From a virus: a DNA stretch of 49,695 nucleotides. The notes beneath the pieces were generated by a model, which saw nothing but the letters and a program-made list of their open reading frames with translations, had not been told where the DNA came from and did not search any database. The translations under genes and the position numbers were made by a program. Positions 1 to 49,695 of the stretch are shown here, one piece after another. Every line of letters begins with the position of its first letter. Position 1 is the stretch's first letter. Location: IMG/VR virus record IMGVR_UViG_3300037189_003791, positions 1 through 49,695 of that record; one strand, given 5' to 3'.

Positions 1-652
1 ACAATAGAATCTCTTGGTCGATCTCAGCAGTAATTTCTTGTGCTAGAGCAGCCATGATTTCTGCTTCAACGTCAATCCCGTGTTGTGATTGTGCGTCTTG
101 TGCAGCTTCGAATGTCCAACGTGCTTGTAGCTTACGTGATTTAGCTTCAACAGCTTGACGTAAGATTTGTACGCTGATTTGCTTACCACCGTTACCCTCT
201 AGGGTAGCTGTGTCTGCTGCAGTGTAGCTGTTAACTGCTGTAGCAGCAGCTAAGTCACCACGTGTACGTGAATACGCTTGTGCAATTTTGAATGGGCTTA
301 ATGCTTCTTCACCAGCTGTAACTGAAGTTTGGGCTGCTGATTGGTCATTTAAACCTTGTGCATAACGTACACGTAATGTGTGGATTTGGCCAACTGGGCC
401 AGTCATTGGCTGAACGCCAACTAATTCATTTGCAATAACAGTTGGCATTACACGACGGATAACCGGTAGAATTACACGATTAAGAGTAGCGATGTTACCT
501 GCTGTTGTTGTACCAGCTGAAGATTCAGATAGTAATTGCTTGCGAGTGTTTTCTAATAATACACCCATTGTTGAACGACGGTTTCCTTTTAAGCCTTCTA
601 ACAGTGCTTCTCTGGTTTCGTCCCAACGGCTTTCTAAGAGTACTTGTGACAT
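1..652 (-). CDS. 23: Major capsid protein gp23, N-terminal part (partial)
   Basis: T4-type major capsid protein that forms the hexamers of the phage head. The reading frame starts at an ATG at 652-650 and runs off the left edge after 217 codons. T4 gp23 has about 520 residues, so less than half is present. A Shine-Dalgarno AGGAG lies 8 nt upstream of the start. The N-terminus begins MSQVLLESRWDETREALLEG and later reads RVILPVIRRVMPTVIANELV and GPVGQIHTLRVRYAQG, typical of this family. Several L-x-E triplets (E7, E19, E34, E43) fit the gp21 cleavage consensus (I/L)-x-E and the known removal of a gp23 propeptide; the actual site is inferred. It is last in the visible minus-strand head operon, behind gp22 and gp21. 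Confidence 0.95.
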   Translation of the reverse strand, partial: MSQVLLESRWDETREALLEGLKGNRRSTMGVLLENTRKQLLSESSAGTTTAGNIATLNRVILPVIRRVMPTVIANELVGVQPMTGPVGQIHTLRVRYAQGLNDQSAAQTSVTAGEEALSPFKIAQAYSRTRGDLAAATAVNSYTAADTATLEGNGGKQISVQILRQAVEAKSRKLQARWTFEAAQDAQSQHGIDVEAEIMAALAQEITAEIDQEILL

Positions 653-684
653 TTTTATATTCTCCTAAATTATGTCTTTTTTAA

Positions 685-1788
685 TTAAAGCCCTGCCAAA
701 CGCTTGATGTCAATCACATTATCACGTGATTCACCTTCATTCTTTTGTTTGATTGCAGCTTTATCCCCAGTTACTTCCTTAACGCTTTCATTAATCATAG
801 TCTTTTTAGTTGCTACTTTCTCTGAACCGTTATTCAATACTGCTGGGAGATACTTATCAAAAGCGTCTTGTAGACGTGGTGTCTGTACGCTTTCTAGTAA
901 GTTCTTCATTAAACTAGCTTTTTCTTCGTTTAAGGTTCCGAGTAAATCACCCATAACCTTTTCACGTTGATTGCTTTCTTTAATGATACGAACTTCACGT
1001 TCCTTACTTTCAATTAAGACTTTCGCCTTATTGATCATTTCTGTGGATTCAGCCAATTTCTGATCTTTTTCTGCTAATGCTGCTAATAAACTGCGTGTAT
1101 CAGCGGTCTCATTTAAATGAGTTGCACTGTATTCACTTGCATAAGCTTCAAAAATCTTACGACCAAAATTGTTCTCACGAGCAACTTGGATATCTTCTTT
1201 CAATTGACTAATTTCACCCTTAAGATGTGTAGTAACTGCTGAATTGATACGCTTAGCACTCTCACTAACAAATTTAGCTTTTAGAGTTTCTAATTGTTTA
1301 CGGCCTTCAGCAACTAACTTAACCTTTGCTTCAACTACTGCTTGCTTGTCTTGTGAGAATTCTTTGATTTCACGTGCTAGAGCATGAACGATAAATTGTT
1401 CTAGCTTTTGCTGACCTTCAAGTTGTACCATACGATCATTACGTAATTCTTTGATTTCTTCTGCTAACTTAGTTACCATAAAATCATTGAACTTACTTGC
1501 ATTTTCACGTAGTTTTAGTTGTGCTTTTACACGGTCTTCATTCATTGCTTCTCTTTCAGAGTGAAATTCACGAATCTCACCTTCTAGATTTGCAGTTACC
1601 ATCTTGTCAAGGGCTTCCACCATTACATTCTTGTCGTGTTCATAACGCTGTGCGAATTCTTCATGTAATTCTGCACGTACTTGCTCACGAGCTTCGTTCA
1701 ATTTTGATTCCCATGCTTCGTTTATGGCTTGGCTGGTTTCTTCATTGATGATTCCGCTCTCAAGTAATGGTTTAATAGCATCAAACAT
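685..1788 (-). CDS. 22: Prohead core scaffolding protein gp22
   Basis: Internal scaffold of the prohead, which the gp21 protease degrades during head maturation. The 367-residue product is highly charged and almost entirely predicted helix and coiled coil (long runs of E, K, A, Q and L, no Cys or Trp in the central part), with recurring xxREIKEFxxxK-like units between about residues 40 and 200. Identity rests mainly on the gene order 21-22-23, which matches T4, and on length and composition. The start at 1788 is preceded by a purine-rich AGGGGAA. The gene stops 33 bp before gp23, which has its own Shine-Dalgarno sequence. Sequence alone would only say coiled-coil protein. Confidence 0.85.
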   Translation of the reverse strand: MFDAIKPLLESGIINEETSQAINEAWESKLNEAREQVRAELHEEFAQRYEHDKNVMVEALDKMVTANLEGEIREFHSEREAMNEDRVKAQLKLRENASKFNDFMVTKLAEEIKELRNDRMVQLEGQQKLEQFIVHALAREIKEFSQDKQAVVEAKVKLVAEGRKQLETLKAKFVSESAKRINSAVTTHLKGEISQLKEDIQVARENNFGRKIFEAYASEYSATHLNETADTRSLLAALAEKDQKLAESTEMINKAKVLIESKEREVRIIKESNQREKVMGDLLGTLNEEKASLMKNLLESVQTPRLQDAFDKYLPAVLNNGSEKVATKKTMINESVKEVTGDKAAIKQKNEGESRDNVIDIKRLAGL

Positions 1789-1802
1789 GCTGTGTTCCCC
1801 TA

Positions 1803-2441
1803 TTATTGAATCTTGAGGTCCTTGATAAGACGAACCATTTCGTCTTTCAGGTATCTCTGAACTTTTTTGTCAGCACTTGCATCTTTTGCAATATCCAACA
1901 CACGATGACCATGACGCATGTTCATTAGTCCTTCGTAAATTGCTTTTGGATATGCATTAGGAGCACTAGGTTGTGCGACTACATCTACAGTGACAATTTC
2001 AAAGTCACTGACCTTACCAGTAATATCGTCAACGTTTCCGCTTCCTCTAGAACTGACACCTAATTTTACACCACTCTCTAACATGGTCGATATTAATTGA
2101 CCCATTGGAGTTGGTAATATTTTTAACTTTCCGAAACCATTAGGACCATCCATCCACATATTTGTAATCATGTGAGATACACGGTCTAGGTTGATTTTTA
2201 GATCATCGGGGTGATCGACTTCTCCTAATACGGAGTTGCCTTCCATTATTTGTTGATTGAGTTGTTCAACTGCGGATTCAATTTCATCAATGGGGTAAAC
2301 ACGTTCATTAGCGTTCTTTACCCCACCTTGAATGAAGATCCCTTTCATATAAAGGGACTTCTTATTTTCACCATCACTTACACTTTCGACCACTATATTA
2401 GCACGGTCGAAAGTTAAGTTTTCTCTTAGATACAAAGCCAT
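1803..2441 (-). CDS. 21: Prohead core protease gp21
   Basis: Serine protease of the T4 gp21 / herpesvirus assemblin-like class that processes capsid and core proteins inside the prohead. At 212 residues it has the family's usual length. The motif GEVDHPDD puts the candidate catalytic His at 77, and KLGVSSRGSG puts the candidate catalytic Ser at 130 or 131; both stand in the conserved family positions. The N-terminal part with KGIFIQGGVKNANERVYP is also characteristic. It lies between the acidic core protein and gp22 in the order expected for T4-like phages. The protease and its likely substrates (gp22, gp23 and the acidic core protein) are therefore in one operon. Confidence 0.93.
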   Translation of the reverse strand: MALYLRENLTFDRANIVVESVSDGENKKSLYMKGIFIQGGVKNANERVYPIDEIESAVEQLNQQIMEGNSVLGEVDHPDDLKINLDRVSHMITNMWMDGPNGFGKLKILPTPMGQLISTMLESGVKLGVSSRGSGNVDDITGKVSDFEIVTVDVVAQPSAPNAYPKAIYEGLMNMRHGHRVLDIAKDASADKKVQRYLKDEMVRLIKDLKIQ

Positions 2442-2459
2442 TTGCTCTTGGAGTTCCTA

Positions 2460-3314
2460 TTACTTAATACGCTTTTTAGCTGTTTTGCTTTCAGCTACTG
2501 GGCTTTTTGTATTAACACCAGTTGCTTGAGCTTTATGAGCCGCAGGCGCTTTGTCTAGTTTTTGTCCAGTTTGTGATGGAGCATTTTTCCACTCACCTGA
2601 ATGCTTAACTGTTGTTTCACCTTTTGAACCATAGTTACTTGGTGCTTTTGGTCCTGTTGGAACTGACTCTGGTGAACCTGAGAAGTTAACTGGATTTACG
2701 TTAGGGGCTTTAACTTTTGGTCCGCCTGTTAATGCTGTGCTTTTGGTGTTTGAACCATCATCACCGCCAATTTTTGAACCATATAAGCCTGGTACTTGCT
2801 TTAGTTGAATTGCTTCTTCTAAAGATTCAGTCATATCTTCTTCTTCATCATCATCTTCTTCGTCACCGAAATCTTCTTCGCCGCCCATTTCTTCATCGCC
2901 GAAATCTTCTTCGCCGCCCATTTCTTCATCGCCGAAATCTTCTTCGCCTTCATCATGACCCATAATTTCTTCAAACTCAGCCATTAACATGTCTAGTTTA
3001 TCTTCGATATCTACAACACGATCTTCTAGGTCTTCGATTTCTTCTTCTTCTGATTCTTCATCATGTGCTAGGCCTTCTTCTTCGTCATCCATTTCGATGT
3101 CGGCAAATTCGTCATCATCTTCTGACATGCCTTCTTCTTCATGACCGATTTCGTCCATTAGATCACCTACTTGACCGCCCATATTTTCATCCATCATTGA
3201 TTCATAGATTTCTCTTGATTTTTCAACTACGATGTCGTGGAATAATGCACGTGCTTGTTCTTCATTCTCATTGATAATTAGATCAATAAGTTGTTCAAAT
3301 TTTCTGTTATCCAT
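2460..3314 (-). CDS. Acidic prohead core protein (gp67/gp68 position)
   Basis: Likely internal prohead core component. The first 45 residues (FEQLIDLIINENEEQARALF, then a short helix) resemble the N-terminus of T4 gp67, a small acidic core peptide precursor. The gene sits in the 67/68 slot between gp20 and gp21. Residues about 45-165 are extremely acidic (runs of D and E), including an 11-residue unit EEDFGDEEMGG repeated in tandem. The C-terminal 110 residues turn basic and rich in G, P, T and K. At 284 residues it is far longer than T4 gp67 (about 80) and is probably a merged or expanded core protein. A strong Shine-Dalgarno AAGGAG precedes the ATG at 3314. Confidence 0.7.
   Translation of the reverse strand: MDNRKFEQLIDLIINENEEQARALFHDIVVEKSREIYESMMDENMGGQVGDLMDEIGHEEEGMSEDDDEFADIEMDDEEEGLAHDEESEEEEIEDLEDRVVDIEDKLDMLMAEFEEIMGHDEGEEDFGDEEMGGEEDFGDEEMGGEEDFGDEEDDDEEEDMTESLEEAIQLKQVPGLYGSKIGGDDGSNTKSTALTGGPKVKAPNVNPVNFSGSPESVPTGPKAPSNYGSKGETTVKHSGEWKNAPSQTGQKLDKAPAAHKAQATGVNTKSPVAESKTAKKRIK
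2866..2948 (-). repeat. 33-bp tandem repeat inside the acidic core gene
   Basis: A unit starting CCGAAATCTTCTTCGCCGCC on the plus strand recurs with a 33-bp period at 2866, 2899 and 2932; the third copy is partial. Each unit encodes 11 acidic residues. Because the period is a multiple of three, copy number can change without breaking the frame. The near identity of the units suggests recent slippage expansion. Confidence 0.85.
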
Positions 3315-3350
3315 TATTAAATTCTCCTTTTGAAATGGCTCTGTAATAAT

Positions 3351-3358
3351 TATTTAGT
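3351..3358 (-). promoter_or_regulatory. Candidate late promoter box for the core-protease-capsid operon
   Basis: Minus-strand CTAAATAAT, one or two changes from the T4 late consensus TATAAATA, lies about 37 bp before the ATG of the acidic core gene and just downstream (minus sense) of the terminator-like hairpin at 3367-3389. The arrangement suggests that a new late transcript starts here. It is weaker than the NATAAATA boxes elsewhere in the window. Confidence 0.4.
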
Positions 3359-3366
3359 GGGTAGTT

Positions 3367-3397
3367 GAAAAAACAGCACATTAAGTGCTATTTTTTT
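3367..3397. terminator. Bidirectional intrinsic terminator
   Basis: AGCAC (3375-3379), loop ATTAA and GTGCT (3385-3389) form a 5-bp stem. It is flanked by six A's and then by seven T's on the plus strand, so either strand reads stem-loop followed by a T-run. On the minus strand it follows the small basic gene and precedes the acidic core gene. It would end the portal transcript before the core-capsid operon. The stem is short, but both U-tracts are good. Confidence 0.65.
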
Positions 3398-3422
3398 GCG
3401 TTTTTTGAAAAGATATGCTTTT

Positions 3423-3644
3423 TTAGACACCAGGAGCAGCTGGTGGCGGCATATATTGTTTACGGACTTGTTTTAAGTTCTTTGCTCTTTCAAAACTACG
3501 TACATCAAACATCTTACGTAGCTTACGAATTTGTCTTAATGTTAGTTTGGTTTTACGGGATTCTCTCCATTTAGGTTGACTGTTGTCATCTGCAACATCC
3601 TGTAATCCTTCAATTGGCTTGTCAAACATTTCAAAAAGTTTCAT
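3423..3644 (-). CDS. Small basic protein between portal and prohead core
   Basis: A 73-residue basic protein of unknown role. Its core, KLTLRQIRKLRKMFDVRSFE, followed by a Pro-rich tail (YMPPPAAPGV), resembles small conserved proteins found at the same place, between gp20 and the core gene, in other marine T4-like phages; this is from memory and was not searched. It may be a head assembly or core-associated factor. The start codon lies 18 bp after the gp20 stop. There is no Shine-Dalgarno sequence; instead the late-type box GATAAATA stands 7 nt before the ATG. Overlapping plus-strand frames look like shadows. Confidence 0.65.
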   Translation of the reverse strand: MKLFEMFDKPIEGLQDVADDNSQPKWRESRKTKLTLRQIRKLRKMFDVRSFERAKNLKQVRKQYMPPPAAPGV

Positions 3645-3651
3645 AGTAATG

Positions 3652-3659
3652 TATTTATC
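3652..3659 (-). promoter_or_regulatory. Late promoter box GATAAATA directly before the small basic gene
   Basis: Minus-strand GATAAATA followed by CATTACT and then the ATG at 3644. In T4 the late box lies about 6-13 bp upstream of the transcription start, so a transcript from here would begin at or within 2 nt of the AUG. Function is inferred from the motif and the gp55 gene in the window. Confidence 0.5.
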
Positions 3660-3662
3660 ACT

Positions 3663-5444
3663 TTACATGCCAACTCCGCCAGGGGCAGGAGCTCCACCAC
3701 CGCCGGTCATTGCACCTGGTCCTTGTACCGGAGGAACTACTTCAGTAGGACCACCTGGTTGTTCAGGGGGTTGTTCCATAGTTTCTGCAGTTTGCAAATC
3801 AGTGTCTATGTCACCGGAGCTAATACCAATACTACGTAAATCTCCACCTGTGATATCCTCATCTACATCTTTATCACGTTCTTCTTTCCATAGCTTTTCG
3901 TTTTCTGCAATTTCTTCTTCAGTCAATCCTAAGAATCGCTGTAGAGCAAAACGCTTACTAATATATGGAAAAGCTTCCATTGATGCAAATGTAGTGACAC
4001 GGTCTTTGTCTAATTCACTTTGACGATATGCTGCAAAGTTCTGAGGTGCATTGAATTTAATATCAAAAATACCAGAATCAATATTGAATCCGCGCCATCT
4101 TAAGAATAGTTTGAATTCATCATCTAGCTTTTGACTGATATAATTCTGTAGTCTTTCGCAATATTGATTGAATCTAAACTCTTGTATCATTGCTGTACCA
4201 ACACGACCATCATTTAATGGTACTTGTCCATCTTCTGGACCTGTCGGTAAATAGCTACTTGGCACACGCAAACCACGTGCTAACCTGTTATTAAAGTATT
4301 TTAAATCGTCAATTTCACCAAGGTTTTGTCCACCTTGTAACAAGTCAACTGAGCTACCTCTACCGTCTGCAGTTACAGGGAAGAAGTAATCTTCATTGAT
4401 ACTTAATGGGTTATATGTAGCATCCAGTGTGCCACTGCCTCCACCAGTTGTTGGAATCCTACGTTGATGTATTTCATTTTTAACTCTATCAACGAAAGCC
4501 ATAGCCATATGACTTGGCATGTTACCTACGTCAATTTTAAATACTCTACGTTCCGGCGCACGACTTATGCGATAGATTAGAATAGCATCTTCAAGCAATT
4601 CTTTTTGCTTGTAGACTTTAAATATATTCTCTAAAATACTTTGTCCAAAGGGCCAATAACGATCTAAACCCTCTGTTAAACTTAAATGAATAACATGTTT
4701 AGCATCAACTGCTGCTTCATTTAATCCTAAAGTAAATCTGCTTCCTGTAGTACCATATGGTTCATTAGGAACTGTATAGCTATAAGGCGCACTATAACCT
4801 GCTGTTGGAGGCTGTGCTGCAAAATCATTGGTAGTTTTTGCTGCTACTGTTAAATTCTGTAGATTGGGATTAATATCTTTAAGTACATATTGCTCAGGCT
4901 TCTTTCCTTCGCTTTCATTTACAATGACCTTAGTTACTTTGGTCATATCTACCCAATATAGTTTAAAGTTTTCTGGATCACGAATGAATACTTGATCTCC
5001 GTATTTGATACAGTTACGGAAGATTTTGAAAACTCTAGTCTCAAATTCGTTTAATTTACACCATTGTTGAAGTTGTTTCTTAAGCAATTCTACTTCATGA
5101 GGAGTAGGATCCTCTTTAAATTCTAAGTTAAATGGTGTATTATTGTGTTCATTTTTCTGTGTGCTGAACTCTGCAATAATGTCTAAACATGCATTAATTT
5201 CAGCATCTACATCCATCATTTCATATTGATTGTAACGTTCTACACGATTAGGATGCCCTGTATATACTTCAGGTAATCTACTTTGATAATTTTTGTATCC
5301 AAAATCAGTATTGTAACCGCCACCTGTTTCGGTTTTGTTCATTCCGGCACCACTGTTCCAGGCACCATAGTTACTATTGTTGCCTGAGATAGGACTCATT
5401 TGCCCAGTTGTGTTCGGGGCTGAAAAACGCTTTTTATATGACAT
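3663..5444 (-). CDS. 20: Portal vertex protein gp20
   Basis: Forms the dodecameric portal through which DNA enters and leaves the head and on which the prohead is initiated. The 593 residues include the hallmark stretch YWPFGQSILENIFKVYKQKE followed by LLEDAILIYRISRAPERRVF, and the later RVPSSYLPTG and GRVGTAMIQEFRFNQYCERL, all typical of gp20. Length is close to T4 gp20 (524), with a longer Pro/Gly-rich C-terminal tail (last 60 residues). The start at 5444 lacks a Shine-Dalgarno sequence and is preceded 6 nt upstream by CATAAATA, so it may be translated from a leaderless late mRNA. Confidence 0.97.
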   Translation of the reverse strand: MSYKKRFSAPNTTGQMSPISGNNSNYGAWNSGAGMNKTETGGGYNTDFGYKNYQSRLPEVYTGHPNRVERYNQYEMMDVDAEINACLDIIAEFSTQKNEHNNTPFNLEFKEDPTPHEVELLKKQLQQWCKLNEFETRVFKIFRNCIKYGDQVFIRDPENFKLYWVDMTKVTKVIVNESEGKKPEQYVLKDINPNLQNLTVAAKTTNDFAAQPPTAGYSAPYSYTVPNEPYGTTGSRFTLGLNEAAVDAKHVIHLSLTEGLDRYWPFGQSILENIFKVYKQKELLEDAILIYRISRAPERRVFKIDVGNMPSHMAMAFVDRVKNEIHQRRIPTTGGGSGTLDATYNPLSINEDYFFPVTADGRGSSVDLLQGGQNLGEIDDLKYFNNRLARGLRVPSSYLPTGPEDGQVPLNDGRVGTAMIQEFRFNQYCERLQNYISQKLDDEFKLFLRWRGFNIDSGIFDIKFNAPQNFAAYRQSELDKDRVTTFASMEAFPYISKRFALQRFLGLTEEEIAENEKLWKEERDKDVDEDITGGDLRSIGISSGDIDTDLQTAETMEQPPEQPGGPTEVVPPVQGPGAMTGGGGAPAPGGVGM

Positions 5445-5450
5445 AATTAG

Positions 5451-5458
5451 TATTTATG
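5451..5458 (-). promoter_or_regulatory. Late promoter box CATAAATA before gp20
   Basis: Minus-strand CATAAATA, then CTAATT, then the gp20 ATG. The box overlaps the end of the upstream tape-measure-like gene by no more than a few bases. It has the same box-to-ATG geometry as the boxes at 3652-3659 and 47126-47133. Confidence 0.5.
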
Positions 5459-5459
5459 A

Positions 5460-7979
5460 TTAATTGTGGGCATATAGTTTTATGTCACTATATATTCGGT
5501 TACTTTCTTCTACCTTTGTATTCAAATCATCTAGTTTAGCTAGTAATATATCAGTAAATAAAGTATCAGTAGACTGTTGTTCTGCTGCTTGTACAGGAGC
5601 CGATGAGCCAAATGAACTAGAACTATTAGAACCTAACTCTAATTTACCATCAGTAAAGCCACTTAAACTCTTGTTGTTCATATCTATAGAAATAGTACCG
5701 TTTGTTAAAGGGATTTTTGCTTCAGTGCCATGAAGTAACGCAGCATAGCCTGAATTAGGTCCATCAAACATTCCACCCAGTTTAGCTTTTGGTACAACGT
5801 GAACCGGGTCTCTATCTTTGTGTGGTCTATGTAATCCAAATTCTTCTAGTATACCTTTTGATTCTAAAAAGTCTAACTGTGCTGCATCAATATCAACTGC
5901 TTTACCTTTACTGTGTGCGCTACCACCTGCACTTGGCATATAGTAACCACCTGCAAATGGTTTATCTTTACTTCCGCCTGCTTTAACCCATGCTTTATAT
6001 ATTGCTTCTTGTTCTTCCTGTGAACGATATGAACTGTTTATCGATAGTCTTTTTCCACCGGATAAGTTATAATATCTTTCTGCTAGTGCTGAAACAGTAG
6101 AACCAAATGCAGGATCTAGTTGACCAAAATGTTTTGCATCATTTGAATTACCAGCTTTAAATTCAAGGAAGCTACCTGAAACTTCTGCAGCACCTCCACT
6201 AATTGATTGTTTTCTTTTTTTATTTTTTTCTCTTTCCTGTGTTCTAGCTTGACGGTCTAGTAATTCCTGTCGTTTCTGTTCAAGTGTTAGTGTGTCAGTT
6301 CCGTATTTTGCTTTTTCATTTTTACGTTGTTCTTGTAGTGCTTTATCAGCAGCAATAACATCAGCATCCGCTTTCTTTTTTTCTTCTGGACTTTTAGCTG
6401 CTTTCTTAGCTTGCATAGCTTTATCATATGCATCTTTAGCAGCTTTAGTCTTTGCACCTTCATCTCGTTGCATTGAAATTTGTTTGTCGGTTTCAGTTAA
6501 GCTTTTCTTTATAGCTTGATTTACTCCCTTAATATCTTTGTCATCACCTAATATAGCCAATGCAGCTTCTAGTTCTTTATTTGTTCCACCAGATAACCAA
6601 TTACCTAATTTAATAGCACCTATAGCAGTTTGTTTTACTAAATCTGCTAAAGTTCTGAATACAAAGTTAACTGGACCACTAACAACTCCCATAGTTTTCT
6701 CATAGGTTATTGCAGATTGGCGCTCTGTCTTAGCAGCATCAATCTGTGTTTCTTTTAATCCTGATTTTATTTTACCATCACTATCTTTTTGTTTCTTTGC
6801 AAGGTCAATTTGTGCCTGAACATCAACCATATTCTGTACATTTGCTAATTTTTCAGCACCTTCTAACCTTTTTACTGACATGCCAGTTTGTTCTTGATAA
6901 TCTTTGCTTATCTGTAGTGATTTTCTATTAGCTTTCTCATAATCTGTTGTTGCGTTTGCTATGCGTTTATTAAACTCTACTCCGTCAATTTGACCACTTT
7001 CTAATTGTGCAACCCATAAACCAATTTCACCCTTAGTTGTAGCCATTAAAGCTTCACCTTCTTTGGTTGTTGCTACTCCATTAGAAAGGAAATCACGAAC
7101 AGCCGCTGCAGTTTGTGGACCCATTAGAGCTGCACTAATAGTCGATGCATCTTTAAAGTTTTTAATTGCTTTGTCGTTACCGGCTCTGTTTAATTCTCTT
7201 AGTTTTAAATTAAATTTCAAATCATTTGCTTGAGCAGCCATTTGATCAGCTAATTCATCTACATTATGTCCAGTTATAACTGATAAGCCAATTAATGAAG
7301 TAGCATAATCTAAAGAACTTTGTCTTGTGTTTTTTGCACCCTTTTCTAAACCAAAACCCAATGTCTCTTGCATTTTAATATATTTGGTTTGCATCATTCT
7401 CAAGCTATCTTGATTCTGACCTAACCTCATAAACTCATCAACTACCCCATCAGTTTTTGTTATCTGTGATAACTCATCAATACCAACTGATGTTGTTTTT
7501 CCTAAGTTTATTAATCCTGTATTTGAATCTTCGATTGATTTTAAAAATGATTCATTGCTTTTTACTGAAGTATTTGATTCATGCGTTATAGTAGATAACT
7601 TCTCAGCAGTAGTTCCGGCAGCAATACCAAACTTTGATACTCTATCAAACGCAGTTAACTGTAAATCATTCTGCTCGAACACCATTTCTGTTAACGTACT
7701 GATAGTTCGAATTATGCTGCCTATTGCACCGCCTACACCAGGTATACTTCTAGAAGCATTATCTAAAAATTTACTAGTATAATCAATTGATTTTTCAAAT
7801 TTTGCAAATTTATCATTTGCATCATAAAAAGCAGAACCAGTAGCTGATGCTGCTCTAGTAAAATCTAAATAGGCACTAGTAATCTTAGAGGCAGCGGCTT
7901 TACCTTGGGCAGTAGATTTACTAAAATCTTCTATGCCCTTACCAATATCATCTACTGAATCACTAATATTATCAGCCAT
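5460..7979 (-). CDS. Tape-measure-like tail protein with C-terminal M15 peptidase domain
   Basis: An 839-residue tail protein. Residues about 1-580 are helical and Ala/Lys/Ser-rich with hydrophobic segments near 80-105, and align loosely with the neighbouring gene at 7983-10118 (for example SIPGVGGAIGSIIRTISTLT here and NIPIFGGVLGGLIKVVGSLT there). Residues about 620-730 form an M15/VanY-type zinc peptidase domain: SxHxxGxAxD with H689 and D696, then DPVHV with H727, the expected metal ligands. Such domains cut peptide bonds in peptidoglycan, so local wall opening during DNA injection is the likely role. It ends with GGMFDGPNSGYAALLHGTEA, a C-terminal motif seen in many tape measure proteins. 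An AAAGG stands before the start. Confidence 0.75.
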   Translation of the reverse strand: MADNISDSVDDIGKGIEDFSKSTAQGKAAASKITSAYLDFTRAASATGSAFYDANDKFAKFEKSIDYTSKFLDNASRSIPGVGGAIGSIIRTISTLTEMVFEQNDLQLTAFDRVSKFGIAAGTTAEKLSTITHESNTSVKSNESFLKSIEDSNTGLINLGKTTSVGIDELSQITKTDGVVDEFMRLGQNQDSLRMMQTKYIKMQETLGFGLEKGAKNTRQSSLDYATSLIGLSVITGHNVDELADQMAAQANDLKFNLKLRELNRAGNDKAIKNFKDASTISAALMGPQTAAAVRDFLSNGVATTKEGEALMATTKGEIGLWVAQLESGQIDGVEFNKRIANATTDYEKANRKSLQISKDYQEQTGMSVKRLEGAEKLANVQNMVDVQAQIDLAKKQKDSDGKIKSGLKETQIDAAKTERQSAITYEKTMGVVSGPVNFVFRTLADLVKQTAIGAIKLGNWLSGGTNKELEAALAILGDDKDIKGVNQAIKKSLTETDKQISMQRDEGAKTKAAKDAYDKAMQAKKAAKSPEEKKKADADVIAADKALQEQRKNEKAKYGTDTLTLEQKRQELLDRQARTQEREKNKKRKQSISGGAAEVSGSFLEFKAGNSNDAKHFGQLDPAFGSTVSALAERYYNLSGGKRLSINSSYRSQEEQEAIYKAWVKAGGSKDKPFAGGYYMPSAGGSAHSKGKAVDIDAAQLDFLESKGILEEFGLHRPHKDRDPVHVVPKAKLGGMFDGPNSGYAALLHGTEAKIPLTNGTISIDMNNKSLSGFTDGKLELGSNSSSSFGSSAPVQAAEQQSTDTLFTDILLAKLDDLNTKVEESNRIYSDIKLYAHN

Positions 7980-7982
7980 TAA

Positions 7983-10118
7983 TTACCTTTTCATATACTG
8001 TAGTAAATCATCTTGTAAATCGTTATTAGTTTTCATATTTTGCAATAACTCATCTAATTTATCACTAACCATTGACACTAAGCTATCTGATAATCCACTT
8101 GAATTTTCTTGATTAACTGAAATCTGATTCAAAACATTAGTAGTATCTTTAGTCAAGGATGACATATATCCTTTTATTATCTCTGCTATTCCTGAATCAT
8201 CTGTTAATGGATTATTTTGTTTTTGTAATAGTTGACTAGGCATATTCTTAAATGATACCGGTATAGATGTACCATCTGGTAAGGGCACTACTGCTTCGTT
8301 GCCACTCATTGCGGACATGAATCCTGAATCAGGACCAGAAAATACTCCGGGTTGCATCATACCCTTTATCTTACTAATATCACCATCACCTACACCGCTA
8401 TTTTTTGCATCAGGTGCTTCTGAAGATTTAGATGATGGGGCAACAACTGGGCCCTTATTTTCTGATTTCTCTAAATTTTTTATTTGATTTTGAATTCCGT
8501 TTAACTCAAGTTTCAATCCCCTAATTTCAGCATTTGATATAACTTCCTCTGTTACATTACCTAAGTCATCAACATGTGTAACTACAGTTTTTTTATTTGG
8601 GTTAAGTTCCAATTCTGCTAGTTTTTTCTTCTTACTAGTTTCTAACTCTTTCAATTGAGCCATGTCTTTAAACATGTACGGAACTTCAGGACTAAATGCA
8701 CCTAAATTAGTTAAGACACGGGTGAACCCTTCAGTCAATAGGTCTAGCCCTTTTAATAATCCTCTGAATGCACTATTAACAGGCCCTGATAACAGTTCAG
8801 TTAATGTGTCGTATGCAGTGCCTAATGCTATCTGTGTTTCTACTGCTTTACCTTGTGTGGCTTTTAAATCACCTTCTTTAGGTACAGTAGCCTCTGCTAT
8901 TTGTTTATCTACTAGACCTTCTACTTTTTCATTGCGTGTTTTTGCAGATCCAGCCGTAGTCTGTACAGATAAATTAAATGCTGCTGCTAAATCGCTATTA
9001 GCTCTTGCTGCACCACCTAAACTTTTTTCAGTATTCGTAGTAGCTTCAGCTAGTTTTTGTTGTAACTCTTCCGCGGTCATCTTACCATCTTTGAACTGCT
9101 GACTCCAATCCTTAATAGCACCACCGCTTTGACGCATTAATGCAACAGCTTCTGGACCTTGTGCATTACCTGTACTTAATATTTCCATAAAGGCTTTAGC
9201 AGTACTATCACCAAATACAGCACCAACTTTTTCTACACCATCATCAATACGTGCTGCTGCATCTGCACTCTGTTTAGATTCAACTTCTCTGAGATAAGAA
9301 TTATATGCATAATCCTTCAATCTTTCATTTTTTGAATTTTCAATTTGGTCTACACTCTTACCAGTTAAGGCACTTAGTTTAACTAAGCTTTTTGTATATT
9401 TTATTGATTCATCTTTTAATGTGTCAGTACCTTTGTTCTGTAAATTACCTAACCTACCTTGCATCTTAATATATTCTGCTTGATGTTTGGTTAATTCTTC
9501 CTGACTTATACCCAATCTACGGAATTCATCACGTGTGTCTGCACCAACTTCTGCTATCTTAAAGAAACTCTTTGCACCTTCACCTGCAGTCTTGCCCAAC
9601 CCAACTAAGTTATCACCCAATCCTGTTGTGATTTTGGTTAATTTAGCAACTGCATCTCTTGTATATCCTGTTCCTTCAGTTAATTCATGTAAACTGTCTG
9701 CAACATCAGTTCCGGCAAAACCAAATTGACTTAACTGGTCATATGAATCAAGATATGCCTGGTCATACTTTAATGTAGATGATGTTAGACTACCTACTAC
9801 TTTAATTAACCCGCCTAAAACACCGCCAAATATTGGTATGTTGGTTGCTAGTCCCGCAATACCATCGGTCATGCGGTCTATACTAGATGTGTATTTGGTT
9901 AATGTACGGTCACTTTTATATACTGCAGACCCAAACTCAATTGCACCGGACGATAGTTTGTCTAATGCAGTTTGCTTGTCGTACATCTTTTCTGCGGAGC
10001 TATTTAATGAGTCCGAAAACCCTTTCATAGCATTAGTGCCCGTAGCACTGCTACGTGACAGTTGTTCTGCAGCGTCAGCTAATCTTCGTATTTCAGTCTG
10101 TAGTTCTTGTTCGGTCAA
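7983..10118 (-). CDS. Tape-measure-like tail protein (paralogue without peptidase)
   Basis: A 711-residue helical tail protein, probably a tape measure, which fixes tail length and fills the tube. It shares layout and local sequence with the gene downstream, including YIKMQ plus G-rich segments near residue 215 and the C-terminal GPDSGFMSAMSGNEAVVPLP motif of tape measures. It lacks the M15 domain. The start is a TTG at 10118: no ATG lies between it and the in-frame TAG upstream, and GGAG is placed 9 nt before it. It abuts the next gene with 3 nt between stop and start. It is transcribed divergently from gp26/gp51, the likely tape-measure chaperones. T4 has one such protein (gp29), so the pair is unusual. 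Confidence 0.75.
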   Translation of the reverse strand: MTEQELQTEIRRLADAAEQLSRSSATGTNAMKGFSDSLNSSAEKMYDKQTALDKLSSGAIEFGSAVYKSDRTLTKYTSSIDRMTDGIAGLATNIPIFGGVLGGLIKVVGSLTSSTLKYDQAYLDSYDQLSQFGFAGTDVADSLHELTEGTGYTRDAVAKLTKITTGLGDNLVGLGKTAGEGAKSFFKIAEVGADTRDEFRRLGISQEELTKHQAEYIKMQGRLGNLQNKGTDTLKDESIKYTKSLVKLSALTGKSVDQIENSKNERLKDYAYNSYLREVESKQSADAAARIDDGVEKVGAVFGDSTAKAFMEILSTGNAQGPEAVALMRQSGGAIKDWSQQFKDGKMTAEELQQKLAEATTNTEKSLGGAARANSDLAAAFNLSVQTTAGSAKTRNEKVEGLVDKQIAEATVPKEGDLKATQGKAVETQIALGTAYDTLTELLSGPVNSAFRGLLKGLDLLTEGFTRVLTNLGAFSPEVPYMFKDMAQLKELETSKKKKLAELELNPNKKTVVTHVDDLGNVTEEVISNAEIRGLKLELNGIQNQIKNLEKSENKGPVVAPSSKSSEAPDAKNSGVGDGDISKIKGMMQPGVFSGPDSGFMSAMSGNEAVVPLPDGTSIPVSFKNMPSQLLQKQNNPLTDDSGIAEIIKGYMSSLTKDTTNVLNQISVNQENSSGLSDSLVSMVSDKLDELLQNMKTNNDLQDDLLQYMKR

Positions 10119-10145
10119 GGAATTTATCTCCGCGGGTTTAGGTGT

Positions 10146-10152
10146 CTAAATA
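10146..10152 (+). promoter_or_regulatory. Late promoter box for gp26-gp51
   Basis: Plus-strand CTAAATA, 49 bp before the gp26 ATG. It forms a perfect inverted repeat with the minus-strand box at 10161-10167 (CTAAATA, 8-nt spacer, TATTTAG). The gp26 leader then carries AGGAG 7-11 nt before the ATG. Confidence 0.5.
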
Positions 10153-10160
10153 TCAAATAG

Positions 10161-10167
10161 TATTTAG
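10161..10167 (-). promoter_or_regulatory. Late promoter box for the tape-measure-like genes
   Basis: Minus-strand CTAAATAC, 42 bp before the TTG start at 10118. It is the other half of the inverted repeat with 10146-10152. The two predicted transcripts would start inside each other's promoter, so occupancy of one box should affect the other. Confidence 0.5.
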
Positions 10168-10200
10168 TGGTTATAGAAACCCCAATTTTAGGAGATATGA

Positions 10201-11031
10201 ATGGCAATAGAAAACAATCCGCTCAAGCAGTACTTTCGCAGACCTAGCATTTATTTGAAATTACCCAGCAAAGGAGTAGGATACGATACTGATGTATTAG
10301 TAATGACTGAAACCGGAGAACTACCAGTATATCCAATGACTGCTATTGATGAGATTTCTAGTAAAACCCCAGACAGTTTATACAACGGTTCCGCTGTAGT
10401 TGATATCATTAAAAGTTGTGTACCAAACATCAAAAATCCATGGAAAATCAGTAGCACAGATTTAGATGCCATTTTAGTTGCTGTTAGAATTGCAACAAAC
10501 GGTAATGAAATGGATATCGAAACTACATGTCCTAGCTGTAGTGAAGAATTAAAGTACGGCATCAACCTAAGTTTTATATTGAATAACTTCAGACCCGGTG
10601 ACTATGATAAGCCTATGGAGTTAGCTGAAATGAAATTCAAGTTTAGACCATTGAATTATAAAGAATTAACTGAAAGTGGTACAAGACAGTTTGAAATTCA
10701 AAAGACAATGGCCATGATTAATAATATGCCTGACGGTGATGAACGTGAAAAGAAATCCGGAGAATTATTAAAAACAATTACTGTTAGTACATTAGAAGTA
10801 TTGGCAAGTACAATTGAATCTATACAGATTCCTGATACAATTGTAACAGAAAAAGCATATATTATCGATTTTCTACAAAACTGTGATAAACGAATCTTTG
10901 AAGCAATTAAGGATAAAAGTGTATCACTTCGTGAAACTACTCAATTAAAACCATTGCAGATTAAATGTACTGCGTGTGAACATGAGTACGACCAAACATT
11001 CACATTGAATGTAAGCGATTTTTTCGACTAA
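10201..11031 (+). CDS. 26: Baseplate hub / tape-measure chaperone gp26
   Basis: T4 gp26 family, classically a baseplate hub assembly protein; with gp51 it is a plausible chaperone of the tape measure. The 276 residues show the family N-terminus (RRPSIYLKLPSKG, YPMTAIDEISSKTPDSLYNG) and two CxxC pairs (C110/C113 and C256/C259) that look like a split zinc-ribbon. Start ATG 10201 has AGGAG upstream. The last codons, GAT TTT TTC GAC TAA, contain the slippery heptamer T TTT TTC. The -1 frame is open from 10986 and continues into gp51, so part of the product may be extended to 351 residues. It is longer than T4 gp26 (208 residues). Confidence 0.9.
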   Translation: MAIENNPLKQYFRRPSIYLKLPSKGVGYDTDVLVMTETGELPVYPMTAIDEISSKTPDSLYNGSAVVDIIKSCVPNIKNPWKISSTDLDAILVAVRIATNGNEMDIETTCPSCSEELKYGINLSFILNNFRPGDYDKPMELAEMKFKFRPLNYKELTESGTRQFEIQKTMAMINNMPDGDEREKKSGELLKTITVSTLEVLASTIESIQIPDTIVTEKAYIIDFLQNCDKRIFEAIKDKSVSLRETTQLKPLQIKCTACEHEYDQTFTLNVSDFFD

Positions 11032-11069
11032 AGCTTCTATACCTTGACTCCGAAGGTATAATGAAGCTT
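11019..11069 (+). promoter_or_regulatory. Programmed -1 frameshift element joining gp26 to gp51
   Basis: Slippery heptamer T TTT TTC at 11019-11025, in the correct phase with gp26 codons TTT TTC; spacer GACTA (11026-11030); then a stem-loop. AAGCTTC (11031-11037) pairs with GAAGCTT (11063-11069), and TATACCTT (11038-11045) pairs with AAGGTATA (11053-11060), with loop GACTCCG and a 2-nt bulge at 11061-11062: 15 base pairs in all. After a -1 slip the frame reads CGA CTA AAG and runs without a stop into gp51, adding 76 residues. The hairpin also hides the gp51 AUG and its GAAGG, so translational coupling at the gp26 stop is an alternative or an addition. Confidence 0.75.
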
Positions 11070-11255
11070 ATTGATTCTATGGAGAAGGATACCAAAGCTA
11101 TTAAAAAGAATGCACAAAGAATAGCTTGGTATATGCGCGGCGGTATATCTTACACTGATGTATTGAATATGAGTCCAGATGAAATACGTGCAGCCAATGA
11201 AATCATAGAAGAAAATTTAGAAACAACAAAGAAATCAAATATACCATTCTTCTAA
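11061..11255 (+). CDS. 51: Baseplate hub assembly protein gp51 (may be made as a gp26-51 fusion)
   Basis: A 64-residue protein of the short gp51 type found in marine T4-like phages; core RIAWYMRGGISYTDVLNMSP and tail NLETTKKSNIPFF. T4 gp51 acts in hub assembly. Its own start could be the ATG at 11061 (GAAGG 4 nt upstream, buried in the frameshift stem-loop) or the in-frame ATG at 11079. It begins 29 bp after the gp26 stop in the -1 frame relative to gp26, and that frame is open back through the slippery site, so the biologically relevant product may be a 351-residue gp26-51 fusion, like lambda G-T. No T-run terminator follows directly. Confidence 0.8.
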   Translation: MKLIDSMEKDTKAIKKNAQRIAWYMRGGISYTDVLNMSPDEIRAANEIIEENLETTKKSNIPFF

Positions 11256-11719
11256 GGGTTAGTTTAAAGATGAACTTCGTTCATCTACCTTCAGAAATAT
11301 TCACTACGTTCATATTTCTTCGGTTAAGTTTAAGATTAGATTTTAATTTTATTTGTATTAAGACTAGTATGCCGATTAGAAGCCATGGTAGTGCTATTCA
11401 GCACTACCAAAAAATTAACGTCTGCCATGACTGTCATCCATTGTTGTCTATTCCCCGACTATCTAGCCCTTTTAGCTGATATTCGCCACCGGTTGCTCTG
11501 TAAGGTTTAATGGGACTGTAGTTTGAAGCAATGCTTCAGCAACGCATGTTACATAGTTTCAAGACAAAATACACTATGTACTCATTCAGGGTTCGCTCCA
11601 CACGAGAGCCCTGTCGGTGTTCCCTAATATTAATATTAGGTATACTCTAGTATCTATCGGCAACGAGCCTTACCTCGGCTGACTCAAAGAGGATCGAGGA
11701 ACCTCGATCAAACAAATTT
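11256..11719. ncRNA. Noncoding hairpin-rich region, candidate structured RNA
   Basis: A 464-bp gap between convergent genes with no plausible coding frame. Counted by hand, 11401-11700 is about 44% G+C, against about one third in the flanking genes; structured RNAs in AT-rich genomes show this. Perfect or near-perfect stems: 11269-11285 (7 bp), 11294-11318 (7 bp), 11387-11408 (9 bp, tetraloop ATTC), 11524-11538 (6 bp), 11550-11580 (8 bp), 11587-11613 (5 bp extended with wobble), 11623-11640 (an 18-nt perfect palindrome) and 11692-11709 (8 bp). TGCCGAT at 11370-11376 could pair with ATCGGCA at 11656-11662 and close a 293-nt domain. Strand and promoter are unclear. It may instead only separate two converging operons. 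Confidence 0.45.
11692..11709. terminator. Strong inverted repeat, possible terminator of the nuclease operon
   Basis: GATCGAGG, AA, CCTCGATC: an 8-bp G+C-containing stem 10 bp beyond the stop codon of the nuclease gene read on the minus strand. No good T-run follows on that strand (CCTCTTTG), so intrinsic termination is uncertain. On the plus strand a short T-run (TTTTT) appears only after 7-8 nt. Confidence 0.35.
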
Positions 11720-12277
11720 TTATACTGCTATTGAAATTATATTATCGGGAATTGACGTTGTGTCTATTAATAGGCCTGAATATGCTTTAAGAAGGTCTTT
11801 GTTTTGCTTCATAAATGAATCGAATTCTATAAAACACCAGTCACCGTGTTTTTTACTTCCATAAAATAAGAAGTTATCAGTGACCCATGTATGTTTGCAT
11901 TGTACTGCTACAAAGCGACCTTTGCGATTAAACTTCATAAACAAGATGTTCATATCGTTTGGGTCAGCTACATCCATCAATTGTTCTAACCAGCTATCTA
12001 ATACTTTGTGTTCGCCAGTGAATAACAAATGAAATGCAAAATCTCCATAGAACTTACATTCAGCATTGAATTTTGGAAAGCTTTGTCCGGGTACTATATC
12101 CCCTTTAAAGCTGCGAATCTGTCCCTCATGTAATATTTGGGTTCGACTCTGATTTTTGCCACCTACATAAGCACCAGAACCAGGTGCACGTATGAAACTT
12201 TCTCCGTACAAATCGCTGAGATATTTAGCAATTTCTCTCTCAAATCCTGATCCTTTGTTCTTCTGTGGTGATGGCAT
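11720..12277 (-). CDS. PD-(D/E)XK-type nuclease, Holliday-junction-resolvase-like
   Basis: A 185-residue putative DNA nuclease. The N-terminal KGSGFEREIAKYL supplies a conserved Glu (E14), RAPGSGAYVGG is a Gly-rich turn, SFKGDIVP gives the Asp of the PD motif (about residue 60) and NAECKFY gives the E-x-K pair (about 73-75). This E...D...ExK arrangement is that of archaeal Hjc-like resolvases and related PD-(D/E)XK enzymes. It lies 34 bp behind gp46 on the same strand, so it is probably cotranscribed with the gp46/gp47 recombination nuclease and may act in recombination or branch resolution before packaging. T4 uses the unrelated gp49 for resolution. The exact substrate is not shown by the sequence. 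Confidence 0.65.
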   Translation of the reverse strand: MPSPQKNKGSGFEREIAKYLSDLYGESFIRAPGSGAYVGGKNQSRTQILHEGQIRSFKGDIVPGQSFPKFNAECKFYGDFAFHLLFTGEHKVLDSWLEQLMDVADPNDMNILFMKFNRKGRFVAVQCKHTWVTDNFLFYGSKKHGDWCFIEFDSFMKQNKDLLKAYSGLLIDTTSIPDNIISIAV

Positions 12278-12311
12278 GTGTCTACTTATATCAATTCAAC
12301 GCTGTCTAAAA

Positions 12312-14075
12312 TTATTCTACGTCTACTGCTGTATTGTAGCTCGTAAAACCATTTTCTTTTACTACCTTGAGTACACTAGGTACTCGCCCTGCTAATTCTT
12401 CTCTGTGTGATACTAACCAAATAGATTTCTGTCTACGACGGCTCATGTCTTTGAGAATTGCTATACTATTCTCAACGCCCATTGTATCAAGTCCACTATC
12501 AATCAATTCATCAATAAACAATGTGTTAATAGGAACGTATAAGTTCTCCCAAACATCACGGAATGCAAAACTCAATCCTAAGATTAGTCGATTGCGTTCC
12601 CCTCGTGATAGATTATCAAAGTCAAGTTCACGACCTAACTCTGTAATCTCAACATTCAAATCATTTTGAAATACTACTTGATGAGGTAAACCTATCTTGT
12701 CTAAGTAATGCGTTAATCGTGCATTTAGATAACTTAAGTTTTGATCAATAATTTTCTTACGAACAAAACTATCCTTACTAGTTAATAAATCTAATAAGAA
12801 CTTTTGATGTTCCATAGTTCTAGTAAGTTTATTAATAGTGTCAAACTCATATGTTTGTAATGCTTGATTTTCCATATCAGTAATTTGTTCTTCGTATGGA
12901 TCAACATCACTAACTCTATTTTTAATTTGTTCTTCTAAACTAGTTAACTTACTAGCATGTTCAAATGCTTGTTGTTCAGTGTCATAAAAACATATAGGCA
13001 TCTGACCTGGTTCACCCAACTCAGTTAATGCTAGTGTTAATGTTTCTATTTCTCCTGAAGTAGTAACACACTGTAATGCAGCTTCTTGTAATAATTTTTC
13101 TTTTGCTGCTAGAACCTGTTCATGTTTGTCATCATGCATCGTCTGTCCACATGCATAACATTCATGCTTTTTCAATAATTCAATTTCTTTTTCTAATTTA
13201 GTTACTACTTTGGTTTCTTTATCTAAATCTATGTTACAACGTACTAGTAACTTATTGATGTCAGAAATGTCTTTAACTTTTTTATTGTAGATTGCTAGGT
13301 CTTTGTGCGCCTGCAATTCTTCAGTAATATTAATACCTTGTAATTCAGTCCATTCAGCCATTAACTTAGTAGTATCTTCTTGCTTTTTGGTCTTCCAAAG
13401 TGTTTGTCTGCGCTTTAATGCTTCAATCTGTTCTTTAACACGCTTGTTGGCTTCATCAATTGCTTTAACTCTAAATTCTTCTTGTTGTATGTTATCTTTG
13501 CTTTGACGTAGTAAGTCTTTAATTTGGTCTGCCTTCTCTGATAGAATAGTAATGCCAAGTAACTGTTCAATAATGTTACGTTGGTCATTAGCTTTCAACG
13601 CTAAGAACGGCTCAGAATAGGTATTAAGAGCAATGATATGCCTAAACATATCAATGCTCATGTTTAATACTTTTTCAATAGCATATTGTGTTTCTTTATT
13701 TTCACCCTGTGCATCGTCTTTGTTCACTTGCTCAGTGTTATTGATATAGAATCGTAAGATGTTAGGCTTACGTCCACGTTCAATTTTGTACTCAATTCCA
13801 TTCACATTAAACTCAAGTGTAACCATCATACCCTTGCCGTTAGTGCGATTAACTAAGTTATCTTTACGAATGTTATTGATAGGTGTGCCGAACAATGCAT
13901 AGCACAAACCTTGAATAAGACTTGTCTTGCCTGTACCATTACGAGCACCGTCACCACCTAAGTCTAAGTTTTCACCTAGAATAAGAGTAAGGTCTTTTCT
14001 ATCAAAATCAACTGCTTGTGTTACTGCTCCGACTGATAAGAAATTACGTAATGTTATATTTTTTAATAGTATCAT
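12312..14075 (-). CDS. 46: Recombination endonuclease subunit gp46 (Rad50/SbcC-like)
   Basis: ATPase of the gp46-gp47 complex, which resects DNA ends for recombination-dependent replication and host DNA breakdown. The 587 residues contain Walker A GARNGTGKTS (about 43-52), a coiled coil interrupted by a zinc-hook CYAC (C306, C309), the ABC signature LSRGE (489) and Walker B LFIDEL (519-524), followed by a D-loop-like SGLD and switch His in WLVSHRE. Length is close to T4 gp46 (560). The start overlaps the gp47 stop by ATGA, so the two are translationally coupled in equal amounts. Confidence 0.96.
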   Translation of the reverse strand: MILLKNITLRNFLSVGAVTQAVDFDRKDLTLILGENLDLGGDGARNGTGKTSLIQGLCYALFGTPINNIRKDNLVNRTNGKGMMVTLEFNVNGIEYKIERGRKPNILRFYINNTEQVNKDDAQGENKETQYAIEKVLNMSIDMFRHIIALNTYSEPFLALKANDQRNIIEQLLGITILSEKADQIKDLLRQSKDNIQQEEFRVKAIDEANKRVKEQIEALKRRQTLWKTKKQEDTTKLMAEWTELQGINITEELQAHKDLAIYNKKVKDISDINKLLVRCNIDLDKETKVVTKLEKEIELLKKHECYACGQTMHDDKHEQVLAAKEKLLQEAALQCVTTSGEIETLTLALTELGEPGQMPICFYDTEQQAFEHASKLTSLEEQIKNRVSDVDPYEEQITDMENQALQTYEFDTINKLTRTMEHQKFLLDLLTSKDSFVRKKIIDQNLSYLNARLTHYLDKIGLPHQVVFQNDLNVEITELGRELDFDNLSRGERNRLILGLSFAFRDVWENLYVPINTLFIDELIDSGLDTMGVENSIAILKDMSRRRQKSIWLVSHREELAGRVPSVLKVVKENGFTSYNTAVDVE

Positions 14076-15088
14076 AGGTTTCTATAAATTTCCAGCAACA
14101 ACTTTTGGTCGTAGAATTCACTTTCAATTGCACCAATTTGATCAAGTATAATCTGATCTACTGATTCAAACTTCAACTCACCTGGTGCCAAGTCTTGTGA
14201 TACTTGATCAACCTTCATTGGTATCAATGCCATTTCACGTAATTTATGTTCTGGTATAAATTGTTCACGTATGAAGTTAGCTTCTTCATAACTAATGTCA
14301 ATGTCTAAGTGTACACGAATGTGACTGTCAGGTAATAGTAATCCGGCTGGGTTGTCTAAAATTTCACTGAGTTTATATACACGAAACTTAGGTTGATCAG
14401 GCCATGCAATAAACTCTGGCTCTACTCCCCACTCAAGTATCATCATGCCACGTGCATCGTCACCTGCATCAGCATAGTTATGTGGGAACGCATTACCCAT
14501 ATACCACACATTACCTCTTGCTTGACGTTTATGAAAGTGTCCACTGAATACTGTTTCAAAGCCACCTAAATGATTTTCTTGTATCTCGCCATGATCAGGC
14601 ATTTGCACCATAGCGTTCATATAGAAGTTCGGCAATTCAAAATGACCGAACATATACTTGCCACTAAGTGTTTTTAGTTTCTTCCAATCATCACCTACTA
14701 GCCAAGGAGCAATTACTACGTCTCCGTCTTTGAACCAATCATTGACGATTTGTACATTCGGTAGATGCTTCGCCCACTCCACACTGTGAATGTCACGGCG
14801 ATCACGATAGTATAAATCATGGTTACCAGGTATAAAATAGACACGGTCAAAAGCATCGTTTAATTTCTCTAGGGCGTGTAAACCATACTGCATGGTTTGA
14901 ATGTTTATACTTGCACGATGATGATTATAATCTCCCAAAAAGAAACAAGTTTCACAACCTTCTTTCTTTGCTTGAGAAATAAACCATTCGACAAACTTTT
15001 CACAATCTTGATTGTGTTGTAAACTGTTACTCTTTAAACCAAAATGTATATCTGTAAATGCTGCTGCTTTTTTAAATAGATTTGCCAT
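14072..15088 (-). CDS. 47: Recombination endonuclease subunit gp47 (Mre11/SbcD-like)
   Basis: Nuclease partner of gp46. The 338-residue calcineurin-like phosphoesterase shows the metal-binding motifs in order: FTDIHFG (D13, H15), LGDYNHH (D53, H56/H57), PGNHD (N89, H90, D91), FGHFE (H149) and SGHFH (H184, H186). Length matches T4 gp47 (339). It is preceded by a 45-bp gap with a sigma70-like promoter and overlaps gp46 by 4 nt. Confidence 0.96.
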   Translation of the reverse strand: MANLFKKAAAFTDIHFGLKSNSLQHNQDCEKFVEWFISQAKKEGCETCFFLGDYNHHRASINIQTMQYGLHALEKLNDAFDRVYFIPGNHDLYYRDRRDIHSVEWAKHLPNVQIVNDWFKDGDVVIAPWLVGDDWKKLKTLSGKYMFGHFELPNFYMNAMVQMPDHGEIQENHLGGFETVFSGHFHKRQARGNVWYMGNAFPHNYADAGDDARGMMILEWGVEPEFIAWPDQPKFRVYKLSEILDNPAGLLLPDSHIRVHLDIDISYEEANFIREQFIPEHKLREMALIPMKVDQVSQDLAPGELKFESVDQIILDQIGAIESEFYDQKLLLEIYRNL

Positions 15089-15094
15089 AGGTTA

Positions 15095-15124
15095 ATTATA
15101 TCATTTTAGATAACACAATTACAA
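15095..15124 (-). promoter_or_regulatory. Candidate sigma70-like promoter for gp47-gp46-nuclease
   Basis: Minus strand TTGTAA (15124-15119), 18-bp spacer, TATAAT (15100-15095), ending 7 bp before the gp47 ATG. The -10 hexamer is perfect and the -35 partial. The short distance to the ATG argues for caution. Confidence 0.4.
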
Positions 15125-15133
15125 CATAATTGG

Positions 15134-16030
15134 TTATTCTTCGTATGAAGCCGAACTATCGTTATGTTGGCGACTCCAACTAGGATTAAGTCCGTTAATC
15201 TCTAAGATATCATCACGTATATTTTGATTACGTTTTTCTGAATTTAGAACACGACAGAAACTATTTGTAATTGCTGCAGTATAATAAGCAAATGGATTTG
15301 CTGATTTAGCTTCGTTAAATCGTAATCCAACATATGTTAATTGAAGAATTGCTGAGTTACGCATTTCGTCATTATATGTGTATCCACGCCAATTGAATTT
15401 CATTGCATATTTTTCACACAACATAATATACATTCTTGCCAGTTTATTTGTGATATTACCTTGATTCTTTTCAAACTGTCCGTTTTGTATATCACCGATC
15501 CAATGACTCTTTCCTATACAATGGAATGACTTGTTCTCATCCATACGGAAATGCTGAAAGGGCGGGAAGTTAACTTTGACATGAACCATATCGTCAACTT
15601 CAGCTTTTGTAGTTGGGTCATCTAAATCACTGAACAATTCATCAGCAGGATCTTCAAATTCAAAGATATCTTTGGCAGTTTTTTTCTTGTCAACCTTTCT
15701 AGGCTGTTTTGGAGCTACTGGAATATGATCCCAAGTCATAATTCTGAATACTAAATCAGATACAGGAACTTTCTTCGGGTCAACTGTAGCACCAGTTTCT
15801 ATGCTTAGTCTAGCTGCACGTATTTCCCTTGCTTCTTTAATTACTTTGGGTTTTGATGCGTATTTTAAGCTTTCTTCAATACTAGAATGGGGCATGTCAA
15901 CGATTAAGTCGTATCTATGGTCTTTGTCTTTGTCTAAAAACACGCAATATGAGTTCTTACTAGCGTGAATTTCTTTGAGAATGTCTTTATTGTTTAGGTA
16001 ATTTACTGGTTTTTTTGTGATTATAGTCAT
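15134..16030 (-). CDS. 55: Late-transcription sigma factor gp55, with long N-terminal extension
   Basis: Directs host RNA polymerase to phage late promoters together with the clamp and gp33 in T4. Residues about 168-298 match the gp55 core: KSHWIGDIQNGQFEKNQGN, then YTYNDEMRNSAILQLTYVGL and SANPFAYYTAAITNSFCRVL, a divergent sigma region 2 that binds the polymerase and the TATAAATA box. The first ~165 residues, including an acidic linker at 120-150, have no counterpart in T4 gp55 (185 residues total). No gp33 gene was recognised in this window. It sits at the head of an early-type operon with gp47 and gp46. Its likely targets are the NATAAATA boxes listed here. Confidence 0.85.
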   Translation of the reverse strand: MTIITKKPVNYLNNKDILKEIHASKNSYCVFLDKDKDHRYDLIVDMPHSSIEESLKYASKPKVIKEAREIRAARLSIETGATVDPKKVPVSDLVFRIMTWDHIPVAPKQPRKVDKKKTAKDIFEFEDPADELFSDLDDPTTKAEVDDMVHVKVNFPPFQHFRMDENKSFHCIGKSHWIGDIQNGQFEKNQGNITNKLARMYIMLCEKYAMKFNWRGYTYNDEMRNSAILQLTYVGLRFNEAKSANPFAYYTAAITNSFCRVLNSEKRNQNIRDDILEINGLNPSWSRQHNDSSASYEE

Positions 16031-16054
16031 AAGTTAGTGTAATAAGTTGCATTT

Positions 16055-16084
16055 ATTATAACACAATGTGTGTCAATATTGCAA
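16055..16084 (-). promoter_or_regulatory. Candidate sigma70-like promoter for gp55 operon
   Basis: Minus strand TTGCAA (16084-16079), 18-bp spacer, TATAAT (16060-16055), about 25 bp before the gp55 ATG. It resembles an early or middle host-type promoter, as expected for a gene that must be made before late transcription. Confidence 0.5.
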
Positions 16085-16126
16085 CATTTTTGTGAGGAAA
16101 AGGTAAAAAACACCATTTTTCAAAGC

Positions 16127-16134
16127 GATAAATA
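16127..16134 (+). promoter_or_regulatory. Late promoter box GATAAATA before the baseplate module
   Basis: Plus-strand GATAAATATTATT, 22 bp before the ATG at 16157, leaving room for a short leader with AAAGGG. It probably starts the long plus-strand baseplate transcript. Confidence 0.55.
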
Positions 16135-16156
16135 TTATTTAGCAAAGGGTAAAACT

Positions 16157-17767
16157 ATGGCAGCAACACAACAACAAATAAACAGCTTAAAAGTCCAAGA
16201 GAAAGATCAGGCTAGCTATCTAGCGGAAGCTCAACAAATATATGTTGATGATCTTGCTGCATTGTCTGCACGACAGGCTAAGCAAGCACAAGAGGAAGCT
16301 AAATTAGCACAACTTACTCCGGGTACTACTGAATATGCTGCTCAGCAGGCGGCGGTAACAGACGCGGTAAGATCGACCAATCGTGCTGCTAGTAGATTAG
16401 AAAACACAACCGCACCTTTAGTTCAACGAGCCCAAACCGAACTTAACACTACTCAAAGTCAATTGAATTCATTACAAGCAGCACCCGATGGAACACAACC
16501 TATTCCACCTGCAGTTAGCACAACAGAAACTAATCCAACTAATGCTTCAACTAATCCCATTGAAAACGTAGTAGATAATATACAACAAGATGCAGTTACC
16601 ACCCCGTATGAAACACCAATAGTTGACTCTGTTACTGAGATAGAAAGTGTTCCGGCTACAACTGAACCATATACTATTCCGGGTTTACAAGGTGGAGCAA
16701 CTTCTGTACTAACAGGGGCAGATGCACCGGCAACAACTGAACCATATTCAGCAGGACAAACTGGATTCCCAGTTGATGAAACATTAGCAGCAACTCCTGC
16801 TCCAGCAGATGCGTATGTCGTAGGGCAAACTGGTATCCCTATAGATGACAAATACACTAATGCTAACGGTGAAACTATTACCGATCAACAAATGGGAGGC
16901 CCTTCAACTGGTGCAGAAGCTTATACACAGGGACAAGGGGAGAATCGTAATCAAGTTATATTCCCTGCACAAAAGGATTGGCGCTTTAGAATAAGTTTGG
17001 CTCCCGAAGCAAAGTATTTGTACAATGACCCTGCGATTGACAAAGACACTGATATATTAGGACCATTAACATATACACAGGGTGTTGTATTTCCATACTT
17101 ACCGACAATTAGTATGTCGCATGCGGCTAACTATGATGCAACAGATTTAGCACATACTAATTATAAAATTTATCAATACAGAAATAGTAATGTAGGTGAT
17201 ATAAGCATACAAGCAGAGTTCACAGCACAAGATACTAATGAAGCTAACTATCTGTTAGCTACAATGCATTTCTTTAAATGTGTTACTAAAATGTTTTATG
17301 GCAGAGATGAGGATCCTAGAGCAGGTACTCCTCCTCCGCTAGTTTACTTAAGTGGTTACGGAGCATTCCAATTTGATTATCATCCAGTTGCTATTACTAG
17401 CTTTACATATACATTACCAAACGATGTAGATTATATTAGAGCAGGTGTAGTAGGGCAAATGGGTGGGCAAAATTTAGCACCATATAGAAAAGAAAAACAA
17501 CTGCCTACAACAAACGTGGCAAGTTTATTTTCTTCTTTCTTTAGATTAAGTGGTTCAGGATTGCGTCCAGGTGCAAGTTATCCTAGACCCAACTTCACAC
17601 AAACATTAGTTAATGATCCTACATATGTACCAACTAAAATTAGCCTTCAGTTAAATTGTATCCCGATGATATCACGTTACAACATGGCAAACAAATTTAG
17701 TCTACGAGATTACGCAACAGGATCTTTATTAAGAGGATCAAAAACACAAACAGGAGGTATGTGGTAA
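16157..17767 (+). CDS. Baseplate tail-tube cap/initiator-like protein (gp48/gp54 class)
   Basis: A 536-residue structural protein. The frame stays open upstream to 16070, but the ATG at 16157 is preferred: it follows AAAGGG and lies downstream of a late promoter, and the added residues look noncoding. Residues 1-280 are Ala/Gln/Thr-rich with a helical start and repeats of the type TEPYxxGQTGxPxD. The C-terminal 250 residues (DWRFRISLAPEAKYLY, FPYLPTISMSHAANYD, LLATMHFFKCVTKMFYGRDE, LQLNCIPMISRYNM) look like the tube-domain proteins that sit between baseplate and tail tube, such as T4 gp48 and gp54. Position before gp53 supports a baseplate role. Which T4 protein it equals is not clear. Confidence 0.6.
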   Translation: MAATQQQINSLKVQEKDQASYLAEAQQIYVDDLAALSARQAKQAQEEAKLAQLTPGTTEYAAQQAAVTDAVRSTNRAASRLENTTAPLVQRAQTELNTTQSQLNSLQAAPDGTQPIPPAVSTTETNPTNASTNPIENVVDNIQQDAVTTPYETPIVDSVTEIESVPATTEPYTIPGLQGGATSVLTGADAPATTEPYSAGQTGFPVDETLAATPAPADAYVVGQTGIPIDDKYTNANGETITDQQMGGPSTGAEAYTQGQGENRNQVIFPAQKDWRFRISLAPEAKYLYNDPAIDKDTDILGPLTYTQGVVFPYLPTISMSHAANYDATDLAHTNYKIYQYRNSNVGDISIQAEFTAQDTNEANYLLATMHFFKCVTKMFYGRDEDPRAGTPPPLVYLSGYGAFQFDYHPVAITSFTYTLPNDVDYIRAGVVGQMGGQNLAPYRKEKQLPTTNVASLFSSFFRLSGSGLRPGASYPRPNFTQTLVNDPTYVPTKISLQLNCIPMISRYNMANKFSLRDYATGSLLRGSKTQTGGMW

Positions 17768-18066
17768 TGGCATATGGATCAAATAGCCCGTATTTTTTAA
17801 CGGGATTAGTTAATAATCAATTCTTAGATATAATGGTTGATAGACCATTAAGAAAAAACGCTGATGACATTTATTGGCATATCACTCCTTCCTATAATTT
17901 GCGTCCTGATATGTTAGCGTTTGACTTGTATGGTGATCCTAAATTATGGTGGGTGTTTGCCCAACGAAATCCAAATAAATTAAAAGATCCATTGTTTGAT
18001 TTTGTCACTGGTACAGGTATATACTTACCGCAACAATCTACATTAGTAACAGCATACGGAATATAA
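17767..18066 (+). CDS. 53: Baseplate wedge protein gp53 (short form)
   Basis: A 99-residue wedge component. The core LRPDMLAFDLYGDPKLWWVF and KDPLFDFVTGTGIYLP is characteristic of gp53. The start is taken as ATG 17767, which overlaps the preceding stop (TAATG) and has AGGAGG at 17752-17757, 9 nt away; an in-frame GTG at 17761 is too close to it. T4 gp53 is about 196 residues and carries a LysM-like C-terminal part. Here the protein ends before that part, and a partial LysM opens the next gene 2 bp downstream. Confidence 0.85.
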   Translation: MAYGSNSPYFLTGLVNNQFLDIMVDRPLRKNADDIYWHITPSYNLRPDMLAFDLYGDPKLWWVFAQRNPNKLKDPLFDFVTGTGIYLPQQSTLVTAYGI

Positions 18067-18067
18067 G

Positions 18068-20674
18068 ATGGATATACCAACCACGTGGCAAGCGATTTAT
18101 GCATTAAATCGTAACATAATAAAAAATCCTGATTTAATATATCCTGGGCAATCATTACAAATGCCAGGTGGTGGTACCTACGGAGTAGTGCAAGGTGATT
18201 ACTTAATTAAGATTGCAGCAGGTAAAGGAGGTGGTGCATATGATCCTCCCATTAATTTACAAGAGAATGCTGAAACTGCAGTAACACCAGTAAGTACTGC
18301 ACCAGCAGACGAGAATGCAGCAAATGACGACCAAGAAGAACCACTTAGAATAGAGATTAGTGGGTATAATAAAATTGATGAGCCACAAGATTATGCATCA
18401 GCCGTTACAAAATCACGCAAAGGAAATATTTTAAATGAGTACTCTAGTTTTACATATCATTTAACTTTGTACATGGTAACTGCAAGTGGATACATATCAT
18501 TTTTAGAATCAGGCGGAACTAAAGTAGGTGAGGGGTTTTATGTGATTGCTGAATCAGGTGGAACCGCATTAAACACTGTACCGGCTAGAGCATTTCCTGA
18601 TCGTGAATTTTTTATTGATGATTTAACATTTAAAACTTTTTGCAACACAAAAGCAACTGCAGGTCCTATTGCTAGTATTAACTTTGAATTTAAAATTACT
18701 GAACCATATGGTTTTAGTTTTACATCTTTACTTAAAGCAAAAGCCGCAGAGATTACTAAAGCTAGTACTATTCCGTATGAGGATCAAAATACTAATCCGA
18801 TGAAACAGTTTTATGTATTAGGAGTTAAGTTTTATGGATATGATGATAACGGTGATCATAAAACATGGAGTACTTTAGAAGCACAAACTGGAAAACAAGT
18901 AACTACTCAAGGTATATCACCAAGTTATTATCCGATATCAATTAATGATTTTTCTTTTAGACTAGATGGTAGAAGTACAACATATACAATTAAAGCAGCA
19001 CCATTATCAATGAAAGAAGCGTTTGGTGTAAAACGTGGACAAATTCAAAATGACTTTCAAGTTACAGGTAAGACAGTAGGTGATGTATTACTTGGCAACA
19101 GTGAATCAGGTGATTCGGGTAAGCCTGGCATTAAGGGCATTATAGAAGTAATGAATCAAAAAGAAAAAGATTTGGTTGCTGAAGGAAAAGCCAAAGTAGC
19201 CAATGTATTTAAAATACAAATTGATGATGATAGTATTTTGAAAGCAGAATTAACTGACACTGCACGTTATGATAAATCTAAAACTGCAATGTTAAATATC
19301 GCTTCTTCTGATGATGTAAGCGGCAAGAATACTAATAATAATTTTAAATATGATCCTAACACTAGAACTATTGCAGTTTCTACTGGTATGTCAATTGTTA
19401 AATTTATTGATAACACAATTCTTACAAGCAATTATATAACTGATGCGTTAAACACGGTGTACTCTGAAAATGCTGTTACAGATTCTACTCCAAATGCGAC
19501 TAAGGGAAAAGAACTTCAGTGGTTTATGATAAACCCAGTCGCTAAACCTTTAGGATATGATCCTATTAGAAAAGATTATTCATATGAAATAACATATTAT
19601 ATAGCACCATATAAATTACCATACGTAAAATCAGTGTTTGTTAATCCAAATTCAAAATCAAAATATCCTGGTCCTTTTAAACGTTTTGATTATTATTTTA
19701 CTGGTAAAAACACGCAAGTTTTAAGTTTTGAATTAAGTTATAACACATTATATTTTTTGCCTGGTAGTGCAGATGCGTCACAGGATTCAAGTAACAAAAA
19801 TGGAACAGGTGACACCCCTATCACACCCGGACAAAAAAACTCTGGAATGGAAAATCAACTTAGTAAAGCGGGTATCCCTGTTGGTAGTGTCAAAACAAGT
19901 ATCTATGCTCCGGGAGATCAACAAATAGCAAAGATGTCTATTTTAGGTGATCCAGATTTTCTTATGACTTCTTTAGGTGTAACTAAGAATGCAACTACTC
20001 CTGATGAGGCTGCATTTGGTCCTAATCAAGGTATAAATCCATTAGGTGGGCAAATCTTTATTGAAATTAATTTTTATGAAGGTGTAGACTATGATGATAG
20101 AACCGGCTTATTAAAAATTAATGATAACATTGAATTCTTCAATTATGATAAGTCAGTCAAAGATGCTATTCAAGGTATCGTTTATATGGTAAATAGTGTG
20201 GAAAGTACATTTAGTAAAGGTAAGTTTACACAAGATTTAAGATTAATTTTATGGAATGAAAGTAATAGTAATACTACAGCTACCGCAACAGACGGTGGTA
20301 GAGAAAACGCAGCGAATAATCAAGGTTTCCCGTTAGCTACAGATCAAGTTGGTGCTACCAATACTACTGGATTTAATGCATCACCTGCACCAAATACACA
20401 AGACACTTCACCGCAGCCAAATGCAGGTCAACAACAGGTAAGCAACACTAATCAATCAGTATTAAATTCAATTCAACCTGTTGGTCAAACAGCCGGACGA
20501 GAATTTGTATCTAACACTAACCAATCTGTCATAACTAGTATAACACAAGTTAACGGACAAGACATTGTAGCAACTACACAAACTACACAAAACACTGTAG
20601 TTGATGATGATTCAATCACAACACAACCTGCATTAAGTTATGCAGGAAATCATTTGGCAGGAAGAGAAACGTAA
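18068..20674 (+). CDS. Baseplate hub protein with partial N-terminal LysM
   Basis: An 868-residue structural protein in the hub position between gp53 and gp5; a gp27-like role is possible but not shown. Residues 1-34 (TTWQAIYALNRNIIKNPDLI then YPGQSLQMP) are the second half of a LysM domain, and TYGVVQGDYLIKIAAGKGG (about 38-56) resembles the first half of another, so the LysM unit is incomplete. Residues 95-610 form a large mixed domain with YSYEITYYIAPYKLPYVKSV and FDYYFTGKNTQVLSFELSYN, a pattern seen in marine T4-like hub proteins. The last 130 residues are low-complexity N/Q/T-rich with a repeated SNTNQSV unit (two copies). Its Shine-Dalgarno is weak, so coupling to gp53 is likely. Confidence 0.6.
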   Translation: MDIPTTWQAIYALNRNIIKNPDLIYPGQSLQMPGGGTYGVVQGDYLIKIAAGKGGGAYDPPINLQENAETAVTPVSTAPADENAANDDQEEPLRIEISGYNKIDEPQDYASAVTKSRKGNILNEYSSFTYHLTLYMVTASGYISFLESGGTKVGEGFYVIAESGGTALNTVPARAFPDREFFIDDLTFKTFCNTKATAGPIASINFEFKITEPYGFSFTSLLKAKAAEITKASTIPYEDQNTNPMKQFYVLGVKFYGYDDNGDHKTWSTLEAQTGKQVTTQGISPSYYPISINDFSFRLDGRSTTYTIKAAPLSMKEAFGVKRGQIQNDFQVTGKTVGDVLLGNSESGDSGKPGIKGIIEVMNQKEKDLVAEGKAKVANVFKIQIDDDSILKAELTDTARYDKSKTAMLNIASSDDVSGKNTNNNFKYDPNTRTIAVSTGMSIVKFIDNTILTSNYITDALNTVYSENAVTDSTPNATKGKELQWFMINPVAKPLGYDPIRKDYSYEITYYIAPYKLPYVKSVFVNPNSKSKYPGPFKRFDYYFTGKNTQVLSFELSYNTLYFLPGSADASQDSSNKNGTGDTPITPGQKNSGMENQLSKAGIPVGSVKTSIYAPGDQQIAKMSILGDPDFLMTSLGVTKNATTPDEAAFGPNQGINPLGGQIFIEINFYEGVDYDDRTGLLKINDNIEFFNYDKSVKDAIQGIVYMVNSVESTFSKGKFTQDLRLILWNESNSNTTATATDGGRENAANNQGFPLATDQVGATNTTGFNASPAPNTQDTSPQPNAGQQQVSNTNQSVLNSIQPVGQTAGREFVSNTNQSVITSITQVNGQDIVATTQTTQNTVVDDDSITTQPALSYAGNHLAGRET

Positions 20675-20684
20675 AAGGTTATAA

Positions 20685-23600
20685 ATGGATAATATTATCA
20701 AAACGTCGGGAACGACTGAACAATTTAAATTAAATTCAGGCGGTTCAATATCATTTCCTTATGCAGTTAGAGGTATTGTTAAGGATAATGTAGATACTAT
20801 ACGTACAGGACGCCTACGTGTATATATAGATGATTTTGGTGCAAGTAATCCTGACGATAGTGATGCATGGGTAACAGTTAGTTATCTTAGCCCTTTCTAT
20901 GGTTCAATACAAAACAATAGCGCAGCCAATCCTTCACAAGATACATCATATGGTGCGTTTGCACAAAACCCACATGCATACGGCTTTTGGGCAACCAGTC
21001 CTGATATAGGTAGTGAAGTCATTTGTATGTTCTTATACGGTAAGAAAGATTTTGGATACTATATAGGATGCATCCCTCAGCCAGGGTTGACTCATATGGT
21101 TCCTGCTATAGGGTCTACTGATAATATTATTGCAAATAATGAAGAAGCCGGTAGCTACGGTGGTGCTAAAAAATTACCAGTTATTGAAATCAATGACAAG
21201 AGTGATAAAATATCCAATGATCCTCAGTTTAATGATCAACCTAGACCAGTTCATACTGTAATAGCAGCACAGTTGTGGCAGCAAGGTTTAGTACGAGATG
21301 ATATAAGAGGAACCATATCTAGTTCATCATCCAGAGAATCTCCTTCTAATGTATTTGGTATGTCAACTCCGGGTAGACCTATCTATTTAGGTGTATCAGG
21401 TGAAAATGATGTTACACAAACTACTAACTTAGAATCATCAACAAACACACAGGCTAAAGTAATCGCTAGACAAGGTGGTCATAGTATCGTTTTAGATGAC
21501 GGTGATATGTTAGGACAAAACAACTTAATGAGATTACGAACTAGCGGAGGTCATCAAATTACAATGAGTGATGATGGGCAAACATTGTTTGTCATTCATG
21601 CTAATGGTCAGAGTTATGTTGAGTTAGGTAAAGAAGGCACAGTTGACATATATGCAACAAACAGTTTTAATGTAAGAACAAAAGGTGATATTAATTTTCA
21701 TGCAGATAATAATATAAATTTAAATGCTAAAAAGAAATTAAACATCTATGCTGAAGAAATTAATATAAACAGTGACAAAAATACAAATGTTCGTGTGGGA
21801 GAAAATTTTTCACAAAATACTTTAGGAGACCATACAGTAAAAGTTGACAAGGGCATGAGTATGCATTCTGTAAGTAAAGCTTCCTATCGTAGTGATGCTG
21901 AGACATATATTAACGGAAGCAGAGTTAACTTAAACACTGGATTTTCAGGACTTGTACCAAAGAAAATTAATCCACTACCTATTGTAACACACACTGATAC
22001 ATTATTTGATAAAACAAAAGGATGGATTCCTGCTCCAGCTGTACTTACAAGCATCACATCACGATCTCCTGCGCATTATCCTTGGGTGAATGCTAACTTA
22101 GGTGTTGATGTTAAAGTTGATGATTCTGCAGACGCAAACTTCCCAACAGGTGCACCTACTAGTGTTAATCGTGCTAATGCTAACACACCTTCAGCACCAC
22201 CTAACACTACAACACCTGCAGTTGCAAGTACTGCTCCTGCAAATAAAGAAGTAAGTCATACAATGGACAAGAATACAACATCTACTATGGTATCACAATC
22301 TGCAGTAAATGCCGGAACTGATCCTACTAAGTCTACAGTAGTTAATGGAACTGGATCAGGAGTAGTAACTGATTTAGATGGAACTAAAAAAGCTATCTTA
22401 GGGAAATTAGCGCACACCCCTGAACAGTTAGAACAAGGTGGATTTATCAAACCCGGGTCTGCTACATTAGTAAATTCATTAGTAGCAGGTAACAAAACAA
22501 TAGATCAGGCAATGCCTACTAATATTTGGACAGGTAAAGATGGAGTTACAACAGTTAATTCGTATGTTAATAATAAAGATGCACAAGTAACTAATCAGGT
22601 TGAGATGTTAAAAATAGGTATTGCAGGACTAAAAGATAAAGGCGTGATAACCGGCAATGAAAGTTCAACGCAGATAGCAGGTGTAGTGAATGCTGCTGCA
22701 ACATTAGGTGTGGTTAACACTATAAATTATATTAATGGAAGTACGAACGGAACAACAAATCAATTACTTACGTCACCTAATGCAACTAAACTTACTGGTG
22801 CAGTAAGTGCTGAAATTGCTTCAGGTAATTTTGCAGCTAACATGGCAGATAAAGTTACTAGTCCTGCAGGATCAATGTTAGGATCAATTAAGTCTACTGC
22901 AACAGGTATTGTTGATTCTGTTAAAGGAGCAGCAGCATCAGTATTTGGATCTATTAAAGAAGGATACACGAAACTAAAGGGCGGTGTACCTCAGAATTTA
23001 ACTAAGTTGAATGCAGAGAATCAGGTTAAAAATGATCCAGCAAATGATCCATATGATCCTGCTAAAGACCCAACATTAACTGACGGACAAAAAGCTGCAG
23101 CAGCAACTCCTGCTAAAAAAGTCACATTAGCTGATGTTGCTGCAGGAGTAAGTGCTGTAAGTTCTATAGTACCTAACACAAATGTAGGAATGTTAGCGGG
23201 TGGTGTTACTGCCATTAGTAACCTAGTTACTAATTCTAAAGATAAAACAATTAACGTCAGTGGTTCTAATGTAGGAAACTCAATAAGCAATACAGTGAGT
23301 AGCATATCAAGTAAAGTTCCTGGTGTGCCTTCAGCACCTCTTTCAATTACCAAAGCTGGGTTATCAGCCGCAGCACTTTCTGGACTTAGTTTATCAGAAT
23401 CAGCAAGTTTAAATAGTGCATTGCAGTCAATATCTTCAGGTGGACCGCAAAGCTTACAGATGCCTACGATTGCTCAAAATACTATTAATAAAGTTGGTTT
23501 AGCAGCACAGACAACTGCATTATTAGGTGATAACAGAATACCTACACCACCTACAGTGAATGGTCAATTTAAAGCACCTCCTGCAGATTTAGTTAAAAGA

Positions 23601-23804
23601 TATGATGAAGCTAAAGCAGAGTTACAAAAGCAAGAAGATTTGCTGTGGGATCTTAAGAAAAAGCTTTATGATGATAAGAAAAAATGGGGTGTTGATAGTG
23701 CAGAAGCATTAGCTGCGGAAGAGCAGGTAAAAGTTTGCAGACAACGTATTGAAGAATTAAAGGCAGAAAAAACAAGTCTAACGAATCAAATGTTAGCAGC
23801 ATAA
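20685..23804 (+). CDS. 5: Central spike/hub protein gp5-like, without lysozyme domain
   Basis: A 1039-residue spike-type protein. The N-terminal OB-fold (about 25-150; GRLRVYIDDFG, then DIGSEVICMFLYGKKDFGYY) is that of T4 gp5 and VgrG. After it come LRTSGGHQITMSDDGQTLFV and short repeats such as DINFHADNNINLNAKKKLNI that form the triple beta-helix (about 270-430). The T4-type lysozyme domain normally set between them is absent: no lysozyme-like Glu/Asp/Thr region is visible. Residues about 470-960 are Ala/Ser/Thr/Val-rich, and 965-1039 form a charged helix, both beyond the T4 architecture. AAAAGG precedes the ATG. It acts at the tip of the tail tube. Confidence 0.85.
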   Translation: MDNIIKTSGTTEQFKLNSGGSISFPYAVRGIVKDNVDTIRTGRLRVYIDDFGASNPDDSDAWVTVSYLSPFYGSIQNNSAANPSQDTSYGAFAQNPHAYGFWATSPDIGSEVICMFLYGKKDFGYYIGCIPQPGLTHMVPAIGSTDNIIANNEEAGSYGGAKKLPVIEINDKSDKISNDPQFNDQPRPVHTVIAAQLWQQGLVRDDIRGTISSSSSRESPSNVFGMSTPGRPIYLGVSGENDVTQTTNLESSTNTQAKVIARQGGHSIVLDDGDMLGQNNLMRLRTSGGHQITMSDDGQTLFVIHANGQSYVELGKEGTVDIYATNSFNVRTKGDINFHADNNINLNAKKKLNIYAEEININSDKNTNVRVGENFSQNTLGDHTVKVDKGMSMHSVSKASYRSDAETYINGSRVNLNTGFSGLVPKKINPLPIVTHTDTLFDKTKGWIPAPAVLTSITSRSPAHYPWVNANLGVDVKVDDSADANFPTGAPTSVNRANANTPSAPPNTTTPAVASTAPANKEVSHTMDKNTTSTMVSQSAVNAGTDPTKSTVVNGTGSGVVTDLDGTKKAILGKLAHTPEQLEQGGFIKPGSATLVNSLVAGNKTIDQAMPTNIWTGKDGVTTVNSYVNNKDAQVTNQVEMLKIGIAGLKDKGVITGNESSTQIAGVVNAAATLGVVNTINYINGSTNGTTNQLLTSPNATKLTGAVSAEIASGNFAANMADKVTSPAGSMLGSIKSTATGIVDSVKGAAASVFGSIKEGYTKLKGGVPQNLTKLNAENQVKNDPANDPYDPAKDPTLTDGQKAAAATPAKKVTLADVAAGVSAVSSIVPNTNVGMLAGGVTAISNLVTNSKDKTINVSGSNVGNSISNTVSSISSKVPGVPSAPLSITKAGLSAAALSGLSLSESASLNSALQSISSGGPQSLQMPTIAQNTINKVGLAAQTTALLGDNRIPTPPTVNGQFKAPPADLVKRYDEAKAELQKQEDLLWDLKKKLYDDKKKWGVDSAEALAAEEQVKVCRQRIEELKAEKTSLTNQMLAA

Positions 23805-23817
23805 GTGAGATAAAAAT

Positions 23818-24267
23818 ATGGTAATTTATAGAGGCTTTAGCACATTATTTAATAACAAAGACCGAACAACTAGTGCCCAAGTAGGCACCGGAGGTGGAAC
23901 TGGTACATTAACAAATCCCAGTATTCCTTCTAAAAAGTTCGCAGTCTATGATGATACGTTAGTGATTACTGATTTCATTAACGCATTGAATATCCCGCAA
24001 GGACAGAAACCGGGCAATCCTGCATACGGAACACTAATTTGGACTTTTGTTTTTGATCCAAATCTTCCCGAGGTTCAAGTACAAATTGAAAATGAAATAC
24101 GCAGAGTAGCTAGTTTGGATCCTAGAATAATTATCAATACTGTTACCGTATACCCGTATCAAAATGGTATCTTAATTGAAGTAGAAATGGCGGTTTCCCC
24201 GACAAATCGTGTTACTACTTTGCAGGTTAATTTTGATAGAAGTACCAATACTGCGTCAATACAATAA
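23818..24267 (+). CDS. 25: Baseplate wedge protein gp25
   Basis: The 149-residue gp25/GPW family member that links wedge and sheath and helps start sheath assembly. Characteristic parts are PSKKFAVYDDTLVITDFINA, GTLIWTFVFDP and VQIENEIRRVASLDPRI, then EVEMAVSP near the end. T4 gp25 is 132 residues. It starts 13 bp after gp5. A short AT-rich inverted repeat and a late promoter box follow before gp6. Confidence 0.93.
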   Translation: MVIYRGFSTLFNNKDRTTSAQVGTGGGTGTLTNPSIPSKKFAVYDDTLVITDFINALNIPQGQKPGNPAYGTLIWTFVFDPNLPEVQVQIENEIRRVASLDPRIIINTVTVYPYQNGILIEVEMAVSPTNRVTTLQVNFDRSTNTASIQ

Positions 24268-24270
24268 CTT

Positions 24271-24288
24271 CAAAAACACTAGTTTTTG
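24271..24288. terminator. Weak inverted repeat between gp25 and gp6
   Basis: CAAAAAC, loop ACTA, GTTTTTG: a 7-bp AT-rich stem just before a late promoter box. It could reduce read-through or be an RNA-processing site; without a following T-run it is not a convincing terminator. Confidence 0.25.
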
Positions 24289-24293
24289 GATTT

Positions 24294-24301
24294 GATAAAT
24301 A
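24294..24301 (+). promoter_or_regulatory. Late promoter box GATAAATA before gp6
   Basis: GATAAATATTATA, 18 bp before the gp6 ATG, leaving a short leader with AAGAG. It has the same extended sequence, GATAAATATTAT, as the box at 16127. Confidence 0.6.
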
Positions 24302-24319
24302 TTATAAAGAGAACAAACT

Positions 24320-27300
24320 ATGGCCACAAGTTCAAGACAATCTACTATTTTTGGTGTGAATGACTGGAAGGCAATATATAAGACCTACAGTCAGGCTAAC
24401 TTTCAAAGCTACGACTACGAAACCTTAAGAAAAAGTTTCGTAGATTATCTACGCACCTACTACCCTGAGACATTTAACGACTATATTGAAAGCAGTGAAT
24501 TTGTTGCACTGTTAGATGTAATCGCATTTATGGGGCAATCCGTTTCTTTCCGTGATGATTTGAATACACGTGAAAACTTTATTGATACCGCAGAACGTAG
24601 AGATAGTGTAATTAAACTAGCAAATTTAGTTAATTACAATCCAAAAAGAAACAGTTCAGGTCAAGGTTATTTAAAAATTAGTAGTATTGCAACTACAGAA
24701 AACGTAAGCGACATTAACGGATTCAATTTAGCAGGTATTCCTATTCTATGGAATGATCCTGCTAATCCCAATTGGCAAGAGCAGTTTAATTCAATTCTAA
24801 ATGCAGCATTAATTAGTTCACAAAAAGTTGGCCGTCCAGGTAACTCAGCATTTATTGGTCCAATTAAAACTGACGAATATTCAATTAAGATTCCAAACAC
24901 AGTAAGTCCAACTATTCCATTTACTGCAACAGTGGGTGGTGTAGCTATGAATTTTGAATGCGTTAATGTTACTAGTATTAATGAATCTTATTTGTATGAG
25001 TTGCCCCCTAAACCAGAGGGCAAGTTCAACATATTATATCGCAATGACAAATTAGGATTCGGAAGTCCAAACAACGGATTCTTCTTATATTTTAAACAAG
25101 GTTCATTGGTTCCTTACGAGTTTACATTGAACCAACAAATATCAAATCAAGTTGTTCCTATTGGGGAAATTCAAGGTGTAAACGAAACTGATACTTGGTT
25201 GTATAAAATTGATCCAGTGTCAAATGAATTAACACAATGGCAACAAGTTGATAATCTTTTTGCTAACACATATCTACGAACAGAGAATTCACGTAAGAGT
25301 GTGTTCAGTGTCAAATCACGTTTCAATGACCAAGTAAGTTATATATTTGGTGATGGTGTGTTTAGTGAGATTCCAGTTGGAACATTTAGAAGTTATGTAC
25401 GTTCAAGCAATGCACTACAATATACTATTGATCCGTTTGAGATTCAAGGAACAACATTATCATTTAGTTATATTAGTAGAGTAAACAGAGTAGAAACATT
25501 AACAATTACAGTTGAGTTAACATCTCCTGTAAATAATGCTCAAAGCCGTGAATCAATTGCAGATATTAAACTCAAAGCACCAGTACAATATTACTCACAG
25601 AATCGTATGGTTAATGGGGAAGATTATAATAACTTCCCATATTCATTATACAATTCTATTATTAAAACTAAAGCATTAAATCGTACATCAATTGGTGTGT
25701 CACGTAACTTTGATTTACTTGATCCAACAGGGAAGTATAGTAGTACTACAAGTTTTTCTGACGATGGTGCTTTATATCTAAAAGACAATGATGAATTCTA
25801 TGACTTTGTATTGAGTGAAAGCACCGGACAAACGTTAAGAATTATATCAAACAATCTGTTAAAAATTCTTAGTGATAGAAATTTATACCAATATTATGTA
25901 TTAACAGCTACAAGATACTATCCAACAGTAGCAAGTGGTGATGGCGTAGTTTCTTGGCATTTAACTAGTTACAACGGTTCGACTGTTACAGGTTATTTTG
26001 AAGCATATGGTTTACCAATATCAGTATCTACATATAATTCATACAATATGAAATATGTAGGTACTAGCTCATTAGTAAGATTCATTGCACCTAGTGGATA
26101 TTATTTTAAAAATAATAGATTAGTTTCAGGTATTCCTCCGTCAGCTGCCAATACTTACATGTGGGTAAATGTATTAAATGTAGTTGAAGATGGATTTAAC
26201 GGTGGTGTTGGTAATTTATACAATGGGTTAGGACCTATTAGTTTAAGTAAGAATGTACCAAATGGTGCAATTGTAGATTGCATAATACCGATGTTGCAAA
26301 ACACATTGCCTACATCAATATTCCAAAACATTACTGATTATCTTAACAACGGACAAAGTTTTTCTTTGTATTATGTAAACAACTTACCTGTAACTATTAA
26401 TCGTTGGTTTGTTGGTGCATTTGATAGAACTGATGCATATGTATATTTTGAAAGTTTAGGAGACTTCAGATATAGAATCACAAATAAAGCAATTTCATAC
26501 TATTTTGGTAGTGTAAAGAACACTCGTTTCTCATTTGACTCTGAGAAAATCATTTTTGATCCGTTATCAGGTACTATCGCATATGATTCTGTTACTGCAT
26601 TAAAAACTAATACCGCACCGAACACAACTAATAGCATTGGAGTAGATACTTTATTAAACATTGTTGGTCAAACCATTGAAGCAGATGGTTACCCAGATGA
26701 TTATGCTATTGAAGTTAGTAGTCAAGATGCTGCTAATAATGAATTAATTGATGACCCTGACTTCTTTGATAAAATTACTGGGTATCAATACGGCGACACA
26801 AATAGTTCATATTTTGTATTTGTAGAAACTACAAATGATATTAATAATTTAACGGCTCATAACATTACAGAACCAAATGCAGTAGTGTATGCATATGGAA
26901 GTTTAAGCGAAATAGAAAATGTAAAGTATGAATATCCAGTTTATCAAATATTTTACGCTTACCTAGAAAATAAATTTTATAAAATTTATCCTGATGCAAC
27001 TACCGATACTATAGTATATGTGAATTCAATTGATAATTATATTGCGTATCCTGGTAAACAACAGATTCAATTTCAATATAAACATTTAAGTAATAATACT
27101 ACTAGAATTGATCCAAGCACAACTAATATTATTGATTTGTATATCGTTACTTTAGGATATTACACAAATTATACTAACTGGTTAAAAGACTTGACTGGAA
27201 CTGTTATAGAACCTACTAGACCTACAGTGGAAGAACTATCACAGTCATATAGTAAGATAAATGATTATAAGATGCTTACTGATAGTGTAGTATTAAATTC

Positions 27301-27676
27301 AGTAACATTTAAACCGTTATTTGGATCAAAAGCTGATCCAAAATTAAGAGCAACGGTAAAAGTAGTTCGTTCAAGTTTAACTACTGCAAGTGATAGTGAA
27401 ATACGTTCTGCAGTTATTACAGCAATGAATGATTATTTTAATATAGATAATTGGACATTCGGCGATACTTTTTATTTCAGTGAATTAAGTGCGTATCTTC
27501 ATTCTCAGTTAGGAGATTTGATTAGCTCTGCAATCTTAGTACCAAATGACCCAACATTAACATTTGGTGATTTGTATGAAATAAGAAGCGCACCTTATGA
27601 AATATTTGTTAATGGTGCACAACCAAACGACATATTAGTTATAGCAGCAATTACACCAAATGTATTACAAACTTAA
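24320..27676 (+). CDS. 6: Baseplate wedge protein gp6
   Basis: The main wedge component, which forms the inner ring of the baseplate. The N-terminus (STIFGVNDWKAIYKTYSQAN, FVDYLRTYYPETFNDYIESS, ALLDVIAFMGQSVSFRDDLN, RENFIDTAERRDSVIKLANL) is a textbook gp6 signature. At 1118 residues it is nearly twice T4 gp6 (660). The extra length lies in the middle (about 450-950), with beta-rich sequence. The C-terminal part (LRATVKVVRSSLTTASDSEI, FYFSELSAYLHSQLGDLISS) is again gp6-like. It is followed 11 bp later by the giant gene. Confidence 0.95.
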   Translation: MATSSRQSTIFGVNDWKAIYKTYSQANFQSYDYETLRKSFVDYLRTYYPETFNDYIESSEFVALLDVIAFMGQSVSFRDDLNTRENFIDTAERRDSVIKLANLVNYNPKRNSSGQGYLKISSIATTENVSDINGFNLAGIPILWNDPANPNWQEQFNSILNAALISSQKVGRPGNSAFIGPIKTDEYSIKIPNTVSPTIPFTATVGGVAMNFECVNVTSINESYLYELPPKPEGKFNILYRNDKLGFGSPNNGFFLYFKQGSLVPYEFTLNQQISNQVVPIGEIQGVNETDTWLYKIDPVSNELTQWQQVDNLFANTYLRTENSRKSVFSVKSRFNDQVSYIFGDGVFSEIPVGTFRSYVRSSNALQYTIDPFEIQGTTLSFSYISRVNRVETLTITVELTSPVNNAQSRESIADIKLKAPVQYYSQNRMVNGEDYNNFPYSLYNSIIKTKALNRTSIGVSRNFDLLDPTGKYSSTTSFSDDGALYLKDNDEFYDFVLSESTGQTLRIISNNLLKILSDRNLYQYYVLTATRYYPTVASGDGVVSWHLTSYNGSTVTGYFEAYGLPISVSTYNSYNMKYVGTSSLVRFIAPSGYYFKNNRLVSGIPPSAANTYMWVNVLNVVEDGFNGGVGNLYNGLGPISLSKNVPNGAIVDCIIPMLQNTLPTSIFQNITDYLNNGQSFSLYYVNNLPVTINRWFVGAFDRTDAYVYFESLGDFRYRITNKAISYYFGSVKNTRFSFDSEKIIFDPLSGTIAYDSVTALKTNTAPNTTNSIGVDTLLNIVGQTIEADGYPDDYAIEVSSQDAANNELIDDPDFFDKITGYQYGDTNSSYFVFVETTNDINNLTAHNITEPNAVVYAYGSLSEIENVKYEYPVYQIFYAYLENKFYKIYPDATTDTIVYVNSIDNYIAYPGKQQIQFQYKHLSNNTTRIDPSTTNIIDLYIVTLGYYTNYTNWLKDLTGTVIEPTRPTVEELSQSYSKINDYKMLTDSVVLNSVTFKPLFGSKADPKLRATVKVVRSSLTTASDSEIRSAVITAMNDYFNIDNWTFGDTFYFSELSAYLHSQLGDLISSAILVPNDPTLTFGDLYEIRSAPYEIFVNGAQPNDILVIAAITPNVLQT

Positions 27677-27687
27677 TGGATTAAAAA

Positions 27688-30600
27688 ATGGTAACAAAAG
27701 TTAGAACATTAGATTTTCTTCCTGACATATTTAAAACAGTTCCGAATCAAGCCTTTTTAAGTGCTACTTTGGATCAACTTGTCCAACAACCTGACACGCA
27801 AAAAATTCAAGGTTATATTGGAAGAAAATTTGAATATGGCATAACTCCTAGTAGTTATTATGTAACTGAGCCAAATAAAACACGTTCAAATTATCAATTA
27901 GAACCTGCAATTATTTTTACACAAAAAGATACTAGTAAAGCTACTGATTTTATTACCTATCCTGAAATCATTGACGCATTACGTGTTGAAGGCTCACCAG
28001 TAAATAACAATTCAAATTTATTTGCAAATGAATTTTATAGTTGGGATAGTTTCACAGACTTAGACAAGCTAACTAACTTTAGCCAATACTATTGGTTGCC
28101 TACTGGTCCTGATTCAGTTGAAGTTAGACCAACAGCTATTCCTGTTTCAAGTGTATATACACTAACATCATATATCCATTATTATCAATTTACTAAAGAT
28201 AATGAATTAATACCAGAAATAAACCCCACAATTACGTTAGCCAGAGGCGGTGAATACTATTTTGGTGTTGATCAAAAGACAGATTTTTATATACAAACTA
28301 TGCCCGGAATAAACGGCATAGACCCTCAACGTAACAACGTAAGCACACGTGAAGTATTTGGTGTTTCTAATAATGGTCAATCTAAGGGTGTTGTAACTTT
28401 TAAAGTCCCTTATGCAAATGCTCAATCGGGTGATGTTTATGAAGGATTAGTTAAAGTAGATTTAGTAACTACCCTTGCATTCAATGATATTGATGGTAGA
28501 CGTTTAAGTGAGATAGGCACCATTGACGGTGTTAATCAACTATTAGATAGAACATTAATGTTCTATGGCGATAAAAATAGCAAGTATGTTAATGTTGATA
28601 GTTTTTATGATTTTACTTCATACGACCAATCTCAACCAGTAGAGGTTGGGTTTGATCAGACTATCCCACTACAGCTTAATGATTTCTTTTACAGAATAGT
28701 ATATGAAAGTTTAGACATACCCAATGATCCTATTATAAGATTGGAAAGCGCAGGTACTATTCCAATTAATACTAATATTCAGGTATTAATCGGTAAAGAT
28801 TATTCAAACAAAAAGTTTGTTAAAAATGTATACGGTGAGATAGCACTTATCCCTCAGATTACTGCACCGTTGGATACATTATATTATCAGGATTCAGTTG
28901 ACCCTTTACGATTTGGTGTAATTAAATTAATAGATTTAGAGACAGATAATTATCTTAATATAGAAAATGAAATTTTAGGCAAAATTGGATATACATCACC
29001 TAACAATGTTAAATTTACAAATGGATTAAAAGTTAACTTTGCGGGTAATGTAATTCCGGCTTCGTTCAAAGGTAAAGATTATTATGTTGATGGTGTAGGA
29101 TCAAAAATAGTTTTACTTCCTGTAAATGAGTTTGTAGTACCTGAACCATTTAGTACAGGAATCTATACTGCATATGATGCAGCACCATATGATCTTACTG
29201 TATATTCAGATATATTAGAAACACCTACGATTCCCGATTATATTACTATAAGCAGAAATAGTCGTAGCAGAAATCCATGGACAAGAAGTAATCGTTGGTT
29301 TCATAAAGATGTAATACAAGAGACCATTAATCATACTAGTAGTTCTGTTTTATTGAGCATTATAAACAATGAAACTAATAGAGCAAAACGCCCTATTATA
29401 GAATTTTATCCCAACATTAAATTATATAATTCAGGTACAGATAGCAAACAACCAATTGATTTCATAGATTTTGTAGAAACTAATGGCTTAGCAAATGTTG
29501 CAGGACGTGAACTTGTTGTTACCACTGGTATTAACGGTGGTACTAATGCTATTCAAGTAAATGATACATCTACTATGACTGCAGGTCAGGCAATAAGTTT
29601 TACCGGAGACATGTTCACATCATTAGGTGTAGTCACAGTTGATGCAAATGTAATATATTATGTTAAAGAAATTCTCTCAGGAACTGATTTTACTATTAGC
29701 GAAACCTTAGGAGGACCGGTATTTGACGTTGCAACATCTATTACTCCAGTAACAATCATTCCTTACTGCGTAGATGGTAAGGCAGTATTTGACGGTGCAA
29801 AAGTAGTATTTGCAGTTGATAGTAATATTGATGCTAGAGATAAAATTTATATAGTTAAATTTGTTACCCTACATGGTGGAACAAGATATTATATAACACT
29901 TACTAAAGCTCCAGACGGAGATGTGCAATACAATGATCAAACTGTAGTTTTATTTGGTAACACAGCTAAAGGTAAAAGTTTTTACTATGATGGATCCAAT
30001 TGGATAGAGGCACAATCAAAAACATTAGTTAATCAACCACCGTTGTTTGATGTGTATGATAAGAACGGTACTAGTTTTGGTGATCAGACTTATTATAATA
30101 GTAGCGATTTTACAGGTATTACTTTATTTCAATATGCAGTTGGTACAGGTAATGATGATCCTGTATTGGGCTTTCCGTTAAAATATAGTTCAGTTAATAA
30201 TGTAGGAGATATATCATTTGAGGTAAGTCTAAATACACAATCATTTCATTATGTACTAAATGGCTTGCCTGTAACAGAAGCAGTTAATGAAGGATATCCT
30301 ATCATATACAGTGATAGATCCACTTATGAAAATCAATTAGGTTGGCAAACTGCGGCTAGTCCAAGCTTTCAATATCAAGCATTTGAATTTACTTATTATC
30401 CAGCAAACAACAACACTTTCTTTGTATGTGATGTTCCGGTAAAACCTGTTAATGAAACTGCATGGCCAGTAATTCGTGTTACTATGGGTGAAACAGTATT
30501 AGATAGCACGATGTACACCTATACAGTAACAGGCAGTACAACTACAGTAACATTTGCATCAACACCTTTGGTGGAAATCCCTGTACAAATATTAATTTAC

Positions 30601-33600
30601 AGTGATAAAGTAAGTGCAACTGCATACTATGTAATTCCTACTAACCTTGAAAATAATATATTCAATAATGAAGTATCAACTTTAAATTTAGGTGATATCA
30701 GAAATCATTTTCAAACTATATTTTTAAACAGTGAAAAATTAACTGGTAGTGCATTTGGAGCAAACAATTACAGAGATGTTCCTAACTTATTGCGTTATGG
30801 TACAAAGATCATTCAAAACAGTGCGCCATTAACTATTGCAGGTGCATTATTAAGAAACAAAAGTTTTAGTCTACTAGAATCATTGTCATTTAATTCTAAT
30901 GAATATGTAAAATTTAAATCATTATTAATTGATACTATTAATAAAACAGACTATACAGTATACCAATCAGATGCATCTATATTAGATGATGCATTGAGCC
31001 AAATTTCTTCATACAAAACAGATGTCAATGCATTCTTTTGGTCAGACATGTTACCAAGCAGAAGCTCATATATTTCAAACACATATAAGTTTTCTACCTT
31101 TGTAGATACTACTAATTTTCAATTAAGTAGAATTTATGATTTTTCTTCTGCGAATTATTATGGTGTTTTGATTTATTTAAGTAGAACAGTTGATGGTGTG
31201 CCTAGAACAATTCAACTAGTTAAAGATATAGATTATCAAATCAGTAGTACAGAAGCGCAAGTAACTATATTCACCGATTTAATTCCTAATGATTTAATTA
31301 TTATTAATGAATATAATCAGACTTATGGAAGCTTTGTACCAAACACTCCTAGTAAATTAGGATTCTATCCTATATCTGTTCCTGAAGTCGTATACGATGA
31401 AACCTACATTTCTCCTGCTTATTTCATAAAAGGACATGACGGGTCATATACTAAATTATACGGTGATTATATTGATGGATATTTAGTTGATTTTAGAGAT
31501 AGAGCCTTATATGAATTTGAATTAAGAGTTTATAATAATATTAAAGTAAAAGCAAAGATTCCTGTTACTGCAGATGAAGTTATACCTGGACAATTTAGAA
31601 CTACTAATTTCACATATGATGAAATTTTAGGATTATATTCTACCTATTTCTTAAATTGGATTGGTAAAAATAGAATTGATTATAAATCACAGTATTATTC
31701 TATGAATAATCCCTATACTTATAACTATAATCAATCAGCCAACAAATTAGATAATACTCAAATAAATCAGGGCAACTGGCGTGGAATGTATAATTGGTTC
31801 TTTGATACTACAACCCCTAATTTAACACCTTGGGAAATGATTGGTCATGCAAACAAACCAAGTTGGTGGGATGCAAGGTATGGTGCGTCACCATACACTA
31901 GTGACAATATGTTGCTATGGCAAGATATGGAAGCAGGCATTGACTACAATAATGGTAGTCCGTTTGTTAATCCTGCACGTGTAAGACCAGGACTATCAAA
32001 AGTATTACCAGTAGATAGCATGGGTAATCTAGTAGATCCTATGAACAGTGTTGTTGGTAATTATGATAATTTAACCTTCAATCGTGATTGGAGAGTAGGT
32101 GATTGGGGTCCAGCAGAATACAGTTACATTAAGAGTAGCACATATCCATTTGACTTAATTAAATTATTAGCATTATGCAAACCTGCAAAGTTTTTTGCGT
32201 TAGGTGAAGACTTAGACCATTACAAATTTAATACAGAGTTTAATCAATATCTGTATGATAATAGATTTAGATTCTCTACAGTTAATGCTGTAAAATATGG
32301 TAGTGGAGTAGCGCAACATAGTTACTTAGACTGGGTTGTTGATTATATTCAAAGTTCAGGTAATACTGGATATGACGTATTAACCAACATCTTAACTAAT
32401 TTAGATGTTAGACTTGTTTATAGAATGGCAGGCTTTAGTGATAAAGACTTGTTAAAATTTTATGTAGACAAAGGAACACCTAATAGCAAGAATAATTCAT
32501 TGTTGATTCCTGATGAAAGTTACTCAGTAATATTGCACGAGAATCAACCATTCGACACAGTAACATATAGCTCAGTTATCGTACAAAAAACTGACACTGG
32601 TTATAAGGTGTTTGGTAATTCTCAAAATAAAATTTATTTCACTACATATACTCCGTTACTTAATGGCAAGTATGACAAATTAACTGTAGGCGGGGAAACA
32701 GTTACAGTTACAAAAGACTATATTAAAAAAGAATTAATAATTCCGTATAACACAGAATTTCCTACAATACAAGCACTATCAGAATTTTTATCTAACTATG
32801 GAAAATACTTAACAGATCATGGATTTGTCTTTGATGTTATTGATAGAGGCATTTTAGTAGACTGGAATTCAATGATTAAGGAAGTATTGTACTGGACCCA
32901 ATCAGGTTGGGAAGTTGGCGCAATTATAAATCTTAATCCTGCAGCTAAACGTATTGTTATCAATAAAGAAAGCAGTATTGTTCAACCACTAACACTACAA
33001 GATCAAAATTATATTTTGAATCAGGATTTGATCCCTATTCAAATAAAAGATATGAACGTAAACAGAAACGGTACAGAGTTTTCTGCTGACATATTAAACG
33101 AAAATGACACAGCATCCTACTTCATTGCTAATTTAAGTAATATTGAACATGCAATCGTTTTTGATAACACAACATTATTCAATGATTTGATTTATGATCC
33201 TAACACCGGACTACGTCAATATAGAATATTAGTTAAGGGTGTAAAAACTGCTGAGTGGACAGGTACAATGGACACTAAAGGATTCATTCTTAATCAAGAC
33301 AATATACAAGAATGGCAAGCCAATAGTAGATATTCTAAGGGCGTTATCATTAAGTACAAAAATGTATATTGGGCTGCTGATGATATAATTCAACCAGCAT
33401 CTACATTCCAACAAGCATTGTGGAAACGTGTAGATTATGAAAAAATTCAAAAAGGGTTATTGCCTAATGCAAGCAGTAGAGCATATGAAAGTACATTATA
33501 CTATGATTCAAACTCTGCAAACTTAGAAAGTGATGCAGATTTATTGGGCTTCTCTATAATTGGATACAGACCAAGAAACTATCTAGCTGCTGCTAACTTA

Positions 33601-36600
33601 GATGATATATCACAAGTCAACCTGTATAAGACAATGGTTGTTGAAAAAGGTAGCAAGAATGCTGTTTCAGCAATTCAAAACATAACCCTACAAACAGGTG
33701 GAATACAATACGAAACATATGAAAATTGGGCTATTAATGTGGGTCAATATGGTGGTATACTCAATCAAAACTTCATTGAGTTTACATTAAATCAAAATCA
33801 ACTAAGTGGTAATCCGGCTATAATTGGTATTACTAAAGACACTGAAGTACCAGGAGCTACACAAATAGTTCCATTGAATGCATTAACAAATTACGGCAGA
33901 AGTATCACTGATGCAAACATTCTACCTTTATTAGATCCTGCAACAACTAATAAATTGCCTAGTGCAGGCTATGTCAATTTTAATGATGTTAGAATGTATT
34001 CCTATACTTACTTAGGATTAAACAATACTACACTACCAGTTGACCAACTTAATAAAAATGAATATATTTGGGTAGCTGATTATAAAAATGAATGGCAGGT
34101 TTACACACCTGAAGCAATAACATTTGCCGGTAGTCCGTCACAAGTTATTAATATTACTAACAATTTAAATTCTACTGCTACAGTAACATTTGATAATCCG
34201 CATGGTTTAGTAAAAGATGATTTATTCATAATTCAAAACTATAGTGATTTACTAGATGGATTCTACATAGTTAATCAAGTTGGTAGTATAACAACAGTAG
34301 TGGTAGATATATCACTTAGTGCTACTGCGCAAACTTCCACCCAAAGTGTTGGTTTAGCGGCTAAAATGATTAGCGCAAGAATAACAGAAAGCAATGATAT
34401 AATTAACACTGATTTCTTAAATTCTGAATTTGTAACAAGTAAATTATGGGTAGATCAAGCAGTAAACGGTGGCTGGGCAGTTTATAAGAAAACATTAAAC
34501 TACCAAAGAACTAATTTTGTTGATAAGCCAGAAGTTACTGTTTCATTTGGTTCAGCAGTTGCATACGATACTAAATTGGGTTATTTTATTTCTGATGCTG
34601 ATGACGGTAAGTTATACAGATACACATATTCTGTTGTGTCGCAGGATTATAGTTTAGTAGATACAATTTCTGTTTCAACTGGTTATGGTTCAGCTATTGC
34701 TCATTCAAATGATATGATGGCTGTAACTTTGCCGGGCTCAACTAGTTACGTGTACATTTATTCATTAGAGCAAACCAAAAACATTGAAGCGGTGGTACAA
34801 CAACAAATAATTACAATTACAGGCAAAATTGCAGGTTACAAGATAGCAATGTCCGGTGATAAGAAATATCTATTTGTTCCGGCAACTAATAATGCGCAAG
34901 TATTAGTTTATAGATTAGACAATAATTACACATACACTAGCACAGGATATGCAACTAATGCCAATATAGCTATCGGAGATCAAACATTCACCATCGCAGG
35001 AAATCATACTGCTATCTATAACGAAGGTGACAAGGTTACTTTTGCAAATACAAACGGAACAACTGTTTACAAATTCATTAAAGCATATTATGATTCTGCA
35101 AACTCACAAACAGTCTATTCTATTGAAGGAAACTTCTCGGAGAATATTTCTTCAGGAACAACCGCATATAAAGCAACATACCGCTATACTAGTGTAGGAA
35201 CAGTTTCTGTGGGAGGATTGGGTTCGTCTGACAACTTTGGTTACAGTTTATCAACAAATTATGACGGTACTAAATTATTTGTAGGTGCACCAAATCAAGA
35301 TTATAGTTTTAATTACACAGATGAAGGATATGCCTACATATTTAATCGTGTAGTTCAGAATTTTTATCAATCATATGCTAGTTTAACAGATGCATCCACT
35401 ACATATACATTAGCATATGCAGCTACAAACACACCAGTTGTTCTTCTAAATGAAGAAGTAGTTGATCCAACAAATTATACTGTTTATACCAGCGCAATCG
35501 ACACATATGGCTCGTTAGTTGCTGGATCAGGGTATACTAACGGACAATACTCAATTGCACTAACTAATCTAACAGGTAGTGGCACAGGAGCAGTTGCTCA
35601 AATTACAGTAAGTGGTGGTGCAGTTACTAATCTTTGGTTAAGAAATAGAGGATCAGGATATGCAATCGGTAATGAATTGACTGCTGCTTTACCTGCAGGA
35701 TCAAGCTTCAAAATTACTGTTACTGCAATCAAAAATCTACTAACATTAAACGTTCCTGTTAATGCGGGTGACATTGTAACATTCAGTTCAGGTGACTTTA
35801 TTCAATCACAGACCTTAGTTGGACATGACATTATTGCTAATCCAAAAGTAGGTGTATTATTTGGTCGTAGCATGAGTAATAATACAAGCGGTAATGAATT
35901 AATTATTGGTGCTCCATATGATGTAACTAACACAGGTATTGAGGGTAGTGTGTATCGTTTCACAAATGAAGCGCAGAAATACGGAATGATTAAGGGTACA
36001 ACTACAGTTACGTTAGCATCACCTACATCAATATTGATTAACGGTTACGCAGTAACATTGCCAGTAGGAATTGATAATATAATCAGTACTATCAACAATG
36101 CAATATTACCTAATATTCAAGCAAGTAAAACAACTGACAACAAATTAATTATTAGCTTAATTGATGCTACCTTAAGTCCATCTAACAACAAATTGAACAT
36201 AACAGTATTTGATTCGGCTGTATATGGGTATTTAGGTTTCAATTTATATACAAAAACACAAGTTTTACACGATATTAATCAACAAAATGCAACTCAGTTT
36301 GGTTATGAATTAAAGTTCAACGAATATAATTCATTTGTTGTAAGTTCATTGGTGGGTACACGTTATAGCTTAACATCATTTGACTTTACTGATGACGGTA
36401 ATTATACAAATGATACTATATTTGATAATAATTTTACTATGTTTGTGGACACATTACCAAATGCAGGTTGTGCCTATATGTATGATTACATTCCTACTTA
36501 TAACGAGAATATAGACAGTGTTGGGCAATTTGTACTAGCACAGACAGTGAATGATGTTATTACTGACATAGGTAATACTGAATACTACGGGGAAACAATT

Positions 36601-39600
36601 GCGTTCAATAACTATGTGGTAATGATTGGCTCACCTAACTTCAAGCCTGGTACAGATGATGGTAGAGTTAATATATTCTACAATCAAGCCAATGAGCAAG
36701 ATTGGGCAATATATAGAAGTGCAGGTAGTGTGGTTGATGTAAACAAACTACAAAACATACAGATATTCAATAATAGAGATAGTAGTATGTTGTCTACGCT
36801 AGATTATATTGATCCGTTACAAGGTAAATTATTTGGTGTTGTACGTGAGAATTTAGATTTTATTAGCGACAATGATCCTGCAGGATACAATACTTCTACA
36901 GTAAACAATAAAGTAGTATGGGGAAGTGACTATGTTGGCTCAATGTGGTTAGATACGTCTGCGATTAGATTTGTTGACTATCACCAACAAGATTTAGTAT
37001 ACAATAGTAGATATTGGGGAACAGTATTTCCTGGCAGTACAGTAGCAGTATACACTTGGACTGAGAATGATGTTCCTCCGATAACATTTACTTCTACCGG
37101 AACACCATATGAACTTGATTCATATACAATGTTATCTACTGTAACCAACACAGGTGCAGTACTCACCAAATATTATTATTGGGTTAGAAATACGGATACT
37201 GTTTATGCCGGAAACTCATTATCTGATAACGTGATTGAAAGTTATATTACTAATCCATTGGGTTCAGGAATTCCATTCTTTGCTGCATATGCACAAAATG
37301 AATTTGGATTATATAATTCAGCAGAATTTATTCAATCGACTGATTCAAGTTTACACATAGGATATAAGCAAGGTACAAATGATGATGTGCCGCATAATGA
37401 ATTTCAATTAATTAGAGATGGTTATGCTGATGATTTCTTACATGGCTTACCATCATTGTATAATCCTGTAATCGAACCAGAAGGACTATATCGCAAATTA
37501 TTAGATAGTTTATCAGGAACTGACGTTCGCGGTAATGAATTACCAGATCCATTTTTGCCTAAGTTATTACAGATTGGAACACAAGTTCGTCCTAGACAAA
37601 GTTTCTTTGTTGACAGATTAATGGCACTTCAAAACTATTGCATGTATGCAAATAGTGTAATGATTCAATTCCCTATAGTAGAAATGAAAAATCCTAGTTT
37701 TTCCGGATTATTTAAAGCAACCTCAGGTCAGAATGCACCTGCATTTTTTACAACCTATGGTGAGTTTTATGACACTGCAAACTATTGGGAATATGTCAAC
37801 TGGTGGGCAACCGGATACAGTGATGCTACTCGCACTGATGTAGAAGTTCCAAAATATTATGATTTGTCTACATTGGTTCCATTCACAAACATGGTAGCGG
37901 GGGTTATCAGTAATAGTGACGGAAAACGTGAAGTATACGTCTATAACGGTATTGAATGGGAACGTGTAGGATTACAGTTAGGTACAATTCAAATCAAAGA
38001 GTCACTATGGAATTACACTATAAACAAAATTGGCTTTGGTGACAATTTCTTTGATACAGATTTATATGATTATTTCCCTTCAGTTGAAACAGAAAATATT
38101 GTCAGAGGATTAACTGAAGAAGTATTTACTGGTGATATGGCTATATATCGTAACAGAAGTTTGATTTTATTGTTCGAATACATAATCACCGAAAGTCAAA
38201 ACTATGGTGGTTATTTAACATGGTTAAACAAAACATCATTCTTAGATGTGCAACATACACTACGTGAATTGGTGCAAAGTAAAAATTTCCAACGTGATAA
38301 TGATGATTTCTTGTATGGCTATATTAATGAGGTTAAACCATATCGTGTAGTATTAAAAGAATTCTCACTAAGATATACTAAGACAGAAGTGTATGACGGT
38401 GATATTTCTGATTTTGACTTACCCGCATCTTATAATGCAACATTAGATAGATTTATTTCCCCTCAATTAGTATTCACTGAAAATTATAAAACAGGTGAAT
38501 ACTTACCTTCAGATACTATTTGGCAAGATAACTTATATAATCAATGGTTTAATAATTACGGGGTTATTCTATCATCAATTCCAAACTATAATTTAGGAAC
38601 ATTGAAATATTTTATATCTGTTACTAGTAGGGAGATAGTAGTTGATAATGCATTTGGTTATCCTACAGTAGGTATACTGCAAATTGATGATGAGATAATA
38701 AGTTATACTGGTGTTGACAGAGATAGAGGTATACTATATGGAGTTATACGAGCAGAAAATAACACTGTAGCTGCAGTTCACTATCCGGGTACTAAGATAT
38801 ATACAGACTTGCCGGGTGCAGTTGTATTCTATACTGGTAGGGGATATACCGATGCGCCGGTGATTACTGCATACATTGACACAAATATTTACCCTGTACC
38901 AAATCAAAAAGCTGTATTAAAAGCAATCATGTCAGGTGATATAGTTGTAGGTGTTGAAATAGTAAATCCGGGCGCTGGATATGCGGTCACTCCTGATATT
39001 ATTGTAGAACCTTCAATTGTTTCTACATTTGGTTCTATTGACGTAAATTATATAAGCAACACTATATTAGTTTTATATGATAATTTTATAACAGGTGATT
39101 TAGTAAAATATACTGCAGGAACTTCAAGAATTTTAGGTTTGATAGACGGTGATTACTATTATGTTGGTCTAACCGAATATGTTGGTGTAACTAAACCTGC
39201 ACCAACAGGCGAAACTTCAGGATCATTAACTCCTATCGCATTATATACATCTAAGATTGATGCAATTAATGATAGTCACCGAGTAGTTATGATTCAAGCA
39301 GGTGAAAGCACTGACAATAAACTTAGTTTAGGTGCACGGATTATTCCTATATCTAGCAACAAGCCTACTAGACAACTAACCACAAAACTTAAATTCGATA
39401 GAACAAGTTATCGTCCGCAAGTTGTTGAATGGGAACCAAATGGTTTCTATGGTGCATTGTACGATACAAGAGGTAATGATGCAAGTTATGCTGCATTACT
39501 TTCTACATCAATTGATTATTATTCAGTCACTGGAGAAACTAGTGCAAGTGGACATGATGCTGTGTTCAACATATTTAATTGGGTGTACGGAGGAGGAAAT

Positions 39601-42600
39601 AATCCACCAACATTCGTGTCATCTGGAAATAACTATGGTGTTTACACAGGTGACGTAAACAGTGCCGGATTAGATTATGCACTCAGTGATACTATCATTA
39701 TATTGGGAACATCTTTAGGCGGTACTAGTCCAGCAAATGACTGTACTATTCTTGTAACTTCTGTAGGGGTAGACGGGTCAATATTAGGTATAGAGGTATC
39801 AGGTATACCACCAACAGTATATCAAGCTAGTTTACAGGGATCAACAGTTAAAATATTATCAGTAACAACTGAATCAGGAACAGGTGATACTCTGGTATCA
39901 TTAGACTATGCCAATAGCTCTTTATATCCAGCAGTTATTTCAGGAGCACAAGTATATTTTTATAAATCTACACATTTAACACCTTATGTTTATGATGATA
40001 CTATAAATGACGGGGCTGTGATTTGGATTTACAGTCCTAGATTATTTGGTTTATCAGTAAGTAATCAGTACTATATTGAAATCAAAGATGCAGGTATTAT
40101 TTACTCTACTGGAGATACTATTACTATTACCGGAGATTTATTGGGTGGAACTTCACCGGCTAATGATTTAATAATTACAATTACATATGCTGATCCTGGA
40201 ACAGGGGCAATAGTTTTTTATTCTTTAAATGGTGTTACTGTTGACTTGTATGAATTATATTTTGTCAAACCAATAAATTCTACTCAGGTTAAATTATACA
40301 CATCTTCTACATTATTATCACCGGTTATAGGATCAATTGATTTTACTACAAATGACGTTGTATTCTATCCTGAACCAATTGCAGGTAAACCTGGTTATAG
40401 TCAACCAATGATTTCGTTAGTTGCATACAATAATAAACTGTATCGTTGCATTGAAAGTAATACTGATACAGAGTTTGACTACGCTAAATGGGAATTATTA
40501 TACAGTGATGATCCTATGATTAATGCATTGGATAGAACATTAACATACTATCAGCCTACTGAAAGTATGCCAGGTAAAAACTTACCTTTATTAATGAGTG
40601 GGTTAGAATACCCAAATAGTACATATACTGGAAATAAGTTTGATCAGGCTATCACACTTGATGTTATACTAAATGACAAACCTTTCTATCCTAGCAATAT
40701 TGATGTTGCTGCAATTGTATGGGATGGAAATCAATTTGTAGCTGTTGGCAATACAACTAAGTATGTTATTCAAGAAGTTTTAAATGCTACCGCTTCTTTG
40801 AATGTAAACGTAGTATATGTAGAATTACCATACGCATATGACAGCATTAAAAAGGTTTCGGTATTTAATGCCACTAGAAATATAACGGTTAGCTCAGATA
40901 ACGTAGAATTAGTATTAACAGATACTTATCCTCAGTTAATATTTACTAATCAAGTATTAGAAGGTGACACATTAGTTATCACAACTTATTTTGGTGATAA
41001 TGAAGGTTACAGTATTGTTCTTCATAGCTCTAATGGAGTAGATTGGTCATTCAAAAAACTCAGTGATCAATTCTTAGATGTAAAAGATATTATATATTCA
41101 GGCTCGTTCTACGTGGTTGCAACAAACAATATCGATACTCCATTAATTATAAGTTATGATTCATATTCTTGGACTAGTGTTGGATCCTACACTGGTTATG
41201 ATATTTTTGAATATGACTCCGCAGGATTTGATACTGCTTCAGTTCAATCACCTAAGGATCAATTGAATAGTGTAGCATATTATAACAACCAGTATGTTTC
41301 TGTTGGTAAGAATATTCTATCAAGTATTAATGCCACTACATGGGATCAATCATTTAGTTTTGGATCAAGACTTACAAATACAATTAAATCTGTAAGCTAC
41401 ATAAACGGAACCTATCCAGCATTCAACGGATTTATTGCTGTTGGTTACGGTGATACTGTTACTGGAAATGAAAACACGCCTTACCCTAATATTGTACAAT
41501 ATACTAGAGTACTATTAAGCTATGATGGGATAAACTGGAACAATGTGTTCACTGGTCTACAATCTAAATGGTCGGTAGTATTTGGATCAGATACTACTAT
41601 CATAGCTGCTAGTGAAAATGGTGAAATATATTACAGTAACAATGGTTCTAACTGGGTACAAGCTACTATTAATGGAGCTCCGGTTACAGCTTCATTTAAT
41701 CATGGTATATTTGCAGCAAATAATTACATTCTTGTTGGTGATAAGGGCACAGTGGTATATAGTGCAGACGGTATAACTTGGACACAAGTTCCTTCAATAT
41801 CAAATAATAATTTACGTAAAATTTCATACAATGGCTTATATTCTAATGCTTCATATTTTATAGTAGTAGGTGATAAATCAACGATATTAAAGAGCGCCAA
41901 CTTACAAAATTGGGAAAATGAAACTTATATTAATACTGAGGATACTTTCTACGCTGTTAAAGGAGATCCTTTCTTATCAGGATATGGTCCGGAAGAATTA
42001 GTTCCTGGATTGATATATGATAATTTAAGTATGGTAGTAAGAAGCACACCTGGCTCATTATGGGATCCACTAGAATACAATAACTATGGTTTCTTTATGA
42101 AAGGAAAAACTGTAGTTTATGACGGTAATCAAGTAGTTGAGTTAGAGGACGGAACTACTCAATTCAGTTTTGCTGATTTAATGCTAAATCCTGCTCAAGT
42201 TGCAGTTTATACAATAGACGTTCAAAACTATGATCAGGCTACAAGAATATATGAAGTAAACTCTGTGGATAATCCTACTGCAGTAACAATCATAGAATCT
42301 ATCGACTGGGTTAATAAAACAGTAACTATTTCTTCTGGTTTTAACTACGGAGCATATAATATATATGTTGAAGTATATGGAGTAGGTGCAGGTAATCAAC
42401 AAGCCAAAGGTAGTTCAGATAGCGTACCTGTATATTATGATAGTAAGTTGGATGTAAGTTACATTGAAACTGATTACCCATATGATCCTAATGCATACTT
42501 AGTACCGTTAGTATATGTTAATGGAATTAAGAAAACATTTAATGTAGATTATGTGATAGTTCCTAGTTTCAATTCATCTATACAAATTCAATTTAATAGT

Positions 42601-44079
42601 GTAATTGATATTGAAACCGAATATGTAAACTTTACATTATGTGGTACTACACAAATTAATAACTTACCGCAACGTGATTATAGTATACCTGAATTACAAG
42701 TATTCCAATATATATCCGGTGCTCAAACATTTACACTTACAAATTATGTAGGAGATTCTAATCCAACCAATGCATTAGTTGAACTGAATGGAGTTAGATT
42801 AGTTCCTACTGTAGACTACACTATTATTAGTGTAACGTTGACTGTAATAACTTCATTATCTGCCGACGATGTAATTGCAGTGACAACTTTTGCAGACACC
42901 TCATCACAATATTTTGTTACTGATGAAGAAAACACAATTAACACATCTCCTATCGTTAACATCAATACATTGACAGTACCGGTAGTAGTAACTACCAATA
43001 AGAATACTGGATTTATTAGTGGTGATTCAATTATAATGGATGGTATTACTGGATCTACTCAGTTAAACGACATATTAAAATATGTTAAACCACTAGCAAC
43101 TTATGTTGAAGGTGCAACAACATATTACCCATATGAATTGTATGATGATCCAGATTTCTTATATCCTGTTATTCCTAACTTAACCGGCAAATATACCGGT
43201 GGGGGATATATTTGGAAGGCCTCAGATACTTTCCAAATCTCAAATACCAATTTTGATTTAACCGATGTAAACAGATTGTTTGTGACTGTAAGTGGACTTA
43301 GAATAACTCCTGATAAATTACGTATAAACACAAACAACAATTTACTTAATATCATTACTGATATAAGTGTAGGTGATACAGTATTGGTTACAAGCTTTAT
43401 GCCTACAGCGACACCAGATGAGGAAAGTTATTTGTTAAGTATTGATAGAAACGGTAATGCTTCAGTATACAATGCAAATATTAACAATAGAACATGGATA
43501 ACACAACCATTATATTTTAATGATACAGCAATTCATTTATTTGATGTATCTAAGTTAATTGATACCAAAACTATTAACATAGTAGCACAAAGTGACGGGA
43601 CTAAAATTTATGTTGATTTACCATATTTAATTGATGATATTAAGCAAATCTCTATAGAAAATAATAGTACCTTTACAACTATTTCTTACAGTACTCCGAC
43701 AAATCCATATGGAGCATATCTAGAGGTTCAGGATTCAGTAACTAAATTGATATTCCCTAGCATAGAAAATGTAAGTGCGGGTAATAATTTAACATTGACT
43801 TTACGTTTTGGGGATAAATTAACAATCAACGGGGAAAAGATTTTCTTCAGTATAGTTAATTATCAGGATAATACAGTATCAGGATTGATTCGAGGGGTAG
43901 ACGGTACACCGACCCGAGAATTCCACGAAACTAATAGTTTTGTTTACGGACTATCAGTAATAGATAGACTCCCTGACTATTACTATAACAAGACTTGGAA
44001 CAGTGAAATCTACAGTAATTTGGGTGATCCGCTACAAATAAGCAACACTTACCCAGCAAGATTCCTAAAAGCAAGGTAA
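27688..44079 (+). CDS. Giant baseplate/tail structural protein (5463 residues)
   Basis: One uninterrupted frame of 16.4 kb directly after gp6, the place of gp7/gp8 in T4 but with no recognisable identity to them. Its N-terminus (KVRTLDFLPDIFKTVPNQAF, IQGYIGRKFEYG) probably anchors it in the baseplate. Visible modules: a CBM5/12-like carbohydrate-binding motif at about 1874-1920 (Y..G..I.Y.N.YW...W) and perhaps again at 4237-4275; FG-GAP/integrin-like beta-propeller blades at about 2290-3000 (DNFGYSLSTNYDGTKLFVGA, GNELIIGAPYD); Gly-rich GSGY modules near 2613 and 3717; a repeated LGGTSPAND module 142 residues apart (39715 and 40141); and a BNR/Asp-box-like propeller at about 4340-4760 (VVYSADGITWTQV). 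The domains suggest a long peripheral fibre or adhesin integrated in the baseplate. Confidence 0.8.
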   Translation: MVTKVRTLDFLPDIFKTVPNQAFLSATLDQLVQQPDTQKIQGYIGRKFEYGITPSSYYVTEPNKTRSNYQLEPAIIFTQKDTSKATDFITYPEIIDALRVEGSPVNNNSNLFANEFYSWDSFTDLDKLTNFSQYYWLPTGPDSVEVRPTAIPVSSVYTLTSYIHYYQFTKDNELIPEINPTITLARGGEYYFGVDQKTDFYIQTMPGINGIDPQRNNVSTREVFGVSNNGQSKGVVTFKVPYANAQSGDVYEGLVKVDLVTTLAFNDIDGRRLSEIGTIDGVNQLLDRTLMFYGDKNSKYVNVDSFYDFTSYDQSQPVEVGFDQTIPLQLNDFFYRIVYESLDIPNDPIIRLESAGTIPINTNIQVLIGKDYSNKKFVKNVYGEIALIPQITAPLDTLYYQDSVDPLRFGVIKLIDLETDNYLNIENEILGKIGYTSPNNVKFTNGLKVNFAGNVIPASFKGKDYYVDGVGSKIVLLPVNEFVVPEPFSTGIYTAYDAAPYDLTVYSDILETPTIPDYITISRNSRSRNPWTRSNRWFHKDVIQETINHTSSSVLLSIINNETNRAKRPIIEFYPNIKLYNSGTDSKQPIDFIDFVETNGLANVAGRELVVTTGINGGTNAIQVNDTSTMTAGQAISFTGDMFTSLGVVTVDANVIYYVKEILSGTDFTISETLGGPVFDVATSITPVTIIPYCVDGKAVFDGAKVVFAVDSNIDARDKIYIVKFVTLHGGTRYYITLTKAPDGDVQYNDQTVVLFGNTAKGKSFYYDGSNWIEAQSKTLVNQPPLFDVYDKNGTSFGDQTYYNSSDFTGITLFQYAVGTGNDDPVLGFPLKYSSVNNVGDISFEVSLNTQSFHYVLNGLPVTEAVNEGYPIIYSDRSTYENQLGWQTAASPSFQYQAFEFTYYPANNNTFFVCDVPVKPVNETAWPVIRVTMGETVLDSTMYTYTVTGSTTTVTFASTPLVEIPVQILIYSDKVSATAYYVIPTNLENNIFNNEVSTLNLGDIRNHFQTIFLNSEKLTGSAFGANNYRDVPNLLRYGTKIIQNSAPLTIAGALLRNKSFSLLESLSFNSNEYVKFKSLLIDTINKTDYTVYQSDASILDDALSQISSYKTDVNAFFWSDMLPSRSSYISNTYKFSTFVDTTNFQLSRIYDFSSANYYGVLIYLSRTVDGVPRTIQLVKDIDYQISSTEAQVTIFTDLIPNDLIIINEYNQTYGSFVPNTPSKLGFYPISVPEVVYDETYISPAYFIKGHDGSYTKLYGDYIDGYLVDFRDRALYEFELRVYNNIKVKAKIPVTADEVIPGQFRTTNFTYDEILGLYSTYFLNWIGKNRIDYKSQYYSMNNPYTYNYNQSANKLDNTQINQGNWRGMYNWFFDTTTPNLTPWEMIGHANKPSWWDARYGASPYTSDNMLLWQDMEAGIDYNNGSPFVNPARVRPGLSKVLPVDSMGNLVDPMNSVVGNYDNLTFNRDWRVGDWGPAEYSYIKSSTYPFDLIKLLALCKPAKFFALGEDLDHYKFNTEFNQYLYDNRFRFSTVNAVKYGSGVAQHSYLDWVVDYIQSSGNTGYDVLTNILTNLDVRLVYRMAGFSDKDLLKFYVDKGTPNSKNNSLLIPDESYSVILHENQPFDTVTYSSVIVQKTDTGYKVFGNSQNKIYFTTYTPLLNGKYDKLTVGGETVTVTKDYIKKELIIPYNTEFPTIQALSEFLSNYGKYLTDHGFVFDVIDRGILVDWNSMIKEVLYWTQSGWEVGAIINLNPAAKRIVINKESSIVQPLTLQDQNYILNQDLIPIQIKDMNVNRNGTEFSADILNENDTASYFIANLSNIEHAIVFDNTTLFNDLIYDPNTGLRQYRILVKGVKTAEWTGTMDTKGFILNQDNIQEWQANSRYSKGVIIKYKNVYWAADDIIQPASTFQQALWKRVDYEKIQKGLLPNASSRAYESTLYYDSNSANLESDADLLGFSIIGYRPRNYLAAANLDDISQVNLYKTMVVEKGSKNAVSAIQNITLQTGGIQYETYENWAINVGQYGGILNQNFIEFTLNQNQLSGNPAIIGITKDTEVPGATQIVPLNALTNYGRSITDANILPLLDPATTNKLPSAGYVNFNDVRMYSYTYLGLNNTTLPVDQLNKNEYIWVADYKNEWQVYTPEAITFAGSPSQVINITNNLNSTATVTFDNPHGLVKDDLFIIQNYSDLLDGFYIVNQVGSITTVVVDISLSATAQTSTQSVGLAAKMISARITESNDIINTDFLNSEFVTSKLWVDQAVNGGWAVYKKTLNYQRTNFVDKPEVTVSFGSAVAYDTKLGYFISDADDGKLYRYTYSVVSQDYSLVDTISVSTGYGSAIAHSNDMMAVTLPGSTSYVYIYSLEQTKNIEAVVQQQIITITGKIAGYKIAMSGDKKYLFVPATNNAQVLVYRLDNNYTYTSTGYATNANIAIGDQTFTIAGNHTAIYNEGDKVTFANTNGTTVYKFIKAYYDSANSQTVYSIEGNFSENISSGTTAYKATYRYTSVGTVSVGGLGSSDNFGYSLSTNYDGTKLFVGAPNQDYSFNYTDEGYAYIFNRVVQNFYQSYASLTDASTTYTLAYAATNTPVVLLNEEVVDPTNYTVYTSAIDTYGSLVAGSGYTNGQYSIALTNLTGSGTGAVAQITVSGGAVTNLWLRNRGSGYAIGNELTAALPAGSSFKITVTAIKNLLTLNVPVNAGDIVTFSSGDFIQSQTLVGHDIIANPKVGVLFGRSMSNNTSGNELIIGAPYDVTNTGIEGSVYRFTNEAQKYGMIKGTTTVTLASPTSILINGYAVTLPVGIDNIISTINNAILPNIQASKTTDNKLIISLIDATLSPSNNKLNITVFDSAVYGYLGFNLYTKTQVLHDINQQNATQFGYELKFNEYNSFVVSSLVGTRYSLTSFDFTDDGNYTNDTIFDNNFTMFVDTLPNAGCAYMYDYIPTYNENIDSVGQFVLAQTVNDVITDIGNTEYYGETIAFNNYVVMIGSPNFKPGTDDGRVNIFYNQANEQDWAIYRSAGSVVDVNKLQNIQIFNNRDSSMLSTLDYIDPLQGKLFGVVRENLDFISDNDPAGYNTSTVNNKVVWGSDYVGSMWLDTSAIRFVDYHQQDLVYNSRYWGTVFPGSTVAVYTWTENDVPPITFTSTGTPYELDSYTMLSTVTNTGAVLTKYYYWVRNTDTVYAGNSLSDNVIESYITNPLGSGIPFFAAYAQNEFGLYNSAEFIQSTDSSLHIGYKQGTNDDVPHNEFQLIRDGYADDFLHGLPSLYNPVIEPEGLYRKLLDSLSGTDVRGNELPDPFLPKLLQIGTQVRPRQSFFVDRLMALQNYCMYANSVMIQFPIVEMKNPSFSGLFKATSGQNAPAFFTTYGEFYDTANYWEYVNWWATGYSDATRTDVEVPKYYDLSTLVPFTNMVAGVISNSDGKREVYVYNGIEWERVGLQLGTIQIKESLWNYTINKIGFGDNFFDTDLYDYFPSVETENIVRGLTEEVFTGDMAIYRNRSLILLFEYIITESQNYGGYLTWLNKTSFLDVQHTLRELVQSKNFQRDNDDFLYGYINEVKPYRVVLKEFSLRYTKTEVYDGDISDFDLPASYNATLDRFISPQLVFTENYKTGEYLPSDTIWQDNLYNQWFNNYGVILSSIPNYNLGTLKYFISVTSREIVVDNAFGYPTVGILQIDDEIISYTGVDRDRGILYGVIRAENNTVAAVHYPGTKIYTDLPGAVVFYTGRGYTDAPVITAYIDTNIYPVPNQKAVLKAIMSGDIVVGVEIVNPGAGYAVTPDIIVEPSIVSTFGSIDVNYISNTILVLYDNFITGDLVKYTAGTSRILGLIDGDYYYVGLTEYVGVTKPAPTGETSGSLTPIALYTSKIDAINDSHRVVMIQAGESTDNKLSLGARIIPISSNKPTRQLTTKLKFDRTSYRPQVVEWEPNGFYGALYDTRGNDASYAALLSTSIDYYSVTGETSASGHDAVFNIFNWVYGGGNNPPTFVSSGNNYGVYTGDVNSAGLDYALSDTIIILGTSLGGTSPANDCTILVTSVGVDGSILGIEVSGIPPTVYQASLQGSTVKILSVTTESGTGDTLVSLDYANSSLYPAVISGAQVYFYKSTHLTPYVYDDTINDGAVIWIYSPRLFGLSVSNQYYIEIKDAGIIYSTGDTITITGDLLGGTSPANDLIITITYADPGTGAIVFYSLNGVTVDLYELYFVKPINSTQVKLYTSSTLLSPVIGSIDFTTNDVVFYPEPIAGKPGYSQPMISLVAYNNKLYRCIESNTDTEFDYAKWELLYSDDPMINALDRTLTYYQPTESMPGKNLPLLMSGLEYPNSTYTGNKFDQAITLDVILNDKPFYPSNIDVAAIVWDGNQFVAVGNTTKYVIQEVLNATASLNVNVVYVELPYAYDSIKKVSVFNATRNITVSSDNVELVLTDTYPQLIFTNQVLEGDTLVITTYFGDNEGYSIVLHSSNGVDWSFKKLSDQFLDVKDIIYSGSFYVVATNNIDTPLIISYDSYSWTSVGSYTGYDIFEYDSAGFDTASVQSPKDQLNSVAYYNNQYVSVGKNILSSINATTWDQSFSFGSRLTNTIKSVSYINGTYPAFNGFIAVGYGDTVTGNENTPYPNIVQYTRVLLSYDGINWNNVFTGLQSKWSVVFGSDTTIIAASENGEIYYSNNGSNWVQATINGAPVTASFNHGIFAANNYILVGDKGTVVYSADGITWTQVPSISNNNLRKISYNGLYSNASYFIVVGDKSTILKSANLQNWENETYINTEDTFYAVKGDPFLSGYGPEELVPGLIYDNLSMVVRSTPGSLWDPLEYNNYGFFMKGKTVVYDGNQVVELEDGTTQFSFADLMLNPAQVAVYTIDVQNYDQATRIYEVNSVDNPTAVTIIESIDWVNKTVTISSGFNYGAYNIYVEVYGVGAGNQQAKGSSDSVPVYYDSKLDVSYIETDYPYDPNAYLVPLVYVNGIKKTFNVDYVIVPSFNSSIQIQFNSVIDIETEYVNFTLCGTTQINNLPQRDYSIPELQVFQYISGAQTFTLTNYVGDSNPTNALVELNGVRLVPTVDYTIISVTLTVITSLSADDVIAVTTFADTSSQYFVTDEENTINTSPIVNINTLTVPVVVTTNKNTGFISGDSIIMDGITGSTQLNDILKYVKPLATYVEGATTYYPYELYDDPDFLYPVIPNLTGKYTGGGYIWKASDTFQISNTNFDLTDVNRLFVTVSGLRITPDKLRINTNNNLLNIITDISVGDTVLVTSFMPTATPDEESYLLSIDRNGNASVYNANINNRTWITQPLYFNDTAIHLFDVSKLIDTKTINIVAQSDGTKIYVDLPYLIDDIKQISIENNSTFTTISYSTPTNPYGAYLEVQDSVTKLIFPSIENVSAGNNLTLTLRFGDKLTINGEKIFFSIVNYQDNTVSGLIRGVDGTPTREFHETNSFVYGLSVIDRLPDYYYNKTWNSEIYSNLGDPLQISNTYPARFLKAR

Positions 44080-44081
44080 TT

Positions 44082-44240
44082 ATGAGTGATAAATATAATA
44101 TGACAGAAAACAAAGAAAAAGAGCAGGAAAAAGCTATCCCTACTCCTGACGAGAAGGGCGGATTCATTTTTAGCTCAGTTTTAAAAGTTTTTGACCCTAA
44201 CACAAACGAAATATTAGTACAAAAAAGAGGTGACGATTAA
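44082..44240 (+). CDS. 52-residue protein related to the N-terminus of the next gene
   Basis: A short frame missing from simple length-filtered gene calls: ATG 44082 to TAA 44240, 2 bp after the giant gene, with its stop overlapping the next ATG (TAATG). It has a charged K/E-rich first half, then GGFIFSSVLKVFDPNTNEIL and VQKRGDD. The segment LKVFDPNTNEILVQKRGD matches LKITDPTTGEVIVDKKNA of the following protein position by position, so the two share a small beta-hairpin module. Tight packing between two structural genes supports expression. Function unknown; a virion assembly or attachment adaptor is an inference. Confidence 0.65.
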   Translation: MSDKYNMTENKEKEQEKAIPTPDEKGGFIFSSVLKVFDPNTNEILVQKRGDD

Positions 44241-44860
44241 TGTCAACGATAAACTATCAGCTAAAAATAGAAGGCTTTCTAAAAATTACAGATCCCACAA
44301 CTGGTGAGGTTATAGTAGATAAAAAGAATGCTATACATTACGAGAACATTTCAGAGGCCATCGCTGACACACTAAGCAGTCGCGGATACGGTGGAATCTA
44401 CAAAATGGCTTTTGGTAATGGCGGTGCAAGTATTGACAGTACAGGTGTTATTACATATTTACCGCCCAATACTACAGGACAAAATGCTGCATTATATAAT
44501 CAAACTTATACTAAAGTAGTAGACGATACTAGCGTATTAAACTCAGACCCAGCTAGAAATCGTATGATTGTTTCACATACTGTGGGCAAAGTATACAGCG
44601 ATATACTTATACAATGCTTACTAGATTACGGTGAGCCTTCAGGGCAGAGTGCATTTGATAATGGAACGCAGTTAGAATCTACGTTTACATTTGACGAAAT
44701 TGGATTACTTGCTGATTACGGAACAGACACAGCAGGGAACGAACAGACAAGATTATTGACACATGTGATTTTTCACCCTGTGCAAAAGAGTTTAAACAGA
44801 CAAATTCAGATAGATTATACTGTCCGAATTCAGAGTTTAACAAATCTAGTCGTAACGTAA
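44240..44860 (+). CDS. Conserved virion structural protein, tail/fibre-associated
   Basis: A 206-residue protein of a type found next to tail-fibre genes in marine T4-like phages. It starts with the module FLKITDPTTGEVIVDKKNAI, then SEAIADTLSSRGYGGIYKMA and FGNGGASIDSTGVITYLPPN; the C-terminal TFDEIGLLADYGT and QIQIDYTVRIQSL are beta-rich. The family role is not known to me. Position between the giant protein and the fibre gene suggests a connector at the baseplate periphery. Its start overlaps the stop of the 52-residue gene. Confidence 0.65.
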   Translation: MSTINYQLKIEGFLKITDPTTGEVIVDKKNAIHYENISEAIADTLSSRGYGGIYKMAFGNGGASIDSTGVITYLPPNTTGQNAALYNQTYTKVVDDTSVLNSDPARNRMIVSHTVGKVYSDILIQCLLDYGEPSGQSAFDNGTQLESTFTFDEIGLLADYGTDTAGNEQTRLLTHVIFHPVQKSLNRQIQIDYTVRIQSLTNLVVT

Positions 44861-44868
44861 GATAAATA
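44861..44868 (+). promoter_or_regulatory. Late promoter box GATAAATA before the tail fibre gene
   Basis: GATAAATACTTAA begins immediately after the stop of the 206-residue gene and lies 32 bp before the ATG at 44901; a GGAG stands 10 nt before that ATG. Confidence 0.55.
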
Positions 44869-44900
44869 CTTAAACTTTACAAAATCGGAGTAAAAAGACA

Positions 44901-46097
44901 ATGGCATATACAATTAGAAGAAGTGACGGTAACGTACTTTGCACAATTCAAGACGGTACAATCAATACTACAAGTTCAAGTTTGGGCTTACCTGGCAGAA
45001 ATAAATCTAGCTACGGTGAAGTTTTAGACACAAACTTTGTAAAACAGTTAGAAAGCTATGCGGCTGCAAGCCCGCCAGCTAACCCATTAAGAGGTCAGCT
45101 TTGGTTCAACACTACATCTAATGTTTTATGCGTCTGTCCTGCAGATAATACACTGGTTGCAAGCAACTGGATCACATTGACTTCAACTTCAAATGGTAGT
45201 ATCACAACAGGTAATATTACAGCGAACGGCAACATTGCAGCCAATAATGTAACTGTTACTGGTGGATTCTTTGGTGATACTATTAGTGTTAGATTAGCTA
45301 CAGTAAGTGATACAGTGACTTCAGTTAATGCAAATATTACTACTGCTAATATTTCAACTGCAAGAATTACATCAATTACTACTGGAGCGACAACTACTGC
45401 CGGTACAATAACTGGTCAATACACTGTATATGGAAATTCTAGCGGTAATGCGATGTATTTTCAAACAGGTAACATTACTTTTGCAACAAGTAGTATTAAC
45501 GGTATTAAGTGCGATAACTATATGTACGCAAATGGTGTTTCATTTAATCCAGCAGGTACCTATAATAATTCAAACGTTTATACTTACTTGAACGGTGGTA
45601 CATTTACCGGTAACATTACACCAGCTAAAGTCACAACTGCTGAATTAGCAGGTGGTGGTAATATTAGTGGTATATGGCAATTAAGTCCAGGTGCACGATT
45701 ACAAGCAACATACGCTGACTTGGCAGAACGTTTTGAAGCTGATACTGCATATGATGCAGGTACAGTTGTTGAATTGGGCGGATTAAAAGAAATTACGGCT
45801 GTTATTGATGAATTGAGTGATAAAGTATTCGGTGTTATAAGTTCAACTGCTGCGTATATGATGAATAGCATGGCAGGAGATGATAAAACTCATCCACCGG
45901 TTGCGATTAGTGGTCGTGTGCCAGTTAAAGTAATAGGTAAAGTTAAAAAAGGTGATCGTTTAGTTAGTGCAGGTAATGGTACTGCTAGAGCAGCTAAGAA
46001 AGATGAAGCTACGTCATTCAATACAATTGGTAGAAGTTTAACTGATAAAACAACTGATGGTTTAGGCGAAGTTACTGCTATTGTTATAATTAATTAA
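44901..46097 (+). CDS. Tail fibre-like protein with C-terminal G2-type domain
   Basis: A 398-residue fibre-like protein. The N-terminal 90 residues (MAYTIRRSDGNVLCTIQDGT, LRGQLWFNTTSNVLCVC) are a conserved head found on many marine phage fibres. Residues 95-260 are Thr/Asn/Gly/Ile-rich repeats (TTGNITANGNIAANNVTVTG), typical of beta-helical shafts. The C-terminus (about 273-398; ATYADLAERFEADTAYDAGT, ISGRVPVKVIGKVKKGDRLV) resembles the peptidase-G2/intramolecular-chaperone type end domain of fibres and autotransporters. Whether it self-cleaves cannot be judged. The Shine-Dalgarno is GGAG. Confidence 0.75.
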   Translation: MAYTIRRSDGNVLCTIQDGTINTTSSSLGLPGRNKSSYGEVLDTNFVKQLESYAAASPPANPLRGQLWFNTTSNVLCVCPADNTLVASNWITLTSTSNGSITTGNITANGNIAANNVTVTGGFFGDTISVRLATVSDTVTSVNANITTANISTARITSITTGATTTAGTITGQYTVYGNSSGNAMYFQTGNITFATSSINGIKCDNYMYANGVSFNPAGTYNNSNVYTYLNGGTFTGNITPAKVTTAELAGGGNISGIWQLSPGARLQATYADLAERFEADTAYDAGTVVELGGLKEITAVIDELSDKVFGVISSTAAYMMNSMAGDDKTHPPVAISGRVPVKVIGKVKKGDRLVSAGNGTARAAKKDEATSFNTIGRSLTDKTTDGLGEVTAIVIIN

Positions 46098-46106
46098 GGA
46101 TTAATA

Positions 46107-47102
46107 ATGACATATCAAAAATATGGCCGTATTGAAGCTACTGATTATAATAGTTATACCGGAACTACCTCAAGTGTAACAGCTAATCAACTTAACACTA
46201 TTCTTGGGGTTGGGAATGCGGCAAAGGGCTGGGGACAAACTGTAGTTCCGCAGGTAGTAGCAAATGACTCAACATATCAAATTACCGCAGCACAATGGAA
46301 TGCTTTAATAAACGGAATAGCAAATGTAGCGTTACATCAAGGCTCAACAGTTACATCTATTGCATTAGATAGTACAGGTGATTTAATTTCTGCAGCAATG
46401 ACAGCCGGAGCTAGCCCTCAATCAATTTTTGCTAATAATTTAGTAACTGTATACACTAATAGAAATAATTGTGCAGCACAAGGAGCATCTCAAACAAGTA
46501 CACTTGTTCAAGGAAGAAATTGGGATCAACGATTAACATTTACTCATACTATTACTTTTGGTACTCCTGATCAGGCTAGATATTTTTTCAATGCAGGTGG
46601 ACAAATTTCATTTACTTTCAGTCATCCTAACGGTACTGGTGTTAATAGTATGTGGAATGATTTGGCAACTGCTTGTGGAACTGTAACTTTCAGTTCACCT
46701 ATAAACGGGGTAGTTAATATCGCAGGATTAAACTTCAATGGTGTAACAAAGACAAACGGCACAGGTGCTGCAATAATTAATAGTAATTACGGTTACTATG
46801 CGTTATCAGCAGTTGATGTTGGCATTTTCCAACAAACTGCAACTGTAGGTCCAGCGGGATATGTTGCTAGTAATATTTCTATATTAGCAAGAAGTAACGG
46901 TGTGCAAGGCATTAATGGCGATACAGGAAGTACTATAACATTTACTACTATTTGGGATGAAATTCCAGACGGTGGAGCAACAGTTTTAGGTACAGCATCA
47001 GCAGGATCAACAGTTACATGTACAGTGAAGCCACCAGGTACTACTTACATTAGTAAATCTTGGGGTACTATCGGTATTTCAGCTTACGTATCAGACGCAT
47101 AA
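46107..47102 (+). CDS. Tail fibre/virion structural protein
   Basis: A 331-residue, Gly/Thr/Asn-rich beta-structured protein of a type common in marine myoviruses: YQKYGRIEATDYNSYTG, WGQTVVPQVVANDSTYQITA, QWNALINGIANVALHQGS and DQARYFFNAGGQISFTFSHP. It follows the fibre gene by 9 bp with AAGGA as Shine-Dalgarno, so the two are probably one unit. It likely belongs to the fibre or baseplate exterior. Exact role unknown. Confidence 0.7.
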   Translation: MTYQKYGRIEATDYNSYTGTTSSVTANQLNTILGVGNAAKGWGQTVVPQVVANDSTYQITAAQWNALINGIANVALHQGSTVTSIALDSTGDLISAAMTAGASPQSIFANNLVTVYTNRNNCAAQGASQTSTLVQGRNWDQRLTFTHTITFGTPDQARYFFNAGGQISFTFSHPNGTGVNSMWNDLATACGTVTFSSPINGVVNIAGLNFNGVTKTNGTGAAIINSNYGYYALSAVDVGIFQQTATVGPAGYVASNISILARSNGVQGINGDTGSTITFTTIWDEIPDGGATVLGTASAGSTVTCTVKPPGTTYISKSWGTIGISAYVSDA

Positions 47103-47110
47103 TATTTCGG

Positions 47111-47139
47111 GTAAACTATTTAGATTCTAAATAGTTTAC
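47111..47139 (+). promoter_or_regulatory. 13-bp perfect inverted repeat abutting a start codon
   Basis: GTAAACTATTTAG (47111-47123), ATT, CTAAATAGTTTAC (47127-47139), then one base and the ATG at 47141. No T-run follows, so it is not a standard terminator. In RNA from upstream it would fold next to the AUG. In DNA it contains a late-type box on both strands. Confidence 0.6.
47126..47133 (+). promoter_or_regulatory. Late promoter box TCTAAATA before the 101-residue gene
   Basis: TCTAAATA, GTTTACT, ATG: the same spacing as before gp20 and the small basic gene. A transcript would start at or next to the AUG. It lies in the right arm of the inverted repeat, so a transcript starting here would lack the hairpin that a read-through transcript carries. 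Confidence 0.45.
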
Positions 47140-47140
47140 T

Positions 47141-47446
47141 ATGGAAATAAACAAACTACTATCAGAAACCAAAGCTAGATTTGAACACAATTTAGCTAAA
47201 TCATATTTAAAAGAAAAATATCAAAATAGTTTAATTTTCGCAGACCAAGGTGGTTTGTGGAAAGCCTCACCAGAATTACTTTCACTACTTGAGACTAGTA
47301 GTGCTGAAACAGTGATTCTAATAGATACATATGACAATCCAGTTAAAGTTAACAGAGATTCTTTACTACAAAAAGCCTATACCATTTATTTAAATGCGAC
47401 AGAAGAATATTACAACGAGTGGGTTGAGTTAAGAAAGCAACGATGA
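47141..47446 (+). CDS. Small conserved phage protein, function unknown
   Basis: A 101-residue, charged, mainly helical protein (EINKLLSETKARFEHNLAKS near the start, TEEYYNEWVELRKQR at the end) with a short beta part, LWKASPELLSLLETSSAETV. The ATG at 47141 is the only Met in the frame and has no Shine-Dalgarno sequence. Its stop overlaps the next gene by ATGA, which makes it the first member of the glycosyltransferase-like cassette. I recall similar short proteins beside tail fibre genes in marine phages but know no function. Confidence 0.7.
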   Translation: MEINKLLSETKARFEHNLAKSYLKEKYQNSLIFADQGGLWKASPELLSLLETSSAETVILIDTYDNPVKVNRDSLLQKAYTIYLNATEEYYNEWVELRKQR

Positions 47447-48216
47447 CTAAAGGTGTATTACTATTTGCCTTTAACACACCAGAAGTTGATTATGTTAAAA
47501 TGGCTAACATATCTGCAGAACGAGTTAATCGTTTTTTAAACTTGCCTGTAACTTTAATAACAGATACCACTCCTAAGTTAGACAACTATAAATTTGACCA
47601 AATAGTATTATTAGACAGTGATAATTCTAATATAAAAGGCAATAAAGTTTGGAAAAATAAAGGCAGATATAATGCATTTGATTTATCCCCGTACGATGAA
47701 ACACTCTTGTTAGATGTTGATTATATAGTAAACTCAAATCAATTAAACAAGGTTTTTGATTTTTATGATGATTTTTGTTGTCATAGAACTACACACTTTC
47801 TAATGCAAACCAATTCTGAAGAAGAATTTATGGGAACACACAGTCAGCAAATACTATGGGCAACTGTAGCATTCTTTAAAAAAACAACTCGCATGAAATT
47901 ATTTTTTGATTGTGTAAAAATGGTACAAGAAAATTATACTCATTATGTTAATTTACACGGTATGCTGTCTATTACATTTAGAAATGACTATGCATTTACT
48001 ATAGCAAATAGAATTATAAATGGGCATATTGATGATCCTACAGACTTCATTCCGTGGAATCTAACACATGTTGGTAAGGATGTTACAGTGGTTAGAGAGT
48101 CTGATGCTGAGTATAGATTATATTCTAAGAAAGCAAAAAAGTCATTTATAAAAATAAAAGATTTTGACTTTCATATGTTGGACAAAGAAAACTTTATGGA
48201 GCTGTTTAATGAATAA
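47443..48216 (+). CDS. Glycosyltransferase-like protein (GT-A type)
   Basis: A 257-residue putative sugar transferase. GVLLFAFNTPEVDYVKMANI at the N-terminus suits a nucleotide-sugar-binding start, and TLLLDVDYIVN carries a D-x-D-like motif (about residues 85-90) that binds metal and sugar nucleotide in GT-A enzymes. It overlaps the preceding gene by 4 nt and the following paralogue-like gene by 8 nt. It could modify virion proteins, host surface glycans or DNA; the sequence does not decide. Family assignment is by motif and general resemblance only. Confidence 0.55.
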   Translation: MTKGVLLFAFNTPEVDYVKMANISAERVNRFLNLPVTLITDTTPKLDNYKFDQIVLLDSDNSNIKGNKVWKNKGRYNAFDLSPYDETLLLDVDYIVNSNQLNKVFDFYDDFCCHRTTHFLMQTNSEEEFMGTHSQQILWATVAFFKKTTRMKLFFDCVKMVQENYTHYVNLHGMLSITFRNDYAFTIANRIINGHIDDPTDFIPWNLTHVGKDVTVVRESDAEYRLYSKKAKKSFIKIKDFDFHMLDKENFMELFNE

Positions 48217-48979
48217 GGGCTTTGTTATAATGGCACAAAATACAGAATTAACTGATTACGTAAAATGTGCAACTGTATTATCCGACAGTATTAAACGTGT
48301 TATGCCAGATGCTAATGTTACTATTATAACAACAGATATGTTACCGCATGGGGATTTAGCTCCTAATAGTGATTGGAAACTAGTCAATGATTGGCAAGTA
48401 TATGAAGCAAGCCCATACGAGTATACAATAAAATTAGAAGCAGATATGTATATACCTCGCAGTATTGATTATTGGTGGGATATATTAAAAGATAGAGAAG
48501 TGGTAATATCTAGTACAATAAGAAATTTTAAACAGGATATTAATGAGAATAGGGCTTATAGACAATTCATCTATAATAATAATTTGCCCAATGTGTACAA
48601 TGCAATTACATATTTTAAAAAATCTGAACTAGCAGAAAACTTTTTTAAAACTGTTAAACAAGTATTTGATAATTGGGAAGAATTTAAAAACATATTGAAA
48701 TGCAAACCTGATGAAGTTGCAACGACTGATTGGGCATATGCAATTGCATGCCATTTGCACGGAGAAGAAAATACAACAATGCCTATCTTTACAGACATGA
48801 GCATGGTTCATATGAAAAAATTTATAAATCGTCTTTATGGTGAAGATTGGACAAATGAACTAGTGTATGAAATTAATCCTAATTGCTTGCGTATTAATAC
48901 TTTCCCCCAAATATATCCATTTCACTATCATATTAAAGATTTTGCAACTATAATAGAAGATGCACATGCAATTACCTGA
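48209..48979 (+). CDS. Second glycosyltransferase-like protein (paralogue-like)
   Basis: A 256-residue product when started at ATG 48209, which overlaps the upstream stop (ATGAATAA). A further 15 upstream codons are open but read the neighbour's coding sequence in another frame. It begins MNKGFVIMAQNTELTDYVKC, parallel to MTKGVLLFAFNTPEVDYVKM of the previous protein, and has IKLEADMYIPRS in the place of the D-x-D segment, so the pair looks like an old duplication. Residue E-A-D instead of D-x-D may change metal binding. Role as for its neighbour: unproven surface or virion glycosylation. Confidence 0.55.
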   Translation: MNKGFVIMAQNTELTDYVKCATVLSDSIKRVMPDANVTIITTDMLPHGDLAPNSDWKLVNDWQVYEASPYEYTIKLEADMYIPRSIDYWWDILKDREVVISSTIRNFKQDINENRAYRQFIYNNNLPNVYNAITYFKKSELAENFFKTVKQVFDNWEEFKNILKCKPDEVATTDWAYAIACHLHGEENTTMPIFTDMSMVHMKKFINRLYGEDWTNELVYEINPNCLRINTFPQIYPFHYHIKDFATIIEDAHAIT

Positions 48980-49247
48980 ATTTAGACTCTACTATGATGA
49001 TAATGGTGATGTATTATTCTACACCTGTGAAAAACCAGAGGGTAAATATATCGTTATAGATTTAATGACATATCATGCTTGTAGACATGATGTTAAAGTA
49101 ATGGATGGGAAATTAGTTAGTAAGTCAATATTGGTATACATTTCTAAAATAGTTCATGGACATAAAGGAACATCCTGTCACAAAGATGATGTTAGCATAG
49201 TTTATGACAGCAGTGATTCAATTAAATGGCAATTAAAATATGAGTGA
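48966..49247 (+). CDS. Small conserved protein in the glycosyltransferase-like cassette
   Basis: A 93-residue protein with MQLPEFRLYYDDNGDVLFYT, then CEKPEGKYIVIDLMTYHACR and a basic, His-rich middle. The start at 48966 has AGAAG 6-7 nt upstream; the in-frame ATG at 48960 is too close to it. It overlaps the previous gene by 14 nt and the next by 8 nt, so it is part of the same operon. It contains several Cys and His but no recognised domain. Function unknown. Confidence 0.65.
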   Translation: MQLPEFRLYYDDNGDVLFYTCEKPEGKYIVIDLMTYHACRHDVKVMDGKLVSKSILVYISKIVHGHKGTSCHKDDVSIVYDSSDSIKWQLKYE

Positions 49248-49695
49248 CGTAATTGAAATAGCAGACCTAGATTGCATTTATCTAAGTTATGATGAACCAC
49301 AAAAAGAAGAATTTTGGGTAAAGATTCAAAACATGGTGCCATGGGCACGTAGAGTAGATGGAGTTAAAGGTAGTGATGCAGCACACAAAGCAGCCGCAGA
49401 AGCCAGCGATACTGAACGATTCATATTGATTGACGGTGACAACATTCCTAATTTTGATTTCTTTAATCTTAAATTAGATTTCACAAATAAAGACCCTAGT
49501 TACAAACAAGCACAGTATCGTTGGAGAGCAGTAAATGCTATCAATGGACTACGATACGGTAACGGTGGTATTAGTTCATGGACTAAGACTTATGTAGAGA
49601 ACATGCGCACACATGAAAATAGCGATGGAGGTGCATCGACCACTGTTGATTTTTGTTTAGACAGTAGCGATAACTTGTATTGGAGTATGTATGAT
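49240..49695 (+). CDS. Conserved phage protein with GT-A-like DGDN motif (partial, 3' end missing)
   Basis: Starts at ATG 49240, overlapping the previous stop, and runs off the right edge after 152 codons. It begins MSDVIEIADLDCIYLSYDEP and continues NMVPWARRVDGVKGSDAAHK and TERFILIDGDNIPNFDFF. The IDGDN segment (about residues 65-69) preceded by a hydrophobic strand resembles the D-x-D site of GT-A glycosyltransferases, and the pattern is that of a conserved marine-phage family I recall without an assigned activity. It is the fifth gene of the overlapping cassette. The cut end prevents further judgement. Confidence 0.6.
   Translation, partial: MSDVIEIADLDCIYLSYDEPQKEEFWVKIQNMVPWARRVDGVKGSDAAHKAAAEASDTERFILIDGDNIPNFDFFNLKLDFTNKDPSYKQAQYRWRAVNAINGLRYGNGGISSWTKTYVENMRTHENSDGGASTTVDFCLDSSDNLYWSMYD

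Follow-up and report, generated by a model that had tools for sequence, protein, structure and literature searches.

A conserved -1 frameshift signal in a gp26-like gene of T4-like jumbo phages and related viruses predicts short and long forms of a tail-assembly chaperone

Introduction

In phage lambda, the tail-assembly chaperones gpG and gpG-T are produced by a -1 slip of the ribosome on GGGAAAG, near the end of the first open reading frame (ORF) and near the genes that determine tail length. For T4-like phages, a 2022 study by Vladimirov et al. reportedly named T4 genes 26 and 51 and is said to have found frameshifting kept in several groups.

The T4-like tail-assembly chaperones (TACs) treated in that study (Vladimirov, Gautam & Davidson 2022, Virology 566:9-15, as cited in PMC12846349 and PMC10885494) are described by the first of these citing papers as carrying known poly-T slip sites in TAC-N genes, and the second states that some T4-like phages have one short and one long gene in place of frameshifting. 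T4 gp26 and gp51 appear among the hub assembly chaperones given in PMC3004832, where gp51 is also described as needed for tail assembly and absent from the particle. In phage Adele (Vandenendeviridae / Andersonviridae), the -1 frame is open for more than 200 nt after TAC-N and the poly-T motif is invariant (PMC12846349). A frameshifted T4-like chaperone is thus already known in general terms, and the locus described here is a well-supported further case. The original prediction of a frameshift at this locus knew of no such description for gp26/gp51; T4-like chaperone frameshifting had nevertheless been reported in 2022 according to the papers that cite that report.

Results

A slip site and stem-loop at the end of a gp26-like gene

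The window, that is, the whole stretch of viral DNA analyzed here (49,695 nt; IMG/VR record IMGVR_UViG_3300037189_003791), contains a gp26-like gene that ends in GAT TTT TTC GAC TAA, with T TTT TTC in the X XXY YYZ phase and the stop two codons on. The features of this junction are:

10201..11031, + strand: gp26-like 0-frame gene, predicted short form (TAC-N), 276 aa (PF12322; phrog_150)
11019..11025, + strand: slippery heptamer T TTT TTC in the gp26 phase (identical in 62/62 relatives)
11026..11030, + strand: 5-nt spacer, GACTA (from sequence and fold)
11029..11031, + strand: gp26 0-frame stop codon, TAA (from sequence and ORF list)
11031..11069, + strand: putative stimulatory stem-loop, 7+8 bp, 7-nt loop, 2-nt bulge (from fold, codon-preserving null and covariation)
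11025..11252, + strand: -1-frame extension, 76 codons (TAC-C), homologous to the T4 gp51 C-terminal domain (also modeled with AlphaFold2)
11253-11255, + strand: stop codon of the -1-frame extension
11061..11255, + strand: ATG-initiated small ORF, 64 aa, which a gene caller would report separately (ATG unconserved among relatives)

The stem-loop, which begins 5 nt 3' of the heptamer, belongs to the minimum-energy structure predicted by folding. Its outer stem (AAGCTTC/GAAGCTT) pairs 11031-11037 with 11063-11069, its inner stem (TATACCTT/AAGGTATA) pairs 11038-11045 with 11053-11060, and the bulge comprises 11061-11062. No stop interrupts the -1 frame between 10986 and 11252, and conceptual translation across the slip gives a fusion product of 351 residues with the junction peptide FFRLKLLYLDSEG. 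The original prediction had the heptamer, phase, spacer, stem-loop and open -1 frame correct to the base, and translation across the slip reproduced its fusion length. T TTT TTC occurs in phase only twice in the ~15,600 ORF codons of the window, and near a stop codon only here.

Conservation of the slip site among relatives

Using the 0-frame protein as the query, we fetched 59 viral contigs and 62 phage records. Relatives were retrieved either by six peptide patterns, which exclude the Phe-Phe site, or by tblastn of the 0-frame protein, and 62 of them, comprising 57 uncultured viral contigs and five jumbo phages (Phosso, Atu_ph07, GAP32, 121Q and RaK2), reach across the junction. Every one of the 62 has an in-phase T TTT TTC close to the gp26 stop, at gp26 identities to the window protein down to ~27%; all keep the 0-frame stop, and in all of them the -1 frame is open for 194-239 nt past it. 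Across 41 distinct sequences, each of the seven heptamer columns is 100% conserved. Elsewhere in these genes, Phe is encoded 293 times by TTT and 150 times by TTC, from which TTT-TTC would be expected for ~22% of Phe-Phe pairs. Phe-Phe is preceded by D, H, N, S, T or R, whose codon always ends in T. Occurrence of the heptamer by chance is ruled out by its presence in 62/62 relatives together with its rarity in the ORFs of the window.

The heptamer followed by an open -1 frame was also found in the cyanophages S-SM2 and DSL-LC02, Aeromonas phage phiAS5, Salicola phage SCTP-2, Vibrio phage 2.275, PA5oct and XbC2, and Stenotrophomonas phage RAS14 has T TTT TTT A. Pseudomonas phage Cygsa01 (L070, positions 2572-3482) is without T TTT TTC, and its 0-frame stop overlaps the ATG of the extension (TAATG); some T4-like phages may have swapped frameshifting for stop-start coupling. 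In Klebsiella phage phi1_146002 (L077, positions 2001-3294), a gp51-like and a gp26-like gene stand in tandem on one strand with a 14-nt overlap, whereas the two T4 genes are divergent.

Selection on the stem-loop

As a null model for the folding of the 50 nt 3' of the heptamer, we recoded the same -1-frame peptide at random with synonymous codons. The natural sequence folds better than its recodings in 46 of 47 distinct junctions, with a mean z of -3.8; z lies below -2 in 37 of the 47 and is -5.8 in the window. Compensatory pair changes (G-C to A-U, C-G to U-A, U-A to C-G and others) are present among 39 aligned sequences, for which the covariation score was reached by none of 500 shuffles and slid pairings score lower. 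The original prediction had proposed such an alignment as a check; the heptamer and its phase are kept and the stem shows compensatory changes. Nearly every sequence has the outer stem, and the inner stem occurs in a bulged or a continuous register; because this register shifts by 2 nt between groups, RNAalifold retains 6 outer pairs only. For the relative L019, the L056/L057 group and the jumbo phages GAP32, 121Q and RaK2 (L062-L064), a simple hairpin is weak. Judged from these sequence comparisons, the stem-loop is evidently under selection. Searches of the window against Rfam families gave no match, and a reading of the structure as a terminator was rejected, no terminator-like site having been found in 10000-11800.

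Coding selection on the -1 frame and alternative readings of the junction

The first -1 codon encodes Arg in 47/47 distinct junctions, by way of CGA, CGG, CGT or CGC, and the 0-frame residue opposite this invariant Arg varies (G, E, V, D or A). Over the first 12 codons of the extension, the synonymous share of single-base codon differences is 57% in the -1 frame, against 29% and 17% in the 0 and +1 frames, respectively. These patterns point firmly to protein-coding selection on the -1 frame from the first codon after the slip. No start codon in the extension is shared among relatives: the first ATG falls at extension codon 2, 3, 12, 13, 15, 16, 19, 31, 33 or 37, or is absent, and the extensions of three relatives (L056, L057 and L059) have no Met at all. 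The missing shared start and the Met-less extensions are thus evidence against a separately started small protein, and a separate small gene beginning at ATG 11061 was rejected on the ground that this start codon is unconserved.

The same observations bear on translational coupling, in which the stem-loop would mask ATG 11061 together with its ribosome-binding site until a ribosome terminating on gp26 opened the stem and restarted, so that two separate proteins were made. GAAGG precedes this ATG, both are enclosed in the stem-loop, and the stem directly adjoins the gp26 stop; moreover, the TAATG overlap in Cygsa01, which has no heptamer, indicates that such a route may exist in some relatives. 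Nevertheless, we consider coupling improbable here: the first ATGs are scattered or absent among relatives, the stretch that precedes any start evolves as -1-frame protein from its first codon, and the invariant T TTT TTC is left unexplained. Less probable still is transcriptional slippage, a process used by some phage and bacterial genes, in which RNA polymerase would slip on the six-T run and mRNAs of altered length would join the two frames. The site is indeed a T run; a run of six T is short for this process. Transcriptional slippage needs no downstream hairpin, whereas a phased heptamer ending in C, followed 5 nt on by a conserved and covarying hairpin, fits slippage by the ribosome. Finally, the chance that an assembly or sequencing error cut one gene in two is negligible even though a homopolymer adjoins the frame change, this explanation being refuted by the agreement of the relatives, 62 of which, including complete phage genomes, share the heptamer, phase and 0-frame stop.

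As originally predicted, -1 programmed ribosomal frameshifting at T TTT TTC is very well supported as the putative mechanism, by the conserved heptamer, its phase, the open -1 frame and the hairpin.

Identity of the two products

The gp26-like protein of the window matches PF12322 ('T4_baseplate', E 1.9e-18) and phrog_150 ('baseplate hub'). T4 gp26 and gp51 are paralogues that both match PF12322 over the full model, gp51 with residues 1-201 and ~48 more residues beyond the shared domain; their genes lie on opposite strands and are divergently transcribed. T4 makes both forms from these paralogous genes, the short form from 26 and the long form from 51.

The downstream ORF had originally been called gp51, an assignment that does not hold: at 64-76 aa it is too short compared with the 249 aa of gp51, it does not match PF12322, and T4 gene 51 is divergent from gene 26. 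The presence of a full gp51 homologue downstream of the slip was rejected as well, the only match being to the gp51 C-terminal domain. For the window extension, hhalign gave this match a probability of 87.5% (E 3.6e-6) over 31 columns only, with E 0.23 or worse for column-shuffled control profiles, and the extensions of two cyanophages and two other T4-like phages reached 97.6%. Since no other part of gp51 is matched by the extension, gp51 corresponds to the whole fusion and the piece read after the slip to the gp51 C-terminal domain alone, and the gene pair would accordingly represent a short and a long tail-assembly chaperone. The same naming slip, by which the C-terminal piece is called as gp51, is found in cyanophage annotation, where the small ORF after gp26 in S-SM2 matches phrog_634 ('baseplate hub assembly catalyst'). 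The 64-aa ORF of the window gave weak, uninformative matches only against PHROG. The extension is annotated as a hypothetical protein of its own in the records of 121Q (L063, positions 3828-4037) and GAP32 (L062, positions 3867-4043) and has no entry in those of RaK2 (L064) and PA5oct (L073).

The gp26-like short form has invariant Cys residues at 110, 113, 256 and 259, along with the invariant Phe-Phe at 274-275; the two CxxC pairs (110/113 and 256/259) suggest a zinc ribbon that joins the middle and the end of the protein. When the short form and the extension were predicted as separate chains with AlphaFold2, both models were confident, with pLDDT 86 for the short form and 88 for the helical domain of the extension. 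Fold searches of the PDB with both models gave no match at E <= 0.001, and profile searches of PDB sequences gave designed-protein matches only, with E above 0.1; a structural link to the lambda G/T or HK97 chaperones was likewise not recovered, no solved structure having matched. Among the BFVD predicted viral structures that match the fold, those with names are mostly baseplate hub, hub assembly and uncharacterised phage proteins.

Tape-measure-like neighbors

Two genes read away from the gp26-like gene on the opposite strand:

7983..10118, - strand: tape-measure-like gene, 711 aa, divergent, candidate client (30% identical to the next gene)
5460..7979, - strand: 839-aa tape-measure-like paralogue that carries a VanY-type peptidase domain (from profile match and paralogy)

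The identity between the two extends over 438 aa (E 2e-45), and the 711-aa gene has no Pfam or PHROG family match; both are putative tape measures. Weak tape-measure matches were obtained in cyanophage S-SM2 for the next large gene that shares the strand of the gp26-like gene. Farther along the window, 27688-44079 (+ strand) is occupied by a single 5463-aa ORF, unusually long for a phage gene.

Discussion

We place at about 0.92 the probability that the gp26-like gene is a tail-assembly chaperone gene read two ways by means of a -1 slip. Most ribosomes would terminate at 11029-11031, yielding the 276-aa short form (TAC-N), while a minority would pause at the stem-loop (11031-11069) with Phe-tRNAs on T TTT TTC. 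Both Phe-tRNAs would then slip back one base and reading would continue in the -1 frame to 11252, yielding a 351-aa long form (TAC-NC) with the helical 76-aa domain at its C-terminus. The slip is supported by sequence comparison; that it takes place in cells, and at what rate, we infer. The two forms would coat and hand over one or both tape-measure proteins in the manner of lambda G and G-T, the rate and the putative chaperone role in this phage being drawn from T4 gp26/gp51 and the lambda model. The lambda analogy of the original prediction, a short and a long tail-assembly chaperone, is likewise supported.

The chaperone gene of the window is divergent from the tape-measure-like genes, whereas a classical frameshifted TAC gene lies just upstream of its tape-measure gene on the same strand. 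A speculative and rather unlikely extension concerns the jumbo-related clade: a single frameshifted chaperone gene would there work for both of the paralogous, divergently transcribed tape-measure-like proteins, one of them with a peptidase domain, so that tape-measure expression would have no part in setting the proportion of short to long form; this arrangement would differ from the classical one, in which the chaperone gene precedes a single tape-measure gene.

The frameshift corrects the annotation of a gene pair that is split or missed in public records, and the jumbo T4-like phages offer a clean comparison between one slipping gene and the two paralogous genes of T4. To the literature the locus adds breadth, a stem-loop that is conserved and covaries, and a divergent gene arrangement that is unusual.

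The closest described systems resemble this locus to different degrees. The T4-like chaperones of Vladimirov et al. (2022), as described in papers that cite that work, likewise belong to PF12322, occur in short and long forms and, in some groups, use a poly-T -1 slip. Phage Adele is comparable in its described motif and frame, although the TAC motif there is GTTTTT in place of T TTT TTC. Lambda G/G-T likewise yields a short and a long product by a -1 slip near the end of the first ORF, but with another heptamer and another protein family, the strong conserved stem-loop being a feature of the window. T4 itself provides the nearest proteins, with gp26 and gp51 in the same Pfam family as the gp26-like protein and a gp51 C-terminal domain that matches the extension; in T4, however, the two forms come from two opposite-strand genes and no slip is used, the near-terminal Phe-Phe of gp26 being encoded as TTC TTT and followed by gene 25.
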